Positions 1-64,000 of a stretch of DNA of 64,000 nucleotides are shown piece by piece. Source of the DNA: Fibrobacterota bacterium. Its GTDB lineage: Bacteria; Fibrobacterota; Fibrobacteria; UBA11236. Within the stretch, counting starts at the first letter, position 1, and every line of letters begins with the position of its first letter. The position numbers were made by a program, and so were the translations under genes. Under the pieces are notes generated by a model that saw nothing but the letters and a program-made list of their open reading frames with translations, was not told where the DNA came from and searched no databases. The stretch spans positions 1-64,000 of the forward strand of contig JAEKLQ010000043.1 of assembly GCA_019509785.1 (NCBI GenBank). Reading direction: 5' to 3'.

Positions 1-2
1 GC

Positions 3-167
3 CCGTTGCTGGCTAATCTTCCATCGGTTAGCCCCGCTTCCACCTCCCACGTTCGCGATGGCTTCATGGGGGTTCAAACGGTCCGATTTGTCGATACAAG
101 TGATTTGAAAACGGTCAGCCATGAGGCGACCTCCAGTGTTGAGCGAAATGCTCTCCCGGGCACTTGA
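3..167 (+). CDS. possible 3' end of a CDS cut by the window edge
   Basis: The frame beginning at base 3 is open to a TGA at 165-167 and would give the last 54 residues of a protein, ending ERNALPGT. Its composition looks protein-like (mixed hydrophobic and polar residues, no low complexity), but third codon positions are less GC-rich than in the genes further right. I recognise no family. A hairpin terminator follows at 254-283 on the same strand, which agrees with a gene ending here. It may equally be chance. Confidence 0.25.
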   Translation, partial: PLLANLPSVSPASTSHVRDGFMGVQTVRFVDTSDLKTVSHEATSSVERNALPGT

Positions 168-253
168 AGGATTTATCGGATTCCAGTATACTGGTTGCGT
201 CGTGCAAACCCCTGGGCCGGTTCCTTCAACCGGAAGCGGTCCCGGACAGTTTG

Positions 254-283
254 GCCCCATAGTTAGCGCTATGGGGCTTTTTT
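254..283 (+). terminator. intrinsic terminator
   Basis: A 9-bp perfect stem GCCCCATAG / CTATGGGGC closes a 6-base loop (TTAGCG) and is followed directly by six T residues. This is a textbook Rho-independent terminator for whatever is transcribed rightwards from before the window, possibly the partial frame ending at 167. Confidence 0.85.
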
Positions 284-820
284 ATTACTGTCCGATTCCC
301 GTTCAAAGAATACCAATTTCGGATGGGGCCTACAACTAGATCGTCCGAGATCGCGCGACACTTTGCACACTAGATTCTATCTCGCATAGTGCCAAAGCCT
401 TAGAGATGGCTTATGCTCTTTGTGATATGCGTCTGTCCAATTGTTAAATATTCTTTCAGCGCCAACCTATATCCCACACTTATATCTATTAGCGACAACG
501 TTTTAGCTGCACCCCAGGCAGAAGGGGACGCGGATAAAACACAGGGGATAAAGTTTTCCCACCATGATCATCGAACCGAAAATCCGGGGCTTCCTGTGCA
601 TGATGCCATGCGGGACCAAATCCGGTACATGAAATACCTGGACCCATTCCGAAAGGGCCCAAGAAGGCCCCCATCATCGGGTCTTCCGCCGGATAGGGCA
701 TGGCTTCCCATGGTACAGACTCACGGCTGGTACCAGACCTAGAATTGCATTTGCTAAAGGGCGGATTGCACAATATGCGGGCATTAGAACGGCACTTTTT
801 CGGTACTTATTATCTTTGCC

Positions 821-853
821 CCTAGGTCCATAGTGGGCCAGCATGGGCCTAGG
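821..853. other. hairpin with paired CCTAGG arms
   Basis: CCTAGGTCC (821-829) can pair with GGGCCTAGG (845-853) over nine positions with one G-T wobble, leaving a 15-base loop. It lies in an otherwise gene-free stretch, so it could be part of a structured RNA or a binding site. No T-run follows it, so it is not a terminator. Confidence 0.3.
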
Positions 854-1011
854 TGCTACGCTTTGGTTTTGTCTATGGAGGGGTGCCGACAGGGGAGACT
901 AGGACCAGGGAGGGCAAATCGTCAGGGATAACAGCCTATCTAGGTCGGCTTTTGTCCGCCACTTAGATGGAAGGAAGGCCCGAGGACGTTTCCAAATCCA
1001 CTTGGGCAGTC

Positions 1012-1017
1012 TATATT
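1012..1017 (+). promoter_or_regulatory. possible -10 box of tRNA-Gly
   Basis: TATATT lies 29 bases before the tRNA. A weak -35 candidate, TTTCCA at 989-994, is 17 bases upstream. The same TATATT word recurs before several other plus-strand genes in this window. Confidence 0.4.
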
Positions 1018-1046
1018 ATCCGAGCCGCCGAAGATCCGGGGCACGT

Positions 1047-1122
1047 GCGGATTTAGCTCAGTTGGTAGAGCTTTTGCTTCCCAAGCAAAGGGTCGCGGGT
1101 TCGAGTCCCGCAATCCGCTCCA
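1047..1122 (+). tRNA. tRNA-Gly(CCC)
   Basis: The 76-base sequence folds as a cloverleaf. The acceptor arms GCGGATT and AATCCGC pair, the D arm contains AGCTCAGTTGGTAGAGC, the anticodon loop TTCCCAA gives anticodon CCC (glycine, codon GGG), and the T arm holds GGTTCGAGTCCC. The 3' CCA is encoded in the DNA. An intrinsic terminator follows three bases later, so the gene is a single-tRNA transcription unit. Confidence 0.97.
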
Positions 1123-1124
1123 TA

Positions 1125-1181
1125 AGCCCCTTCGGCTTGCCTGATTCCACTAGGAATTGGTCAATGCCGGAGGGGCTTTTT
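1125..1181 (+). terminator. terminator after tRNA-Gly
   Basis: AGCCCCTTCGGC (1125-1136) pairs with GCCGGAGGGGCT (1166-1177), twelve pairs with one wobble, around a loop of about 29 bases. A run of five T residues overlaps and follows the stem. It immediately follows the tRNA on the same strand. Confidence 0.85.
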
Positions 1182-1246
1182 CGTTTCTACTTCCTTTCCA
1201 CCCGGCCGTCCAAATCGACCACTCCCCGCCCGGGAAAAACGGCTGT

Positions 1247-1366
1247 CTAAGGGCGGGTCAGATGGAAGAGCATTTCCCTGCCCATGGCGCCGGAGTCGAA
1301 GGCGAAAGCGTCGATGCCGAGGCGATAGCTCGCGGCGGAATTGTCGAACGAAATCAAGTAAGGCAT
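1247..1366 (-). CDS. possible small protein, 39 aa, after aconitase
   Basis: An ATG four bases beyond the aconitase stop opens a 39-residue frame starting MPYLISFDNSAASYRLGI and ending LFHLTRP. Third codon positions are GC-rich like the neighbouring genes, and the tight spacing would allow coupled translation. The only ribosome-binding hint is ATAGG close to the start. No family is recognised, and there is no recognisable terminator between it and the aconitase gene. It is too short to be certain. Confidence 0.35.
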   Translation of the reverse strand: MPYLISFDNSAASYRLGIDAFAFDSGAMGREMLFHLTRP

Positions 1367-1370
1367 CGGC

Positions 1371-3404
1371 CTATCGACTCGACGGAACATTTTCTTCCGC
1401 CGCCCCGCCGGTATGGATGCGGAAGTAGCTGATCACGCCTCCGGCCAGAACCGCCTGCATCTGTCGCTCGCTTAGGCTAATCGCCATGGGATATTCGAGG
1501 CCGCGAGTTTCATTTAGGATCCGGATCGGACCGCCGGCCATCAGCTGGCTCCGAAGATCTTTCGCGGAAAGCAAATCGCCGGAACGTATGGTTTGGTAGT
1601 CGTCCGGGTTCCGGAACTCCAAGGGAAGGATCCCGAAATTGACCAGGTTCTGTCGGCCGATGCGGGCGAAGCCCTTGGCGAGCACCGCGATCTGTCCCAG
1701 GTACCTGGGCGCGAGCGCGGCGTGCTCGCGGCTCGACCCTTGGGCATAGTTCCGGCCCGCCACCACGACGTGCCCTCCGAATGCGCGCCCGGCTTCGATA
1801 GCCCGGTCGGGGAAGCCGGGGTCGATGACGCCGTAGGTGAAGCGAGCGATTTCGGGGATATTGCTGCGGTAGGGCAAGGCTTCCGCGCCCGCGCGCAGGA
1901 TTTCATCGGTGGAGATATCGTCGCCCAACTTGAGGAGGACGGGGACGCGGAACGCATCGGGCAAGGGACCCAGATCGGGCAAGGCTTTGATATTGGGTCC
2001 TTTGATCAGAGTCGCCGTGCCCACGGTTTCCGGATCGGGCGGCAGCAGCATGGCGGTATTGATAATCTCTTTCCCGGGCGCCTGGTAGCGGGGATAGGCA
2101 AGGCCGAGCGCCTCCAGATCGCGGGGATCGGTTATCTCCCCGGTCAGGGCCGAGGCGGCGGCCGTTTCCGGGCTGCATAGGTAGACCCGATCATCAACGC
2201 TTCCCGAGCGGCCGGGGAAATTACGGGGCACGGTGCGCAGGCTGGCGCGCCCCGAAGCCGGGGCTTGGCCCATGCCGATGCACCCGTTGCATCCCGCCTG
2301 ATGGATGCGCGCCCCCGCCCTCACCAGTTTTTCCAGTGATCCGTTTGCGATGAGATTCTCCAGGGTTTGCCGCGAAGAGGGATTGATGTCCAGGGAAACC
2401 TCGGGATGGGCCATCCGTCCCGATACGATTTCGGCCGCGACCCAGAAATCGCGCAGGCCCGGATTGGCCGATGATCCGATGTAAGACTGGTAGATGGGAA
2501 GCCCGGCCGCCTCCCGGACGGGATGTACGTCGCCCGGGCTTCCCGGAAATGCGATAAGGGGCTCGAGCGCCGAGAGATCCAATATCTCGCGCGCATCGTA
2601 GGCGGCGCCCGGATCCGCCGCCAGGGGCCGCCACGCTTCTTCGCGTCCTTGTGCCTTAAGGAACCGCCATGTTTCCTGGTCCGATGGGAATACCGAAGTG
2701 GTCGCTCCCATCTCGGTCCCCATATTGGCCATGACGTGGCGATCCATGGTCGAGAGGCCGGCCAGCCCGGGACCGGAATATTCCACCACCCATCCTTTGC
2801 ACCCTTCCACGCCATGCCGCCGAAGCAACTCCAAGATGGCGTCCTTCGCGCTGACCCAAGGCGGAAGTTTCCCGACAACCTCCACCCCGAGCACCCGCGG
2901 CATGGCCAGGAATAAGGGCTCGCCGGCCATGGCGAAGGCCACGTCCATGCCGCCCGATCCGAAAGCGAGCATTCCCAATGCGCCCGCCGCAGGGGTATGG
3001 CTGTCCGAGCCCGCCAGGCTCGCTCCCGGAACCCCGAACCGCTCCATGTGCACGGGATGGCTCACGCCGTTGCCGGGCCGGCTATACCAGATCCCGAACC
3101 GTTTGCACGCGGAGAGGAGAAAGACATGATCATCGGCATTCTTATGATCGGTCTGGAGCAGGTTGTGGTCCACGTATTGGACCGACAGCGCGGTCTTAAC
3201 GCGTTCCAGCCCCATGGCCTCCAGTTCCAGCATCACCAAGGTACCGGTCGCATCCTGGGTCAAGGTCTGATCGATGCGGATCCCTATCTCCGAGCCTGGC
3301 GTAAGCCTGGACTCCGGCAGATGGGCGCCATCAACCTTGGCGCCTTCCCAGGCCGCGATATGGTCCCGAATAAGTCGTTGGGTCAGGTTAAACGAAGAGG
3401 CCAT
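1371..3404 (-). CDS. aconitate hydratase, short Aquifex-type
   Basis: The 677-residue product is aconitase, which interconverts citrate and isocitrate in the citric acid cycle. It has the expected substrate-loop sequences SDSHTP near residue 160 and GRNYAQGSSREHAAL near residue 600. Its length and order match the compact aconitases annotated as Aquifex type rather than the ~890-residue AcnA. Two iron-sulphur cysteines are seen in AGCNGCIGMG near residue 400. The third ligand, normally in a GSCTN motif, is replaced: the sequence reads YIGSSANPG. I chose the ATG at 3404 (MASSFNLTQ) over an ATG at 3488 because a perfect tetraloop hairpin lies between them, which suggests untranslated leader. No strong ribosome-binding site is visible for either start. 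Confidence 0.9.
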   Translation of the reverse strand: MASSFNLTQRLIRDHIAAWEGAKVDGAHLPESRLTPGSEIGIRIDQTLTQDATGTLVMLELEAMGLERVKTALSVQYVDHNLLQTDHKNADDHVFLLSACKRFGIWYSRPGNGVSHPVHMERFGVPGASLAGSDSHTPAAGALGMLAFGSGGMDVAFAMAGEPLFLAMPRVLGVEVVGKLPPWVSAKDAILELLRRHGVEGCKGWVVEYSGPGLAGLSTMDRHVMANMGTEMGATTSVFPSDQETWRFLKAQGREEAWRPLAADPGAAYDAREILDLSALEPLIAFPGSPGDVHPVREAAGLPIYQSYIGSSANPGLRDFWVAAEIVSGRMAHPEVSLDINPSSRQTLENLIANGSLEKLVRAGARIHQAGCNGCIGMGQAPASGRASLRTVPRNFPGRSGSVDDRVYLCSPETAAASALTGEITDPRDLEALGLAYPRYQAPGKEIINTAMLLPPDPETVGTATLIKGPNIKALPDLGPLPDAFRVPVLLKLGDDISTDEILRAGAEALPYRSNIPEIARFTYGVIDPGFPDRAIEAGRAFGGHVVVAGRNYAQGSSREHAALAPRYLGQIAVLAKGFARIGRQNLVNFGILPLEFRNPDDYQTIRSGDLLSAKDLRSQLMAGGPIRILNETRGLEYPMAISLSERQMQAVLAGGVISYFRIHTGGAAEENVPSSR

Positions 3405-3417
3405 GGAAACCAATACA

Positions 3418-3439
3418 GGACCCGGCTTGCGCCGGGTCC
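3418..3439 (-). promoter_or_regulatory. leader hairpin before aconitase
   Basis: On the minus strand GGACCCGGC and GCCGGGTCC form a perfect 9-bp stem closed by a GCAA tetraloop of the GNRA class. It ends 13 bases before the chosen aconitase ATG. Its place suggests a role in mRNA stability or translation control of the aconitase message. This is inferred from structure only. Confidence 0.5.
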
Positions 3440-3536
3440 CACCTATCGTTTCCCCGGGTGCATGACACCGATTATTGGCAGGCGTCATGCCCCTTGGCAG
3501 TGATAGGTCTGTCTATAAGATAAAGTAGGCTTGCAT

Positions 3537-3566
3537 CTACGTGGACGCAAACTACGTGGCACGTAG
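3537..3566. repeat. CTACGTGG direct repeat with inverted copy
   Basis: CTACGTGG occurs at 3537-3544 and again at 3552-3559, and the second copy forms a palindrome with CACGTAG (3560-3566), giving CTACGTG-G-CACGTAG. It sits upstream of the aconitase gene and downstream of the small protein gene. Such an arrangement is typical of a transcription-factor operator, here plausibly acting on aconitase. Confidence 0.4.
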
Positions 3567-3584
3567 GAATCGAGTGCGTCATGG

Positions 3585-3740
3585 CTAGGCATGACTTCGT
3601 TTGAAGAATTGTATGGCCTTCTCATGCCTTTCCGCCGCGATGCGGGTCTTGAATGTGCCTAGGTTGCGGCGCTTTCCCGTCTTGGGATTGATTTTCCTCG
3701 AATAGAGACGGTATCCGCCCCCTCGGAGTTTTCGAATCAT
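3585..3740 (-). CDS. conserved-type small basic protein, 51 aa
   Basis: The product begins MIRKLRGGGYRLYSRK and ends AIQFFKRSHA. It is rich in Lys and Arg and contains INPKTGKRRNLGTFKTR followed by AAERHEKA. This matches my memory of a widespread family of about 50-residue hypothetical proteins in soil and aquatic bacteria, whose function is unknown to me. The start is well supported by AGGAG six bases before the ATG. It reads towards the aconitase gene, separated by the CTACGTG element, so the two may or may not be co-transcribed. Confidence 0.8.
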   Translation of the reverse strand: MIRKLRGGGYRLYSRKINPKTGKRRNLGTFKTRIAAERHEKAIQFFKRSHA

Positions 3741-3784
3741 GCTACTCTCCTGATTTCCGCCCCCTTATTCAAAACTGCCCTTTT

Positions 3785-3816
3785 ACGCGAGCGGATGTAA
3801 GCGGATTTCCTCGCGT
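3785..3816. repeat. 7-bp inverted repeat between divergent genes
   Basis: ACGCGAG (3785-3791) and CTCGCGT (3810-3816) are perfect inverted copies around an 18-base centre. The site lies between the small basic protein (minus) and the esterase-family gene (plus), a position suited to a shared operator. An AT-rich TATTTT at 3870-3875 could be a -10 for the plus gene. Confidence 0.3.
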
Positions 3817-3900
3817 CATGGGCTCGGAAATCGGCGGGGCCGAATCGCGCATCGATTCTCGTCGAAACCTATTTTGATTCATAAGAGCGAGGACTTGGCC

Positions 3901-5244
3901 ATGCCCGCGTCCGTCTCCCATGCACTACAAGACGCTTTAGCCTTAATTAGCGCGCCCATTGAGGGCCGTCCGTCCGATTATGATCCGCTGATCGAGTCCA
4001 TCGGCGAAGCCCGCTTCGTCCTTCTCGGCGAAGCCTCGCATGGCACGCGCGAATTCTATAGTCAGCGGGCCGCGATCACCAAGCGCCTGATCCGGGAGAA
4101 AGGTTTCACCGCCGTGGCCGTCGAGGCCGATTGGCCCGATGCGTTCCGCGTGAACCGGTTCGTCCGGGGCGAAGGCGATCCCCTGTCAGGCGCCGATCCC
4201 TTGGAAGGATTCCGGCGTTTCCCGGAATGGATGTGGCGCAATTCCGAGGTCCTGGATTTCATCCTCTGGCTGCGGCAATGGAACGATTCGCTCGGACCGG
4301 GCCGGCCCAAAACCGGTTTTTACGGCTTGGATCTCTACAGCCTGTATGCTTCCATGGAAGCCGTACTTGCCTACCTGGATCGCATCGATCCGGAGGCGGC
4401 CGCCCGCGCGAGGGAGCGGTATGCCTGCCTGGGGATAGATGCCAACCGCATCGAGGCCTATGGAATGAACGCGGCCCTCGGACTGTCGCCCTCTTGCGAA
4501 ACCGAGGTGATCGATCAATTGCTTGAGCTTCGGCGCCGGGGCGAAGCCCTGGCCGCTTCCGCTCCCGACGGAGACGAACTCTTCCAGGCGGAGCAGAACG
4601 CGCGCTTGATCGTGAATGCGGAACAATATTACCGCACCATGCTCCAAGGCCACGTTGCCTCCTGGAACCTGCGCGACAAGCATATGGCCGATACCCTGGA
4701 TGCCTTGGCTTTCCACCTCGAATCCCGCACGGGCATTCCGTCCAAGATCGCGGTCTGGGAGCATAACTCCCATCTCGGCGATGCGCGCGCCACCCAGTTC
4801 CGCCGCCATGGGGAGCTCAACGTGGGCCAGCTCGCCCGCGAACGCTACGGCTCCCAGGCCTACCTGGTGGGGTTCACGACTTTCTCCGGCACCGTGCGGG
4901 CGGCCGCGGATTGGGGCGAACCGGGATCCGAAAAACGCGTCCGGCCAGGATTGCCCGGCAGCTATGAAGCGCTCTTGCATGGGACGGGCATGGAGAAATT
5001 TTTCCTGGACCTGCGCTTGGAGCATACGGCCATCCGGGATTTGGGCGAGCCGCGCCTGGAACGCGCCATCGGCGTGGTGTACCGGCCCGAGAACGAACGG
5101 AGCAACCACTACTTCGAAGCCCGCCTACCGGCCCAGTTCGACGCCGTTATCCATTTCGACGAAACGCACGCCGTGGATACCTTGGGCCCCCCTCGGGATG
5201 GCCCTGACCGCGAGCCGCCGGAAACCTATCCCGACGCGGTATGA
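3901..5244 (+). CDS. erythromycin esterase family protein
   Basis: The 447-residue protein belongs to the erythromycin esterase family, whose studied members hydrolyse macrolide lactone rings and whose many other members have unknown substrates. Diagnostic sequences are LLGEASHGTREFY near residue 47, VAVEADWPDAFRVNRFVRG near residue 77 and WEHNSHLGD near residue 285; the Glu and His residues in them are the family's catalytic positions. The ATG at 3901 is preferred to a TTG at 3874 because GAGGA lies eight bases before it. The stop overlaps the start of a 44-residue downstream frame. Neighbouring debranching enzyme, glycosyltransferase and SPW-type genes often accompany this family in bacterial stress islands, so macrolide resistance is not the likely role. 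Confidence 0.88.
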   Translation: MPASVSHALQDALALISAPIEGRPSDYDPLIESIGEARFVLLGEASHGTREFYSQRAAITKRLIREKGFTAVAVEADWPDAFRVNRFVRGEGDPLSGADPLEGFRRFPEWMWRNSEVLDFILWLRQWNDSLGPGRPKTGFYGLDLYSLYASMEAVLAYLDRIDPEAAARARERYACLGIDANRIEAYGMNAALGLSPSCETEVIDQLLELRRRGEALAASAPDGDELFQAEQNARLIVNAEQYYRTMLQGHVASWNLRDKHMADTLDALAFHLESRTGIPSKIAVWEHNSHLGDARATQFRRHGELNVGQLARERYGSQAYLVGFTTFSGTVRAAADWGEPGSEKRVRPGLPGSYEALLHGTGMEKFFLDLRLEHTAIRDLGEPRLERAIGVVYRPENERSNHYFEARLPAQFDAVIHFDETHAVDTLGPPRDGPDREPPETYPDAV

Positions 5245-5375
5245 GGGGCGCCGCCAAGGTTTCCAAGATCGACGTGAACGTTACAGCCGGCGGAAAAGGC
5301 GATAAGGACGGCAAGGGCGATGTTCAGGCGAAGAAAGCCGGAACCAGCGTCGGCAAACGCGTCGCCAGCAAATAA
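5241..5375 (+). CDS. possible 44-aa Lys/Gly-rich protein
   Basis: The ATG overlaps the TGA of the esterase-family gene (ATGA), a pattern seen elsewhere in this window between real genes. The product is MRGAAKVSKIDVNVTAG followed by a Gly/Lys/Asp-rich stretch and a basic end (KRVASK). No Shine-Dalgarno sequence is visible, so translation would depend on coupling. It resembles short basic, disordered stress-type proteins only in composition. No family assigned. Confidence 0.4.
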   Translation: MRGAAKVSKIDVNVTAGGKGDKDGKGDVQAKKAGTSVGKRVASK

Positions 5376-5408
5376 AAGCCGCTCATAATCCATCTTGGCG
5401 AGCGGCTT
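5370..5408 (-). terminator. terminator of the carbohydrate cluster
   Basis: AAGCCGCTC (5376-5384) pairs with GAGCGGCTT (5400-5408) around a 15-base loop. Read on the minus strand the stem is followed by TTTATTTG. It overlaps the stop codon of the debranching-type gene and closes the long minus-strand cluster. On the plus strand no T-run follows. Confidence 0.7.
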
Positions 5409-7584
5409 CATAAAGCGGCGCTCCCAAGGATTCAACGACTTCGATCTTTCCTACGCGGCGAGGCATCTCGACCGTTATGTCATTCCCATGCCTACGGACC
5501 GTCAGATCCAAGATGGCATCTCCGACCTTAAGTTCGCGTATCCGTATCTCATCGAGAAAGGCGGGAAGACGCGGCTGGGTCAGCCGGACTTGGCCCGCGA
5601 CGGCGTCGATTTCCAGGCCCAGGCAGGCTTCCAAAAGGAAATAAACCGAGGCCGATGCCCAGGATTGGGGATTGCATGCCACCGGATAAAGCGTGGGGCC
5701 CGCTCCCGGCCGTTTCACGAATCCGCAAAACAATTCCGGAAGGCGATGCAGATCGAAATGGAGGCTGGCTTGGAACAATCCTTCCAAGACCTGGCAAGCC
5801 GCGGCCCGGAAGCCGTAGCGTCCCATTCCCCATGCGATGAGGGCATTGTCGTGGGGCCATACGGACCCATTGTGGTAGGACATGGGATTATACCGGGCTT
5901 CGCCCTCGGCCAGGGTGCGGATTCCCCAACCCGAAAACATCGCGGGAGAAAGGAGCCCGTTCACCAAAGCCGGCGCATCCGCTTCGTCGGCGATGCCCGC
6001 GAACAGGCAATGCCCGGCATTGGAGCTGCGCACCTGGCATGGGCGCTTGTTCCCGTCCAAAGCCAAGGCATAAGTGCCCAAATCCGGGAGCCAGAAAGCC
6101 GCGCGAAAGCGCGTCTTTAGATCGGAAGCCTCGACGTCGAGTCGATCGGCCAGGCCCGGCTTACCGAGGGCCCGCGCTAAGCGGGCCATGCCCCGTTTGG
6201 CCGCATAGACATAACCCTGCACTTCGCACAAGGCGATGGGTTGGGGGGCCAGGCTCCCATCGTAGTGGAATACCGAATCTTCCGAATCCTTCCAGCCTTG
6301 CTGCAATAATCCGGCCTTGCCCGCCCGCTGGTATTCCACGAATCCATCCCTATCGGCGTCCCCATAGCGGTCGATCCAATCCAGCGCTGCCTCGAAGTGG
6401 GGCCACAGTTCCCGGAGGAGGGGCAAATCTCCCGTACGGGCGTGATAGCGCGCGGCCAACATCAGGAACAAGGGAGTGGTGTCGATGCCGCCATAGTAGC
6501 GGCCGAAGGGGATCTCGCCCAGATTGGCCATCTCCCCGTTCCGGGTTTCGTGCAGGATCTTCCCCGGTTCCGCATCCCGGGACGGATCGGATTCCCGGGC
6601 TTGGCGCGCGGCCAGGAACCGCAGCACGCCGGCCGCCAGGCCCGGACAGGCCCAAGAAAGCTGGTAGGCTGTCAGGATGCCATCGCGGCCGAAGACGGTG
6701 CTGAACCAGGGGATGCCCGCGTACGGGTATCCGCCTTCCCTGGTTTCCGTCGTCATCATGAACAGGTCCACCGTCGATCGGTTAATCCAACTATCGAATT
6801 GGGGATGGGAGGATTCCAGGAGGCTGGTCGAGCCGCGCAGGCAACGGAACGCCTCGCCCAGGCCCGTGAAGGCTTCCTGGTAGGCCAAGGTTCGGGGGGC
6901 GCGCGGCCCGGACTCGCATGTCGCGGTGAAATAGAATTCCTTCCGGCCATGGGACGGGAGGCTTAAGGAATAAAGGGCGTACGCGGGCCCGAGCTCCGCG
7001 GGAGCCGGGTCGAATCGCAACTGCGCGTTACGATCCAGCCCGTCGAGCCCCAGGTATCCGATGACCACAACGTCCCGGCCCAATTGCGGAGCCAACTGCC
7101 GGCCCCGGGCGGGGCGATGCATTCCCCGCACTTCGAAGATGTCCGCGAAGTCCGAAGCGAACTCGAGGGTGAACGGGAGATCAATGGGCTCCAGCGCGTA
7201 GTTCGTGAAGCGCAGCCTCATGTAGAGGCATCCGTTCCACAGGAAGCAGGTCTGATAGATGTGGATGCGGTCGCCTTTGATGACGCGGCCTCCGATCTCG
7301 AGATCAGGATTGGCCGAGTCCACTTCCAGCATGTCATTGTCTTCGCGTACGGCCGAACTCAGGACCAAGGGCTTGCGGCCCGCGAGGCGCAATTGGAAGC
7401 GCGATAGGAATCGCGTGCCTTCATGGTAGAGGCCATGGTCCCCGCGGCCCCCCGGCAGGAAGGAGCCCTGCCTATCGAAGACCGCGAAGGTTTCCCCGTG
7501 CTTAAGGACCCGGTTCTGCTTCTCGGCCTGGGATGCCTCGACCAGAATGGAATAATCGTCCGGAGCGGTCATGTTCTCTTGCAT
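5383..7584 (-). CDS. amylo-alpha-1,6-glucosidase (glycogen debranching type)
   Basis: The 733-residue protein has an N-terminal debranching-enzyme beta domain (about residues 15-225, starting with FAVFDRQGSF and the following GGRGDHGLYHEGTRFLSRF stretch) and a C-terminal alpha/alpha barrel (about 280-690) with IPWFSTVFGRDG and GWKDSEDSVFHYDG. Such proteins act on alpha-glucan branches or related oligosaccharides in the cytoplasm. The start at 7584 is chosen because AAGGGGG lies just upstream; a longer frame runs to 7785 through the preceding glycosyltransferase gene and is not needed. The coding regions overlap by 83 bases, implying coupled translation. It is the last gene of the minus-strand cluster and ends in a terminator. 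Confidence 0.9.
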   Translation of the reverse strand: MQENMTAPDDYSILVEASQAEKQNRVLKHGETFAVFDRQGSFLPGGRGDHGLYHEGTRFLSRFQLRLAGRKPLVLSSAVREDNDMLEVDSANPDLEIGGRVIKGDRIHIYQTCFLWNGCLYMRLRFTNYALEPIDLPFTLEFASDFADIFEVRGMHRPARGRQLAPQLGRDVVVIGYLGLDGLDRNAQLRFDPAPAELGPAYALYSLSLPSHGRKEFYFTATCESGPRAPRTLAYQEAFTGLGEAFRCLRGSTSLLESSHPQFDSWINRSTVDLFMMTTETREGGYPYAGIPWFSTVFGRDGILTAYQLSWACPGLAAGVLRFLAARQARESDPSRDAEPGKILHETRNGEMANLGEIPFGRYYGGIDTTPLFLMLAARYHARTGDLPLLRELWPHFEAALDWIDRYGDADRDGFVEYQRAGKAGLLQQGWKDSEDSVFHYDGSLAPQPIALCEVQGYVYAAKRGMARLARALGKPGLADRLDVEASDLKTRFRAAFWLPDLGTYALALDGNKRPCQVRSSNAGHCLFAGIADEADAPALVNGLLSPAMFSGWGIRTLAEGEARYNPMSYHNGSVWPHDNALIAWGMGRYGFRAAACQVLEGLFQASLHFDLHRLPELFCGFVKRPGAGPTLYPVACNPQSWASASVYFLLEACLGLEIDAVAGQVRLTQPRLPAFLDEIRIRELKVGDAILDLTVRRHGNDITVEMPRRVGKIEVVESLGAPLYEAARQDGL

Positions 7585-8638
7585 AAGGACCCCCTTGCGG
7601 AACCGGTTCCGGTCGCGAGGCGAGCAACCGCTTATACAAGCGCAGGTAGCCGGCGGCCATTCGTTCTGTCGTGAAGCGCTGCTCAAAGGCGGCGCGCACT
7701 CGCGCGCGATCCAATCCGGAAGCCTTCGCCACCGCCCCCGCGGCGGCCTCCGTATTCTCCACGATGAAGCCGGAAACCCCCTCATCGATCACTTCAGGGA
7801 CGGAGCCGCGGCGGAATGCGATCACTGGGGTGCCGCAAGCCATGGCCTCGATCATCACCAAGCCGAACGGCTCCGGCCAATCCACCGGGAAAAGGAGCGC
7901 CATGGCCCCTCCCAGGAATCCCGCCTTTTCCGCTTCCCCGATCTCGCCCACGAATTCGATCTCCGGAGGCGCCAGCAACGGTTTGATGACATCTTCGAAG
8001 TAGTCCTCCTCATGGCGGGAGACCTTGGCGGCGATCTTCAGGGGGATTCCCGTCTTGCGCGCGATCTCGATGGCCAAGTCCGGGCGCTTCTCCGGCGAAA
8101 TCCTTCCCAGGAAAGCGAGGTACTTCCCCGCTTTGCCCTGGAAGGGGTAAAGGTCCGCCGGCAAGCCGTGCTGGACCGTGCCAAGCCACGTGGCATCGGG
8201 CAGGAACCGGCGCTGTTCCCGGGATATCGAAATCAAACGCATGCCCGCGAACTCGCGGTGGATAAGGGAATTCTCCGGGTGATCCGTACGGCCATGCAAG
8301 GTCGTGATCAGGGGAGCGTCGGGCCTACGCCGGGCGGCAGGGAAGGCGAGGTAGTCGATATGGGAATGTAGGATATCGAAATCATCCGCATGCCTCATCA
8401 CTTCCTCGGCCATGGCCAGTTGGGGGGCGATGGGATCCTGGCAACCCCCAAGCCGGAGGGCTTCGCCGCAGCAAGCGACCAAGCGGGCGGAGGTTCGCGA
8501 GTCGCCGCTGGCGAACAAGGTGACCTCATGCCCCATGGCCACCAAGGCTTCTGTCAGGTAATGGACGATGCGCTCGGTGCCTCCGTAGAGCCTAGGGGGA
8601 ACGCTTTCGTAAAGCGGTGAAACCTGCGCGATACGCAT
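7502..8638 (-). CDS. glycosyltransferase family 4
   Basis: The 378-residue protein is a GT-B glycosyltransferase. It opens MRIAQVSPLYESVPPRLYGG, has GTERIVHYL in the N-terminal Rossmann fold, FLGRISPEKRPDLAIE at about residue 175, and the donor-site region PEPFGLVMIEAMACGTPV near residue 270, in which the EPFG-x7-E retaining-GT4 motif is clear. The donor sugar cannot be told. The start at 8638 is preferred to an ATG 12 bases upstream, because the family usually begins MRIA and TGGA lies nearby. The C-terminal ~25 residues overlap the start of the debranching gene. GT4 plus debranching enzyme pairs are common in stress-related glycan loci. Confidence 0.87.
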   Translation of the reverse strand: MRIAQVSPLYESVPPRLYGGTERIVHYLTEALVAMGHEVTLFASGDSRTSARLVACCGEALRLGGCQDPIAPQLAMAEEVMRHADDFDILHSHIDYLAFPAARRRPDAPLITTLHGRTDHPENSLIHREFAGMRLISISREQRRFLPDATWLGTVQHGLPADLYPFQGKAGKYLAFLGRISPEKRPDLAIEIARKTGIPLKIAAKVSRHEEDYFEDVIKPLLAPPEIEFVGEIGEAEKAGFLGGAMALLFPVDWPEPFGLVMIEAMACGTPVIAFRRGSVPEVIDEGVSGFIVENTEAAAGAVAKASGLDRARVRAAFEQRFTTERMAAGYLRLYKRLLASRPEPVPQGGPYAREHDRSGRLFHSGRGIPGREAEPGP

Positions 8639-8655
8639 GGCGCATTCCATCGCAA

Positions 8656-9069
8656 TCAGGTGGTCCGCACCCGGCCTTTGCGGTCCTCCAACAGGTCTAT
8701 GCCTTTCTTGCCGTAGGCGATATCGGCTGCCTTATAATCGGTCAGGAACCAAACTATGAACAGGGCGATGCCTGCCACGATGAAGAAATCCCGCCCGGCC
8801 ATGTCATAGCCGAAACCGGCGATCCAGGGCATGGCGACCAGGAAGGGGCTCAGGATCAGCTCTAGTGTTCCATGTACGGTGAACGGCATGAACTTCACCA
8901 AACCGTATTGATAGGCCGTGGCGAGGATCAGGACGACATACACGGCTCCGAGAACGTAACTGGCGGCCGAGGCTTCGCGGCGGAAATGGAATATGGACGG
9001 AGCGATGAAAAGCATGATGGTCACCAGGATGTCCAGAATGCCGTGGATCTTAGGGGATAGCAACTTCAT
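8656..9069 (-). CDS. SPW-repeat-like four-helix membrane protein
   Basis: The 137-residue protein begins MKLLSPKIHGILDILVTIML and contains four hydrophobic segments at about residues 9-27, 40-58, 66-86 and 90-110, followed by a charged tail. The repeated short aromatic and helical pattern resembles small SPW-repeat membrane proteins found in stress loci. Its function is unknown. The start is firm: AAGGAGG precedes the ATG by six bases. A long upstream extension of the frame overlaps the GH43 gene and is rejected. Just before the ribosome-binding site is a GGTCGGC/GCCGATC hairpin. Confidence 0.75.
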   Translation of the reverse strand: MKLLSPKIHGILDILVTIMLFIAPSIFHFRREASAASYVLGAVYVVLILATAYQYGLVKFMPFTVHGTLELILSPFLVAMPWIAGFGYDMAGRDFFIVAGIALFIVWFLTDYKAADIAYGKKGIDLLEDRKGRVRTT

Positions 9070-9136
9070 GGGCTCCTCCTTCGGAATGGATCGGCGCCGC
9101 CGACCCCTATCCTTAAAAAAGATTTTGAGCGGTGCT

Positions 9137-10165
9137 TTAGGGCCGGATGGGTCGGGGCGTCCAGCTCGGACCAGGGCTGCGGGGGCCTTGGGGGGTCCAG
9201 AGCAGAGGATCAATGCATAAGCGCCGGGCCGTGAGACCGGGATCCCAGGCATGATAGGCGATAAAAAGCGTTTCTCCGTCCGGGCCTTCGACTAGGGAGT
9301 TGTGCCCGGGGCCTAACATGCGGCCCGGCGCGGTCCGTAGCACGCGCGGGCCGATTCCGTCGCTGGTATCGACATAGGGCCCTAACGGCTTGTCCGCTAC
9401 CGCGAAATCGACGCCATAGCCTTCGGTCTCCCAACGTCCGCCGCTATAAAGGCAAAAATAGCGGCCCTCCCGCTTGACGACGCACGGGCCTTCCAACGTG
9501 TGCCAGTCGTAACGATTTCCATACATAAATCGATCGGCTTGGAAACGTTGCCAATCGTGGCGGGCCCTAAGGACTACCCGGCTCTCGCCGGCCAGGCTGG
9601 TCATGCCCCGGAGGGCTTGGGCCACCAAGGCGGTGCCGGCGCGTTTCGAGCCCGGCCCCGGAGGCCCGGCGTCGAGGAAATCCGCCGCGAAGAAAAGGTA
9701 CCAGCGCCCGTCATCATCCCGGAAAGGATGCGGATCGATGGAAAAGAGCCAGTCCGAGGCAGTGGTCAAGGGGATTCCGGTATCATGGTACGGTCCGGTC
9801 GGGAGATCCGCGACGGCGACGCGCAAGTGGTGGCCCTGATCCCCGCGCCCCACCGAGTAGTACAGGTAAAATCGTCCCTCGGCGCAAGCCACTTCGGGGG
9901 CCCAAAAGGTTTCGCCGAAGGCGGCGCCGAATTCCGGCTTGGCCATGGCGTGGCCCTTCTCTTCCCAATGGATCAAATCTCGGGAGACGAGCAAAGGGAA
10001 GATGCCCTGTTTGGCTTCGCCCGTCCCGCCTTCGGCTTCTTCCCGGCCGGTCCCGACCGCGTAGTAGATCCCTTCATGCTTCCATACGAAAGGATCGGCG
10101 AAATAGCCGGGGTATACGGGATTGCGGTAGGTTTGCGGTAAGCCTTCAGTATTCGAACTCCACAT
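9137..10165 (-). CDS. glycoside hydrolase family 43
   Basis: The 342-residue five-bladed propeller enzyme has the three acidic positions of GH43: Asp in YFADPFVW near residue 24, Asp in SIDPHPF near residue 145, and Glu in TLEGPCVVK near residue 230. There is no signal peptide, so it should be cytoplasmic. GH43 members remove arabinose, xylose or galactose units; the neighbouring UDP-galactopyranose mutase makes galactofuranose processing a reasonable guess, though not proven. Its ATG lies 20 bases inside the end of the dioxygenase gene, with GCGGAAG upstream. Confidence 0.88.
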   Translation of the reverse strand: MWSSNTEGLPQTYRNPVYPGYFADPFVWKHEGIYYAVGTGREEAEGGTGEAKQGIFPLLVSRDLIHWEEKGHAMAKPEFGAAFGETFWAPEVACAEGRFYLYYSVGRGDQGHHLRVAVADLPTGPYHDTGIPLTTASDWLFSIDPHPFRDDDGRWYLFFAADFLDAGPPGPGSKRAGTALVAQALRGMTSLAGESRVVLRARHDWQRFQADRFMYGNRYDWHTLEGPCVVKREGRYFCLYSGGRWETEGYGVDFAVADKPLGPYVDTSDGIGPRVLRTAPGRMLGPGHNSLVEGPDGETLFIAYHAWDPGLTARRLCIDPLLWTPQGPRSPGPSWTPRPIRP

Positions 10166-10940
10166 AGGCTTCCGCCTTTTCCCCGGGAAGGGCCTCGACG
10201 ACGCGGCAGCGCAGCAAGGCCCGGATTTCCGGATCCCAGGTATCGTACAGGTTACGGGGGACGTCCAAATCCACTTTCAGGGTCCGCAGCCAATGCATGA
10301 CGTAACCCATCACCACCATGGGCCTTTGCCGTTCGGTGCGGTTGGGGCTGCCCCGGTGCAAGGCGTAGGGCCAGCGCAGGCACAGATCGCCTGCTTCCAT
10401 GAGGAAGGACTCGATTTTCAGATCGCCGCGCTTGAGCCTCGCGAAGGCTTCCTCCTTGGGCAAGCGATGGGAACCGCGCACCATTTGCAGGGGCCCGTTC
10501 TCTTCGGTAACCGCGCATAACGGGAAATTGGCGGCCAAGGCATAGGGCGGCGTGTGGAAATCCTCCCTGAAAAGAGGGCGATGATCGCGATGCAATTCCT
10601 GGAAATCCGATCCTAGCACCGGCGTGTCCACCGCCAGTTGCACCAGGGCGTATTCCTGGGCGAAGACCTTGTCGAGCAGGCGTAGCAACGGGGGCGCGGC
10701 GAAGACCGCCGCATCGGCGAAGGGGGCCACCCAGGGCAAGGTGACGTAGAAACGCCCGGGCCCGCGCGGAGCCAGGGCTCCCGGGATGCCGCGCCGGCGA
10801 TCCAGTAGCGCATCGAAGGCTTCGGCCCATTCCCGGATTCCGTTGCGATCGAAAAGCCCCTTCAGGATGCAAATGCCGTCGCGTTCCAAATCGGCGGCCA
10901 GGGAATCGAGTTCGGATTCAGGGATATCGCGCGTATGCAT
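10146..10940 (-). CDS. phytanoyl-CoA dioxygenase family protein
   Basis: The 264-residue protein is a non-haem iron, 2-oxoglutarate-type oxygenase. The metal-binding triad is visible as H117 and D119 in ELHRDHRP and H195 in YALHRGSP; Arg residues after it could bind 2-oxoglutarate. It has no signal peptide. Its placement between GH43 and the GH1/RmlD fusion suggests a small sugar or glycolipid intermediate as substrate, but this is inference. The ribosome-binding site GGAGGGA is good. Confidence 0.85.
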   Translation of the reverse strand: MHTRDIPESELDSLAADLERDGICILKGLFDRNGIREWAEAFDALLDRRRGIPGALAPRGPGRFYVTLPWVAPFADAAVFAAPPLLRLLDKVFAQEYALVQLAVDTPVLGSDFQELHRDHRPLFREDFHTPPYALAANFPLCAVTEENGPLQMVRGSHRLPKEEAFARLKRGDLKIESFLMEAGDLCLRWPYALHRGSPNRTERQRPMVVMGYVMHWLRTLKVDLDVPRNLYDTWDPEIRALLRCRVVEALPGEKAEAYVEFEY

Positions 10941-10978
10941 GTCTTCCCTCCGCGATCCGTATCAAACTACCAAGCCGC

Positions 10979-13174
10979 TCATGGCCGCTCGCTGCCGGCC
11001 AATTGACGCAGGCAACGCTCCAAGGCGGGCTGCCAAGGGCCCAAGATGCATCCGCGCTCGCTGGCCAAGGCGCTCATGCGGGGCCGGGGCGCTTTCCAGC
11101 CCATCTCATCCGTTGGCGTAGCCAACACTTTTTCCGCTCCCGCCCCGATCAGGCTGGCGACCGCGCGCGCGAGATCCGCCCAGCTCGCGGCCCCCGAGTT
11201 CGCCACATGCCAGATTCCCTTTTCGCCGTCGAGGAAAAGGTCCAGGGCCGCATCGATCATTTCCGGGATGCAGGTGGGGGAGACCAGGGTATCCCGCGAT
11301 GCTCTCACGGTTTCGCCCCGCATGAGCCGGTTCCGGAAATCCCACAAGAAGTTGTACCTATCCCAAGGCCCGAAGAACGCGCTGGTGCGGATGACCAAGG
11401 CTTCGGGATGCTTCGCGGCGACCAGGCGTTCGGCTTCGGCCTTGCTGCGGCCGTAGACGCCGAGGGGCGCCACCGGATCGGATTCCAGGTATGGGCGGGC
11501 GGCGCGGCCGTCGAAAACGAGATCGGAGGAAAAGGTCGCGAAGCGGATGCCGCGCGCGGCGCAGGCATCCGCCAGCAATGCCGCGCCCAGCGTATTTTCG
11601 CGCCGGCAACGCGCGGCCTCCGCTTCGGCATCGTCCACCCGCACGAAGCCGGCGGCATTGATCACGCCCCACGGCCGTACTTCCCGGAGGGCCGCCCGCA
11701 CCGAAGCGGGATTGGCGACGTCCAGTCCGGATCGGTCCAACGACACGCAAGCGATCCCGCGACGGCCGCAGAGATGCGCCACGGCCCGTCCCAAGGTACC
11801 CCCGGCGCCGGCGATAAGCAATGGCCTCGACGTACCCCCGGCCCCTAAGGACGCGTCCGCGCTTTCCCCTTCACCGAGGAAACGCCCGGGTCGGTGCCAC
11901 CACCCGGGCCCATCCGATACCGGATCATCCGGCTGGCGGCCATTCGCCAAGCTCGCGGCTAACGTCGCCAGAGCGGTGGGGCGCGGCGCGGGTCCCCGCA
12001 CGTCGAAGGCTCCGGGTTCGTAATGACCGCGCTCCCGCGTCACGAGGCAGTCCCAATCGCAGGAGCCGAACAAAGACCATTGGGTGACCGCGCGTAGATC
12101 GACGCCTTCGCGGCGGACCGCGCATGCGGCTTCCCAGATCTCGCGCAGCCACCGCAATTGATCCTCGCGGGAACAGCCGAGGTGGGCCTCGGTGACGGCC
12201 ATGGGCTTCCGGTAGCGGTTCCAGGCTTCGCGCAACAACCCTGTCGGCCCCAGCATGGCGGCTCCATGGACGCGGACGGCCTCCGCATCCACGTAAGCTT
12301 GGCGGCCGTTGCCGCCCGGGGCGAGGCCGGGATACTTCCCCAATCGCGGATCGAGCCAACGTTCGCTGGTTACGTAATAGTTGAACCCGAAGATGTCGGG
12401 AATGCATGGCGCATCCGAAATGGCCAGAAGCTCCGCCTCTCCTGCGCCCGAGCCCAGCAAATAATCCCAAAGCGGGTGCCCGCGGGAGACTCGCCCGCAG
12501 AGCAGATCATAGGAGAGCCATCGTCGTTGGTTTTCGAAATCGGCCTGGTAACCTAATCCCGCGGCGGCGTGCACCATGCCCAAATCCTCGGTTTGCACCA
12601 GGCGTGCGGCGGGGGTTATCGTCCTGATGGCGCGCATGCAGAGCGCGATGGCGGCGCATTGGTTCAGCAAGGCCCGCACGAAGCTGCGATCGTCGCGGCC
12701 ATGGGGATGCCAGTGCCCGTAGAGCCCCGAGAACCGGGCGGTCGTGAGCGGTTCGTTTACCGGGGTGTAAGCTTCGACCCAGGGATAGCGCCGGGCCACC
12801 CGTAAGGCGAAGCGGGCCGCGCGCTCGGGGAACTCCGGATCCAGCAGGCCCGTCCAACGGGGCCCGCTGCCATGGTGCAGTAGCCCCACGATGGGGGTCA
12901 TCCCCAAGGCGCGGATGCGTCCCAGGCGTTCGTCCGGAAAGGACCAATTATCCTGCCCCTGGGCGCCGGGCTCCACCCGCTCCCAATGCACCGGATAGCG
13001 GAGGGTCCGGATGCCCAAGCCTGCGATCCTATCCAGGTCTTCCGGCCGTCGATCGTGGCCTTGCAAGCGGAATTGATCGAGGTAGAGATCGCCGACGCGG
13101 TTCAAGGTGCATTCGATCCCGCCCCATAATTCCGGGCGGCCGGCAGCATCGGCGCCCGCCTGCGATTGAGTCAT
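10979..13174 (-). CDS. GH1-like glycosidase fused to RmlD-like reductase
   Basis: The 731-residue protein joins two enzymes. Residues 15-425 are a family 1 glycoside hydrolase-like barrel with acid/base Glu in TPVNEPLTTA near residue 142 and a candidate nucleophile in AVTEAHLG near residue 345. After a Gly/Pro-rich linker, residues 450-725 form a dTDP-4-dehydrorhamnose-reductase-like Rossmann fold, with GAGGTLGRAV for NADP binding and the YGRSK catalytic pair. The start codon overlaps the stop of the mutase gene by four bases. GH1-RmlD fusions beside glf and a glycosyltransferase are, as I recall, seen in several phyla, and their pathway is uncharacterised. The GH1 part may synthesise or trim a glycoside rather than digest polymers. 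Confidence 0.88.
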   Translation of the reverse strand: MTQSQAGADAAGRPELWGGIECTLNRVGDLYLDQFRLQGHDRRPEDLDRIAGLGIRTLRYPVHWERVEPGAQGQDNWSFPDERLGRIRALGMTPIVGLLHHGSGPRWTGLLDPEFPERAARFALRVARRYPWVEAYTPVNEPLTTARFSGLYGHWHPHGRDDRSFVRALLNQCAAIALCMRAIRTITPAARLVQTEDLGMVHAAAGLGYQADFENQRRWLSYDLLCGRVSRGHPLWDYLLGSGAGEAELLAISDAPCIPDIFGFNYYVTSERWLDPRLGKYPGLAPGGNGRQAYVDAEAVRVHGAAMLGPTGLLREAWNRYRKPMAVTEAHLGCSREDQLRWLREIWEAACAVRREGVDLRAVTQWSLFGSCDWDCLVTRERGHYEPGAFDVRGPAPRPTALATLAASLANGRQPDDPVSDGPGWWHRPGRFLGEGESADASLGAGGTSRPLLIAGAGGTLGRAVAHLCGRRGIACVSLDRSGLDVANPASVRAALREVRPWGVINAAGFVRVDDAEAEAARCRRENTLGAALLADACAARGIRFATFSSDLVFDGRAARPYLESDPVAPLGVYGRSKAEAERLVAAKHPEALVIRTSAFFGPWDRYNFLWDFRNRLMRGETVRASRDTLVSPTCIPEMIDAALDLFLDGEKGIWHVANSGAASWADLARAVASLIGAGAEKVLATPTDEMGWKAPRPRMSALASERGCILGPWQPALERCLRQLAGSERP

Positions 13175-14286
13175 ACCAGGATGGGCGCGGTTTGCTCTTC
13201 CCTGGCCAGTTTTCGATAGCTCGCCAGGGCCTGGGCCACCACCTGGTCCATGTTGTAATACTTGTAGGTCGCCAACCGGCCGACGAACATCACTTCCGGC
13301 ATGGCGGCAGCCAGGGATTGGTAGCGATGGTAAAGCTCATTATTCTCTTTGCGTGGGACCGGATAATAAGGATCCCCTTCCGCCCGGGGGAATTCGTAAA
13401 CGATGCCCGTTTTCGGATGCCGTTGTCCGGTGAGGTACTTGAACTCGGTGATGCGCGTATAAGAATGCTCGTTGGGATAATTCACCGTGCCCACCGGTTG
13501 GAAAACCTCCTGGTCCAAGGTCTCATGCCGGAACTCCAGCGAGCGATAGGGCAATTTCCCGAAACGGAAATCGAAGAAGGCGTCGATGGGGCCGGTGTAG
13601 ATCATTTTGCGGAAAGGGATGCTCCCGACCATGGAGCGGTAATCGGTATTCAGCATGACGTGGATGCGCGGATGCGCCAGCATGCGCTGGAACATGCGGG
13701 TGTACCCATGCAAGGGCATGGCTTGATAGGTATCGGTGAAGTAGCGATCGTCGCGGTTGGTGCGCACTGGCACGCGCGCCGTCACGGATGCGTCCAGCTC
13801 GGAGGGGTCGAGGTCCCATTGCTTGCGGGTATAGCCGCGGAAGAACTTCTCGTACAACTCCCGGCCCACCTTGCTTACCACCACGTCCTCGGAGGTTCGG
13901 ACGGGGTCGCGATGCTCGGCCACGGATGCGAAGAAGGCCTCCACTTCGGACGGCCTCAGGTTCATGTTATAGAGCCGGTTCACCGTGTCCAGGTTGATAG
14001 GGATGGGGACCAATTGGCCGTCCACCCGGGCCAGGACCCTATGCTCATAGGTACGCCAAGCGGTGAAGCGCGAAAGGTAATCGAAAACCTCTTTGCTATT
14101 GGTGTGGAAAATATGCGGCCCGTAATCGTGGATCAGGATCCCGGAGTCGTTATAGGAGTCGTACGCGTTCCCGCCGATGTGGGGACGCTTATCGACCAAG
14201 AGCACCTTCTGATCGGAGCCCGCCGCCAGGCGCTCGGCCAATACGCTGCCCGCGAAGCCCGACCCGATTATGAGATAGTCATACAT
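13171..14286 (-). CDS. glf: UDP-galactopyranose mutase
   Basis: The 371-residue flavoenzyme interconverts UDP-galactopyranose and UDP-galactofuranose. It has the FAD dinucleotide motif IIGSGFAGSV at the N-terminus, HIGGNAYD near residue 37, HDYGPHIFHT near residue 53 and FRGYTRKQWD near residue 150, all hallmarks of Glf. The C-terminal GRLATYKYYNMDQ contacts substrate and flavin. It overlaps both neighbours by 4-8 bases, which ties it to the glycosyltransferase and the GH1-RmlD fusion. The product should feed a Galf transferase, most simply the adjacent glycosyltransferase. Confidence 0.95.
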   Translation of the reverse strand: MYDYLIIGSGFAGSVLAERLAAGSDQKVLLVDKRPHIGGNAYDSYNDSGILIHDYGPHIFHTNSKEVFDYLSRFTAWRTYEHRVLARVDGQLVPIPINLDTVNRLYNMNLRPSEVEAFFASVAEHRDPVRTSEDVVVSKVGRELYEKFFRGYTRKQWDLDPSELDASVTARVPVRTNRDDRYFTDTYQAMPLHGYTRMFQRMLAHPRIHVMLNTDYRSMVGSIPFRKMIYTGPIDAFFDFRFGKLPYRSLEFRHETLDQEVFQPVGTVNYPNEHSYTRITEFKYLTGQRHPKTGIVYEFPRAEGDPYYPVPRKENNELYHRYQSLAAAMPEVMFVGRLATYKYYNMDQVVAQALASYRKLAREEQTAPILV

Positions 14287-15511
14287 GGGCGGCCCTTCCT
14301 TTGCCCTGGGCGCGCGCGCCCAGGGCGGCGGCCATAAGGCCGTCCATTTCCGACCAGGTGGCGTCCCAGGAATGCTTAGACAGGAATCGATCCGCCTTGG
14401 CCAACCAAGACCGGTTGTTTCGTTGCGCCAAGGCCTTCTCGCAGGCCGCTACGAAGGCCTCCGGAGCGTCGGCGATGTGGACCAGGCCTTCCTTGCCGTA
14501 CGGATCCACCACGTCGCGGATGGAGGTGGACACCACGGGTTTACCCGCCGCCAGGAACTCCGGAGTCTTGGTAGGACTTATGAAGCGGGTGGAATCGTTA
14601 TGGGCGAAAGGCATCATGGCCGCGTCCCAGCCCGCCAGATAGCGTGGGAGATTGGCGTAATCCTTACGGCCGAGGTAATGCAGGTTAGGGCGCCGGGGCA
14701 GGGAAGAGGGATCGATCTTGCATACCGGCCCCAATAGGATCCAATGCCAATGCGGTCTGGATTCCGCAAGCGCCCCCACCAGGTCGCGATCCAACCGCTC
14801 GTCCAGCACGCCGTAGAATCCGATGCGGGGCCTGCCGATGGATTTCTGATCATCCGGATCGGGGCCCCCTTCCCGCGCCTTCCGGAAATGCGCCTTATCG
14901 ATACTGCTTGGGAAAAGGTGGATGCTCTTATGCATATGTTTCTTGGCCGCGTAGATGCTGGCGCCTCCCGTGAATACCAATTCGGATCGGGCCATTAGGC
15001 GATGCTCCATTTCGGCCATCGACGGCGGCGCCCCCTTGAAGGCGGAGAGTTCGTCCATGCAATCGTAGACGACCAGCGCGGGTTTCAGGTGGGAGGTGAA
15101 AGGCAGCGCCATGGGGGTGTAATACCACGCCACGAAGTCGCGGATGGACCAGCGCGAGAGCATGCCGTCCACCAGCTCTCCCAGGGCCGCGAAGGTTTTG
15201 GCCTCGGAGTAGTCGGCCGGCAGATGCGGGGTCAGCAGCATTACGCCGGCTTCGCGCGCGGCCATTTGCAGACGGGGTTCGGCGCAGGCCTTGTCCCGTA
15301 CCGGCTCTTCGAAGTAGAAGACGCGGCCCTTGCGCGCGAAGCGGGTTAACAGGTGCTGGGGCCGCTGGAAAACGAAATCCCAGCGCAGATGGGAGAAACA
15401 AACGACGTCGCGCCTTCGTCCCTCGACCGCGCTTCCACCCTGGCCCGTGGTCCCATGGCCGGGTTCAAGGATGGCTTTCCAATCGGGCTTTCCATTGTCT
15501 TCCAGAATCAT
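14279..15511 (-). CDS. glycosyltransferase, GT1/GT4-like
   Basis: The 410-residue protein has the FSHLRWDFVFQRPQHLL opening typical of glycosyltransferases that sit beside glf, then ARKGRVFYFEEP, YDCMDELSAF and the second-domain sequence RPRIGFYGVLDERLDRD near residue 235. TKTPEFLAAGKPVVST marks the donor site. It is likely the transferase using UDP-galactofuranose or a related nucleotide sugar. It overlaps glf by eight bases. The first ~35 residues are poorly conserved in appearance. A hairpin lies in its leader at 15532-15550. Confidence 0.85.
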   Translation of the reverse strand: MILEDNGKPDWKAILEPGHGTTGQGGSAVEGRRRDVVCFSHLRWDFVFQRPQHLLTRFARKGRVFYFEEPVRDKACAEPRLQMAAREAGVMLLTPHLPADYSEAKTFAALGELVDGMLSRWSIRDFVAWYYTPMALPFTSHLKPALVVYDCMDELSAFKGAPPSMAEMEHRLMARSELVFTGGASIYAAKKHMHKSIHLFPSSIDKAHFRKAREGGPDPDDQKSIGRPRIGFYGVLDERLDRDLVGALAESRPHWHWILLGPVCKIDPSSLPRRPNLHYLGRKDYANLPRYLAGWDAAMMPFAHNDSTRFISPTKTPEFLAAGKPVVSTSIRDVVDPYGKEGLVHIADAPEAFVAACEKALAQRNNRSWLAKADRFLSKHSWDATWSEMDGLMAAALGARAQGKGRAAHV

Positions 15512-15531
15512 GTCTGCTCCTAGGTGCGGCT

Positions 15532-15550
15532 CCGGGCATCGCCTGCCCGG
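15532..15550 (-). promoter_or_regulatory. leader hairpin before the glycosyltransferase
   Basis: CCGGGCA (15532-15538) and TGCCCGG (15544-15550) form a perfect 7-bp stem with a 5-base loop in the 72-base gap before the glycosyltransferase start. No T-run follows on the minus strand, so it is more likely a stability or spacing element than a terminator. Confidence 0.35.
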
Positions 15551-15583
15551 GCGGTTGCTTTTGGGATAAAGCGTCGTAGGCGG

Positions 15584-15814
15584 CTATTCCGGATTGTCTT
15601 CGGAATCCCCGGGGCCCGGAAGCGCGCGATCCGGGCGATCCGGCGCCACCTCTAAGCCGCGGACCTGCGCGAAGGGCAGGCATTCCGTCCAGTCGAGTTT
15701 GGTAGCGGGGACGTTCCTGCCGGCGGGATCCCAGGAATGGGGGGCCTCGGCCACCTCCGTCAGGACCGGCCCGCGCGCCCCTTCGATCTTCGGTGAAATT
15801 TCAGGTTTGGTCAT
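15584..15814 (-). CDS. hypothetical protein, 76 aa, in the carbohydrate cluster
   Basis: The start lies 16 bases after the GH1 stop and is preceded by GGAG with good spacing, so it is very probably translated. The sequence (MTKPEISPKIEGARGPVLTE then AEAPHSWDPAGRNVPATKLD) is Pro-rich and acidic at the end, with no signal peptide, cysteines or membrane segment. I do not recognise a family. Its position suggests it assists the GH1 protein or the glycosyltransferase. Confidence 0.6.
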   Translation of the reverse strand: MTKPEISPKIEGARGPVLTEVAEAPHSWDPAGRNVPATKLDWTECLPFAQVRGLEVAPDRPDRALPGPGDSEDNPE

Positions 15815-15830
15815 GTTAGGCTCCGATATT

Positions 15831-17147
15831 TCAGAATGCCCTCGGCGAACCGGGCACGACCTGTTGCAGGAACGCCTCCTCCCCCGGTGTCAGGGTCGGA
15901 TGCATGTCCAGGCACAGGCTTTCCATGGGCAGTATGTGTTTCCATTGCAGCACCAAATCGCTATAGGCCTTCCCGACGGGACGGATTTTGCGGTCGAGAT
16001 CGAATAGCCCCAAAGGGTTCACGCGATTATTCTCTTCCCGCAGCGCCGTATCCCAATCGATCTGATCCACCAGGCTGTACCAGGTGAAACCCACGATGGG
16101 CACCCCATCCTGCTTGAGGCGGATCATGTTGACCCATTCCTTCCAGAGCCAGGCCGCCGCGCGTTCCGAATCCATGAAATTCGTCTCGGTATGCATGACG
16201 GGGAGATGGTAGCGTTCGAAGTATTGGCGGGTGATGACGTAATAACCGAAGATTTCGCCCGAGGCCCCTACCGGCCCGTTCTCGGTCACCAGGTGTTCGT
16301 TGGTGACGTAATAATCGTTCCCCATGATGCAGCGGGGCTTGAGGCCGTTGCCCATGTGGTGGAACCAATGGTACTCGGGCCTGGTCATGCCGTTGTCCAG
16401 CAAGTATTCGTACATGTAGGCGGCCACGTCGAAGCCATAGCAGAGATCCAGCGAGAGGAAGCGCTTCTGGTTGAAATGCTCCGCGCGATCGAAAGCCGAG
16501 GGCCGTTCTGGATGGAAGTACTCGGTGGATTCGCTCTGGATGAAGATTACCTCGGGCTGCCGGCGGATGATATCGGCTTCGGCCAAAAGGTTGGCCTGGG
16601 CCAAGTGCTTGAGGGCGGTGACGAAGGCCCGGTCGGAAGTGAGGCATTCGTTCCACCATCCCCATTGCGCGGAGAATGTGGCGGTGATGAAGATTTCGTT
16701 GACGGGGGTATAGAAACGGACCCATGGATACCGGGACGCGAAGGCGGCGGCGTATTCCGAGAAGAGCCGGGGCCAATCCGGGTTTTGGAAATCGCCTACC
16801 CAGTCCGGCACGCCGAAATGGCAGAGGTCCACGATGGGAACGATCCCCAGTCGCCTTATTTCCTCGATGGCGGCATCGGTGAATCCCCAATCGTAACGGC
16901 CGGGGCCGAGATGGGCCAAATGATAGGGCGGGCCCCAACGGAGGTATTCCAAGCCCAGTTCCCGCACAAGGGCGAAATCCTCCTTAAAGCGGAGATAGTG
17001 CCCGGTTTTTTCCATTTCATCCACGCGGGCTTTTTTGCCATCCTTCGCTCGGATCGTCGGATAACTATTCTCAATTCCGGTGGCGAACATAAAGGGCCTG
17101 GACCCGGGATGGTGTTGGGGGCGATTACGTCGGGCGATTGGTTCCAT
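15831..17147 (-). CDS. glycoside hydrolase family 1-like protein
   Basis: The 438-residue protein has a GH1-like barrel: FMFATGIENSYP near the start, WGPPYHLAHLGPGRYDWGF, the acid/base Glu in TPVNEIFITATF near residue 160 and the nucleophile Glu in MHTETNFMD near residue 330. No signal peptide is present. It resembles the GH1 half of the fusion in the same cluster, so a duplicated activity acting on related glycosides is likely. I chose the ATG at 17147; an ATG at 17189 sits beside a TATTTT box at about 17197-17202 that could be the promoter. It heads the ten-gene minus-strand run and is divergent from galactokinase. Confidence 0.82.
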   Translation of the reverse strand: MEPIARRNRPQHHPGSRPFMFATGIENSYPTIRAKDGKKARVDEMEKTGHYLRFKEDFALVRELGLEYLRWGPPYHLAHLGPGRYDWGFTDAAIEEIRRLGIVPIVDLCHFGVPDWVGDFQNPDWPRLFSEYAAAFASRYPWVRFYTPVNEIFITATFSAQWGWWNECLTSDRAFVTALKHLAQANLLAEADIIRRQPEVIFIQSESTEYFHPERPSAFDRAEHFNQKRFLSLDLCYGFDVAAYMYEYLLDNGMTRPEYHWFHHMGNGLKPRCIMGNDYYVTNEHLVTENGPVGASGEIFGYYVITRQYFERYHLPVMHTETNFMDSERAAAWLWKEWVNMIRLKQDGVPIVGFTWYSLVDQIDWDTALREENNRVNPLGLFDLDRKIRPVGKAYSDLVLQWKHILPMESLCLDMHPTLTPGEEAFLQQVVPGSPRAF

Positions 17148-17332
17148 GGTCGGCTTTTTCCCCGGTGCGGCTTCGCGGGGAAGCCTCATCGTTCAAAATA
17201 AACTCCCCCGGAATGGGGTGCGGATTTATCCCGGCCGCGTCCAAACCGCCGCCCGCTGTCCCTCGGCGGCCCATGCGAGTATTTTCTGATCAGCGGCCTT
17301 TTAGCCGCGCCTATCCCGGGAAGGGCGGTCCT

Positions 17333-18532
17333 ATGATTCAGGATGGACCCCGGAACGCGCGGGAAGCCGTACTGCGCGGGTTCGCGGAGGCCACCGGGCA
17401 TGAACCAGGAATATTGGTTGAATCGCCCGGTCGCGTGAACCTCATCGGGGAACATACCGATTACAACGGCGGCTGGGTGCTCCCCTTCGCGATCGACCGC
17501 CATATCGTCGTCGCGGCGGCCCATTCCGCCGGTCAGATCGGCTTGATCGCCGTCGATCGCGGCGAATCCGCGCGGTTCGCCCCGGACGATCTTCCCTCTC
17601 CCCGCCGCGGCCATTGGTCCGATTACTTGGTAGGGATGCTGGCCGAATTCCGCGCGGCCGGTTTTCCCGTGCCAGCCGCGGAATTCGCCTTCGCGGGGGA
17701 CATCCCCGCGGGAGGAGGCCTTTCCAGCTCGGCGGCCTTGGCCACGGCGATGGGCCTGGCTTTGGATCGCCTGGCCGGAACGGGCCTGTCGCGCGAGACC
17801 ATTGCGCTTATGGCCCAGGCAACCGAGCACCGGTACGCCGGGGTCCGTTGCGGCATCATGGACCAGTACGCGGTTCTGCTTTGCCGGAGCGGGCGCGGGA
17901 TCCTCCTCGATTGCCGTACGCTGGAATGGCGCCATGTCACGATCGCTCCGGCGGGCCACCGTTTCCTGCTCTGCAATTCCATGGTGAAGCATGAGTTGTC
18001 CTCCAGCGCTTACAATGATCGGCGTCGCGAATGCGAAGAGGCCCTCGGAATTCTGCGGAGGCTTGAGCCGGAATTGCCGGATCTCCGAGGCTGCACCCGA
18101 GGGCTTTTGGAACGGAGCCGCTCTGCCTTAGGAGGGATCCGCTATCGGCGCGTGCGCCACCAAATCGAGGAGAACGCCCGGGTGCTGGCCGCCGAGGCCG
18201 CGCTCAGGTCGGGCGATCCGGCCGCTCTCGGTACTTTGCTTTCCGCTTCCCACGCTTCCCTGGCGGGGGATTTCGAGGTGTCTTCTCCGGAGCAGGACTT
18301 CTTGGTCGCGACCGCGCTGGCTTGCGACGGCGTGCGCGGCGCCCGCATGACCGGAGGCGGATTCGGAGGCAACATCATCGTCCTGGCGGCAGAAGCTTCG
18401 GCCCATGCGGCCGCGGTCAGGCTTAAGGAGGCCTACGGCAAAGCCTTCGGGATGGATCCGGAAATCATGGAGTGCGCCCCCTCGGATGGGGCACGGGTGG
18501 AGCTGGAAAACGAACCGGCGCGGATCGCCTAG
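17333..18532 (+). CDS. galK: galactokinase
   Basis: The 399-residue GHMP kinase phosphorylates galactose at C1. It carries the galactokinase signature GRVNLIGEHTDYNGG near residue 37, the ATP-binding GGGLSSSAALATAMG near residue 124 and the third GHMP motif RMTGGGFGGN near residue 340. The ATG at 17333 follows AAGGGCGG; a longer frame reaching back to 17138 lacks these supports. Divergent from the GH1/glf cluster, it could supply galactose-1-phosphate, hence UDP-galactose, for the mutase. The rest of the Leloir pathway is not in this window. Confidence 0.94.
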   Translation: MIQDGPRNAREAVLRGFAEATGHEPGILVESPGRVNLIGEHTDYNGGWVLPFAIDRHIVVAAAHSAGQIGLIAVDRGESARFAPDDLPSPRRGHWSDYLVGMLAEFRAAGFPVPAAEFAFAGDIPAGGGLSSSAALATAMGLALDRLAGTGLSRETIALMAQATEHRYAGVRCGIMDQYAVLLCRSGRGILLDCRTLEWRHVTIAPAGHRFLLCNSMVKHELSSSAYNDRRRECEEALGILRRLEPELPDLRGCTRGLLERSRSALGGIRYRRVRHQIEENARVLAAEAALRSGDPAALGTLLSASHASLAGDFEVSSPEQDFLVATALACDGVRGARMTGGGFGGNIIVLAAEASAHAAAVRLKEAYGKAFGMDPEIMECAPSDGARVELENEPARIA

Positions 18533-18563
18533 CGCGTCCGCGGCCGGGCCTTTTGCCGTGGCT

Positions 18564-20144
18564 TTAAACCGGGATCTTATTCGCGGCCAGATGGGCCGGG
18601 CGGAGCAAGTCCACCACCGATTTGACGGGATTGAAGATATCCACGGGCGCTTCCATGAACACCGTATTCCAATGCGCCATGGACCCGTTCCACAGCCCCG
18701 GCAATTCCAAGGCCCGCAAAGCCCTGCCGTCTTTCGACTTCGTAGTGATAAATCCGGCTTTCGGATCCCGGAAACGTCGGAGGTCGTAGGGCTTCCCGCG
18801 CGGATCCAGCAAGGAGCAGACGAGATCGGTGGGATTGAAGAAGCCCGCCTGCGAGGCGATGGATCTCTGGGAGAGGGAACGGGAATCGACCTGGGGCGTT
18901 TCCACGATCTGCAAGGTTAGGGAGCCGTCGTGGCCGCGGACCCAAAACGGCCCGCCTCCCGGTTCGCCGCGGTTCTCGACCATGGCGCAGACGCGCATGG
19001 GCCTATCCAAAAGCGCCGTCAGACGATCCCGCGCCTCCGCGCGGGCGTCGCCGTTCTCGTCCCGCAATGCGTGCGGCAGGACGGTACCCAGCTTCCGGCA
19101 GAGGCGGCCGGCGGCGCGGATGCTTTCCGCATCCGGACCGGATCTTAGGGCTTCCAATTGATGGCGAACCTCCCTTTGCAGGCGTACCAACATCCCGCCC
19201 ATGGCCCGGCGGAAAGAAGTATGGGGACCGCGTAGCGCATCGGGAACGATATTGTCGATGTTCTTGATGAATACCAGGTCCCCGCCGCAGCGGGCCAGGT
19301 TGTCGAGCAAAGCGCCATGGCCTCCCGGCCGCGAGACCAATCGGCCTCGTTCATCCCGGAAGGGTTCGCCGTTTTCGTCGGCAGCCAGGGTGTCGGTGGA
19401 GGGGTCCTGAAAGGAAAATCCGACCTCGAAATGGGCTTTGCCAGCGAGGGCGCGGCATGAGCGTTCCAGTTCGGCGGCGAAGGCCGGGCGCTTGTCCGTC
19501 GCGATGGTGAAATGCAGTCGGCATACGCCGCGACCATCGCGCACCAAGTCGACCGCTTCGGAGAGATGCTCGGAGAATGCGGTGCGCGAACCATCCGGGC
19601 CCATATGGAACGGGATCAAGGCTTTGGGACGATCCGCAAAACCTAGTCCCTCGGGATCAAGCAAGGCTGCCAGGATTTCATGGTAATCGCCGGTTTGGGC
19701 GAGATGATCAAGATCGTGGCCACGTTTGCGCAAGGCTTCGCGTAAGTCTCCCGCGAAGGGCGATACGTCGAGGCCTTGGAACCAGGCCAGGAATTCGATG
19801 GCGGTGGGATTCCCGTCGAGGGATTCCCTGGCCAAGGCCGCCAGATCCGGCCTGTCCGGCCTTTGCCGAACGACCTGCAAGGCCTTGAACATCCGGGTGG
19901 CCGCGCCGCTCGCCGGTACGAATTGCATGGCGCGTCCGGTGGCGGCGGCTTGGTCATATTCCCGGTTCAGGTCATGCAGTTGGCCGGCATCCTGCGAGAC
20001 GATGCCATCGCCGGGGGAGCAGGCGCGATCGAGCTCGGAGAATTGTTGGCCGCGGCGGAAGGCTTCCATGTCGGCAAGGGCCTTGGCCTCGTCCATGCCG
20101 AGGCGCCGCAAGTGATCGCGGTCGCTGGGCGTGAAGGGTTCCAT
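18564..20144 (-). CDS. DUF4301 family protein
   Basis: The 526-residue protein matches the DUF4301 family as I recall it, known mainly from Bacteroidetes and relatives. Near residue 75, PASGAATRMFKAL resembles the nucleotide-binding loop of sugar nucleotidyltransferases, and VFIKNIDNIVPD near residue 290 resembles their acidic metal site, so an NDP-sugar pyrophosphorylase-like fold is a fair guess. No biochemical role is established to my knowledge. The start at 20144 follows GGAGG. It is convergent with galK, 31 bases away, with no clear terminator between them. Confidence 0.82.
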   Translation of the reverse strand: MEPFTPSDRDHLRRLGMDEAKALADMEAFRRGQQFSELDRACSPGDGIVSQDAGQLHDLNREYDQAAATGRAMQFVPASGAATRMFKALQVVRQRPDRPDLAALARESLDGNPTAIEFLAWFQGLDVSPFAGDLREALRKRGHDLDHLAQTGDYHEILAALLDPEGLGFADRPKALIPFHMGPDGSRTAFSEHLSEAVDLVRDGRGVCRLHFTIATDKRPAFAAELERSCRALAGKAHFEVGFSFQDPSTDTLAADENGEPFRDERGRLVSRPGGHGALLDNLARCGGDLVFIKNIDNIVPDALRGPHTSFRRAMGGMLVRLQREVRHQLEALRSGPDAESIRAAGRLCRKLGTVLPHALRDENGDARAEARDRLTALLDRPMRVCAMVENRGEPGGGPFWVRGHDGSLTLQIVETPQVDSRSLSQRSIASQAGFFNPTDLVCSLLDPRGKPYDLRRFRDPKAGFITTKSKDGRALRALELPGLWNGSMAHWNTVFMEAPVDIFNPVKSVVDLLRPAHLAANKIPV

Positions 20145-20238
20145 TTTTCCTCCGGGATCCCAGCGAAAATAATTTCCCCGGTCCCGCCGCGCCAGTCGCA
20201 TGGGAGAAGGCGACACCGGCCCGTCCCTAAACAGGGGG

Positions 20239-20268
20239 CAAAAAAAAGGAGGCCAGATGGGCCTCCTT
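20239..20268 (-). terminator. intrinsic terminator after parvulin/TPR lipoprotein
   Basis: On the minus strand AAGGAGGCC and GGCCTCCTT form a perfect 9-bp stem (20246-20254 with 20260-20268) around five bases, followed by seven T residues. It terminates the large lipoprotein gene that ends at 20307. Confidence 0.9.
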
Positions 20269-20306
20269 CACCGCGCCAAGCGCGTCTCTTCCGATTCGCT
20301 TCCGGA

Positions 20307-22880
20307 CTATTTCTTGGTCGAGTCCGGCTTTGCCGCCGAAGGCTTGGCCGCATCGGGTTTGGGCGCGCTTCCCGTCGCTGCCGGCTTGGAATCCGCTTTA
20401 GGTTGCTTGCCCGGGGAGGATTTGCCCTTGCCGGAATCCGGGGCCACGTAGCCGCTATCGCCTTCCAGCACGGGCATCAATTTCCCGCCGCTGCGGATGT
20501 TTCGGATCATCCAATCCGCATCGTCGGAAAGGTCGCTGGAGGGGTATTGCGACAGCATCTTCTCGAAGTCGCGCACGGCCGCCGAATCGTTCTTCAGATG
20601 TTCGGCGTGGATGAATCCCACCATGAACATCGCCTTGTAATTGTTCGGGCTCTTGGGGTAGAGGTACGACAAGCGGCGGTATTCGCTCATGGCCTGCTGG
20701 TACTTCTCCTGCTCGATGTAGATCTGGGCCAACCCGAAGCAGATGGAATCCTGCAGCGCCTCGTCCTTCGGGAATTCCGTCCTCAGGCGTTGGTAAAGAT
20801 CTATCGCTTGGTCCAGCTTCCGATCATAATGGAGGTTCTGGGCCTGCTTGTAGGACTCCTGCGAATTCTTGATCTTCGCGGGGAGCAGGGTGGGATCCAA
20901 TATCACGACCTGGAATTCGCGCATCAGCTTTTCGGTCTGCTTCTGCGCGGACTTGGCGTAGGCCTCGTTCTTCAGGTTCTGGAATACCTCGTACTTGGAC
21001 TCTTCGAAACTCAACGGAATGGTATCGCGGCGATAACGCTCCGGATTGGTCTTGTACTCGATGTCGAAATCCTTGGGATCCAAGGTGAGGAACGCGGCGA
21101 TATCCTTGGTGTACTTGTGGAAATCCTTCTCGGTCGAATCCTTGGTGAAGTAGTCGCGATTGGCTTCGAAGGTCCGCTTGAGGGTGGCCGAATCCAGCCC
21201 GCCGTTGCGGGCCAGGATGGAATCCTGGTAGATCTGGGCCCAGTAGTTGATCTTGTTCTCCTCGCGCTGGGCCATGACTTTGATGTCATCGTTCAGGCCC
21301 ACGGATTTGGCTTCCATCGAAGCGAGGTGCCAGGTGAGCAGGTAATCCAACAGGGCGTCGCGGGTATACCGCTCTTGCATGGAAGGCGGGATCTCCTGAC
21401 GTAGGAACAGGATGTCCTTTTCGCGGATATTGCCGCCCTTCCAGGTCGCCAAGGTATCCTCGGGCTTGATGGTCGTGGTCCGCTCCGAATTCCAATCCAG
21501 CTTTACCAGGACCCGGACGCGATCGAAAGGCTTCTGCTGCTTGGGGAGCTTCTTGGTCAACCAGAACAGATGCCACTTCTTGGTGTCGGGATTCTGGATG
21601 GGCTCACGGAGCAACCCTTGCTTGAGGGTATCGAGAACCGTCCACAAGTTCGGCATTACGCCGATCCCGTCCGGCAGGCAATGGTCGCGCTTGATTATGC
21701 CGATGTAGCCCTGGGTCGGCTTGGTCCAGGAGTTCTCGTCGATTTGGGCGGCCAGTTTCTTGAATGCCTCCAAATCCTTGATGTCCTTGGCGCGCTTGTT
21801 CAGCAAATCCTTGTTCTTCGATTCGATGTGGTACACCTCATACGTCTCAGGGGAGATGTATCCGTCCTTATGCTCCTCGTAGTACTTCTGGAGTTCGGCC
21901 AGGGTGGCCGTGTCGCGCTGGCTACGCAGGACCACGCCGTATTTGGCCTTGAGGCGGGGCAGAAGGCCTTCCGTCAGCTTGGATTTATACAGGACCAGAT
22001 AGTCGTCCCCGACCTGCTTGCGGATCGTTTCCAGCGGGGGGACATGGGCGGCGACGCAGCTATCCGCCTTGAGGAGCATCCAGGTGCTATCCTTCTTGAT
22101 GGGCTTGGAGACGGCTCCGACTTTCAGCTTGGTCTCATCGTTGAAGAACAGGCTATCCGCATTGATCTGCCCGATATCCCACAGCACGTCGCCTTTGACC
22201 TGGCGGCCCACCTTGCCTTTGTTCGCCTTGCTGGCCTGGTGCACCGACCACTTGGCGGCGGCGGCGCCGAAATCCATGCCTCCCGCCACGGCCTTGGCCG
22301 CTTCTTCGGCGGTCTTACGGTCCTTGGCTTGTATCAGGGAGAGATCGCAGAACGCCTTTTGCTCATAACGCTTGGTATTGGCCTGGTAGAAGGAATCCAA
22401 GGGCGCTTTCGCGATCGCCATGGAATCGCCCACCCGGGGACGCTCGGCCTCGAAGGGGAGAACTTTGCCGGAATCGCCGGTGAACATCTTGGGATGCGCC
22501 TGGTAAAAGGACCTCAGTTCGTCTTCCGTGAAGCCATCGTTCTCGCCCAGGAAGGTCTGGGTATAGGTCTGGGTCACGATGCGTTCGTCGATCAGCGCCT
22601 GGCGGGCGTTGAGATCCGGATCCTTCCCGTAGCGGGACTTCAGGGCGGCCATCGACTGCAGCTTCTGGTTGAGCATGGTCTCGAACTGCTTGCGGCGCGC
22701 TTCCGGGTCCTTCTTCAATTCGGCTTGCCGGTCCGGGGGCATGGTCTTGAGCATGAAGTCGAAATCGTTCTCGGTATAGCTCGTCCCGCCGATCTTCGCC
22801 AGGACTTTGCTGCGGTCCTCCCGTTTGCCTTCGCAGGCCACTAGCGCTAATAGGGGGAGAATACACAGGATACGCTTCAT
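20307..22880 (-). CDS. lipoprotein with parvulin-type PPIase and TPR regions
   Basis: The 857-residue protein has a lipoprotein signal (MKRILCILPLLALVAC, lipobox LVAC) so should be anchored in the envelope. A SurA/PrsA-like helical part (residues 30-150) is followed by two segments that look like PpiC rotamase domains (about 165-290 and 335-460), both divergent. Residues 680-790 are TPR-like (DLYQRLRTEFPKDEALQDS, SEYRRLSYLYPKSPNNYKA), and the tail from 815 is Pro/Ala/Lys-rich. It likely chaperones exported or outer membrane proteins. It is monocistronic, ending in a strong terminator, with a G-rich inverted repeat upstream. Confidence 0.85.
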   Translation of the reverse strand: MKRILCILPLLALVACEGKREDRSKVLAKIGGTSYTENDFDFMLKTMPPDRQAELKKDPEARRKQFETMLNQKLQSMAALKSRYGKDPDLNARQALIDERIVTQTYTQTFLGENDGFTEDELRSFYQAHPKMFTGDSGKVLPFEAERPRVGDSMAIAKAPLDSFYQANTKRYEQKAFCDLSLIQAKDRKTAEEAAKAVAGGMDFGAAAAKWSVHQASKANKGKVGRQVKGDVLWDIGQINADSLFFNDETKLKVGAVSKPIKKDSTWMLLKADSCVAAHVPPLETIRKQVGDDYLVLYKSKLTEGLLPRLKAKYGVVLRSQRDTATLAELQKYYEEHKDGYISPETYEVYHIESKNKDLLNKRAKDIKDLEAFKKLAAQIDENSWTKPTQGYIGIIKRDHCLPDGIGVMPNLWTVLDTLKQGLLREPIQNPDTKKWHLFWLTKKLPKQQKPFDRVRVLVKLDWNSERTTTIKPEDTLATWKGGNIREKDILFLRQEIPPSMQERYTRDALLDYLLTWHLASMEAKSVGLNDDIKVMAQREENKINYWAQIYQDSILARNGGLDSATLKRTFEANRDYFTKDSTEKDFHKYTKDIAAFLTLDPKDFDIEYKTNPERYRRDTIPLSFEESKYEVFQNLKNEAYAKSAQKQTEKLMREFQVVILDPTLLPAKIKNSQESYKQAQNLHYDRKLDQAIDLYQRLRTEFPKDEALQDSICFGLAQIYIEQEKYQQAMSEYRRLSYLYPKSPNNYKAMFMVGFIHAEHLKNDSAAVRDFEKMLSQYPSSDLSDDADWMIRNIRSGGKLMPVLEGDSGYVAPDSGKGKSSPGKQPKADSKPAATGSAPKPDAAKPSAAKPDSTKK

Positions 22881-22997
22881 AATCGTCCTTTGTGCTGTGA
22901 AAAGGGAAATCCCGAAAACCCCGGGGAGACCCCGGAACGGGCGATAAGTTAGTAAAAAGGGAAGTTCAAAACCCGCGAAGGGAGGGGGGCGAAGGCA

Positions 22998-23105
22998 GGG
23001 TAAAGGGTAAAGGGTACAGGGTTAAGGGTTTAGAAAATTAAAAGGAAGAACGAATAAGGGGGCCTAACGCCCCCCTATACCCTTAACCCTGTACCCTTTA
23101 CCCTT
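22998..23105. repeat. 27-bp perfect inverted repeat of GGG tracts (quadruplex motif)
   Basis: Bases 23003-23029 and 23079-23105 are perfect 27-bp inverted copies. The left arm, extended to 22998, has five GGG tracts at regular 7-base spacing with loops TAAA, TAAA, TACA and TTAA, a canonical G-quadruplex pattern that looks like imperfect GGGTTAA-type telomere repeat. The 49-base loop holds a second hairpin. It sits between the end of the STAS gene and the start of the parvulin/TPR lipoprotein gene. Confidence 0.9.
23057..23076 (-). terminator. probable terminator of the partner-switching operon
   Basis: AGGGGGC and GCCCCCCT pair with one bulged C around CTAAC. On the minus strand the stem is followed by TTATTC. 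It lies inside the loop of the 27-bp inverted repeat, 45 bases after the STAS gene stop. Confidence 0.5.
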
Positions 23106-23120
23106 CTCCGTAATTGGGAC

Positions 23121-23483
23121 TCAACGCTTCGACAGGGAGGCGATAGCCTCTTCCACGCTTTCGTAAATATCCAACAGCGTGTTCGCCCCGATGATCTCGA
23201 TGATCTCGTACACGTTATCGTTCACGTTGGCGATCTTGAAGCAACCGTTCTTTTCCTTTGCGGTCTTGCTGAAATGGAGGAGGATGCCCAGGCCCGTGCT
23301 GTTCACGTAGCGGAGGTTGCGGAAGTCGGCGACGATCTGCACGTAACCGTCCCGGATCAGCTTGGTCACTTGGTCCAGGGTCGACTCCACGTTGGTGGCG
23401 TCCAGGTCTCCCATGCACTTGATCAGTTTTCCATGCGGGACGTTTTCCAGGTCCGAGATCTGGAGTTCGATTTGGGTGTCCAT
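23121..23483 (-). CDS. STAS-domain anti-sigma factor antagonist
   Basis: The 120-residue protein is a single STAS domain like SpoIIAA/RsbV. The switch serine lies in RYVNSTGLGILL near residue 62, where the partner kinase phosphorylates family members. It is the third gene of a minus-strand operon, two bases after the STAS-HATPase fusion. AGAGGA precedes the ATG. It should bind one of the two HATPase proteins and release their target when unphosphorylated. Confidence 0.9.
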   Translation of the reverse strand: MDTQIELQISDLENVPHGKLIKCMGDLDATNVESTLDQVTKLIRDGYVQIVADFRNLRYVNSTGLGILLHFSKTAKEKNGCFKIANVNDNVYEIIEIIGANTLLDIYESVEEAIASLSKR

Positions 23484-23485
23484 GG

Positions 23486-24265
23486 TTAGCTATCCTCTCG
23501 CATTTTCATTATTTTCACTTCCGTACCCGCATTGTCGATGGACACGTTGATGGAGTTGCTGATCAGCTTCACGAGCGCCAGGCCGCGTCCCCGGGTTTCC
23601 CCGCCCTTGGAAGCCTCTTGGTTCGCCTCCACGGCGTACTTCAACTGGGTGGCCTTGTCCATCAATGTCTGGTTGCGAACGAGCAGCTCGAATTTGCGAC
23701 GATCGATGCGCAGTTCCACGGAAATGCCGGATTGGGAAGCGTCGCCATGCTCGATGGCATTGTTGGCGATCTCGTCTACGATGGTTTCGATGCGGAAGGA
23801 ATCCCGCGAGGTGTAGCCTTTTTGCCGGGCGATGCCGGCGATGAAACGGCGCACGGCAGGCACCGCCTGCAGCTTGGGAGGCAAGGTGATGGAAACCACT
23901 TGGGCCGTCTGGGTGTACTCCCAATGGTAATGGTTGTACGCCGTGTGCGTGTCCGGATAGAACTGGAAGATCTTGTCGGCGCCCATCTGGATGAGTCGCT
24001 CGCGCAAATCGTAGTTCAGGCCGACGATCACCATGTTGCCGCCCTGCTCGACCAAGCGGAGCTTGCATCCCATCAACTCCCCCAGGAAAGGGGAGGAGAC
24101 GAAAGTGACGTTCTCCATCAAGGCGATGATGAAGAATTTCTTGGAGTCGATGATCTCCTGGAAGATCTTGCTGGTCGCTTCGCAGTCGCTGGCGTTCAGA
24201 TCGCCTTCGAAATGCAGGAGTACGATGCGATCGTCATGGGAGCTGATCTGCTGGGTAATCCTCAT
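23486..24265 (-). CDS. STAS-HATPase fusion, anti-sigma type
   Basis: The 259-residue protein has an N-terminal STAS-like domain (1-105, with FVSSPFLGELMG at the switch position) and a C-terminal RsbW-type HATPase domain (about 125-255). The N box is intact (DEIANNAIEHG) and GRGLALVKLIS forms the G2 box. The G1 position reads VRNQTLMDK and lacks the usual Asp and Gly, so ATP binding may be impaired. The two linked modules suggest an internally regulated or scaffolding switch protein. It overlaps the upstream HATPase gene by four bases. Confidence 0.85.
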   Translation of the reverse strand: MRITQQISSHDDRIVLLHFEGDLNASDCEATSKIFQEIIDSKKFFIIALMENVTFVSSPFLGELMGCKLRLVEQGGNMVIVGLNYDLRERLIQMGADKIFQFYPDTHTAYNHYHWEYTQTAQVVSITLPPKLQAVPAVRRFIAGIARQKGYTSRDSFRIETIVDEIANNAIEHGDASQSGISVELRIDRRKFELLVRNQTLMDKATQLKYAVEANQEASKGGETRGRGLALVKLISNSINVSIDNAGTEVKIMKMREDS

Positions 24266-24774
24266 ACGTCGCTCTCGTAGAGGAGCTTTTCGCGCGGGGA
24301 GCGGGAATCTTCCGGATCCTTCGTCTTCACCACGTGCACCTGGGTCCGCCCGTCCTCGCCTACGTCGATCTTGATTTCGTTGGAGAGCATCTGGACGATG
24401 ACCAGGCCGCGGCCTTTCTTCTTATCGCCCGTGGAAGGCTTGGGGCTGTAGACCGCGCGCTTCAGGTTCTCCAGGTTCTGGCGCGATCCGCCCTGGTCCT
24501 GCACGGAAAGGCTCATGGCCGCTTCCTCGAACTTCGCCCTTAAGGTGAGCGAGCTATGCACGTCCTGGGAGCCGTGCAGGATCCCGTTGGTGGCCAGTTC
24601 GTCCACGATGATCTCGGTGCGGAAGCAGAATTTCTTGGAGAAGCCTTCTACGCGGGCCATTTCGGCGACGAATTGGCGCAGCGGAGGGATGTATTCGAGG
24701 TCGCATGGGAACCGGACCGAGTATTCGATCGCCGTTTCGCCCTTGGGCTGTCCAGGCTGTGCGTGGCTATCCAA
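24262..24774 (-). CDS. RsbW-like serine kinase / anti-sigma factor
   Basis: The 170-residue protein is a GHKL ATPase of the SpoIIAB/RsbW class. It has N box VDELATNGILHG near residue 60, G1 VQDQGGS near residue 95 and G2 KGRGLVIVQMLSNE near residue 120. It presumably phosphorylates the downstream STAS protein and sequesters an unknown partner. No sigma factor or PP2C phosphatase gene lies nearby, so its target is encoded elsewhere. GAGAGGGG precedes the start. A perfect 8-bp inverted repeat overlaps its promoter region. Confidence 0.87.
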   Translation of the reverse strand: MDSHAQPGQPKGETAIEYSVRFPCDLEYIPPLRQFVAEMARVEGFSKKFCFRTEIIVDELATNGILHGSQDVHSSLTLRAKFEEAAMSLSVQDQGGSRQNLENLKRAVYSPKPSTGDKKKGRGLVIVQMLSNEIKIDVGEDGRTQVHVVKTKDPEDSRSPREKLLYESDV

Positions 24775-24793
24775 ACATGACCCCTCTCGATGC

Positions 24794-24829
24794 CGGGGTA
24801 TAAAGTAATACCCCGCGGGTTGATTGCAA
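24794..24829 (-). promoter_or_regulatory. promoter with overlapping operator-like palindrome
   Basis: CGGGGTAT (24794-24801) and ATACCCCG (24808-24815) are perfect inverted copies with a 6-base centre. On the minus strand TTGCAA (24824-24829) precedes TACTTT by 16 bases, a plausible -35/-10 pair, so the palindrome covers the -10. This is a good candidate operator for the partner-switching operon starting at 24774. Confidence 0.5.
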
Positions 24830-24867
24830 ACCGGAATTCCGGGATCCGATTTCTCGAACGAACCGCA

Positions 24868-25167
24868 TTAGGCCTTCTTCCGCCCCAGCTCGGCGTCCAT
24901 GCGATAGACCATCGCCATGATCTGGGCCACCACTTCGTACAACTCTTCGGGAATGCTTTGGCCCACTTCCACGTCCGACAAAAGTTCCGCGAGCTCTCCG
25001 TCGGGATGGATGGGGACGCCCAGATCGATCGCCTTCTTGACGAGAGCCTGGGCCAACGCGCCTTTTCCGGATGCGACCACCAGCGGGGATACGTCCTCAT
25101 CCTGCCTGTACTTCAAGGCCACGGCGAGTTTCAGCTTCTGGTGGAATCCGGGATCGGCAGCGGGCAT
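24868..25167 (-). CDS. FlhB C-terminal domain protein (FhlX/YlqH type)
   Basis: The 99-residue protein matches the cytoplasmic C-terminal domain of FlhB/EscU: KLAVALKYRQDEDVSPLVVA followed by SGKGALAQALVKKA and IPEELYEVVAQIMAMVY. The NPTH autocleavage motif of true FlhB is absent, as usual in stand-alone versions. No flagellar or type III gene is near. An ATG at 25167 is chosen because TGGTATAAT ends seven bases before it; the frame is open upstream to a GTG near 25266, which is less likely. The partner-switching operon follows on the same strand. Confidence 0.8.
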   Translation of the reverse strand: MPAADPGFHQKLKLAVALKYRQDEDVSPLVVASGKGALAQALVKKAIDLGVPIHPDGELAELLSDVEVGQSIPEELYEVVAQIMAMVYRMDAELGRKKA

Positions 25168-25174
25168 CGTCCCG

Positions 25175-25183
25175 ATTATACCA
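25175..25183 (-). promoter_or_regulatory. extended -10 promoter placed for leaderless transcription
   Basis: On the minus strand TGGTATAAT combines the consensus TATAAT with the TGn extension. Its last base is eight positions before the ATG at 25167, so transcription would begin at or next to the start codon. The -35 position (GATTTC) is weak, as expected for an extended -10 promoter. Confidence 0.5.
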
Positions 25184-25349
25184 TCGGGCCGCGCAGGGAA
25201 ATCAGGGCCATTAGGCGAGGCGAGGGCCGGTGGGAAGACCTGCGGGATCAGGGAGGCCGGAGGCACGGCCTTATTAGTAATTTGAGTCCGATTCGCCGCC
25301 CATCCCCGGTCGGAGCGGCTGGACCGGACCTTTATCGGACAAGGCGTAG

Positions 25350-25409
25350 ATGGGGACTCTTAAAGCCGTTTGGTTCAACCGGTTGCGACTTTGCGGGGCC
25401 GAACGGTGA
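25350..25409 (+). CDS. possible 19-aa leader peptide before the TamB-like gene
   Basis: ATG at 25350, preceded by AAGG at short distance, opens a frame MGTLKAVWFNRLRLCGAER that stops with TGA overlapping the proposed GTG start of the TamB-like gene (GTGA). This arrangement would couple translation of the two. It may be chance, since the TamB-like start itself is not firm. Confidence 0.3.
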   Translation: MGTLKAVWFNRLRLCGAER

Positions 25410-28400
25410 CTCGCTCCCGCCGTCTCTGGCTTTGGGGTTTGGCGCTGGCCCCCGTAGTTCTCCTGTCCGCGGGGTATGTTCTGGCCCGGGCATGGCTGAA
25501 CCATCATCTGCAGCGGGAGATCGCCTTCGGGGAATACCGTCTGCGAATGGTAAACCCGGCCCTGGACTGGAGCTTGGATTTCTCCGCCGACTCCATCGAT
25601 CTCGCTTCACCCGGCGTGCGGGTGGGGACGGGACCAGTGACCGCGGCGGTCCGCATCTGGAATTCCATCGCCAGCATCAAGCCGAGCATCAAGATCGGGA
25701 CCGACACCGTGCAGGTGGGATTGGCGGCCCGCAATCCCGATGCGCCTTCGCGAAAGCGCAATCCGAAAGCGCCACCGATTTTCCCGAACCTACGCCTCCC
25801 TTTCGAGTTTCGCGTTTCGGCCCGCCGCCTCGATCTCCGCATCGCGGGACGGGAATTGGCGGCAGTACTGGAGCCCGCCATGTTCTCGCAAGGGCCGAAG
25901 GGAATCGGTTGCGAATGGTCCGGCCTCGAATTCCCCCCGCCCCTGGCGCCGCCCCCGGCGTCGCCTCCGGACACGACCCGTTCCCCCGCGGCGACTCGGA
26001 TCGGATACGCCGCGCCCGGGCACGCTTCTGCCCGTTGGTTCGGAAACCGCGTGCGATACCAAGCCCAGTTGGAGGACAGCCTGGGGGATTTCGCGCGTTG
26101 GGAAGGCGAGCGTCGCAAGTCCGATCTGCGCGATGGCCGCGACTCCCTGGAAGCCCGCTTGGGGGGATTGCGGATCCTCGCGCCTTGGTTCCGGCGCGGT
26201 CCGCCTGGCTTCCGCGATCTTTACGTGAACGGCTCGATCGGGAGCGGTGAGCATCGCACCCTTAAGGCCAAAGTGATATTCACAACGCCGCCCGTCTGGG
26301 TCATCGCGCGCCAGCGCGCGGAATTGAAATTGGAAATGGCCGATTCCTTGGGACGCATGACGTTGGCGACCCATGGACCATCGGGAGAAGTCGTGTACTT
26401 ACAAGGCCGCTTCCGCGCTCCCATGTCGGATAGCGGCGGCTTGGCAGCGTTGTTGCCCCGCCTGAGCGGGGAATTCGCCGGATACAGCCGCAACGTCCGC
26501 TTCCGCATCGGCCGTTTCATCTTGCCTGGCGACGCGGAGATCCGGAAACTGCGCCTATTGCCAGGGCCCACCCTGGAGGCGCAAGTCCGTACCCGCGACA
26601 GCACGGTCGCGGAGGGCCGGCTCTTCCGCCGACCTGATTCATCCTGGGCCGTTTCCTTCGAGGGGAAACCCTCGCCCCGGGAAGCCTGGGCCCTGCGGTG
26701 GACGGACACCAATCTCGCCTATCGTTCGGCACGGGTAAAAGGCGAAGCCGGGCGCGAGGGATTGCACGTGGAGGCATGGGTCAATCAGGTCCGGGCCTAT
26801 GGGTGCATCGCCGATTCCGTGTACGCCTCCCAGGCCGTCGACAAATCCGGCTACTATCTGCTCGCATCACGCATTTACGGAAAGGAGGCCGTATGGCCCG
26901 TGGAGGGGCAGGTGCTCTGGAAGCGCGTGGTCGCTCCGGGACCGGTCGGAGCCCCGGTGCCGCCAGGCGCCGCGGCCCCAATCGGAGCTACGCTGCCGGG
27001 CGGCAATGCGGTGCCGGGCGTCCGGCACCATCATCAGGTGTCGTTGGTATTCCGTACGCAACATGCACGTTACGGTGCGGCGGAATTCGCCATGCCTAGC
27101 AGAGGCGATTTGCGCGTGCGCGTGGACAATCTTTCGGCCCAGAAGCTGCCGTACGCGCGCCTTCCCCGCCTGATGGCCCTGGCCCCCGTGGTCACCGGGA
27201 GCTTCGCTTGGGATATCCATGCGCGCACGGGCCAGGTGGACGCGGATGCGGCCTTGGCCTTTGCCGGCCAGGATCTGCAGGTGCGCGCGAAATCGCGCTG
27301 GGACGCGGCGCTGCTGACGCTAAACGGTTTGGACGTCACCTTGGCGGGATCCACCGTCCGGCTCCAGGGCGCCGCGCGCATGGGCGGGCGGCAATTCTGG
27401 CAGGCGGGAAAACTGCGCCCCGGCGACATCCGTTCCCTTTCGATGGAAGCCCATCGCTTCGACGCCGCGCGGCTCGCGCCCTTCGCGGGCCCGTCCTGGC
27501 CGGTGGCACGCGGGATCCTGGACGGGCGCTTTTCCTACTCGGATTCGGAAGGGTTCGGCGGAAGCTACCGGATCGACGATTTGGATTTGATCCCGCTCCG
27601 AAAACGGGCGGCCCTTCCGCAGGTGGTTCTCGAAGGCCGGGGCGCGAGCGTGGTCCTGACCGTCCGCACGGTTTCCCCCGCCTATCCTTGGCTCAATGAT
27701 AGCCTGCGCGCCGAAGTCGCCGACATACTGGGGGGCGCGCCGGCCATTAAGGTAGATGGCGTTTCGGAAGACGGCCTTACCGTACGGTTCCGGGGCCGCG
27801 CCGACGGATTGCGAAGCATGGACGGGTCTCTCGCGGTTTCCGGAAAGGCAACCTTGCCGGGAGGGGCGGGGGAGATTCGCGATCTGCGCCTGGGCGGGCA
27901 TGTTTCCAGCCCCTTTAGCGGCGGCGTGCTGAGGGGAATGACGCTGGACTCCGGCTCCTTCGCGGGACGCTATGCCATACCCGGGCTCGATACCCAATCT
28001 TTCGGCGGCACGCTCTCGTTGCGGGGAGGCCGCTTGCTGATCCAGGATCTGCATGCTAACGATAGGCGCGGGCCGACCTTGGCCGGGGAGGGGGAGTGCG
28101 ATCTCGCCGGCCCCCTGCGGGTAACGGCCCGGTTACGTGGCGACGACCTCGCCCTGTCCTGGCCGGGCGTCCAGAAGATCGTACTGCGCGGCGCGCAGGC
28201 TTCCATCCGGATCGATTCCGCTGGCTTGGCCGCGGAGGCGAGCGTGGATCGCGCCGAATTCGCCGCCTCCCGGGCGCCCATCACCATCCGCGGCAACCTG
28301 GAAGCCATGCAGATCGCATATCTCCAGCCGCCCGCGCCGAAGGGCGAGAAGGGGGATAAGGCGCCCGCGCCCGGTCCCGAGCTCCATGTAAAGGCCCGCC

Positions 28401-29401
28401 TCCAGAACTTCCTTTTCAAGCACAAGATCGGATTCCGCGAGCTCCAGAAATCCATCGGCAAGGTCAAGGTGGACAAGCGTAAACGGCGGGCGAAACCGAT
28501 CGACCTCCAGCTCAACCTGGAAACCGCGGGGGCCAACAACCGTATCGAGACCGACGTGCTGCGCATGGCCTTCGCGGGCGATCTGGCGGTCCGCGGGGTC
28601 TACCCCTACACCCTGCTTAGCGGCGAATTCTCCTCCCTGAAAGGGGAGTTGGGCCAGACCAGCCAGTCGTACGACATCACCGACTTCGACCTCAAGTGGC
28701 AGAACGCCACGGTGGAGGAAGGCAAGGTGAGCGTGGAAGGCCGGAAGAAGCTTCGCATCAATTGCAAGCCCGAAACGGAACGCACCTGCAACGTGTACGT
28801 TAAGCTCGCCGGCCGCCTGGACGAGATGGCCTTCACCTACGATACGGATTGCGGGGCCAACAGCGGGGAAACCTTGGAGCCCACCGCGCTCATCAACTCG
28901 GTCAACCGCGGATGCTGGTCCGACGAAGACGTGGCCGGCGCGGGCAATGGCAATTACCGCGAGGCGGTCGTCGCCTTGCTTGAACCCACCCTCAACGAAA
29001 AGCTCACCAGCGTAGGGGAGAAATTCACCGGCGGCTGGATCAAGCGCACCTCCGTGACGGGAATCGGATCAACCGTGGCGCGCGATACCACGGGGAACGA
29101 GCCCTTGGCCCTGGGGGTCGAGACGAAGGAGAAATGGGGCGTAAGCGTCAAGGCCAGCGCGGGATATCACCCCGAAAAGCGCGAAGACAATACCACCTGG
29201 GAGAGCAAGGTGGCCGTGCAATGGCGCCCGCCTTTGGAAAAAGCCTCCGGGAATTCGGAATGGAAGCGGCGCGTCCGGGATCGCGTGACCCTGGAAGCCT
29301 CCGCCGAAACGCGGCCGGAAGAAAAAGTCACGAACGAGAATAAGGATGCGCGCATGCAAGTTGGGCTGCGCTACCGTTATAAATTCTGGAAACTCTGGTA
29401 A
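25406..29401 (+). CDS. TamB-like (AsmA superfamily) envelope protein
   Basis: The 1331-residue protein has one N-terminal membrane anchor (residues 6-27, LWLWGLALAPVVLLSAGYVL) and a very long beta-rich body typical of AsmA/TamB bridge proteins that carry lipids or assist barrel proteins between membranes. The last ~290 residues resemble the TamB C-terminal domain, ending RYRYKFWKLW like an outer membrane strand. A Lys-rich, Pro-rich insert lies near residue 985. GTG at 25406 is chosen for GGGG spacing and the ideal anchor; TTG at 25370 is the alternative. The adjacent downstream TamA-like gene, five bases away, strongly supports the assignment. Confidence 0.82.
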   Translation: MTRSRRLWLWGLALAPVVLLSAGYVLARAWLNHHLQREIAFGEYRLRMVNPALDWSLDFSADSIDLASPGVRVGTGPVTAAVRIWNSIASIKPSIKIGTDTVQVGLAARNPDAPSRKRNPKAPPIFPNLRLPFEFRVSARRLDLRIAGRELAAVLEPAMFSQGPKGIGCEWSGLEFPPPLAPPPASPPDTTRSPAATRIGYAAPGHASARWFGNRVRYQAQLEDSLGDFARWEGERRKSDLRDGRDSLEARLGGLRILAPWFRRGPPGFRDLYVNGSIGSGEHRTLKAKVIFTTPPVWVIARQRAELKLEMADSLGRMTLATHGPSGEVVYLQGRFRAPMSDSGGLAALLPRLSGEFAGYSRNVRFRIGRFILPGDAEIRKLRLLPGPTLEAQVRTRDSTVAEGRLFRRPDSSWAVSFEGKPSPREAWALRWTDTNLAYRSARVKGEAGREGLHVEAWVNQVRAYGCIADSVYASQAVDKSGYYLLASRIYGKEAVWPVEGQVLWKRVVAPGPVGAPVPPGAAAPIGATLPGGNAVPGVRHHHQVSLVFRTQHARYGAAEFAMPSRGDLRVRVDNLSAQKLPYARLPRLMALAPVVTGSFAWDIHARTGQVDADAALAFAGQDLQVRAKSRWDAALLTLNGLDVTLAGSTVRLQGAARMGGRQFWQAGKLRPGDIRSLSMEAHRFDAARLAPFAGPSWPVARGILDGRFSYSDSEGFGGSYRIDDLDLIPLRKRAALPQVVLEGRGASVVLTVRTVSPAYPWLNDSLRAEVADILGGAPAIKVDGVSEDGLTVRFRGRADGLRSMDGSLAVSGKATLPGGAGEIRDLRLGGHVSSPFSGGVLRGMTLDSGSFAGRYAIPGLDTQSFGGTLSLRGGRLLIQDLHANDRRGPTLAGEGECDLAGPLRVTARLRGDDLALSWPGVQKIVLRGAQASIRIDSAGLAAEASVDRAEFAASRAPITIRGNLEAMQIAYLQPPAPKGEKGDKAPAPGPELHVKARLQNFLFKHKIGFRELQKSIGKVKVDKRKRRAKPIDLQLNLETAGANNRIETDVLRMAFAGDLAVRGVYPYTLLSGEFSSLKGELGQTSQSYDITDFDLKWQNATVEEGKVSVEGRKKLRINCKPETERTCNVYVKLAGRLDEMAFTYDTDCGANSGETLEPTALINSVNRGCWSDEDVAGAGNGNYREAVVALLEPTLNEKLTSVGEKFTGGWIKRTSVTGIGSTVARDTTGNEPLALGVETKEKWGVSVKASAGYHPEKREDNTTWESKVAVQWRPPLEKASGNSEWKRRVRDRVTLEASAETRPEEKVTNENKDARMQVGLRYRYKFWKLW

Positions 29402-29406
29402 GCCGT

Positions 29407-31278
29407 TTGCACCCGAACCGATCCGTTCCCGCGCGCCTCCTATTCCGTATCGCGGTCCTGTCGCTTTGGGTCCATGCCGCCTATGGCGCACCCGTCTTAT
29501 TGAGCGGTAACGATAACGTGTCCCGCAGGAAGATCGAATCGGCCTTGACCGTTCCCGACCGGCCTTCCGCGCTTTCCCAAGAGGACTGGGAGGATTGGGT
29601 CGACGATGCCGCCCTTTCCATAACGGATCTGTACGGGGACATGGGGTACCTGGACGCCGCGGTGAAGATCGAACGGATCGCCGCCGACAGCGCGGGCGTA
29701 AGGCCCCAGGACGATCGCATCCGCATCGGGATCCGCGAAGGCGGACGATACCATTTCGGCTCCGTGACGGTGGCCGCGCCCGCAGGCTCCCCGCACGTGA
29801 TCGATCCCGAACGCTTGCAATCCCGCCCGGGCCGGCCCTTCGAGAAGGAATTGGTATTCCGCGATCGCAGCAAGCTCCTGAACGCGTACGGCGACCGCGG
29901 ATTCCTGCATGCGCGTTCCACCGAGAGATTGACCCCGGATACTTCCGCCAAGGCGGTGAATCTGGAATACGAAATCGACCCGGGACCCGCGGTCGTTCTC
30001 GACACCTTGATCTTCCGCAATCGTCGCGAAGACGATTCCACCGGCAAAGCCGGTATCACCAGTACCCGATTGCTGCGGACCTTGTTGGGCTTGCATCGGG
30101 GGGACACCGCTAGCCTGGCGGCGATTTCCGCCTATGAACGCAAGCTCAAGGCCTCACGCGCCTTCAACTACGCGCGCGTCCACGACAGCCTGCTTCCCGG
30201 CGGCGGCAGCGCGCTGATCCTCACCAGCGAGGAAAGGGTACCCGGCGAGGCCGACGGATCCGTTTTCCTGGAAACCCAATACGGCGCGGGGGTGGCGCTC
30301 AATTGGGGCCACGGCAACATGCTGGGAAATCTACATGAGGGGAAGTTGGGGGGATCGGTCGCGCAGCGTAAGCAAAGCGTCTATCTGGGTTACGCTTCGC
30401 CCCTCTTCTTCGGCACCCTGCTTCGCTTTGATGACGACTTGGTCGCCAACTGGTACCAGGACAGCCATCTGCAAAACGGCGTCGGGCCCTATAAAGGCGA
30501 TTTCGACATCACCAATTCCAGCAAGCTTTCGCGGGTCTTCTCCTCTTGGTCCCGGGGCTTAAGCAATACCGAGTTGGCCGGGGAAAGCCAGCGCGAGGAT
30601 TCCTCCCACGTCAATCGCTCTTTCAACCTCAACTTCATCAACACGGCCTTTTTCACTTTCCTCGATGCCCCCGCCAATCCTGGTAAAGGCGCGCGTTGGG
30701 CCCTCACCTGGGGCAATGGCGGAACCTTCGTCAAAGGCGGCAGCATCGATGTCCCCCTTTCCGATCGACACAATTGGCTGGAAATCGAGAGCGCCTACTT
30801 CCTTCCGGCATCCGAACACGTCAAGCTGGCGTTCCGGTTGGACGGCGGACGCTTCTTCGGGGCGGGCGAGCAGAACTCCGAGCGCTTTTTCCTGGGCGGC
30901 CCCCGTTCGGTGCGCAGCTATGGATGGCGGCAAATCTGCCCGGAGAAGGACAGTAACGGGGTTTGCCGGACGTCCGGCGTCGAGCCAGCCTATTACCTGG
31001 GTTCGTTCGAGATCCGCGCCAATCCTTTCACTCCAGCCTTCATCAACCCGGAGGGGCGATGGGCCTGGTTGTATGGACTGCAAGTGGTCCCTTTCACCGA
31101 TTACGGAGAGGTATGGGAAGTGGGAAGGAAAGTCACGGAGACGGGGAAGGGACTGGCTTTTGGCCTGGGATTACGCTATTCCCTGCTGTCCATCTTCAAC
31201 TTCAGGATAGATTACGCGGCCGATAACTGGCAAAGAACGCATTCCCAATGGATTCTCGATTTGGCCCAGGCCTTCTAG
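29407..31278 (+). CDS. TamA/BamA-like outer membrane protein (Omp85)
   Basis: The 623-residue protein has a signal peptide (LLFRIAVLSLWVHAAYG, cleavage near residue 27), POTRA-type repeats over about residues 40-270, and a C-terminal 16-strand type barrel. GGPRSVRSYGW near residue 498 corresponds to the conserved lid-loop motif of Omp85 proteins, and the chain ends in Phe. It lies directly after the TamB-like gene and should form the outer membrane half of the same machine. The start is a TTG five bases after the upstream stop. Confidence 0.88.
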   Translation: MHPNRSVPARLLFRIAVLSLWVHAAYGAPVLLSGNDNVSRRKIESALTVPDRPSALSQEDWEDWVDDAALSITDLYGDMGYLDAAVKIERIAADSAGVRPQDDRIRIGIREGGRYHFGSVTVAAPAGSPHVIDPERLQSRPGRPFEKELVFRDRSKLLNAYGDRGFLHARSTERLTPDTSAKAVNLEYEIDPGPAVVLDTLIFRNRREDDSTGKAGITSTRLLRTLLGLHRGDTASLAAISAYERKLKASRAFNYARVHDSLLPGGGSALILTSEERVPGEADGSVFLETQYGAGVALNWGHGNMLGNLHEGKLGGSVAQRKQSVYLGYASPLFFGTLLRFDDDLVANWYQDSHLQNGVGPYKGDFDITNSSKLSRVFSSWSRGLSNTELAGESQREDSSHVNRSFNLNFINTAFFTFLDAPANPGKGARWALTWGNGGTFVKGGSIDVPLSDRHNWLEIESAYFLPASEHVKLAFRLDGGRFFGAGEQNSERFFLGGPRSVRSYGWRQICPEKDSNGVCRTSGVEPAYYLGSFEIRANPFTPAFINPEGRWAWLYGLQVVPFTDYGEVWEVGRKVTETGKGLAFGLGLRYSLLSIFNFRIDYAADNWQRTHSQWILDLAQAF

Positions 31279-31324
31279 CGGCTGCTTCCGCCCCCGGATC
31301 AGTCGATTTTTCTTCCATTCTGAG

Positions 31325-31330
31325 TATATT
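31325..31330 (+). promoter_or_regulatory. possible -10 box of the PEGA gene
   Basis: TATATT within GAGTATATTAATAC lies 40 bases before the PEGA gene start. No good -35 is seen. Confidence 0.35.
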
Positions 31331-31370
31331 AATACACGATTTGTCCCGATCATCACCCTTTGGAGGAAGC

Positions 31371-31928
31371 ATGGCCCTTGCCAAGAAATTGCACCTATTC
31401 GGCGCCGCCTTGATCCTGGCGCTGGCCCTACCGGGCCTCTCGCGCGGAGAGGTGAAGGGGAGCTGCAGCCAAGACGCGGATAACCCCCCGGCCCGCGGTC
31501 AGATGGGATCCGTTAGCGTCATTACCACCCCGGAAAAGGCCGTTGTCTCCCTCAACGGGGAGAGGCTCGGGATCACTCCCGTCGACACCGCATATCCCAC
31601 CGGACGCTACAGCCTCATCATCATGCTCAATGGCGAAGAACTGGTGAAGGAGCGCATCAACGTTTGCGCCGGCGAGAAGACCACCTGGGAAGGCCCCTTG
31701 AAAATGCCTTACGGTAGCGTGGCCGTGAAAACCAATCCCTTGAAGATCAACGCCATCGTCTACGTGGATGGCGAACAGGTGGGAACCACCAAGGGCGGGG
31801 TCCTGACCATCAACCGGCTCGAAGCCGGCACGCGCGTCTTCAAGATCACCCACGGGAAAAGGCGCAAAGAAATGTCCGTGAACGTTCTTCCCGAAGAGAC
31901 CGTCGATTTGAACGTGGATCTTAAGTAG
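31371..31928 (+). CDS. exported PEGA-domain protein
   Basis: The 185-residue protein has a signal peptide (residues 1-26, LFGAALILALALPGLSRG) and two PEGA-type repeats, GSVSVITTPEKAVVSLNGE near residue 45 and GSVAVKTNPLKINAIVYVDG near residue 115. PEGA repeats are beta-sandwich modules of bacterial surface and lipoprotein-like proteins, often linked with carbohydrate or S-layer contact. GGAGG precedes the start. A bidirectional terminator follows, so it is a single-gene unit just before the large envelope operon. Confidence 0.85.
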   Translation: MALAKKLHLFGAALILALALPGLSRGEVKGSCSQDADNPPARGQMGSVSVITTPEKAVVSLNGERLGITPVDTAYPTGRYSLIIMLNGEELVKERINVCAGEKTTWEGPLKMPYGSVAVKTNPLKINAIVYVDGEQVGTTKGGVLTINRLEAGTRVFKITHGKRRKEMSVNVLPEETVDLNVDLK

Positions 31929-31968
31929 GAGCCGACTCTCAAGTCGGGAGAATCCCAGGCGACGTTCT

Positions 31969-32005
31969 AAAAAGCCCCTCCGCGCCATGCGGGCGGGCTT
32001 TTTTT
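31969..32005. terminator. bidirectional terminator
   Basis: AAAAAGCCC and GGGCTTTTT (9 pairs) enclose an inner CCGC/GCGG stem. T-runs flank it in both directions, so it can end the PEGA gene on the plus strand and tRNA-Cys transcription on the minus strand. Confidence 0.85.
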
Positions 32006-32069
32006 CCAGGTGCACCGGGCAGGGCGCAATCGCCTTGAATAATTGCCTTGGATTTCAGTTGGGGAAAAG

Positions 32070-32144
32070 TGGAGGCGACAAGCGGATTCGAACCGCTGAA
32101 TAAAGCTTTTGCAGAGCTCTCCCTTACCACTTGGGTATGTCGCC
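32070..32144 (-). tRNA. tRNA-Cys(GCA)
   Basis: The minus strand gives a 75-base cloverleaf. Acceptor arm GGCGACA pairs with TGTCGCC, the anticodon loop CTGCAAA gives GCA (cysteine), the T arm contains CGGTTCGAATCCG, and CCA is encoded. Downstream on its strand lies the bidirectional terminator. Confidence 0.96.
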
Positions 32145-32340
32145 GCGAGCCTGAAGTTAAAAAAAGCTAGCGGAAAATCAATTAAATCACGCTATCCAAG
32201 AGTCCAAGCGTCGGTACTTTTTTCAATTACCGGACCTCTTTTCCCGGGCATTGTCTATTTTAAGGGGAAATGGCATACAAGCTGAAAACCCGATTGATGG
32301 CGCGTGCACGACCTGGCGCATGCGGATGGGCCGCGGCTTG

Positions 32341-33456
32341 ATGAAGCGCATCCTGCTCCTGGCGTTAGCTATGTGCGGCAGCATGCCATGGGCCTCAACT
32401 TCCCCTTCCGATTCTCTCCGCGGCCTCGGCCGCATCGCCGTCTTGGATCTGGTGGATTTGACGGACAATACCCAGAAGCCCGAGTTCTCGGATGCCTTGA
32501 GGGCCGCTCTTTCGGCGGGCGGTACCTGGGCCGTTCTCCAGAGGGACTCCGTTTCCAAACGCCTCGGCGAATTCAATATCAATCCCCGCCAAGGCTGCAA
32601 TAATCCCCAATGCGGTTTCGATATCGGGAACGTGGTGCAGGCCGAGTACGTGGTCTACGGGACGGCCACCCCCTTGGCTTCGGTGGAAGCGGTCTCCCTT
32701 AAGCTGCTGCACATTCCCACGGCCCGGATCGTTTGGACCAAGGTGCTGGAAGCGGATGGGACGACGGACGCGGATCGCCAACGCTCGCTGGAGAAGGCGT
32801 TCGCCGCCTGCGCCGCCGAGATCGCCAAACTCAAACCCGACACGGAAAAGGGCAAGCACGGGAAATCCCTGGCCGTCTTCGATCTGAGCGAGAACTCCCC
32901 CCAGTCGCGCGCTTTCTTCGAACGGGTCTGCACCCGCATTTACGGCAATCCGGCGTACGATCTCATGAGCCCCACCGAGCTCGCGGAGTTGCTATCGGCG
33001 CTGGAGATCAATAAGTATTCGGTGACGCCGTCCCTCGAGAACATGATCGGGTTGGGGCAGAAGTTGGGAGTGTCCAGCCTCCTGTATTCACGCCTTTACC
33101 GGGATGGCCGCAGCTACGTTTACCGTCTGGCCATGTACGATGTCGCCGCCAAGTCCCTGGTCCTCGAGTTGCCTCCGCAACCCTCCGAGGATCTGATTAA
33201 ACTACTGGACTACGAAAAGGTTTTTTTCAATACTCTGTTCAATAAGGAAAAAGACTCGCCGGCCACCGCAGCGGTCAAGGACGGAAGCAAATCCAACAAG
33301 GCGCTTTGGATATCCCTTGGGGTGCTCGGAATCGGCGGGGGAGTGGCGGCTTACTGGGTGGAGAACCTTCACAAGGAAGACAACAGGCCAGGGACCAGCG
33401 GGACGGGCACGGGCACGATTCCTCCGCCCCCTAATCCACCCTCCGAAACCCAGTAG
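32341..33456 (+). CDS. CsgG/FlgO-like exported protein
   Basis: The 371-residue protein begins with a signal sequence (MKRILLLALAMCGSMPWAS) and a domain with IAVLDLVDLTDNTQKPEFSD near residue 30 and LQRDSVSKRLGEF near residue 67, the pattern of CsgG/FlgO-type envelope proteins that gather at the outer membrane. A second, similar half follows from about 185 (SLAVFDLSEN). A membrane-like stretch (ALWISLGVLGIGGGVAAYWV) lies near residue 325, and the tail is Gly/Pro-rich. The ATG at 32341 is inferred from the signal peptide, since no strong ribosome-binding site is seen. It precedes the envelope/ABC operon by 48 bases and may belong to it. Confidence 0.7.
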   Translation: MKRILLLALAMCGSMPWASTSPSDSLRGLGRIAVLDLVDLTDNTQKPEFSDALRAALSAGGTWAVLQRDSVSKRLGEFNINPRQGCNNPQCGFDIGNVVQAEYVVYGTATPLASVEAVSLKLLHIPTARIVWTKVLEADGTTDADRQRSLEKAFAACAAEIAKLKPDTEKGKHGKSLAVFDLSENSPQSRAFFERVCTRIYGNPAYDLMSPTELAELLSALEINKYSVTPSLENMIGLGQKLGVSSLLYSRLYRDGRSYVYRLAMYDVAAKSLVLELPPQPSEDLIKLLDYEKVFFNTLFNKEKDSPATAAVKDGSKSNKALWISLGVLGIGGGVAAYWVENLHKEDNRPGTSGTGTGTIPPPPNPPSETQ

Positions 33457-33504
33457 GGGCGGAATGGGATCTTTCCCGGTTTCAATATATTTTAGGGACC
33501 CATT

Positions 33505-34761
33505 ATGAGCGATACGAATTTCAGCTACATGGAAGTATCCGCGAAGCGCAAGAAGCGGAACCAGTTCATTTCCGTCCTGATCATCATCGCCATCGTCCTC
33601 ATGGGCGTGATCGTATGGGGATGGATCGAGCTGCAGAAAAGCCGCAATGCGGAACGGATCAAGAACGCCCTCAACAGCCAGGTGGAGCCGGGATTCAAAG
33701 AGCCCGAAGCCACCGCCCCGGCCGCCGTACCTGCCCCCGAAACGAGCAGCATCAGCGTCCAGGATACGCAGCGTACCCCCGAACCGCCTCCTGTCGCGGT
33801 TCAACCGCCCAAAGCCGAACCCGCGAAGCCCATCGCCGCCGCGCCGGCCGTTAAACCGGCCAAGCCCCACAAGGAAATCGTAAAGGCCACTGAGCTTCCC
33901 CGGGAACCGGACGCGCCGGTCGCGGCCGTTCCCAAGGAAAAGCCGCATGCGCTCCCCAAGCCGAAGCCCGAGCCGAAACCGGCCGCGGTTCCCGCCCCGG
34001 AGCCCACGGTTGTCGCGATGCGCAAGCCCGAGCCCGCCCCGCCCACGACCAAGCCTGCGCCCGCCCCGGCCCCTACGGCCCCCGCCAAGGCGTTCGCTCC
34101 CGAAGATCTCCCCATCCCCGAGAACGCGGAAGCCACCGAGGAGGCGAAGAGCGCCGCCGTGGTCCCGGCGGCCCCGGCCGCTGCCCCGGCGGAATCCCCC
34201 AATGCCTCCAGCAATTTCAAGCTGGGGATGACGGCCTACCGGCAGCAGGATTTCGTCAACGCCATCCGCTCCTTTTCCGCCGTTCCCAGGCCCGCCTCCA
34301 AGAAGCGCGGGGCCGAGGACCGGGATGAATACGTGCAAGCCAATTTCCTGAAGGGCCTCTCCCTCTTGAAGGTCGGGCATCTGAGCGAAGCCGTCACCGC
34401 ATTCCAGAACGTCCTGGAGTACGAGAAATATTATCCCCTCGCCAACATGAATCTGGGGATCTGCTACGTCGAACTCAAGCAGTACGCCAAGGCCCATCAG
34501 GCTTTCGAGGCCGTCGTACGGGATCAAAGCTTCATCGAACCGGCCGTCTTCGACGATGTCATGCAACGGACCAAGTATTTCTGGGCCCTGGCCTGGACCC
34601 GCCTTTATAAGAACGCAACCAATCCCGATAAGCAAAACTTCTACCGCCAGCAGGCCGTGTTGAAGTGGAAGGACTACGAAGTTTGGTTTTCCAACAACGA
34701 CAAGTACAAGAGCGAGAACTTGAAGGCGGAGAACTACCTCAAGAGCCTGAGCAGCCTCTGA
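33505..34761 (+). CDS. membrane-anchored Pro/Ala-rich TPR protein
   Basis: The 418-residue protein has a basic N-terminus (SAKRKKRNQ), one membrane helix (residues 21-42, FISVLIIIAIVLMGVIVWGW), a Pro/Ala/Lys-rich spacer to about residue 230 that could span the periplasm in the manner of TonB, and TPR-like repeats at 235-345 (AFQNVLEYEKYYPLANMNLG). The architecture suggests an inner membrane protein reaching towards the outer membrane and binding partners by its TPRs. It is the first gene of a closely packed eight-gene run. AGGGA lies before the ATG; a TATATT at 33486-33491 is probably too close to be its promoter. Confidence 0.8.
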   Translation: MSDTNFSYMEVSAKRKKRNQFISVLIIIAIVLMGVIVWGWIELQKSRNAERIKNALNSQVEPGFKEPEATAPAAVPAPETSSISVQDTQRTPEPPPVAVQPPKAEPAKPIAAAPAVKPAKPHKEIVKATELPREPDAPVAAVPKEKPHALPKPKPEPKPAAVPAPEPTVVAMRKPEPAPPTTKPAPAPAPTAPAKAFAPEDLPIPENAEATEEAKSAAVVPAAPAAAPAESPNASSNFKLGMTAYRQQDFVNAIRSFSAVPRPASKKRGAEDRDEYVQANFLKGLSLLKVGHLSEAVTAFQNVLEYEKYYPLANMNLGICYVELKQYAKAHQAFEAVVRDQSFIEPAVFDDVMQRTKYFWALAWTRLYKNATNPDKQNFYRQQAVLKWKDYEVWFSNNDKYKSENLKAENYLKSLSSL

Positions 34762-34784
34762 GGCGGAGGGAGAAAAAGGTTTCC

Positions 34785-36080
34785 ATGAATATGAGGATCC
34801 TCAATTGCGCCTGGCTCCTGGCCGCATCGGCCGGGTCCGCCTTGGCGGCCCCGGAGGCCACGGACGCCAGCAAGACCGTGGTGGTGGTCTCCAGCGACAA
34901 CCCCAAGATTTCCGGGCAATTGTTCCACCCGAAAATCTGCCCCAACCTGGTCAACTACGTGGCCTTCGTGAGGCAGATCCGGGACAACCGGCAGATCTGG
35001 CTGTACGATTCCAAGACCAAGGAGCTGACCCAGATTTCCCCGAAGGCGACCACGAGCAAGATCGAGGACGTCAACATCGACGAGGATACCGACCAGAGCA
35101 TTTTCAAGGGCTATGAGGACGAACTCGAATGGTGCCCGGTCCTGCATGACGGGGTGCAATACTTCGCCTACGTCAGCGCCGGCGGCGTGAACAACCACGA
35201 TGTTTACATCAGCGCCATCGGATCCAAGGTGCATACCCGCCTTACCTTCGACCCGGAAGTGGACGGCACCCCGCGTTGGTCGCCGGACGGCAAGAGCATG
35301 GTGTTCGTATCGGCCCGCACCGGCGACGGCGATTTATACCTGGTCCCGGACGTCACCAAGTACCTGGGAAAGGAAATCAAGCGCGAGTCCAAGGGCGCCT
35401 TCGAACGCTTGACCACCAATCCCGGCGAAGAGATGTTCCCGTCGTATTCCCCGGATGGCCGGTTCCTGGCTTATACCACCCGCACTAGCGGCAATAAGAA
35501 GCGCGGGCTCTATACCATCGCCTTGATGGACTTCAAGGATGATCGGAAGATCAAGATCTTCAACAACCAGATCACCAACAATAAGAGCCATCCTTCCTGG
35601 TCCTTCGACGGGCACTTCGTGGCCTACCAGATCTCCAACGATCTGAACGATCGGGTGGTGGATATCGGCGTGATGCAGTTGAAGATCGATCCGCAAGGGC
35701 ATTTGGTGGAAGTGGCCGACCTGCACGGCAAGACCCCGAAAATCGCCGAGAACGTCTATCCGAGCTCGTACACCGGTCCAACCTGGCTACCGGGATCGCG
35801 GGCCATCGTGTATGCCAAGCGCGAATCCAACCGCTTGAACCCCTTGGAAGTCGTGAACCTGGAGAAATGGCTTTACGATCAGAATTACACCCGCGCGACC
35901 ATCACCACGCAATCCAGCATACACCGCGATGTGGATTGCCTGCCCAACCACCCCATCATCGTATTCGCCGGACAATCGGGCCTGGATTTCCAGATTTTCG
36001 CCTCGGTCCTGATCGGCTCCGATCTGAGGCTGGGCGCGGAGAAGGTGGATTTGGCCAAGTATGATCTTTTCAAGAACTAG
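34785..36080 (+). CDS. periplasmic PD40 beta-propeller (TolB-like)
   Basis: The 431-residue protein has a signal peptide (residues 1-22, ending GSALA) and WD40-like PD40 repeats: TPRWSPDGKSMVFVSARTGD near residue 163, FPSYSPDGRFLAYTTRTSG near residue 216, HPSWSFDGHFVAYQ near residue 267. TolB propellers bind Pal and proteins in transit; here the chain lacks a clear TolB N-terminal domain. It lies 23 bases after the TPR-anchor gene with AAGG before its ATG, and its last codons overlap the next start by 20 bases, implying joint expression. Confidence 0.85.
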   Translation: MNMRILNCAWLLAASAGSALAAPEATDASKTVVVVSSDNPKISGQLFHPKICPNLVNYVAFVRQIRDNRQIWLYDSKTKELTQISPKATTSKIEDVNIDEDTDQSIFKGYEDELEWCPVLHDGVQYFAYVSAGGVNNHDVYISAIGSKVHTRLTFDPEVDGTPRWSPDGKSMVFVSARTGDGDLYLVPDVTKYLGKEIKRESKGAFERLTTNPGEEMFPSYSPDGRFLAYTTRTSGNKKRGLYTIALMDFKDDRKIKIFNNQITNNKSHPSWSFDGHFVAYQISNDLNDRVVDIGVMQLKIDPQGHLVEVADLHGKTPKIAENVYPSSYTGPTWLPGSRAIVYAKRESNRLNPLEVVNLEKWLYDQNYTRATITTQSSIHRDVDCLPNHPIIVFAGQSGLDFQIFASVLIGSDLRLGAEKVDLAKYDLFKN

Positions 36081-37393
36081 ATTCCTCGCCCTCCTCGTAA
36101 TCGTTTCCGCCCTGGCGCGGATCGAAGCGAAGGAGGATCCCGTGGAGTTGCTCCGCCGCCATCGCTACGATGAGGCGATCGCGCAGCCTGTATGGCACCT
36201 ATTCGGGATTCGCCAACGCCATCATGTCCGAGTATTACGCGGATCTTATCGAGACCGGCGCCAATGCCATCCATTACACCTACATGGGTCAGATCCAATA
36301 CCAGGCGGGCAAGTACGCCGAGGCCAAAACCTCCTTCGAAAAGGCGCGCAAGCTGGGCGGCGGGCCCGCGGCCATTCAGGATCTGAACGAGGTGTTTCTT
36401 CATTCTACCCGCAAGCGTTTAGGGGAGAATCCGGGCGAAGTCCCGGCCGTCAAGGACGTCGGGGCCCAATGGCAGGCCCTCGAGCTCAATGGGGGGGACG
36501 CCTCCAAAGGTCCTGCCGGCACATCGCAGCGGGGTCGGCGTAGCCGCCTCAGCCTGCTCATCCGTTCGGCCAATCCGGACGCCAGTGAAATCGAGACCAG
36601 CCTCAAGGCCGTCCTCAACGACGCCCAGCAGCCGGAGACCTACCTGGATGAGGGGAAGAATACCCAGATCAATTTCTACGATCCCTTCCTGATGCAAACG
36701 TTGTCGGACTCGTACTACACTTTGAGCAAGTTGACCAATCTGCGAATCAAGCAGGATGAATCCCGGTTCCCCGACCTCGCGGCGAAGTTCAATACCGATC
36801 AGTCCCTGGCCGAGTCGTGCATCCGTCTAGGGCAATACCGGGAAGCGGCCGGATATCTGCCGAAGGATTCCCCCGACATCGAAACCCAACTGCTGCGGGC
36901 GGAGGTCTTCGCCAAGACGGGAAAGGTGGACCAGGCCAAGTCGCTTTTGGAATCGCTCGCGAACGGCACGAAGAACGCCTCGGACCGCAGGGATATCGCG
37001 GACTGTTACTATCTTTTGGGTCTCGATCTCGAGAAGGGATTGAAGCTGGCCGGCCTCGCCGTGAAGGATAAGAACGGTCCGAATTATTATCGGACATACG
37101 CGAATTTGCTATTTGCCACCGGCCAAACCGAAACTGCCATGCAGCAATACGCCAAGGGGTACAAGATCGAGTACCGGAATCGCATCGACCAAATCGATCC
37201 GGAATACATGTCCGATTACGCTTTCGGCATCTTCAAGACCAATAAACTCAGGTACGAGGAGATCGTGGAGACCCTGTACCATCTCCAAAAGGAATTCCCC
37301 GCTTGCCGGCAGATGCATTACTGCATGCAGGGGATTTCGGCGGGGCTGGCCAGAAGCTACGAATCCCAGCGGATTTTCCGGAAGGGCGGATAA
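36061..37393 (+). pseudogene. exported TPR protein with apparent frameshift
   Basis: The reading frame from ATG 36061 gives a signal peptide (RFLALLVIVSALARIEA) and the start of a TPR (LLRRHRYDEAIA), then loses sense near 36180. The +1 frame then continues logically with SLYGTYSGFANAIMSEYYAD and runs to 37393 with TPR-like helices. One extra base near 36178-36186 (GATCGCGCAG) would explain this. Joined, the protein is about 443 residues. Both flanks fit the surrounding operon, and the downstream ATGs are poor starts. It could be a sequencing error, a true recent mutation or programmed frameshifting; I cannot tell which. Confidence 0.75.
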
Positions 37394-37396
37394 GGG

Positions 37397-39019
37397 ATGC
37401 GAATGAAGTCTGAAATCACGAGTCTTATTTGCTTGGCGGCGGCCCTGGTTGTCGGAACTACCGCTTTGGCTTCCGCGGCGGGCAAAGGGGAAAACCTGAA
37501 GGGCGGCCGGCTGATCTATGCCGAGCCCATCCTGCCCGATACCTACGATCCCATCACCACCTCGGATAACGAGACTTCGCTGCGCCTGTCCGAATTGATG
37601 TTCGAGTCCCTGGTCTATATCGATTACCGCGGGGAGGTAAAGGGTCGCCTCGCCGAGAAGTGGAACGTCTTCAACGGCAATCAGCGGATCACCTTCTATC
37701 TGCGCAAGGACGTGAAATGGCATGACGGGACGCCCTTCACGGCCAACGACGTGAAGTTCACCTACGACGCCATCATGAATCCCCTTTCCGACGTCCGCCC
37801 GGAGAGCCGCCAGGCGTTGGAGGTCATCAAAAGCGTATCGGTGCTGGGCGATTACGTGGTGAAGTTCGATTTCAATACGAGCGTAGCCGAACCCGAGCGT
37901 CGCTTCCTTTTCAAGATCGTCCCCGAGCATTTGTTCGGCGGGAAGCCGGTATTGTCCAAGTTCAGCAAGTTCTCGAAGAACCCGATCGGAACGGGCTATT
38001 ACAAGTTCGATCGCGAGACCAAGAATCATGACGTGATCCTGGCCGCCTTCACCGACCATTACGGCGGCCCGCCCAACATCGGCGAAATCAAGATGGTGTA
38101 CCAGCCGGAGATGTCGCTGCTGGTGCAGAGCCTGCTTTTGAACGCCATCGATCTGGTGGTGGAAGTGCCCCCGGGCAAGATCGCGGAGATCGCCAACACG
38201 GGCAAATTCATGATCATCCCGTACAACTCGCTGGCTTTCGCGTTCTTCGGGTACAACAACAACAACCCGATCTTGAGGATCAAGGAAGTGCGCCAGGCGT
38301 TCACCCTCGGGATGGATCGCAACAAGATGCTGGAGGATATCTACTTCGGCAAGGGCGAAGTCATCTCGGGCCCTTTCTCCCCGGCCTCCTGGGGCTATAA
38401 TCCCGACGTGGCCCCTTGGCCCTATGATCCGGCCCGCGCCAAGGCCCTGCTCGACAAGGTCGGCATCAAGGACACCGATGGGGACGGCATCCGCGAGTAC
38501 AAGGGCATGCCCCTCAAGTTCAAGCTGAAGATCCCCATCTATAGCGGCAACGAAGGCGGCCTCTCGGTCTGCCTCCGCTTCCAGAACTACATGAAGGCGC
38601 TGGGCGTCCAGGTCGAATTGCAACATCGGGAATACGAGAAGTGGAAGGAAGAAGTGAAGGCCAAGCACGATTTCGACATCGTGTTCGCCGAATGGCTGTT
38701 CGACAACTCCTCCGACATTTCCTCCCTGTTCCACTCCTCCAAGAACCAGCCCCCCACCGGCGACAATTTCATCTCCTATAAGAATCCCAAGGTGGACAGC
38801 CTGCTCCAGAAATTCTCGACCACCATCAACCACGAAGTGCGCCGCCGCATCAATTACGAACTGCACGAGATCCTGGCCGAGGAATGCCCCTACACCTTCC
38901 TCTGGACCCTGGAGAAAAACGCGGCCATCGAGAATAAGGTCAAGAAGGCGGTGGTCCACCCCTATCGGTTCTTCACTTTCATCAACGATTGGTTCATTCC
39001 GGAAGACGAAAGGGATTGA
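37397..39019 (+). CDS. peptide/nickel-type ABC transporter substrate-binding protein
   Basis: The 540-residue protein is a family 5 extracellular solute-binding protein (OppA/DppA class). It has a cleavable signal (LICLAAALVVGTTALASAAG) without a lipobox cysteine. Family hallmarks are PDTYDPITTSDNET near residue 48, AEKWNVFNGNQRITFYLRKD near residue 88, KWHDGTPFTANDVKFTYDA near residue 110 and RQAFTLGMDRNKML near residue 300. Substrate may be a peptide, sugar or nickel. It starts three bases after the TPR gene; an alternative ATG two codons later has better ribosome spacing. Confidence 0.92.
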   Translation: MRMKSEITSLICLAAALVVGTTALASAAGKGENLKGGRLIYAEPILPDTYDPITTSDNETSLRLSELMFESLVYIDYRGEVKGRLAEKWNVFNGNQRITFYLRKDVKWHDGTPFTANDVKFTYDAIMNPLSDVRPESRQALEVIKSVSVLGDYVVKFDFNTSVAEPERRFLFKIVPEHLFGGKPVLSKFSKFSKNPIGTGYYKFDRETKNHDVILAAFTDHYGGPPNIGEIKMVYQPEMSLLVQSLLLNAIDLVVEVPPGKIAEIANTGKFMIIPYNSLAFAFFGYNNNNPILRIKEVRQAFTLGMDRNKMLEDIYFGKGEVISGPFSPASWGYNPDVAPWPYDPARAKALLDKVGIKDTDGDGIREYKGMPLKFKLKIPIYSGNEGGLSVCLRFQNYMKALGVQVELQHREYEKWKEEVKAKHDFDIVFAEWLFDNSSDISSLFHSSKNQPPTGDNFISYKNPKVDSLLQKFSTTINHEVRRRINYELHEILAEECPYTFLWTLEKNAAIENKVKKAVVHPYRFFTFINDWFIPEDERD

Positions 39020-39025
39020 TCGGCC

Positions 39026-39499
39026 ATGGTTGCAAGCATGACGGCACGGAAACCCGCACCTAGGAGCAAGGGCTCGTTCAAACTTTCCGCCCGGGCCTTT
39101 AGCCTCCGGGGACTCGGTCTCGCGTTGCTGCCATTCCTGGCGGCCGGTTGCGCGACAAGCATGAGCGGGGTGGTTGTGAAGCCCGACGGATCCAAGCTCA
39201 CCCAACCGGACGTGGTGGTATACACCAGCCCCCGTACGGAATCGGTGCGCGCGGACAACGACGGCGAATTCAAGATCTCCAAGAACGTGATCGACGAGAG
39301 CGAGTACACCTTGATCGCCGAGGACAAGGACGGCAACATGGGATACGTGCGCTCCTTCAAGCCCAAGAAGGGCGCGAATAAGAACATCGTCGTCCGCCTC
39401 TCGCGCGAGATCGACGGCAAGGATGCCGTGATGGAAGGCGGCCCGAACGAGGGCAACACCACGGGCCTGGGCGAGAAAATCCTGAAATCGAGTCCTTGA
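39026..39499 (+). CDS. small lipoprotein with CarboxypepD_reg-like fold
   Basis: The 157-residue protein has a long basic N-terminus and a lipobox (LLPFLAAGC, Cys at about residue 42), so should be anchored in the envelope. The mature part, with SGVVVKPDGSKLTQPDVVVY and SVRADNDGEFKIS, looks like a carboxypeptidase-regulatory-like beta sandwich found in outer membrane receptors and lipoproteins. It lies between the binding-protein gene and the permease genes, which suggests it works with the transporter, perhaps as a docking lipoprotein. Six bases separate it from the gene before. Confidence 0.75.
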   Translation: MVASMTARKPAPRSKGSFKLSARAFSLRGLGLALLPFLAAGCATSMSGVVVKPDGSKLTQPDVVVYTSPRTESVRADNDGEFKISKNVIDESEYTLIAEDKDGNMGYVRSFKPKKGANKNIVVRLSREIDGKDAVMEGGPNEGNTTGLGEKILKSSP

Positions 39500-39514
39500 C
39501 CGGCGTTGCCGGAA

Positions 39515-40423
39515 ATGCGCGCCATCGCCAAAATCGTCGGGTACTTCGCCGGCTCGCTGGCGCTGGTTTCCCTTCTCATCTTCGCCATCGTCCATCTCAC
39601 CCCGGGCGATATAGCCGAAATCCATAACCTTTCCGCCGCCACGGCCCACTCCCTGTATCTGGATCGGCCCTTGGCATTGCAGTACCTCCTTTGGGCCCGC
39701 GGATGCCTGGGATTGGACTTCGGGATCTCGATGGTGAACGGGACCCCCGTTTCCTCCCTGATCGCCGAATACGCAGTGCCCACCCTGATGCTCACTTTCG
39801 GATCGCTGTTCCTTTCGCTCCTCATATCCATTCCGCTCGGGGTTTACCGCGGCCTGCGTCCGGTGAGTCCTCTCGGCAAGTTCATCAGCTTGGCGGTCTA
39901 TACCCTGTCCTCCGTGCCGGTATTCGTGCTCGGGTATATCGTTCTCGCCATCGTATTCGGCTTCTTCCGCTTTTACGTCACGGCGCCTCCCGACGGCCCC
40001 TTCCGGTTCTGGCCCTGGTTCGGCTATTACTCGCTTCCCATCGCCGTGCTGGCGGTGGGCAACGGCACCATCGGGGAATTCGTGCGCTTCATTTCCCTCG
40101 AGGTGCAGAGCGTCAACGGGGCCATGTACATCAAGGCCGCGCGCGCCCGCGGCAGCCGGCTCTGGCGGCATTTCTTCCGCTCCATGGTCTTGCCCATCTT
40201 CAACATCGTGGTCGCCAATATGGCCGTGCTGCTGGGCGGCATCGTGGTGGTGGAACGGATCTTCAATTTCCACGGCCTGGGATGGCTGAGCTGGGAAGCC
40301 ACCTTGAAGCGGGACTTCCCCGTGATCATGGGGATTACCCTGGTCATGGCCTTTCTCATACGGCTTTTCATGCTCGCCAACGATCTCTTGGCGGTTTGGC
40401 TCGATCCCAGGATGCGGGAATGA
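39515..40423 (+). CDS. ABC transporter permease, DppB/OppB type
   Basis: The 302-residue protein has six predicted helices, an N-terminal helix plus LTPGD (periplasmic loop motif of DppB), GVYRGLRPVSPLGKF, and the EAA-type loop YIKAARARGSRLWRHFFRSM near residue 205, which contacts the ATPase. VERIFNFHGLGWL follows, as in OppB. The ATG at 39515 is chosen; a TTG nine bases upstream is possible. The stop overlaps the start of the second permease (ATGA). Confidence 0.92.
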   Translation: MRAIAKIVGYFAGSLALVSLLIFAIVHLTPGDIAEIHNLSAATAHSLYLDRPLALQYLLWARGCLGLDFGISMVNGTPVSSLIAEYAVPTLMLTFGSLFLSLLISIPLGVYRGLRPVSPLGKFISLAVYTLSSVPVFVLGYIVLAIVFGFFRFYVTAPPDGPFRFWPWFGYYSLPIAVLAVGNGTIGEFVRFISLEVQSVNGAMYIKAARARGSRLWRHFFRSMVLPIFNIVVANMAVLLGGIVVVERIFNFHGLGWLSWEATLKRDFPVIMGITLVMAFLIRLFMLANDLLAVWLDPRMRE

Positions 40424-41451
40424 AGCGCGGGCCTTTCCGAATATTCCTGAAACAGCCCGGGGGCTGGCGCATCCTCGCCGGCGGCATCCTGGTATTCTTA
40501 TTGGCGCTGGCGACCCTGACCGGATCGGCCTGGACGCCCTATTCCGCCGGGGAAATGGATATTGACCATCAATTGGCGCCGCCTTCCGTACATTGGCTGA
40601 AACGCCTGATGGCCACCGATGCGGCCTTGAAGGCGCAAGAACGGGAGTCGGGCGGCAGCAATCGCGCGCCGGTAGCCTCTCCCGGTACCGATGAGGAAGA
40701 CCTGGGTTACTTGAAGGGCGGGGGGGAGGCGGTCCCGCCGAAAGCGGCGGCGCCGCAAGTGCCATTGGGTAAGCGCCATTGGCTCGGGACCGATCGCAAT
40801 GGGCGGGACATGTTGGCCTTACTGGTGGCCGGGGCCCGCAATTGCTTTCTGCCCGGCTTGGTCGCCTGCGCCATCGCGTTGGGGCTGGGCGTCCCCCTGG
40901 GCCTGCTCTCGGGCTATTACGGCGGGCGCGTGCGCAAGATCGTCGGCACCTTCAACAGCACCATCCTTTCCATGCCGCGCCTGGTGCTGATCCTGGTGGT
41001 GATTTGCGCCTTGGAGCCCAACGTGTATTACACCATGGGCGTGCTCGGAGCGACCCTCATCCCGCGCGTATCGGGACTGATCGCCACGCGCGTCCGCATC
41101 CTCTCCAACATGGGATTCATCCTGGCGGCGAAGGAAGCGGCGCTCTCCGACTTCAAGATCCTGTACCGCCATCTTTTTTGGTACCAGAACCGGGCCGTAT
41201 TCTTCATCCAGTTCTCCCTGATCATGGCTGAATCCATCCTGACGGAAACCACCCTGAGCTACCTGCAATTCGGCACCAAGCCTCCCGAGGTCTCCTGGGG
41301 CAATATCATCGAGGGCAGCCAGATGTCCTTTTTCGGCGGCATCTACTGGATCACCTTTTTCCCGGCCATGGCCATCATCCTGGCCATCCTGGGCTTCTTC
41401 TATTTGGGCGACGGCCTGAACGCGCGCCTGGCCTTCCGGGAAGGACGCTAA
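40420..41451 (+). CDS. ABC transporter permease, DppC/OppC type, with insertion
   Basis: The 343-residue permease has the OppC N-terminal helix and then LAPPSVHWL; the matching family sequence HWLGTDRNGRDMLALLVAGA appears only after about 65 extra residues (55-115), which are Gly/Ala/Pro-rich and charged. Helices follow at about 145-345, with the EAA loop (NMGFILAAKEAALSDFKIL) near residue 230 and YLQFGTKPPEVSWGN near residue 283. The insertion lies in the periplasmic loop region where OppC meets its binding protein. It overlaps the first permease by four bases. Confidence 0.9.
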   Translation: MKRGPFRIFLKQPGGWRILAGGILVFLLALATLTGSAWTPYSAGEMDIDHQLAPPSVHWLKRLMATDAALKAQERESGGSNRAPVASPGTDEEDLGYLKGGGEAVPPKAAAPQVPLGKRHWLGTDRNGRDMLALLVAGARNCFLPGLVACAIALGLGVPLGLLSGYYGGRVRKIVGTFNSTILSMPRLVLILVVICALEPNVYYTMGVLGATLIPRVSGLIATRVRILSNMGFILAAKEAALSDFKILYRHLFWYQNRAVFFIQFSLIMAESILTETTLSYLQFGTKPPEVSWGNIIEGSQMSFFGGIYWITFFPAMAIILAILGFFYLGDGLNARLAFREGR

Positions 41452-41454
41452 GCG

Positions 41455-43587
41455 ATGTCCGTGACGGCAACGGGACCGGGGCCTTTACTCACCGTACGCG
41501 ACCTTTCCATCTGGTTCGGCGGCGGCGGCCGCTACCTGAAGGCGGTGAATCGCGCCAGCCTGGAATTGGGCCGCGGCGAGATCGTCGGATTGATCGGGCA
41601 GTCGGGCAGCGGGAAGACGACCTTGGCCATGGGGCTCCTGGGCTTGATCAAAGGGTATCCGGGCGTATGGGAAGGGGAAGCCCGGTTGGATGGCAAAAGC
41701 CTTTTGCCGGACCTGCCGCGCTTCATCATCCGCAAGGGCGATCAGGTGGACAAACGCTACGTCGCCTGCCAGAGGGCGCATCGCGCGCAGTTGCAGGGCG
41801 TGCTGGGACGGGAGATCGCCACCATCTTCCAGGAACCCAAGGCCTCCCTCGATCCGTTCTATACCGTGGGCGAACATATGATCGAGGCCTTGGAACGCAA
41901 TCTCGATCGCCATGGCGCGGCGGGCCGGGCCGGCCTCAAGGATATCGCCGTAGGCCTGCTGAAGGACGTGGGACTGGTGGACGCGGAGAACCTGTGGGGC
42001 CTGCATCCCCATGAGATCAGCGGGGGCATGGCCCAACGCGTCATGATCTCCATGGCCCTATGCGCCAAGCCCAAGCTGCTGATCGCCGACGAGCCTTCCA
42101 CCTCATTGGACGTGACCACCCAAGCCAAGTTGTTGCAACTGTTCCTGCATTTGCGGGACAAGCACGGGCTATCCATCCTCATCATTTCCCATGACATCGG
42201 GGTCATCCAGGAAATCAGCGCGCGCATCTACGTCATGCATCGCGGCGCGGTGGTGGAGCAAGGCGCTTCCGCCCACGTGCTGATGGCGCCCAAGCATCCC
42301 TACACGGCGAGCCTTTTGGCCTCGTTCTCCCGTTTCGGCGAGAAGCTGCCGGCCCCGCCCGTCGACCCGGATGCCGGGAAAGGCTGCGCCTATCGGGATA
42401 TGTGCGCGGCCTATCGGGGCCTTTTGACGGCGGAGCAACGGGCCCTCTGCGAGGCCGAAAAGCCGGCGGCGAAGGCGGAGGCGGACAAGGTGGAAAGCCC
42501 GGCTCTGCGGGCCGCGGTGGGTGATTGGGCCAAATGCCATTACCGGGATCTCGACAAGTCCCATGGGCCCAGCGTGCCTTCCTATGTCAATCTGGACTTT
42601 CTGATGGGGAGGGACGGGAAGGAAGAAAACCTCGTCGAGGTTCGCGATCTGCGGAAACGCTACACCCAAGGCCGTCGCTCCTTCCTGGCCCTGAACGACA
42701 TTTCCTTGGACATCCCCAAGGGCCGTACCTACGGCTTGGTGGGGGAAAGCGGCTCGGGCAAGTCCACCCTCGGCTTGTCCCTGATGGCCTTGCAGGAGGC
42801 CGATGCCGGTAGCGTGAAGTACAAAGGCGAAGACTTGCGGAATGCGGGCCACGCGCGCATGCGGGAACTGCGCAAGGAAATCCGCATGCTCTTCCAGCAT
42901 CCCGAAGGCGTGCTCAACGGAGGCATGACCATCGCGGACATACTGGCCGAAGGGCTGGAGCGCGAAAAGGGTTTGGGTAAGCAGGAGCGCGATCGGCGCG
43001 TAGCCGAGGCCCTGGAGCAGGTGCGGCTCGATCCGTCCCATGGCAACCGCTATCCGGCCAACCTGAGTTCGGGGGAAAAGCAACGCGCCACCATCGCGCG
43101 CGCGCTCATCACGCGGCCCGCCTTCCTGGTCTGCGATGAGCCGGTGGCCAGCCTGGACCTCGCCATCCAAAGCCAGGTCATGTCCCTGCTCAAGGAGTTC
43201 CAGCGGCACTTAGGGCTCACCTACCTTTTCATCTCCCACAACCTGACCCTGGTGAAAATCCTGGCTTACCGCATCGGGGTCATGTACATGGGGTATTTGG
43301 TGGAAGAGGCGACGGTGGAACGATTCACCGTGGCCGGCGCGAAGCATCCCTACACGCGCTTGCTGCTCGCATCTTCGCCCACGCTCGATCCGGCCATCCG
43401 GGAAGTTCTGGCGCAGTATCCGGACGTCGAGCCGGCTCGCCTGGAAGCGGGCTGCCCCTTCCGCAACCGCTGCCCCGTTTATTTGTCCAAGCGCTCTTCC
43501 CGATGCGAAACCGTCATGCCGCCGCTCGCCGAGGTCGCGCCCGGTTCCCGCGTGGCCTGCCATTTCCCGGTGGGATCGGAAGGCTAA
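41455..43587 (+). CDS. fused double ABC ATPase, DppD-DppF type
   Basis: The 710-residue protein carries two complete ABC ATPases. The first (about residues 10-300) has Walker A GQSGSGKTT, signature ISGGMAQRV and Walker B LLIADEPSTSLD. The second (about 395-700) has GESGSGKST, LSSGEKQRA and FLVCDEPVASLD. After each domain is the oligopeptide-transporter tail with cysteines (GCPFRNRCPVY near residue 670), a site that binds an iron-sulphur cluster in some members. The stalks between them hold a third Cys set (CAYRDMC and KCHYRD). It should power the two upstream permeases. It begins three bases after the permease stop and is the last gene of the run, followed by a terminator hairpin. Confidence 0.95.
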   Translation: MSVTATGPGPLLTVRDLSIWFGGGGRYLKAVNRASLELGRGEIVGLIGQSGSGKTTLAMGLLGLIKGYPGVWEGEARLDGKSLLPDLPRFIIRKGDQVDKRYVACQRAHRAQLQGVLGREIATIFQEPKASLDPFYTVGEHMIEALERNLDRHGAAGRAGLKDIAVGLLKDVGLVDAENLWGLHPHEISGGMAQRVMISMALCAKPKLLIADEPSTSLDVTTQAKLLQLFLHLRDKHGLSILIISHDIGVIQEISARIYVMHRGAVVEQGASAHVLMAPKHPYTASLLASFSRFGEKLPAPPVDPDAGKGCAYRDMCAAYRGLLTAEQRALCEAEKPAAKAEADKVESPALRAAVGDWAKCHYRDLDKSHGPSVPSYVNLDFLMGRDGKEENLVEVRDLRKRYTQGRRSFLALNDISLDIPKGRTYGLVGESGSGKSTLGLSLMALQEADAGSVKYKGEDLRNAGHARMRELRKEIRMLFQHPEGVLNGGMTIADILAEGLEREKGLGKQERDRRVAEALEQVRLDPSHGNRYPANLSSGEKQRATIARALITRPAFLVCDEPVASLDLAIQSQVMSLLKEFQRHLGLTYLFISHNLTLVKILAYRIGVMYMGYLVEEATVERFTVAGAKHPYTRLLLASSPTLDPAIREVLAQYPDVEPARLEAGCPFRNRCPVYLSKRSSRCETVMPPLAEVAPGSRVACHFPVGSEG

Positions 43588-43619
43588 CCCGGACTGATGG
43601 CTAACGCGGGACAATAGAA

Positions 43620-43643
43620 AAGGCGCCGCGGGAGCGGCGCCTT
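43620..43643. terminator. strong hairpin terminator between convergent genes
   Basis: AAGGCGCCGC (43620-43629) and GCGGCGCCTT (43634-43643) form a perfect 10-bp stem with GGGA loop. On the minus strand TTTTCT follows it, ending the zinc-ribbon gene; on the plus strand no T-run is present, but the stem could still stop the ABC operon transcript. Confidence 0.75.
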
Positions 43644-43688
43644 GAATGAGATTCGTTGCCGGCTCGGGTCCCCATGGACCCTCCGTCC

Positions 43689-44081
43689 TCACATATGTTC
43701 GATGAAGTCGTTCACGTCCTTGAAGCGATTGAGGTCGATCTTCAGGTTCGTGATATCATCGGTCATGAAGTGGCTTTCCCGGACGGGGGAGCCCGCCTTA
43801 TGGGTGGCCCGCGCCTCGGCCGGCTTCACGATCAAGGAAGTGTGGCCCTTGCTGTTTTCGCGGGCATTGATGTTCTTCAGGATTCCCTGGACCGTCGTCA
43901 TCTGGAGATTGCCCTGGATCTTCTCGATCTCGCTTTCGTCGATCTCGAAGGTCTTGCCGTAATAGTACATCAGGGCGGAATTGCAAGAAGGACAGTTGAG
44001 GACGATCATGTACGCCTCGGAGCCCAGGAAGAGCTCGCTAACCTCTTTGCAATGGGGGCATTTCACGTAGAGGGGTTTCAT
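43689..44081 (-). CDS. zinc-ribbon protein, 130 aa
   Basis: The N-terminus has two CxxC pairs (VKCPHCKEVSEL and LNCPSCNSALM, about residues 7-36), a zinc ribbon. The rest is helical and charged (IDESEIEKIQGNL, TNLKIDLNRFKDVNDFIEHM) with no recognised domain. Such proteins may bind nucleic acid or another protein. The start is supported by AGGAG six bases upstream. Possible promoter: a TATTTT box about 25 bases before it. Unknown function. Confidence 0.8.
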   Translation of the reverse strand: MKPLYVKCPHCKEVSELFLGSEAYMIVLNCPSCNSALMYYYGKTFEIDESEIEKIQGNLQMTTVQGILKNINARENSKGHTSLIVKPAEARATHKAGSPVRESHFMTDDITNLKIDLNRFKDVNDFIEHM

Positions 44082-44258
44082 ATTCGCTCCTGACTCCTAT
44101 TGTGAAAATACAAAGTTCCAGGGCCTCTTGTTATTAAGTCTATTGCTTAGCCCGTAGCGTGTCAAGTGGAATTGGGCGGGGATCCGGGGCGAATTCGCGT
44201 TGCCCGGATGCCCTGGCGACCGCATACAGCCGGGCCCGCAGCCAGATCACCATAGAAA

Positions 44259-44621
44259 TCACTCGATGATCGCGAAGGCGACGGCATACTCCGCTTGATG
44301 CGATATCGAGACGAGACAACGGGTTGCGCCTAACTCACGGAGCTTCGCGTGGGCTGCTCCCGTTAAGGTAACCAACGGCGCGCCGGAGGTATCGGGAAGG
44401 ATCTCCATCTGCCCCCAACCTAATCCACCGCTCCAGCCGGTGCCCAACGCCTTGAGGATCGCTTCTTTGGCCGCGAAGCGGCCGGCGATGCGTTCATGAG
44501 GAGAGGTGTAACGTCCGCAATACTCGGCTTCGGAAGGAGTTAGGATGCGAGCGACGGCCTCGGGTGCTAGTTTTTTTATCCTTTCGATATGGCAGATATC
44601 GGTTCCGATTCCTTTAACCAT
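44259..44621 (-). CDS. acpS: holo-[acyl-carrier-protein] synthase
   Basis: The 120-residue enzyme transfers the 4'-phosphopantetheine arm of CoA to apo-ACP. It has IGTDICHIERI at the N-terminus with the magnesium-binding Asp, and RFAAKEAILKALGTG near residue 50 with the second acidic residue. VSISHQAEYAVAFAI is near the C-terminus, as in all AcpS. The ATG at 44621 is chosen for GGGGGA five bases before it, and because the family starts here; the longer frame to 44750 overlaps the divergent methyltransferase gene. Confidence 0.95.
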   Translation of the reverse strand: MVKGIGTDICHIERIKKLAPEAVARILTPSEAEYCGRYTSPHERIAGRFAAKEAILKALGTGWSGGLGWGQMEILPDTSGAPLVTLTGAAHAKLRELGATRCLVSISHQAEYAVAFAIIE

Positions 44622-44748
44622 TATATCCCCCGGATCGGATCTGGATGGCATATCGCCTGCCCGGACGCGGATTTGACCATTCCAAAATCCCTCCAAGAAC
44701 CCCAGAGACCGGCCCGGCCGCGTCCGGATGGGCATTGGAAGGATGGTC

Positions 44749-45960
44749 ATGTCCGAGGCTGAGCTTCAGGCGAAGATAGCTTTTTTGCTCCGGCCGGAAT
44801 CGCTGGAGCTACTGCGCGGGCTCTGCGCCGACTCTCGGGACGACTTGGCTTTGGCCTCGTCGCCCGCCTTGCGCGGCTTTCCGGCGGCGCAACGCACGGC
44901 CTTGCTGGAGCAACGCAAGTTGCGTTTGAAAGCGGTGCGCAAGCGTCCGGAAGCCCTGGGTATGATTTTCACCGCGCTGGGCCTGGAGCAGATGACGCAT
45001 GCGGATCTCGCGGCCTACAAGGCTTCGCGCCTGCCGCCATCGCTTTCCACCTTCGCGGATCTTTGCTGCGGCCTAGGCGGCGATTCTTTTTCCCTGCCCG
45101 GCCGCATGCGCGTATGCGGGCTGGATCGCTCCCGGGGAACCTTGCTAGCGTATCGGCACAACGTCGCCTTGCTCCGCCCGGCCGGCGCCGTGGAGGCGGA
45201 CGTGATGGCATCGCCGCTGCGCGCCGAAGCGGGGTGCATCGATCCCGCGCGGCGGGCCGCGGGCCAGAGCGGTCGTTGGCAAGGAGAGGACATGTCTCCC
45301 GGCTGGGACGGGCTCGAGCGGCTGATCGCGCGTTACGGAAATCTGGCGGTGAAATTGGGGCCCGGGACCCCCTTCCCGGATTTCCTGGAACCGTACGAAT
45401 GGGAATACCTCGGTCTGCGCGACGAATGCCTGGAAGCCGTGGTCTGGACGGGATCGTTGGGGCGGCCGGGAATGGTGCGCGCCGTGGAGTTGCCCGGCGG
45501 GACCTGGGTGGAAGCGCTGAGGGCGGACGTGCCGGACTCCTTCGGGGATCCGGGGCCCGCCGGCGCCTATCTTTACGAACCGGTCAAGTCGGTCGTGCGG
45601 GCGCATCTCTTCGGGGTGCTCGCGGCGCGCCATCGATTATGGCCTCTTGATGCGCGCATCGCCTACCTCACGGGGAACGATGCGATACGCGACCCGCTGC
45701 TAAAGGCCTACCGCATCGAGCGCGAATTGCCGTTCGACCCCAAGGCCATCAAGGCTTTCCTCAGGCAAGCGGAGGTGGGGCGGCTGGAGATCAAGAAGCG
45801 CGGGGTGAACGTGATCCCGGAGGAGTTCCGCGCCGGATTACGCTTGGCCGGACCCAACCAGGGAACGCTTTTCTTCACCCGCGTGCTGGATCGGAAGACG
45901 GCGTTCTGGGCCCATCGCATGGAAGGCGGAGCGGTAGGCGAAGGGCCGGAAGGGGATTGA
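44749..45960 (+). CDS. class I methyltransferase with THUMP-like C-terminus
   Basis: The 403-residue protein has a SAM-binding Rossmann fold in its middle (FADLCCGLGGDSFSLPGRM near residue 105), with a helical N-terminal part and a C-terminal THUMP-like domain (AGPNQGTLFFTRVLDRKTAF) after about residue 330. Proteins of this build are annotated as SAM-dependent methyltransferases of likely RNA or small-molecule target; none is well studied as far as I recall. AAGG with good spacing precedes ATG 44749. It is divergent from acpS with about 130 bases between. Confidence 0.8.
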   Translation: MSEAELQAKIAFLLRPESLELLRGLCADSRDDLALASSPALRGFPAAQRTALLEQRKLRLKAVRKRPEALGMIFTALGLEQMTHADLAAYKASRLPPSLSTFADLCCGLGGDSFSLPGRMRVCGLDRSRGTLLAYRHNVALLRPAGAVEADVMASPLRAEAGCIDPARRAAGQSGRWQGEDMSPGWDGLERLIARYGNLAVKLGPGTPFPDFLEPYEWEYLGLRDECLEAVVWTGSLGRPGMVRAVELPGGTWVEALRADVPDSFGDPGPAGAYLYEPVKSVVRAHLFGVLAARHRLWPLDARIAYLTGNDAIRDPLLKAYRIERELPFDPKAIKAFLRQAEVGRLEIKKRGVNVIPEEFRAGLRLAGPNQGTLFFTRVLDRKTAFWAHRMEGGAVGEGPEGD

Positions 45961-46011
45961 AGAGCCGGGCGCCTTGGGGCGGGCTGCGACCGGGACCAGG
46001 TTGAGGCCCGG

Positions 46012-46284
46012 TCAGTCTTCGAGGGTGAACGTGGTCTGGCCGACCGTAAAGCTTTCGCCGGGATGCAGGATCGCGCTGGGAACGCGCTCGCCATTGATGA
46101 CCATGCCGTTGGTGGACCCCAGATCGATGACGGTGATGGTGCCGTCCCCGACGACGTCGATGGACAAGTGCTTGCGGGAAATGTGGGGATCCGGCACGAA
46201 TACGTCGCAAGCCTGATCGCGCCCCACCAGGTTCATCCCGATTTTCAGCGCATACCGTGCATTGTTGGATAGCAAAAAGGGCAT
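46012..46284 (-). CDS. FHA-domain protein, 90 aa
   Basis: The protein is a single forkhead-associated domain. The phosphothreonine pocket residues are all present: LVGRDQACD (Gly-Arg), PHISRKHLSI (Ser and His), LGSTNGMVING (Asn-Gly). It should bind phospho-Thr partners of a serine/threonine kinase system. Start at 46284 is set by domain length; no clear ribosome-binding site is seen, and the frame extends upstream. It lies divergent from a receiver-DUF2225 fusion, which suggests the pair share a signalling task. Confidence 0.8.
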   Translation of the reverse strand: MPFLLSNNARYALKIGMNLVGRDQACDVFVPDPHISRKHLSIDVVGDGTITVIDLGSTNGMVINGERVPSAILHPGESFTVGQTTFTLED

Positions 46285-46424
46285 AGTGGCTGGGTTATGC
46301 GTCCATTCTAGTCTTCGGGGGGACGATTTACCACAACTCCGATCGGAAAGCGGGGTCCGCCGCGCGTATTCCTTCTGCCGGCGGCAGGTCGAGGCGAAAA
46401 CTAGTAAAAGCCGGGCCCGGCGCT

Positions 46425-46454
46425 TTGACGCGGCTACCCTCCGTATCATAGAAT
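46425..46454 (+). promoter_or_regulatory. sigma-70-like promoter for the receiver-DUF2225 gene
   Basis: TTGACG (46425-46430) and TAGAAT (46449-46454) are 18 bases apart, the best -35/-10 pair found in the window. It points to a start of transcription near 46461, about 48 bases before the receiver gene. Confidence 0.6.
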
Positions 46455-46508
46455 CAGGCGACCGGATCAGCCTTCCCGGCGATCGATCGGAACGGGTTTC
46501 GCTCAGTT

Positions 46509-47696
46509 ATGAATTATTCGGAAAAGCCCATGCTATTGGTGGTGGAGGACTCGCGCGTCCTGTCCAAGGTCATCGAGCAGCGCATGGCGCCTTTTTTCCG
46601 AGTGGACGTGGCGCATGACGGCGAAGAAGCCATCCGGCTCCTCGCGTCGACCCGCTACGCGGCCATGGTGCTGGACCTGGTCCTACCCAAGGTCGACGGT
46701 TTCGAAGTGCTGCGGGAGATGCATAGGCAGGGACGGGCGGTTCCCGTCGTAATCGCCACCGCCAAGCCCCGTTCGGCCGTTGAAGGCGAAGCCCGCGAGT
46801 TCGGCGTGGAAGCCATCCTTTCCAAGCCCCTCGATTACGGGGTATTGGCCGACATGCTCCAGCAGGCCATTTCCCGTTCAACCGCCGGAACCATCGAGGA
46901 AGCCACGGTCAACAAGGCCACGGGCAAGAAATACCCTTTCCGCGTCGCCAAACGCTGTTGTTACATCTGCGGTTACGATAGGGTCCAGGTGTTCCTCCCC
47001 GTCAAGGAAGGCTTCAGCGAGGATTGGAACCGCGGGGTGTTCCCCCGTTACACGAGCAAGCCCGGCTATGAGGATTGGGACCATCTGAAGACCATGGTGA
47101 TGGTCTGCCCTTACTGTTTCTTCGCATCTTCCGATCCTGCCGATTTCGCCGAAAGCAAGGATTCCCCGTATCCCTACAGCGAGGAATCGAAGAAGATTCT
47201 GACCCGCTCCATCTCCATCCGCAAACGGCTGGTTCCCGAAGCCTTGGACATCGACCCGCGCTTCGATCATCCGCACCGCGATCGCGACACCGTGGTGGCT
47301 TCCTTGATCCTGGCGGAGAAGTGCTGCAACGGTCTCATCCTGGCGGGAAAGGTGGGCGCTTACGGCCAGGGCGGGGTCTACACCACCCTGCAAGGCGCGC
47401 TCAATTATTCCAATTCCGAGAAATATTTCCGCGAAGCCCTGATGAGTTTCGAGAACCAGCTCAAGAACAAGGAGACGCCGCGCCGGGTGCTGGTGCGGAC
47501 TTATTTCTTCTGCATCGTCCTGAACATGCAATTGAACCGCACCGTGGTCGGGCGCGACATCATGAAGAAGGTCGAGGAGATGTACGCCGACGCCCGCTAC
47601 GAAGAAATCAGCGAGGAAGAGCGGGAATGGTTGATGCGCATCAACTACATCTGGAAGCACGGCTGCGGATCGGGACCCTCTCGGGATATCACGTGA
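46509..47696 (+). CDS. response regulator receiver fused to DUF2225
   Basis: The 395-residue protein starts with a receiver domain (1-120): phosphoacceptor D56 in MVLDLVLPKVDG, T84 in VIATAKP and K106 in LSKPLDY. From about residue 138 it is a DUF2225 domain with cysteine pairs in RCCYICGYDRV and CPYCFFASS that probably bind metal, then a helical C-terminus. It has no DNA-binding domain or histidine kinase next to it. DUF2225 is found in Firmicutes and Spirochaetes proteins of unknown function. A second ATG at residue 8 has a GGAAAA in front and may be the true start. Confidence 0.85.
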   Translation: MNYSEKPMLLVVEDSRVLSKVIEQRMAPFFRVDVAHDGEEAIRLLASTRYAAMVLDLVLPKVDGFEVLREMHRQGRAVPVVIATAKPRSAVEGEAREFGVEAILSKPLDYGVLADMLQQAISRSTAGTIEEATVNKATGKKYPFRVAKRCCYICGYDRVQVFLPVKEGFSEDWNRGVFPRYTSKPGYEDWDHLKTMVMVCPYCFFASSDPADFAESKDSPYPYSEESKKILTRSISIRKRLVPEALDIDPRFDHPHRDRDTVVASLILAEKCCNGLILAGKVGAYGQGGVYTTLQGALNYSNSEKYFREALMSFENQLKNKETPRRVLVRTYFFCIVLNMQLNRTVVGRDIMKKVEEMYADARYEEISEEEREWLMRINYIWKHGCGSGPSRDIT

Positions 47697-48763
47697 ATCC
47701 GCCGGACCCGGCTCCGGGCCGGCCTGCGATGGGACTCCCTTCGCCTTCGCGTTTGGTTGTCCATGTTTCCAATCCGGACATCGGCGGGGCAGAGGCGAGC
47801 TTGCAAGCCGAGATCGCCGCGCTGGCCGCGTCGGCTCCCGGCAGCGCTCCGATATTCCTGATCCCGGCGGAAGGACCCTTGTCCCGCGCCATCGCGGCCC
47901 GAGGTTGGGAGGCGCGGTTGCTTCCCTGGCCGCGAGGATATGCGGGCCTGACCCAGACCCGTTGGCGATCGTTGTTCCGCCTGCCCGGGCTGATTCCGTA
48001 TCTGCTCCGCCTGGCGTTCGCCGTGCGCGGGTCCGGACTAGTCTGGTCCAGCGGGGTCAAGAGCCACGCCGCGTGCCTTATGCTTTCGCCTTGGCTGCGC
48101 GGGCGGCTCCTGTTCGACGTGCGGGATTTCCTGCGCGCCCGCATCCTGCGCCGCTCCATCGCCTTCGCGGCCGCGCGCTTCGGTTGCCGGGTAGTGGCCA
48201 ATAGCCATGCCGTGGCCGCTGGATATCCCGGCGCGGAAGTCCGCTACCCGCGCGTAACCCTGGCGCGTCCGGCTGTCGATCGACGAACTCACGGCGGCCG
48301 GCGGATCCTGACCCATCTGGCGTATTACGCGCCATACAAAGGACAAGAACTTTTCCTCCGCTGCGCCCGCGCCCTCCTTGACGCGGGGGTGGACGCGGAG
48401 TTCCGCCTAATCGGCGACGTCCTCTATCCGGCTCCGGAGTATGAGCGCTACCGACAGGCGGTGCGGGATTCGGCCGTGCAGTTGGGCCTTGGGGACCGCG
48501 TGCGTTTCCTCGGCAAGCTCGATGCCGGGCAGGTACAGACGGCCTTGGAAGAGACGCATCTCCTCTTGCATTGCACCCTGGAGCCGGAACCCTTCGGGCG
48601 CGCGCCCATGGAAGCCTTGCTATGCGGCTGCGAGGTCATTTGCCGTACCGGCAGCGGCGTATGCGAAGTGGCGGACGTTGAATCGGAGTTCCCCGAGTGG
48701 GCGCGGGGATTACGCGCGGTGCTGGGCGGAGAATTCGTAAGCCTGCGGCTGAAGAGCCCCTAG
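47693..48763 (+). CDS. glycosyltransferase, GT4 type
   Basis: The 356-residue GT-B enzyme has LVVHVSNPDIGGAEASLQ near the N-terminus, RILTHLAYYAPYKGQELFLR near residue 200, and the donor region EPEPFGRAPMEALLCGCEVI near residue 300 with the E-x7-E pattern. The sugar donor is unknown. The start GTG overlaps the stop of the receiver-DUF2225 gene (GTGA), but an ATG at 47729 is also possible. The C-terminus is short. It is convergent with a flavoprotein gene 12 bases away. Confidence 0.85.
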   Translation: MNPPDPAPGRPAMGLPSPSRLVVHVSNPDIGGAEASLQAEIAALAASAPGSAPIFLIPAEGPLSRAIAARGWEARLLPWPRGYAGLTQTRWRSLFRLPGLIPYLLRLAFAVRGSGLVWSSGVKSHAACLMLSPWLRGRLLFDVRDFLRARILRRSIAFAAARFGCRVVANSHAVAAGYPGAEVRYPRVTLARPAVDRRTHGGRRILTHLAYYAPYKGQELFLRCARALLDAGVDAEFRLIGDVLYPAPEYERYRQAVRDSAVQLGLGDRVRFLGKLDAGQVQTALEETHLLLHCTLEPEPFGRAPMEALLCGCEVICRTGSGVCEVADVESEFPEWARGLRAVLGGEFVSLRLKSP

Positions 48764-48775
48764 CGGAATCGAGGA

Positions 48776-49981
48776 TCAACCGCGCGCGAAGAATACCTTC
48801 TTGGTCGCGGTCCAATTCTTCCCGGCCAGTCCGAGCATGCGCGCATAGCCCGCGATCTTTGCGGGCAGGGAAAGATCGCCATCCACCATTCCCTTGAAGA
48901 TGGCGTAGAACGCGATCTGGGCCTCGCGCGGCAGCTCCACCACGAAATCGCGAATGCGCATCTGGTAGCGATGGTTCTTCCCGAATTTCTCCCAGCAATC
49001 CACCTGATATTGCGCCAGGAAGGAACGGGATAAATCGCCCGCGCGGAAGCCCGCATCGATCCAGCGCGAACACAGTTCGCCGCCCAGGATGCCGCTCATG
49101 ATGCCGCCCCCGGTGAGGGGATTGGTATGATGCGCCGCGTCGCCGCAAAGGGCGAAGCGATCGGCCACGTATTCCGCCAGGTTCCCGCTCACGGGCACCG
49201 CGCCCCCGTGCACCTCGACCAGGTCGGCATCCGGGAACAGGCGGTTCTTATACTCCATGCTCAGGTCGTACATGTTCTTCTCGCCCAGCTTGGGCGTAAG
49301 CGCTCCCGAGCCCAGGTTCACCACCCCGGACTTCATCTTGGGGAACACCCATACGTAGCCTTTGTTGATGGAGTCGTGCCCCTGCCAAAAGGTAAGATGA
49401 TGGGGATTCGGGTCCATGGCCGCCACGCGCAGCTCGATGGCCGAACAAACCTGGGGCGGCAAATGCCGCGTCTTCAGGCCCACCCAACGTCCGCTCAGGG
49501 CCTCGGCCCCGTCGGCTCCCACCACCATCCTGGCCTTGATCACCGAGCGCGCTTTCGTAGGCTCGTGCACGACGATCAACTCGCGCATCCCGTCCTTCAC
49601 CGGCGAGATGCCTTCGATGCGCGTATCCACGCGCAGTTCGGCGCCGGCCGCTTGCGCTTGCCTCGCCACGTCCTGATCGAAGAGCCCGCGATCCAGCATC
49701 AGGCCGATATCGTCGTGATCGTAGCGCACCGAGATGCCGCCCGGGCCGTTCAAGATGACTCCGCTCAGATCGGTCTCGATGTACTCTTCGTTGACCTTCA
49801 TGAACTGGGATAGGCGGGCGCGGCGGCCGGTGGCCTCGCCGCAGCGGACGGGGATGCCTACCACCGGGCGCTTCTCGGCCAACAGGACCTGGTAACCGCG
49901 CGCGGCCAGGTTGCGGGCGCACAGGGAACCCGAAGGGCCGGCGCCGATCACGACGACATCGTATATGGATGCGTTAGGCAA
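48776..49981 (-). CDS. geranylgeranyl reductase family flavoprotein
   Basis: The 401-residue protein is an FAD oxidoreductase of the geranylgeranyl reductase family, which saturates isoprenoid chains of lipids, quinones or carotenoid-like molecules. The dinucleotide motif VIGAGPSGSLCARNLAARG starts near residue 10, PVRCGEATG follows near residue 44, and FALCGDAAHHTNPLTGGG near residue 290 closes the FAD site. The upstream ferredoxin gene, ten bases away on the same strand, is a likely electron donor. With the polyprenyl synthase in this window it may act in quinone or carrier-lipid synthesis. Confidence 0.88.
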   Translation of the reverse strand: MPNASIYDVVVIGAGPSGSLCARNLAARGYQVLLAEKRPVVGIPVRCGEATGRRARLSQFMKVNEEYIETDLSGVILNGPGGISVRYDHDDIGLMLDRGLFDQDVARQAQAAGAELRVDTRIEGISPVKDGMRELIVVHEPTKARSVIKARMVVGADGAEALSGRWVGLKTRHLPPQVCSAIELRVAAMDPNPHHLTFWQGHDSINKGYVWVFPKMKSGVVNLGSGALTPKLGEKNMYDLSMEYKNRLFPDADLVEVHGGAVPVSGNLAEYVADRFALCGDAAHHTNPLTGGGIMSGILGGELCSRWIDAGFRAGDLSRSFLAQYQVDCWEKFGKNHRYQMRIRDFVVELPREAQIAFYAIFKGMVDGDLSLPAKIAGYARMLGLAGKNWTATKKVFFARG

Positions 49982-49991
49982 GGTAGGGGAC

Positions 49992-50228
49992 CTAGGCGGC
50001 CGCGGAGGCGGTTTGGGAAGGCATTCCCTTGATGATGGAGAGAGCCCCTACCGGGCAAAAGCGCACGCAGATGGTGCAATAGGTGCACTTGTCTTGGAAG
50101 ACCTGCAAATCGAGGCCGAACATGTCGAGGGCGAGATCCGGGCAGGTGCCTACGCAGCCCGCGCAGGAGATGCACGTGGCGCGATCGAGCACTAAGGTCT
50201 TATTGGGTTTTTTCGGTCCGGAGGACAT
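49992..50228 (-). CDS. 2[4Fe-4S] ferredoxin
   Basis: The 78-residue protein holds two classic clusters: CISCAGCVGTCP near residue 20 and CTYCTICVRFCP near residue 49. A 2[4Fe-4S] ferredoxin donates low-potential electrons. It starts the operon with the geranylgeranyl-reductase-type gene, whose archaeal relatives also use ferredoxin. No signal peptide. Confidence 0.92.
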   Translation of the reverse strand: MSSGPKKPNKTLVLDRATCISCAGCVGTCPDLALDMFGLDLQVFQDKCTYCTICVRFCPVGALSIIKGMPSQTASAAA

Positions 50229-50303
50229 GGGGCGATCAGCAAATAGTACAAAATTGGCCGATGCCGGATACGACGCGCGAGGGTGGATAATGGCTTTTAG
50301 CTA

Positions 50304-50309
50304 TATTTA
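50304..50309 (+). promoter_or_regulatory. possible -10 box of the radical SAM operon
   Basis: TATATT within AGCTATATTTACC lies 54 bases before the radical SAM gene. No -35 consensus is visible 17 bases upstream. Confidence 0.35.
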
Positions 50310-50363
50310 CCCCGCTTACCCAGTCGCGCCCGGACGCGCGGCATTCCCGAACGGACGGAATCG

Positions 50364-53048
50364 ATGAATCCCTTTGCGGGCGAATTGGAGCGCATACTCC
50401 CTTTCGTCAAGAATCCTGGCCGCTATATCGGCGGCGAGAACAACCAGATCGTAAAAGATCCGGCCATGCTTTTGGCCTCCATGGCGCTGGTGTTCCCGGA
50501 CGCTTACGAACTGGGCATGTCCCATAACGGGACCAAGGTGCTCTACCACCTCCTCAATCGGGAACCGGATTTGGCCGCCGAGCGCGCCTTCGCGCCCATG
50601 CCGGATATGGCCGAAAAAATGCGCGAGAGCGGGATTCCGCTCTACGCCCTGGAATCGTACCGCCCCATTTCCGCTTTCGAAGCGGTCGGCATCTCGCTGC
50701 AGACGGAGCTCAATTACACCAACGTGCCTTACGTGTTGGAGCTGGGCGGCATCAAGGCTTGGGCCAAGGAACGCGCGGAAAAGGATCCCTTCGTCATCGG
50801 CGGCGGTCCTTGCATGGCGAACCCCGAACCCGTAGCCGATTTCTTCGATCTCTTCGTCATCGGCGATGGCGAAATCCTCGCCGCGGAAGTCCTGCGGCGG
50901 ATCGGCCAGGGGCGCAAGGCCGCCTGGACCCGCGAGCAGATCCTGCGCGATTTGGCCTCGCTCAAGGGCATCTACGTGCCCCGCTTCCTGGACGTGGCCG
51001 AAAGCCCGCTCGGGGAAACCGTCCCGGTCGTGGACGGATCCCAGGGCCCCTACCTGCGGGCCAAGACCATCCAGCGCGCTTGGGTGGAAGTGCTCAACAA
51101 GGACGATTATCCCGTCAAGAACCTGGTTCCCCACGTGAAGCTCGTGCATGATCGTTTCTCGGTGGAGGTGATGCGCGGTTGCACCCAAGGCTGCCGCTTT
51201 TGCCAGGCGGGTTATTGGTACCGCCCCAACCGCGAACTCAACGCCGATGCGGTGGTGGAAATCGCCCGCGCCGGCTTGGCCGCGACGGGGGAGACCGAGC
51301 TGGGCTTGTTGTCCCTCTCCACCGCCGATTACGGCCCCGTGGAAAAGGTGATGGACGCGCTTATCGATCAGGACGATTTCGAGGACATCAGCTTGTCCCT
51401 GCCGTCGCTGCGCGCCAACAGCTTCGGGCAGGGCCTGGCCCGCAAGGCCGCGGCCCTCAACGGAGGCAAGAGCGCCACCTTCGCCCCGGAGACCGGTTCC
51501 GAGCGCTTGCGCAAGATGATCAACAAGACCATCAGCGACAAGGATATGTACGAAGCCGCCGAAAGCGTGTTCGGCAACGGCTTCCACAATGTCAAGCTGT
51601 ACACCATGGTGGGCCTGCCGACCGAGAACCTCGACGACATGCGCGCCTTCTGCGATCTGATCGCGAACCTGAACCGTATCGGGCAGAAGCATAACCGTCG
51701 CAATACCGTGCATGCCAGCATCGGCATCCTGGTGCCCAAGCCCTTCACGCCCATGCAATGGGTGCCTTTCATGGAAGAGGAGAAGGTCAAGGAACATATC
51801 CGCTTCGTGCGGGAAGCCTTCAAGTACGTGAAAAGCGTTCGCATCAGCTGGAGCGAATACGGTTTGGCCCACGTGGAGAGCTTCTATTCCCGCGGCGATC
51901 GCAAGATTTCCTCCATGATTTACCAGGCCTATAAACAGGGCCGGGTTTTCGAATCCTTCGGCGAGCACTTCAGCTACGACGGCTGGAAGGCCATGTGGGC
52001 GGAGCACGGATACCCGCAGGATCGCATATTCCGCGAGCGGGCCTTGGACGAGGTCTTCCCGTGGGACTTCATCCACGCGGGCGCCAACAAGGGCTTCCTC
52101 AAGAACGAGTACAAGAAGATGCTCATCGAGGACAGCGCCCCGGTGCCCGATTGCAAATGGGGCGATTGCCAGAAGTGCGGCATCCCCGGTAACGGCGCGG
52201 ATACCCGCCTATCGCCCATGCCCGAAAAACACGTAGCGCCCAGCCGGACGCCTGAAGAGATCCGCGCCTTGGCGGAGGCGCGCAAGCAAAAGCGCGGTGG
52301 CGCCTTCCCCTACCATCTCATCTACCGCAAGGCCGGGATGTCGCGCTATATCGCGCATCAGAACACCTTGGATATTTTCGAACGGGCCTTCCGCCGTTTG
52401 CGGCTGCCCCTCAATTACTCCGAGGGTTTCAACCCCCGCCCGATCATCAAGAACACCGGCGCACTGCCCTTAGGTCTCGAGTCCCGCAAGGAATTGCTGG
52501 TGATCGAATTCCGGGAACGGGTGCCGGGCGATAGGGACGAGTGGTGCCGCAAGCTTTCGGATATGCTCCCGTTGGGGATGGAAGTGCTCGCGCTCAATCC
52601 CGTCGCGCGCGCGCGCATGCCGCGCATGGAATCCGTCACCTTCCGCCTGCGCGACTATTCCGGCGGAGAAGCCGCTCTCGAAGCCGCGGCCGGACGCTTC
52701 GCGGACGGCAGCTATGCCCGCATCGCTGCCAACCGGGGCAAGGATATCGACCTTGGCGCGGAGATCGAAGCCGTATGGATGGAGACCGGCGAGCTGTGCC
52801 TCCGGGCGAAGGCCCAACCCAGCGGAGCCGTCATCAGCCCCTACCTGGCCTATGCCGCCCTGCTGGCGGTGGAACCGAATTCCCTGCGCAGCGAATCCAT
52901 CGCCAAGTCCGATTTCGTGTTGGAAGCGCCCCAATCCGCCGCGGTTTCGGCCGGGCAAAATGCTTCCGTAACCCATAGCCGCAAGGCCATGCTGGTCGCC
53001 TCCGAGCGGGCCGAAAGGCCGGACTACCTCGAAGGGGAGGACGCGTGA
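50364..53048 (+). CDS. radical SAM protein fused to DUF2344
   Basis: The 894-residue protein joins a B12-binding-like N-terminal domain (about 1-220), a radical SAM core (about 265-560, cluster motif RGCTQGCRFCQAGY with three cysteines near residue 273), and a TIGR03936/DUF2344 domain (about 650-850, FPYHLIYRKAGMSRYIAHQ). This TIGR03960 plus TIGR03936 combination is widespread; its activity on tRNA or other substrate has not been proven as far as I know. It is the first of three or more coupled genes: its stop overlaps the next start. Confidence 0.92.
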   Translation: MNPFAGELERILPFVKNPGRYIGGENNQIVKDPAMLLASMALVFPDAYELGMSHNGTKVLYHLLNREPDLAAERAFAPMPDMAEKMRESGIPLYALESYRPISAFEAVGISLQTELNYTNVPYVLELGGIKAWAKERAEKDPFVIGGGPCMANPEPVADFFDLFVIGDGEILAAEVLRRIGQGRKAAWTREQILRDLASLKGIYVPRFLDVAESPLGETVPVVDGSQGPYLRAKTIQRAWVEVLNKDDYPVKNLVPHVKLVHDRFSVEVMRGCTQGCRFCQAGYWYRPNRELNADAVVEIARAGLAATGETELGLLSLSTADYGPVEKVMDALIDQDDFEDISLSLPSLRANSFGQGLARKAAALNGGKSATFAPETGSERLRKMINKTISDKDMYEAAESVFGNGFHNVKLYTMVGLPTENLDDMRAFCDLIANLNRIGQKHNRRNTVHASIGILVPKPFTPMQWVPFMEEEKVKEHIRFVREAFKYVKSVRISWSEYGLAHVESFYSRGDRKISSMIYQAYKQGRVFESFGEHFSYDGWKAMWAEHGYPQDRIFRERALDEVFPWDFIHAGANKGFLKNEYKKMLIEDSAPVPDCKWGDCQKCGIPGNGADTRLSPMPEKHVAPSRTPEEIRALAEARKQKRGGAFPYHLIYRKAGMSRYIAHQNTLDIFERAFRRLRLPLNYSEGFNPRPIIKNTGALPLGLESRKELLVIEFRERVPGDRDEWCRKLSDMLPLGMEVLALNPVARARMPRMESVTFRLRDYSGGEAALEAAAGRFADGSYARIAANRGKDIDLGAEIEAVWMETGELCLRAKAQPSGAVISPYLAYAALLAVEPNSLRSESIAKSDFVLEAPQSAAVSAGQNASVTHSRKAMLVASERAERPDYLEGEDA

Positions 53049-53425
53049 ACGCGGATGCGGAAAGCGCTTCGGATGGGAACGGGGGCGAAACCCGGGAGCC
53101 GGCTGGCGAACGTAAGGCCGGGAAGCCGGGGCCTCCGGATCCCAAGGTCCAGATGGAGCGCCTGGACGCCTTGATCGCCGCCGAGACGGACGAGGAGCGC
53201 CTGCGCGCCGGGCTCGGCATCCGCCTGGCCTTGGGGTTGGCCCAGGAAATGCGCGAAGGCAAACCCATCGGCTCCGAGACCACCGAACTGGTCGCCGGTT
53301 GGATGCACGACTACGGCCAGGATACGGTGGACGCCGCCACCCGGGTGGCCCGCGAATTCCTGATCAAGCCGGAAGAGCTGCGGAAGTCCTTAGGGCAACG
53401 CCTGGGCCTGGAAGGCCAGGCATGA
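53045..53425 (+). CDS. hypothetical protein, 126 aa
   Basis: The GTG start overlaps the TGA of the radical SAM gene, and its own stop overlaps the next ATG, so it is very likely translated. A disordered, charged N-terminus (to about residue 35) is followed by a helical domain with VQMERLDALIAAETDEERL and AAELVA-like pattern ETTELVAGWMHDYG. No family recognised. Its position between the radical SAM and Ppx/GppA genes suggests a small helper protein of unknown kind. Confidence 0.7.
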   Translation: MNADAESASDGNGGETREPAGERKAGKPGPPDPKVQMERLDALIAAETDEERLRAGLGIRLALGLAQEMREGKPIGSETTELVAGWMHDYGQDTVDAATRVAREFLIKPEELRKSLGQRLGLEGQA

Positions 53426-54309
53426 ACGCCCGTTACGCCAGCGTGGACATCGGCACCAATACCGCCAAGCTCCTGATCGGGGAGGCGCGGGACGGGATCC
53501 TGCAACCCGTATTCCAGCGGGCCGAGGCGACCCGCATCGGCCGTAACGTGTCCGTTACGGGCCGCATTTCCGACGAGGCCTTCGCGGCCCTGGAACTGGT
53601 GCTGCGATCGTATGCCCAGGACGTGCGCGACCAGGGGGCCGTATTGGTTGGCGCCATCGCCACCCAGGCCTTCCGCATGGCGGCTAACGGCGAGGAGCTC
53701 TTGGAGAAGGTCGCGGCGGTGCTGGGCTGCGAGGCCAGTACCATCGCCGGCCCCGAAGAGGCCCGCCTGGGTTGGTTGGCGGTGGCCAACCGCCACCCTT
53801 CCGCCGACCTGGCCGTGCTGGACATCGGCGGAGGCAGCACCGAAGCCACCCGCAAGCGGGAAGGCATCTCGACGCCCATCGGGGCGGTGCTGTTGCTCGA
53901 AGCCTGCGGTCCGGATGCGGCGGCTTGCCGGGCCAAGGCCAAGGAGGCCTTCGCGGGATTCCCCGATTGGGGCGCGCTACGCTGGGCCGCCGTGGGCGGT
54001 ACCGCGACCGCCTTCGCCATGCTGGAGCTTGGGCTTGAGAAATACGATTCGGAAGCCATCGAGGGCCTGGAAGCGTCGCGCGCGCGGGTGACCGAGCGGA
54101 TCGATCAATTGGCTTCCATGAAGGCGGCGGAACTGTTGGCGATCCCCGGATTGGGACAGGGCCGCGCGGACATCGTGATGCCGGGCCTGTGCATTCTGGA
54201 AGCGTTCCTGCTGCAGACGGGCCAGGAGAAGGTGCTCATTTCCGATCGCGGCATCCGTTACGGCCTTTTGGTCGATTGGCTACGCAAGCGTCGCGCGGCC
54301 GTACCCTAG
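53422..54309 (+). CDS. Ppx/GppA phosphatase family protein
   Basis: The 295-residue protein has actin-like ATPase fold motifs of exopolyphosphatase/guanosine pentaphosphate phosphatases: SVDIGTNTAKLLIGE at the N-terminus, GAIATQAFRMAANGEEL near residue 80, and VLDIGGGSTEATR near residue 133. It is the short form with only the two N-terminal domains, as in many diderm bacteria. It hydrolyses terminal phosphate of polyphosphate or pppGpp. It overlaps the previous gene by four bases and is one base from the pseudouridine synthase. Confidence 0.92.
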   Translation: MNARYASVDIGTNTAKLLIGEARDGILQPVFQRAEATRIGRNVSVTGRISDEAFAALELVLRSYAQDVRDQGAVLVGAIATQAFRMAANGEELLEKVAAVLGCEASTIAGPEEARLGWLAVANRHPSADLAVLDIGGGSTEATRKREGISTPIGAVLLLEACGPDAAACRAKAKEAFAGFPDWGALRWAAVGGTATAFAMLELGLEKYDSEAIEGLEASRARVTERIDQLASMKAAELLAIPGLGQGRADIVMPGLCILEAFLLQTGQEKVLISDRGIRYGLLVDWLRKRRAAVP

Positions 54310-54310
54310 C

Positions 54311-55018
54311 ATGCGCATCAATCGTTATCTCGCCTTGTGCGGCTTCGGGAGCCGGCGCGCCGTGGAGGATTTGATCCGCGGCGGCGCGGTCACCGTGGGC
54401 GGCGAAGTGATCTATGATCTCGGCCGCCAGATCGGCGAGGCGGAGAAGGTCGCCGTGAAGGGCAAGCCCGCCCGTCCCCCGCGGTCCTATGACTACGTTA
54501 TCCTCAATAAACCCAAAGGCTATCTCTGCTCCGTGGGCGATCCCTTCGATCGGCCCACCATCTACCGGCTTCTGCCCGCCGAATTCAAGACGCTCCATTA
54601 TGTCGGCCGCCTGGATTACAATAGCCGCGGGCTGATCCTGCTCACCAACGATGGAGCATTGACCCATTCGCTTTTGCATCCCAGCCGCGAAGTGCCGCGC
54701 ACCTACGCGATCAAGACCCGCAAGCCGATGGCGGAAAAGGACGCCGCGGCCCTGCTGGCAGGGGTCGACATCGGCTTCGAGCATCCCGCCACCGCGGCCT
54801 CGGTACGCCAACTTGAAGATCATCTCGAGATCGTACTGCAAGAAGGCAAGAACCGCGAGATCAGGCGCATGCTGGAAGTGGTGGGCTACCGCGTGGTAGA
54901 CTTGCAGAGGACCCGTTTCGGTGCCTTGGGGCTGGGAGACCTGCCCGAAGGCAAGTGGCGGCGCCTGACCGCCAACGAGATCGCCGACCTGCATGGGAAA
55001 AAGAAAGACAAGGATTGA
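54311..55018 (+). CDS. RsuA-family 16S/23S rRNA pseudouridine synthase
   Basis: The 235-residue protein has an N-terminal S4 RNA-binding domain (INRYLALCGFGSRRAVEDLI) and the RsuA/RluB/RluE/RluF catalytic domain, whose Asp lies in VGRLDYNSRGLILLTND near residue 98. QEGKNREIRRMLEVVGY near residue 177 is the family C-terminal motif. It makes pseudouridine in rRNA, either the RsuA or RluB type; length fits RluB. The last 26 bases overlap the next gene. Confidence 0.92.
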   Translation: MRINRYLALCGFGSRRAVEDLIRGGAVTVGGEVIYDLGRQIGEAEKVAVKGKPARPPRSYDYVILNKPKGYLCSVGDPFDRPTIYRLLPAEFKTLHYVGRLDYNSRGLILLTNDGALTHSLLHPSREVPRTYAIKTRKPMAEKDAAALLAGVDIGFEHPATAASVRQLEDHLEIVLQEGKNREIRRMLEVVGYRVVDLQRTRFGALGLGDLPEGKWRRLTANEIADLHGKKKDKD

Positions 55019-56450
55019 GCTATTGCTGCTGATGGCCGTGCCGGCCGTCGCCTCCGCCGTCACCATCCCTTTTCCCGCGCAACCGCATCAGTCCGTCCTG
55101 CTCGCGATACCCGACGCCAACCTGCTCCAGCACGGCCAGTACCGATTGCAGGGGCGCTTCCAGTATTTCACCAGTTCCCAGCCGGGGGCCGTCGATACCG
55201 CCTTCGGGGATACCGCCGCCGCGGGCTCGGCCCAGCAAACGCAGAACATGAATTACACCTCGGAGCTGGCCTTCGGGATCGAAAACCGCGCCGAGGTGGG
55301 CATCCAGTACGGCAGCGCCCTTTCCTTATCCATCAAGGCTTTGGTATGGCGCGAGGATCTCTTCTGGCCGGACATCGTGTTCGGCGCCCGCAACCTTTTC
55401 GCCAGCCAGGAAGCCGGCGTCTACGGGGTTTCCGATTCCAAGGATCTGAAGAACCTGCAATCCGAGAGCTTCATGACCCTGGCCAAAAGCTTCGCCAGCC
55501 GCACGCGTACGCATGCGGGCTTTTCCGTGCTCACGCATGCCAACAAGGGCCTGGCCAGCCTCAACCTGGGGCTGGAGCAGGACCTCGGGGCCGGGGCCTG
55601 GCTGGGCTACGAGGTCTTCGAACGCTTTTCGGATTTCCACCAGGACCTGACCTTGCAATGGCGCTGGCGCAACCTGGTGGGCTTCTCCGTTTCCATGACC
55701 GAATTCCAATCCTGGATCCGCCAAGACGGCGAGTGGGGCTTTTTCCTCACGCCCTCCCAGAACAATCCCAACGGATACAATTCGCCGGGCGTCTCGGTCT
55801 CTTTGCAATTCCTGGGATGGATCCCGCATCGCGACAAGCGCACCTTGCCCGAACGCGTCGCCATCCTGGAAGTGAAGAACGCGGAGTTGGCGAAGCAAGT
55901 GGAGGAGATGGAACTGCTCAAGCGCAGAGTGGCCAACCTCGAAGATCGGGCCGAGTCCGCGCCCGATACCGTGGTTCCGGCGGCCCCTCCCGCGCCCGTC
56001 GCCGTCGCGCCCCCGACCCCGGCCCAGCAAGCCGTCATCTACCTCAAGTCCCTGGCCGATAAGGGTGAGTCGGACCTTACCGATCCCAAGGAGATCCGCG
56101 ATCTGATGGCCAAGGTGGTGGCCCTGGGGCCCGAAGGCGCGGAAGTGGTCAAGCGCGCCGCCGCCGATACCGGCGCCGGTCCCGTGCGCGTCCATGCCGT
56201 GCTGGTGATGGCCTTCAGCAAGGATACCGCCTACGAAGCCTCCCTGCGCGCCCTCTGCTCGGACGCGGATCCCCGCATCCGCCGGGAGGCGCTGACCGCT
56301 CTCGTGAAACTCGGCAGCCGCGCGGCCCTGCAGGACGCCAAACGCCTCCTCTCCGATCCCGACGAGACCGTCGCCTTGGCGGCCGGGGAAGCCTATAAGC
56401 AATTGAAGGGCATGGCCAAGGTCTCGCCGGCGCGCAAGCGCGCAAGATAG
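54993..56450 (+). CDS. outer-membrane-like barrel protein with coiled coil and HEAT repeats
   Basis: The 485-residue protein has a signal peptide (ELLLLMAVPAVASA, near residue 22), a beta-rich region to about residue 285 like an outer membrane barrel (alternating strands such as RYRLQGRFQYF near residue 50, QWRWRNLVGFSVSMTEF near residue 225), a coiled coil at 288-315 (AKQVEEMELLKRRVANLED), an Ala/Pro linker, and C-terminal HEAT-type repeats (PRIRREALTALVKLGSRAAL near residue 430). A barrel joined to a repeat domain is unusual. It overlaps the pseudouridine synthase by 26 bases and ends in a terminator. Confidence 0.8.
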   Translation: MGKRKTRIELLLLMAVPAVASAVTIPFPAQPHQSVLLAIPDANLLQHGQYRLQGRFQYFTSSQPGAVDTAFGDTAAAGSAQQTQNMNYTSELAFGIENRAEVGIQYGSALSLSIKALVWREDLFWPDIVFGARNLFASQEAGVYGVSDSKDLKNLQSESFMTLAKSFASRTRTHAGFSVLTHANKGLASLNLGLEQDLGAGAWLGYEVFERFSDFHQDLTLQWRWRNLVGFSVSMTEFQSWIRQDGEWGFFLTPSQNNPNGYNSPGVSVSLQFLGWIPHRDKRTLPERVAILEVKNAELAKQVEEMELLKRRVANLEDRAESAPDTVVPAAPPAPVAVAPPTPAQQAVIYLKSLADKGESDLTDPKEIRDLMAKVVALGPEGAEVVKRAAADTGAGPVRVHAVLVMAFSKDTAYEASLRALCSDADPRIRREALTALVKLGSRAALQDAKRLLSDPDETVALAAGEAYKQLKGMAKVSPARKRAR

Positions 56451-56467
56451 CCGGCAGGCTCCGAGGT

Positions 56468-56491
56468 AAGCGGCTCAGCCGAGCCGCTTTT
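56468..56491 (+). terminator. intrinsic terminator
   Basis: AAGCGGCTC and GAGCCGCTT form a perfect 9-bp stem with AGCC loop, followed by TTGT after two stem T residues. It lies 18 bases after the barrel-HEAT gene and also encodes the C-terminus and stop of the convergent methyltransferase (from 56475). Confidence 0.85.
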
Positions 56492-57152
56492 GTAAGGCCA
56501 CCATCAACTCGTTCCCGTTCAGCAAGGTGGCGAAAATGCGGAACGGCAGCTTGAAGCGATCCTTGAAGAACATCAGGAACCCGAGAAACGCCTCAGGGTC
56601 CCATATGTGCCAATGGATGCTGATGCCCGTACGCTGGTAATAATCCACCACTTCCTCGATCTCCCCGGGATCGGTCCGCCCATCCACCGTTCGCGCGTAT
56701 TCGCGGTAATGATCCCGCGCGGTAGACTCGCAGCCATGGAGGCATTCGTCAAGCAGGTGCTGGTTGGAAGTGATTTGCCGGTCCTTATCGAAGGTTTGCC
56801 ATTTATCCGGCACCGTCAGCAACACGAAACCGCCGTCCTTTACCACCCGCAACATGTTCACCAGGGCCCGCACCGGATGCTGGCAATGTTCGATGAACTG
56901 GCAGGCGATCAGGAAATCCTCGCCCCCGTCCGGGAGCGTCGCCAGGGTCTCCCCGTCGTCGACGATGTCCACCTGGACCAGGTTTTCGTTCCGGAGTTCC
57001 GCGTATTGCTCGTAAAGCTGGGCGCGCGTCATCCGGTCCACGTAGCGGGCGCGCGATCCCGGCGGCAAGCGCAAAGGATGGTGCAAAGCCCCGATTTCGA
57101 TGCCATTGCCTATGCAGAAGCTGCGGGCGAATAGGGCCCGATTGTTTTCCAT
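56475..57152 (-). CDS. class I SAM-dependent methyltransferase
   Basis: The 225-residue protein has GIEIGALHHPLRLPPG at residue 17 in place of the classic glycine loop, as in a group of methyltransferases associated with glycan gene sets, then FLIACQFIEHCQHPVRALVN near residue 80 and LRVVKDGGFVLLTVPDK near residue 105. Substrate unknown. The only good start, ATG 57152, has no ribosome-binding site, but a TATAAT ends five bases before it, so the message may be leaderless. Its end overlaps a terminator for the convergent gene. Confidence 0.8.
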   Translation of the reverse strand: MENNRALFARSFCIGNGIEIGALHHPLRLPPGSRARYVDRMTRAQLYEQYAELRNENLVQVDIVDDGETLATLPDGGEDFLIACQFIEHCQHPVRALVNMLRVVKDGGFVLLTVPDKWQTFDKDRQITSNQHLLDECLHGCESTARDHYREYARTVDGRTDPGEIEEVVDYYQRTGISIHWHIWDPEAFLGFLMFFKDRFKLPFRIFATLLNGNELMVALQKRLG

Positions 57153-57156
57153 TTCG

Positions 57157-57169
57157 GATTATATTATCC
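57157..57169. promoter_or_regulatory. bidirectional AT-rich promoter element
   Basis: GGATTATATTATCC holds TATATT on the plus strand (57160-57165), 33 bases before queA, and TATAAT on the minus strand (57158-57163), five bases before the methyltransferase ATG. CGGAT and ATCCG flank it as inverted copies. It may drive both genes. Confidence 0.45.
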
Positions 57170-57198
57170 GCTTCCCGCCGCGGACGGGCAATCATGCC

Positions 57199-58239
57199 AT
57201 GAAAACATCCGACTTCGATTTTACGTTCCCCGAGGAATTGATCGCCTACCAGCCTCTGCCGCGCGGGGAGTCCCGCATGCTGGTGGTCGAAAAGACCGGG
57301 GATGCCGGGCCCGTTACCACGCTCACCCGCTGCTTGATCGATTATCTGTCCCCCGGCGACGCCCTGGTTCTCAACGATACCCGGGTCCTCCGCGCGCGTC
57401 TCCTAGCGACCTTGCCATCGGGCGCCCGCGTCGAGGCCTTGCTCTTGAAACCGCTGGCGGGGCCTGCCACGCGTTGGGAGGCCATGGTAAAACCCGGTAA
57501 GCGTTTCCGGGCCGGTGAACGGATTGCGTTTTCCCCCGGACTCGTGGCGACCGTGGAAGAGGTGCGCGAAGACGGGACGCGCGTGCTTGCCTTCGGCTTG
57601 GATCCGGCCGGATTCCATCGCGAGCTGGAAGCGGTGGGTCGCATTCCCTTGCCTCCTTACATCAAGCGGAGCGCGGAAAGCGCGGATGCGGATGCCTACC
57701 AGAGCGTATTCGCGGCGCATCCGGGATCGGTGGCCGCGCCTACCGCCAGCCTGCATCTGAGCGAGGCCATGCTGGCGGACATCCGCGCCAAAGGCGTTCA
57801 CGTCCCCATGTTGACCTTGCACGTGGGCGCCGGCACTTTCAAGCCGGTGCAGAGCGAAAACCTCGAGGGCCATGTCATGCACAGCGAGGCCTATGTCCTA
57901 CCCGCCGAAACGGCGACCGCTTTGAACGCGGTGCGGGCGCGCGGCGGCCGGGTATGGGCGGTGGGGACCACGGTGGCTCGCGTCCTGGAAACCCGCGCGA
58001 CGGGTTCCGGCGCGGAAGTCTTTACCCCCGGAGCGGGCGAGACCGACATCTTCATCCGCCCAGGCTATGCATGGAAAGGCGTCGACGGATTGATGACCAA
58101 TTTCCATTGGCCCAAGTCCACCCTCTTCATGCTGGTCTGCAGCCTGCTGGGCGCCGAGCGGGCCAAGGCGATCTATGCGCAGGCCTTCGCGGAAGGATTC
58201 CGGCTGTTCAGCTACGGGGACGCCATGTTGATCCGTTAA
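57199..58239 (+). CDS. queA: S-adenosylmethionine:tRNA ribosyltransferase-isomerase
   Basis: The 346-residue enzyme moves the ribosyl part of SAM to preQ1-tRNA, forming epoxyqueuosine precursor in queuosine synthesis. Family sequences are DFDFTFPEELIAYQPLPRG at the start, VLNDTRVLRARL near residue 58, GRIPLPPYIKR near residue 150, HVGAGTFKPV near residue 210 and GLMTNFHWPKSTLFMLV near residue 300. Start ATG 57199 fits the family; an upstream extension is rejected. Nothing else of the queuosine pathway is in the window. Confidence 0.96.
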   Translation: MKTSDFDFTFPEELIAYQPLPRGESRMLVVEKTGDAGPVTTLTRCLIDYLSPGDALVLNDTRVLRARLLATLPSGARVEALLLKPLAGPATRWEAMVKPGKRFRAGERIAFSPGLVATVEEVREDGTRVLAFGLDPAGFHRELEAVGRIPLPPYIKRSAESADADAYQSVFAAHPGSVAAPTASLHLSEAMLADIRAKGVHVPMLTLHVGAGTFKPVQSENLEGHVMHSEAYVLPAETATALNAVRARGGRVWAVGTTVARVLETRATGSGAEVFTPGAGETDIFIRPGYAWKGVDGLMTNFHWPKSTLFMLVCSLLGAERAKAIYAQAFAEGFRLFSYGDAMLIR

Positions 58240-58312
58240 TCCGGAAAAACAAATGAGACAATTCCGTCACCAGTAACATCCAAGTGCCGAACCATTCCGC
58301 CCGGAGGCGCCC

Positions 58313-59017
58313 ATGCCCGTCAAAAACATCCCGTCCTTGCCCATTTCCGCAGCGCTTATCCTGTTGGCCGCCTGCGCCCAACCGCGCATGGTCCCGCCCG
58401 AGGACGTTGCCAAAGGCATCACCCTGGAAGTGAAAAACCGGAGCAGCGCTTCGGGAGCGTTGATCAAGGAGGATTTCGACCTTGGACCTTACAAAGTCGC
58501 CAAGGTGGATCGCAGCTGGATCCATGGGAAGGGTTCCGGTTTCGGCGACTATAGCGAGAAAAATTCCAAAGCCACCTACAGCTATGAGCTCCTAGGCGGA
58601 GCGCGCGCTTGGAAGGGCACCTGCGCCCTCAGCAAGGATGAAACGAGCATCAAGCTGGGCAAAGGCATGTCCATGGGGGAGTCTAAGGCCGGCGTCTCCT
58701 GCGGATGCGCCGACGGGAGCCGGTCGGGACGGATCGAATTGACCCGCAATACGAGCGGGGAATTCGAAGGCAGCCTGTCCCCGGCAGGGCAGGCCTACGT
58801 ATTGCGACCAGTCAAGGAAACCGATCGCAAATATTTCGGGGGGGAACCGGCGGGTTACCGTTTCGACGGGACCGACGGCCCCCGCGGCGCGGTGGAAATG
58901 CTGAAGCCGGGCCGCATCTGGTTCACGGAGAAGATGGCGGACGCCGAGCGCGAACCCGGCGCCTGCCTGTTGGCTGGATTGATGCTGTACCGGGAGCCCC
59001 GCGATCAGGGTGATTGA
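58313..59017 (+). CDS. lipoprotein of unknown function
   Basis: The 234-residue protein has a lipoprotein signal (AALILLAAC, Cys about residue 21). The mature part has no recognised domain; it includes several Gly- and Lys-rich beta segments (EVKNRSSASGALIKEDFD, YSYELLGGARAWKGTCALS) and three further cysteines. GGAGG precedes the ATG. It stands alone after queA, with no terminator obvious on either side. Confidence 0.7.
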   Translation: MPVKNIPSLPISAALILLAACAQPRMVPPEDVAKGITLEVKNRSSASGALIKEDFDLGPYKVAKVDRSWIHGKGSGFGDYSEKNSKATYSYELLGGARAWKGTCALSKDETSIKLGKGMSMGESKAGVSCGCADGSRSGRIELTRNTSGEFEGSLSPAGQAYVLRPVKETDRKYFGGEPAGYRFDGTDGPRGAVEMLKPGRIWFTEKMADAEREPGACLLAGLMLYREPRDQGD

Positions 59018-59073
59018 GTGGTCCCCTTGACCCGATCCGCCGGCGCCTTCGGAGGGATGCCTTTCCGCGGGTT

Positions 59074-60201
59074 TCAGCTATCGTCATTCTTGCGATGGCC
59101 GGAATCGAAACGGAAATTGTTGAATTCGAATCCGATCCGGGTTTTCCAGGTTCTTAGCGAGTAATACGCGATGGGCTGGGCGTAGCCCCTTTCCACGGTA
59201 ACGAACCCCAGGATGGGCAGGTGCCACCAGCGTCCCTTGAACGTGGCATGATAGGACTGGTTGGCGAACATGTCTTCGAGGTTCCCGCATTGGACGCCTC
59301 CGGATTGGATCCCGAGACCAATGGAACCGTACGTCCAGGGAAGGTTGGGGAGGTGGATGTATTTCAACAAGAAGAAGTCCGTGGGCACGATCGTCGTCAA
59401 TTCGAACTGGGATCCGTCATACTGCCAGATGTGGGGCTTTTCCCCGTCGCTGTAAAAAATAGAGGAGTCTTCCAGTCCCGAGAACCGTAATTCGGTCTGG
59501 TTCATGTATTCCTTCAGCAAGAAGAAGGTGTCGAATTTCCAGCTACCGAATTTGAAATGGAAGGTGGCGGCCTGCGAGAGGTAGTTCCAACCCATGGAAG
59601 CGAAATCCTGGACGATATACCCCTCGGGGAATGATTTCTTGATCGCGTTATACTGGCTGTCGCTTTCGATGAACATGCCGTTGGATTCGTGGGCGATCGC
59701 GACCGAATAGTCATATCCCTTTAAATACTTGCGGGAAGCGAGCCGGGACAGTTGGACGGAAAACTCCGGATTTTGCAGACGGGAAATGACGGGCCCGGAT
59801 TGCTCCGAATCGAAGTAGAAGTCGTACAAGCCCTGGTAGATCATGGCGAAAGAGAGCGCCGTCTTCCGCCCGAGCAAGGAGAGCTTTATGCCCGGGCTTA
59901 CGAAAAAGGAGGGATGGCTATAGCTGCGGAAGTACTTCGTATCCGAAACGAAGTCATACGAGAAAGTCGTCGGTTTGAGCAAGATGCCGCTCTCGAATAC
60001 GACGTGCCCGGCGGAAGATTTGATCACGGGTAAGCGGCCCGATATGATCGCATTCGTGTCGCAAGCCGGTTTCGGCGCGTTTTCCTCAACGAACACGGTG
60101 TCATCCGGTAGCTTCGTTTTGCCGAGGCCATCAAGCGTGCGGACATCCGAGGCGAATGCGCATATGTTCAAGAGGGCGATGAAAACTACGAATTGGATCA
60201 T
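59074..60201 (-). CDS. PldA-like outer membrane phospholipase A
   Basis: The 375-residue exported protein (signal residues 1-17) contains AIAHESNGMF, matching the HxSNG active-site motif of outer membrane phospholipase A. H171 and S173 pair with N185 in SQYNAI, and the His-Asn spacing of 14 is the same as H142 and N156 of E. coli PldA. Alternating aromatic strands throughout suggest a barrel. It probably hydrolyses phospholipids in the outer leaflet. The base composition is more AT-rich than the neighbouring genes, a sign of possible transfer. A promoter with palindrome lies upstream. Confidence 0.72.
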   Translation of the reverse strand: MIQFVVFIALLNICAFASDVRTLDGLGKTKLPDDTVFVEENAPKPACDTNAIISGRLPVIKSSAGHVVFESGILLKPTTFSYDFVSDTKYFRSYSHPSFFVSPGIKLSLLGRKTALSFAMIYQGLYDFYFDSEQSGPVISRLQNPEFSVQLSRLASRKYLKGYDYSVAIAHESNGMFIESDSQYNAIKKSFPEGYIVQDFASMGWNYLSQAATFHFKFGSWKFDTFFLLKEYMNQTELRFSGLEDSSIFYSDGEKPHIWQYDGSQFELTTIVPTDFFLLKYIHLPNLPWTYGSIGLGIQSGGVQCGNLEDMFANQSYHATFKGRWWHLPILGFVTVERGYAQPIAYYSLRTWKTRIGFEFNNFRFDSGHRKNDDS

Positions 60202-60253
60202 CCGGTCTCCCGTTCAGAAGAATTGTTCCTAAAGCATCATTGGCCCGCCTTTG

Positions 60254-60290
60254 ATTCTATACCGGGATGAAACCGTAACCTTGGGGTTAC
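60254..60290 (-). promoter_or_regulatory. promoter with palindrome before the PldA-like gene
   Basis: On the minus strand TATAGAAT (60254-60261) is a good -10. GTAACC and GGTTAC (60275-60280 and 60285-60290) form a perfect inverted repeat around TTGG, and cover the place of the -35. It could be an operator, or the terminator stem of hemE, which ends at 60365. Confidence 0.45.
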
Positions 60291-60364
60291 TCAATTATTG
60301 AAGCGGAGGGAACGCGAGGATTCCGGAAGAAACGGAACCGGAGAATGGACCGGTAGGGTCGCGC

Positions 60365-61426
60365 TTAAGCTTCGTGGACCGCGTCCACGAAGGCGCGCGC
60401 GTGATCAGGATTGATGTCCGGCAATATCCCGTGGCCCAGATTGAAAATGTGCGGGCGGCCGGCAACTTGCGCTTTCATCGCTTTCACCTTCGCGCGGATG
60501 ATTTCCGGAGGCGCGTATAGGGTGCAGGGATCCAGGTTCCCTTGGAACACTTGCTTCGGATAGGCCTTCACGGCATCCGACAGGTTCACCCTCCAATCCA
60601 GTCCCACCACGTCGGCGCCCAGGGAGACGAAATGCGGCAGCAGGTGCGGCGCCCCGTTGGCGTAATGGATTACGGGGACGCCCGGATGCGCGGCCTTCAC
60701 CTCGGCAATGAGGCGGCGCGTATGCGGAAGCACGTGATCGCGATACTCGTCCGGACCCAGATAGCCCGCCCAGGAATCCATGATGGTCAGCACGTCGGCG
60801 CCCTGCCTGGCCTGTTCCCGCAAATAGGCCGAAGTCACCGAGGCAAGCTTGCCCATCAAGATCGCGAATACTTCCGGCCTCGAAAAGAGCAGAGCCTTGA
60901 GCCTGGCCAATTCCTTCGACGATCCGCCCTCCACCATGTAGGAAGCCACCGTGAAGGGGCCGCCGGCGAAGCCGATCAAGGGGCCGCGATTCGCCAGGGC
61001 CTTTTTCGACAGGCGGATGCCTTCGAAAACGTAAGCCAGGCTGGAGTTGAGATCGCCTTCGGGAAGCGCGCGTATGGCCGCGTCATCGCGCAGGGGGTTG
61101 GCGATGACCGGCCCCTTGTGCTCTTGGAACTCGACCTGCAATCCCATAGGGGGAAGCAAGACCAGGATATCCGAGAAGAGGATGGCCGCATCCACGCCGA
61201 CTTGATCGAAGGGTTGCAAGGTCACTTCCGCCACCTGTTCCGGCGCGCGGCAGAAATCCATGAACGACGGGAAGCCGGCGCGCACGCGCCGATAGTCGGC
61301 CAGGTAGCGGCCGGCCTGGCGCATGATCCACACGGGAGGCCGCGCCGGCATACGGCCCAGGGCGGCATCGAGCAGGGAGCGGTTCTTCAGTCCTTGGCCG
61401 GCGGGGGCGGGGGAAGCTTCGGGCAT
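60365..61426 (-). CDS. hemE: uroporphyrinogen decarboxylase
   Basis: The 353-residue enzyme converts uroporphyrinogen III to coproporphyrinogen III in haem synthesis. PVWIMRQAGRYLADYR near residue 31 and GPLIGFAGGPFTVASYMVEG near residue 148 are its signatures, and the N-terminal Arg and the Asp of LFSDILVLL contact substrate. A TTG nine bases earlier and ATG 61426 are both possible starts; no strong ribosome-binding site is seen. PrmA lies 79 bases upstream on the same strand. Confidence 0.95.
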   Translation of the reverse strand: MPEASPAPAGQGLKNRSLLDAALGRMPARPPVWIMRQAGRYLADYRRVRAGFPSFMDFCRAPEQVAEVTLQPFDQVGVDAAILFSDILVLLPPMGLQVEFQEHKGPVIANPLRDDAAIRALPEGDLNSSLAYVFEGIRLSKKALANRGPLIGFAGGPFTVASYMVEGGSSKELARLKALLFSRPEVFAILMGKLASVTSAYLREQARQGADVLTIMDSWAGYLGPDEYRDHVLPHTRRLIAEVKAAHPGVPVIHYANGAPHLLPHFVSLGADVVGLDWRVNLSDAVKAYPKQVFQGNLDPCTLYAPPEIIRAKVKAMKAQVAGRPHIFNLGHGILPDINPDHARAFVDAVHEA

Positions 61427-61505
61427 ATTGGGCAATTTAGATCAAAAGCGGTCCGGTCCCCCAGCCAAGCGACGGACGGATCCGCTGGCGAATAGTGCCG
61501 GCTTG

Positions 61506-62378
61506 TCATTCCACGCAAGCGGAGAAGCCCCACCATCCGTCCATTTCGGTTTCCTGGACGATCCGGAAAGGCGAAGTTTCCCGCCATTCCAGGAAGTGGC
61601 GCTTGTCTTCCAAGCGCTGCCCGGAGACCACGAAGATCCCGGGACCGGCCAGGGACTTGGAGCCCTTGGGGGCCAGGCGCGTGCGCAGTTCCTCTCGGAA
61701 TGGCCACAGCTCGGTGCGGATCATATTGCAGATCACGACGCCGAAGCGGGCCTGCGGCGAGAGCGCTCCGGTTTCGCCGATAAGAGTGCGGAAGCGGCAT
61801 CCCGGGGGAGGCGGATTGAGGACCAGATTCTCGTCCAGGCAGGGGCCCACCACGGGATCGATATCGAGGGCGATGACTTCGGAAGCCCCTAATTGGGCCG
61901 CGTAAAGGGCCAGGATGCCGGTCCCGGTGCCGATATCCAGCACGGAGGCCCCTCGCATATCGGCCTTCTCCAGCAGCAAGGCGGCGATGCGGGTGGATTC
62001 GTGGGAGCCCGTCCCGAAGGCCATCTTTGCTTCCAGGCGGATGATATGCCGGGCTCCCGGCGGGGCTTCGATCCAAGGCGGGATGACCGTCAGGGCTTCG
62101 GTCACCGGTACTGGCGTTTGCCGATCCCGCCAACTGCGATCCCAATCCTCGATGCTGGCTTCGCCGGAGGCCAGCCCGGGCCGATCCGAGAATCGATCGC
62201 GGGCCGCGGCCAGTTCCGCGGCCGATCCGAAAAAGCCCTTCAGCAGGATGCCCTCCGGATGCGGGCCCCCTTCCTCCACTTCCTCCACGCCCGTGGCTCC
62301 GGTCTCGAATAAGCCGTCCTGATCGAGTTCCAGGCGGTCCGCCCCAGCGCGAAACGTCAGCCACCAATAGGAATCCAA
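61506..62378 (-). CDS. prmA: ribosomal protein L11 methyltransferase
   Basis: The 290-residue protein has the SAM motif VLDIGTGTGILALYAAQLG near residue 142, AFGTGSHEST near residue 118 and CNMIRTELWPF near residue 217 in PrmA order. PrmA trimethylates L11. I set the start at TTG 62378 (SYWWLTFRAGADRLE follows), where GGGAGG lies just upstream and the family N-terminus begins; a longer frame to 62537 crosses the divergent gene's leader. An in-sequence AGGAGG-GTG nearby (62427) is in another frame and is rejected. Confidence 0.85.
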   Translation of the reverse strand: MDSYWWLTFRAGADRLELDQDGLFETGATGVEEVEEGGPHPEGILLKGFFGSAAELAAARDRFSDRPGLASGEASIEDWDRSWRDRQTPVPVTEALTVIPPWIEAPPGARHIIRLEAKMAFGTGSHESTRIAALLLEKADMRGASVLDIGTGTGILALYAAQLGASEVIALDIDPVVGPCLDENLVLNPPPPGCRFRTLIGETGALSPQARFGVVICNMIRTELWPFREELRTRLAPKGSKSLAGPGIFVVSGQRLEDKRHFLEWRETSPFRIVQETEMDGWWGFSACVE

Positions 62379-62456
62379 AGCGCCTCCCGACCCTGCCAAA
62401 TCGTGCCAGAGGGGCAAATATAGGCACTTCTCCTCCTGTCCCAGGGAGTCTTTTCT

Positions 62457-62462
62457 TATATT
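62457..62462 (+). promoter_or_regulatory. possible -10 box of the polyprenyl synthase gene
   Basis: TATATT within TCTTATATTACCC lies 58 bases before the start. The -35 region is not recognisable. Confidence 0.35.
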
Positions 62463-62520
62463 ACCCGGTCCACCAATCGCCTTCCGAGGCCGGCGCAGCC
62501 GCCCGGAAACAAGGAGTCCA

Positions 62521-63531
62521 GTGAGCGAGTCCATCACCGCGCCGGCATCCTACGAGCAAGTGCTCATGGATGCCCGCGCCTGCGTGGCCGAAGCCCTGGA
62601 TCAGGTCCATACGGTCATGCTGGAAGTGGCCGAGCATGCTCCCGGCAAGCTTTCCGGCCAATTGAATTCCCTGCTGGTGCGGAAAGGCAAACGCATCCGC
62701 TCCACGTTCCTCTTCTTGTTGGCTTCGTGCGGCAAGAACGGGCTTTCGGAAAGGGCGGTGCGGGCGGCCGCGGCCATCGAACTCATCCACCTGGCATCCC
62801 TGGTCCACGACGACATCATCGACGACAGCGACTTGCGCCGCAACGAGAAGACCGCCCATAAACGCTGGGGCAACCGCATGGCGGTGCTCTTGGGCGACTA
62901 TACCTTGGCCAAGTCGATGGAGATGGTGTGGAGCGATCGCGATCATCGCATTCCCTTGAGCCTTTCCAAGGCCTCCAGCCGTTTGATCATGGCCGAGGTG
63001 ATGGAAGTGGAAGGCGCCGGCAACGCCGATCTCTCGCTGGAACAATACTTCGCCGTCATCGAAGGGAAGACGGCGGCTTTGCTGATGGCGTGCGGGGAAT
63101 GCGGCGCCGTCCTGGCCGGATTCGACGAGGCCATGGTGCGGCAGGGTCTGGAATTGGGCCGCAACTTCGGGATGGCTTTCCAGATCATCGACGACTTGCT
63201 CGATTTCGGGTACGGGGCCGAGAACCTGGATAAGCGGACCTTCTCGGATTTGAAGAACGGTTATTTCACGCTTCCCCTGATCCTTTTCTTCGAGTCGTGC
63301 ACGCCGGCGGAACGCCAACGCATGTTGGGCCTGCTCGCGAACGCCGGTTCGGAAGCCGGGCAGGCGGAGATCAAAAACCTGCTGCAAGCGCATTCGGCGT
63401 TCCAGAAGGCGCGCGATATCGCCATCGATAAAGTCAACGCCTGCATGCCGTTCCTCGAAAGCCTTCCGGACACGCCGGCGGCGGGCCATCTCAAGCGGGT
63501 GTGCCGACTGATGACCGAACGCTCCCTCTAG
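62521..63531 (+). CDS. polyprenyl diphosphate synthase, all-trans type
   Basis: The 336-residue enzyme has the two Asp-rich motifs of trans-prenyl synthases: DDIIDDSDLRR near residue 98 and DDLLD near residue 223, with GKRIRSTFLFLL near residue 58. It makes octaprenyl/solanesyl-type chains for the quinone side chain, or shorter chains. The GTG start follows AAGGAG at good spacing. It is divergent from prmA and convergent with mltG. Confidence 0.93.
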   Translation: MSESITAPASYEQVLMDARACVAEALDQVHTVMLEVAEHAPGKLSGQLNSLLVRKGKRIRSTFLFLLASCGKNGLSERAVRAAAAIELIHLASLVHDDIIDDSDLRRNEKTAHKRWGNRMAVLLGDYTLAKSMEMVWSDRDHRIPLSLSKASSRLIMAEVMEVEGAGNADLSLEQYFAVIEGKTAALLMACGECGAVLAGFDEAMVRQGLELGRNFGMAFQIIDDLLDFGYGAENLDKRTFSDLKNGYFTLPLILFFESCTPAERQRMLGLLANAGSEAGQAEIKNLLQAHSAFQKARDIAIDKVNACMPFLESLPDTPAAGHLKRVCRLMTERSL

Positions 63532-63547
63532 CGCGGTCAAGCGCTGC

Positions 63548-64000
63548 CTACCTGGCCTCCGCCTTCCGGACGGTCTTCGTCTTCCCGCCCTTCGGCTTCT
63601 CCATCCCGCGCTTCACGCGATTGGCCGCCGCCACGTCCTTGAAATGCATGTGGTCGGAATTATCCACCGAGAAAAAGTGCTCGCGCGACCCGTCGTCCTT
63701 GGCGACGAAGTACATCTTGTCGGTATTCAACGGCCGCAGGGCGGCCCGTAAAGCGCCCCGGCCGGGATTGCAGATGGGGCCGGGCGGAAGCCCCGTGAAC
63801 TTGCGGGTGTTGTACGGCGAATCGCAGTTAAGGTCCGAGACCAACAAAGGGCCGGTGGGTTTCCGCACCGCGAAACGCACGGTGGGATCGGCGCCAAGGC
63901 TCCAGCCCTGGTTCAACCGGTTCCAGAACACTCCCGCGATGGGTTCCTGCTCCTGGGGCACGGCGGCTTCTTTTTCCACGATAGAAGCGAGGGTCACCCA
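63548..64000 (-). CDS. mltG: endolytic murein transglycosylase, 3' part
   Basis: The window edge cuts this minus-strand gene; only the C-terminal ~150 residues are seen. TLASIVEKEAAVPQEQ holds the catalytic Glu of the YceG/MltG family, WNRLNQGWSLGADPTV and SPYNTRKFTGLPPGPICNPG are family signatures, and the tail is Lys-rich. MltG cuts nascent glycan strands at the inner membrane. It ends 16 bases from the stop of the polyprenyl synthase gene, which is convergent. Confidence 0.93.
   Translation of the reverse strand, partial: WVTLASIVEKEAAVPQEQEPIAGVFWNRLNQGWSLGADPTVRFAVRKPTGPLLVSDLNCDSPYNTRKFTGLPPGPICNPGRGALRAALRPLNTDKMYFVAKDDGSREHFFSVDNSDHMHFKDVAAANRVKRGMEKPKGGKTKTVRKAEAR

Follow-up and report, generated by a model that had tools for sequence, protein, structure and literature searches.

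Peptide importers of the Opp/App/Dpp type, as exemplified by AppA of B. subtilis (1xoc) and DppABCDF of E. coli, combine a binding protein of the SBP_bac_5 family with two BPD_transp_1 permeases and OppD/OppF-type ATPases that carry a four-Cys motif. Type I ABC importers such as these are normally thought to use a binding protein that either diffuses freely or is tethered to the membrane. The Tol-Pal system, a quite different envelope machine, contains in TolA, TolB and CpoB a membrane-anchored protein with a Pro-rich spacer, a propeller and an exported TPR protein, besides the TolQ/TolR motor and the lipoprotein Pal with its OmpA domain. A third point of comparison is PorE (PG1058), a scaffold protein of the type IX secretion system (T9SS) in which TPR, beta-propeller and carboxypeptidase-regulatory-like (CRD) domain types are found (PMC5053529). 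The locus described here recalls all three, and its parts are encoded together in a single block.

The window, i.e., the whole stretch of 64,000 nucleotides that was analysed, comes from contig C43 of a 5.4-Mb Fibrobacterota genome in 106 contigs (G000). Reading its open frames gave eight genes, E to L, on one strand at 33505-43587, as the earlier note on this DNA had described, and the protein types proposed there agree with the Pfam and NCBIfam matches, which run in the order TPR, PD40/TolB-like propeller, TPR, SBP_bac_5, CarboxypepD_reg-like lipoprotein, two BPD_transp_1 permeases and a fused ATPase. Together with their neighbours, the features are the following:

31371-31928, plus strand: C, exported PEGA-domain protein of 185 aa (PF08308, E=3.7e-14), separated from the block by tRNA-Cys
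32070-32144, minus strand: tRNA-Cys(GCA), found by ARAGORN and the Rfam tRNA model, a boundary marker and no gene of the module
32209-32268, plus strand: conserved block of ~60 nt upstream of D, from an alignment of six same-genus genomes
32341-33456, plus strand: D, exported CsgG/FlgO/TolB_N-like protein with a hydrophobic helix at its C terminus; it opens the likely operon
33505-34761, plus strand: E, inner-membrane anchor, Pro/Ala-rich spacer and TPR domain
34785-36080, plus strand: F, exported TolB-like PD40 beta-propeller of 431 aa (PD40, E=3.7e-18)
36061-37393, plus strand: G, exported TPR superhelix protein, disrupted in the window, ~475 aa in relatives
37397-39019, plus strand: H, soluble periplasmic solute-binding protein, SBP_bac_5 of the Opp/App/Dpp type (PF00496, E=6.7e-77)
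39026-39499, plus strand: I, lipoprotein with LAAGC lipobox and CarboxypepD_reg-like beta-sandwich
39506-40423, plus strand: J, OppB/DppB-type permease (PF00528, E=5.2e-25; NF045470 below its cut-off)
40420-41451, plus strand: K, OppC/DppC-type permease (PF00528, E=2.9e-7)
41455-43587, plus strand: L, fused OppD-OppF ATPase
43620-43643, no strand assigned: hairpin, also noticed earlier, between L and the convergent gene at 43689-44081 (minus strand), a probable terminator

The junctions in the window are short, with a gap of 23 bases between E and F, an overlap of 20 between F and G, gaps of 3 (G-H) and 6 (H-I), a gap at I-J of 15 bases counted from the ATG of J at 39515 or 6 from the TTG at 39506, an overlap of 4 (J-K) and a final gap of 3 (K-L). 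The gaps and the gene order reported before thus stand, but the tight packing turned out to be special to the window's genome, as in same-genus relatives the distances reach 203 (E-F), 211 (G-H) and 190 bases (I-J), with the F-G overlap as the one constant. Because intergenic distances vary so widely between relatives, the evidence for a unit is the gene order and not the packing.

The transporter half is, by its sequence, an Opp/Dpp/App-type peptide ABC importer. H scores 259.5 bits against the curated SBP_bac_5 cut-off of 32.4, J and K score 88.7 and 30.8 against the 26.4 of BPD_transp_1, and in L both the OppD- and the OppF-type half have intact Walker A, Walker B and signature motifs at both nucleotide sites, so that the integrity of the transporter motifs is well supported. 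The second half of L contains the four-Cys (4Fe-4S type) motif in all members of the window's family, f1. What sets the system apart from its known counterparts is the fusion of the ATPases (in f1; in G010, a carrier from a second family, the two halves appear as separate frames), a variable hydrophilic insert that follows the first helix of K, and the several envelope genes and the lipoprotein in the same block. The closest structures to H in the PDB are B. subtilis AppA, which is the best match, and DppA; D436 of H aligns with D436 of DppA, and this Asp is invariant in nine orthologues. In DppA, D436 binds the amino group of the peptide (PMC12136057). The carboxylate-binding R383 of DppA falls in a gapped stretch of the H alignment, in which no Arg is aligned with it, and for this reason the ligand of H is not certain. 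A lack of this Arg would suit a protein that binds longer peptides, and the cargo could also be something other than a peptide, as members of SBP_bac_5 also bind sugars, nickel and heme.

The envelope half resembles Tol-Pal at first sight, since a membrane-anchored protein with a Pro-rich spacer, a TolB-like propeller and an exported TPR protein follow one another in the same order as TolA, TolB and CpoB. In E, a single membrane helix (aa 17-45) is followed by a Pro/Ala-rich spacer at aa ~85-225 (about 140 residues, 27% Pro) and a TPR region at aa ~235-418. F matches TolB best, in sequence as well as in fold, with TolB as the top fold match of a model whose mean pLDDT of 61.8 is low and makes fold matches only indicative; its profile matches are PD40 and DPPIV_N only, TIGR02800 remains far below cut-off and TolB_N is not matched. 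In contrast to Tol-Pal, the block is devoid of TolQ/TolR, of a TonB_C/TolA_C domain and of Pal: TolQ/TolR motor genes were looked for among the block genes and none was found, the MotA_ExbB copies of the genome being elsewhere, and I, which is CarboxypepD_reg-like (PF13620 in 9/9 orthologues, best E=1.4e-8) and ends in an invariant GEKILKSS motif, does not match Pal with its OmpA domain. Membership of the block in Tol-Pal was rejected, and E, F and G are not taken as Tol-Pal parts, because a complete Tol-Pal operon exists on contig C40 of the same genome, with TolQ, TolR, a TonB/TolA-like protein, TolB with both domains, a Pal-like lipoprotein and a CpoB-like TPR protein (TolR, TolA and Pal being assigned there by reading of the frames). 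The likeness to PorE is one of TPR, propeller and CRD types in a periplasmic or outer-membrane setting, whereas here these lie on separate polypeptides, are linked to an importer and come with no OmpA-type wall-binding domain that we could find; no single lipoprotein joins TPR, propeller, CRD and OmpA_C. D resembles the CsgG/FlgO/LpoB/TolB_N superfamily weakly, with a FlgO match in 7/7 orthologues (best E=0.0018) and further matches to TolB_N, CsgG and LpoB, all sub-threshold as to CsgG/FlgO membership (11.7 bits for D of the window vs. 22.6). Stand-alone paralogues of D occur elsewhere in these genomes, two of them in the window's own (G000:C31:70556-71413 and G000:C22:67937-68584).

Gene G is indeed a TPR protein, as proposed, but in the window it is not a single open frame. 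Its start (36061, MIFSRTRFLALLVIV...EDPVELLRRHRYDEAIA) is in one frame, 36061-36543, its body in another, 36170-37393, and the two can be joined only by bridging an 89-nt deletion. Alignment with all eight relatives, in each of which G is an uninterrupted frame of some 475 codons, places the deletion and frameshift near 36177, between '...gatgagg' and 'cgatcgcgcagcctg', and accordingly the profile is matched in the window in two pieces, at positions 7-40 and 65-474 of its 474. The body is about 67-77% identical to same-genus relatives, which fits an intact gene, so that the lesion either arose recently or is an artefact of assembly; G may be dispensable, given that it is broken in this genome, or the assembly may be wrong. 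An intact orthologue was modelled as a confident TPR superhelix (pLDDT 83), for which the PDB matches were generic only, and the RIFRKGG tail of G is conserved.

The E-L block is collinear in 9/168 Fibrobacterota genomes from two families and three genera, the window's genome included. Of the eight others, G001-G005 share its genus, G007 and G008 represent a second genus, and G010 comes from a second family of the order. In profile searches, orthologues of E, F and G were found in exactly these nine of the 168 genomes and always beside the transporter, so that the possibility that the first three genes usually live apart from it, which would have spoken against the earlier proposal, did not materialise in any of the 9/9 carriers. 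Orthologues of H (searched in 101 genomes) and I (in 61) are confined to the same nine. The sole exception to the co-occurrence of E, F and G is one extra E-like paralogue in G010 (C54:5122-6594, locus L129), which is 42% identical over the TPR part, has a different N-terminus and is not accompanied by other block genes. Outside the phylum, one pattern-based scan of a collection of 84,980 species' contigs, using two peptide patterns and leaving out the window's genome, found orthologues only in the same eight relatives; beyond these it gave only proteins of at most 29% identity, and in the three non-Fibrobacterota loci encoding such proteins E, F and G had no match. In these searches the module is confined to a single order of Fibrobacterota for which there are only metagenome-assembled genomes (MAGs), which is what all carriers appear to be, and in the literature no paper was found that describes a peptide importer combined with such envelope proteins. 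All seven genes measured (E-K) are under purifying selection, with dN/dS of about 0.02-0.19, and the most conserved members are the binding protein H (~94% within the genus) and the propeller F (~91%).

Two sister genomes, G006 and G009, present an exact empty site. The tamB-tamA pair, tRNA-Cys and, downstream, a zinc-ribbon-like gene of 130 aa, ACPS and a 410-aa gene are kept there, but C, D and all of E-L are absent, and no remnants of the module were detectable in a search of the two sites. The tRNA-Cys itself is found in all nine carriers and at both empty sites. In a four-gene tree, G006 and G009 are sisters (support 0.999) within the family whose eight other members carry the block. Since they nest among carriers, and since in the outgroup G010 E-L likewise adjoins this tRNA-Cys, the simplest history is that all these genes were lost once, in the ancestor of the pair. 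A tRNA-targeted genomic island was considered and rejected: the block lies on the 5′ side of tRNA-Cys, no integrase was seen, the order is old and a single loss fits better. As the empty sites lack C, D and the eight block genes, the unit comprises about ten genes, and C and D, which are collinear with the block in f1, belong to what is gained and lost in this family because both vanish with E-L, the PEGA gene even across the tRNA. The suggestion that the CsgG/FlgO-like gene at 32341 might also belong is hereby confirmed for f1. In G010, D and C are not beside the block, and the best D homologue is on another contig. This genetic unit is well supported by the comparisons and very probably real, and the importer and envelope halves, being inherited, kept and lost together, almost certainly work together.

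Two further features of the neighbourhood were observed in passing. Directly upstream of the module, at 25370-31278 of the window, lies a pair of TamB-like and TamA/Omp85 genes that all family members possess, the empty-site genomes included. Across the tRNA-Cys from the block in G010 (locus L068, 978-8591) is a lipoprotein-like giant of 2537 aa with many Asp-rich calcium-type repeats.

The ~60-nt block at 32209-32268, conserved across six genomes of the genus, has a core pattern that is found essentially nowhere else in the genomes tested, and the block is likely the promoter or leader of a D-L operon. Comparison of the E-F, G-H and I-J gaps revealed no conserved promoter-like block, and D-L is likely to form one predicted transcript. 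An Rfam search for riboswitches and RNA elements gave nothing above cut-off besides the tRNA. The E-F gap of some same-genus relatives, though not of the window, contains a 60-bp tandem, palindrome-like repeat (GTGGAGTTGCGAAGCAACTCCATAGCG...; L061 8700-8868, with equivalents in L055, L058 and L060).

The reading we tentatively favour, at somewhat less than even confidence, is that C and D-L work as one module, in which a peptide importer is fed by a scaffold of its own that spans the periplasm. H would serve as binding protein, J/K as channel and L as ATPase. E would be anchored in the inner membrane, its Pro-rich stalk spanning the periplasm and carrying the TPR domain, with the propeller F and the TPR superhelix G as exported adaptors and the lipoprotein I, probably together with D and C, at the outer membrane or wall. 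Such a scaffold would concentrate the binding protein or its cargo between the permease and a point of entry at the outer membrane. Scarce peptides several residues long could then be captured and passed efficiently to J/K/L. The protein types are well supported; the protein contacts, the outer-membrane placement, the hand-over and the peptide length class are what we infer. The trans-envelope assembly is plausible given the inner-membrane anchor and long Pro-rich spacer of E, the export of F and G and the lipoprotein nature of I, and the high conservation of H and F would be expected of parts with many contacts. Nothing in the analysis favours a motor role for the importer, which had also been suggested.

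The same genes could instead be a second Tol-like module for envelope maintenance, in which E, F, G, I, D and C would keep wall and outer membrane stable or remodel them while the importer recycles released muropeptides. The E-F-G order that recalls TolA-TolB-CpoB, the best match of F to TolB (in fold through a low-confidence model) and the weak TolB_N/LpoB/FlgO likeness of D all lean this way, as does the established uptake of wall-turnover peptides by Opp/Mpp-type systems. We nevertheless consider it unlikely, as the block is without TolQ/TolR, a TolA C-terminal domain or Pal, a complete Tol-Pal operon stands on C40 and loss of the module is tolerated in G006 and G009. Equally unlikely to our mind is that an ordinary peptide operon and an envelope operon are co-inherited neighbours that share a promoter and an ecological use with no physical coupling; the evidence for linkage is all genomic, the gaps are wide in several relatives and G010 has stand-alone D and E homologues, yet E, F and G co-occur perfectly over 168 genomes, the genes are lost jointly while the flanks stay, and in a different family E-L is retained next to tRNA-Cys without the remaining flanking genes.

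Less probable still is a sensor, in which binding protein and transporter would report the peptide supply to the envelope proteins and thereby alter wall, adhesion or surface properties. The very high conservation of the binding protein and the propeller would agree with it, and the short conserved tails of I (GEKILKSS) and G (RIFRKGG) resemble docking motifs, but no kinase, response regulator or anti-sigma gene is in the block and the ATPase sites look fully active. An accessory of the T9SS or gliding machinery, anchored by PorE-like domains, is very improbable: PorE does share the domain types (PMC5053529) and SprA-type proteins are present in these genomes, but SprA occurs in each of the 61 class genomes searched, vs. 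nine with the module, so that there is no correlation, and the block has no OmpA domain and no T9SS gene identified in it. The SprA-type proteins (TIGR04189) exceed the curated cut-off in 61/61 class Fibrobacteria genomes, an observation of its own, as several papers name the T9SS Bacteroidetes-specific.

An importer with its own scaffold could, in its boldest form, be an ATP-driven, TonB-independent machine for trans-envelope peptide uptake, whose TPR/propeller proteins couple it mechanically to the outer membrane, an idea we hold to be improbable as it stands. If true, outer-membrane capture and inner-membrane import would be physically coupled. A conserved unit of an importer and a TolA/TolB/CpoB-like set would be a direct and testable instance of an importer served by a periplasmic scaffold, with PorE-like domain types in a new context, and the natural empty sites and the sister genomes offer a ready comparative test.
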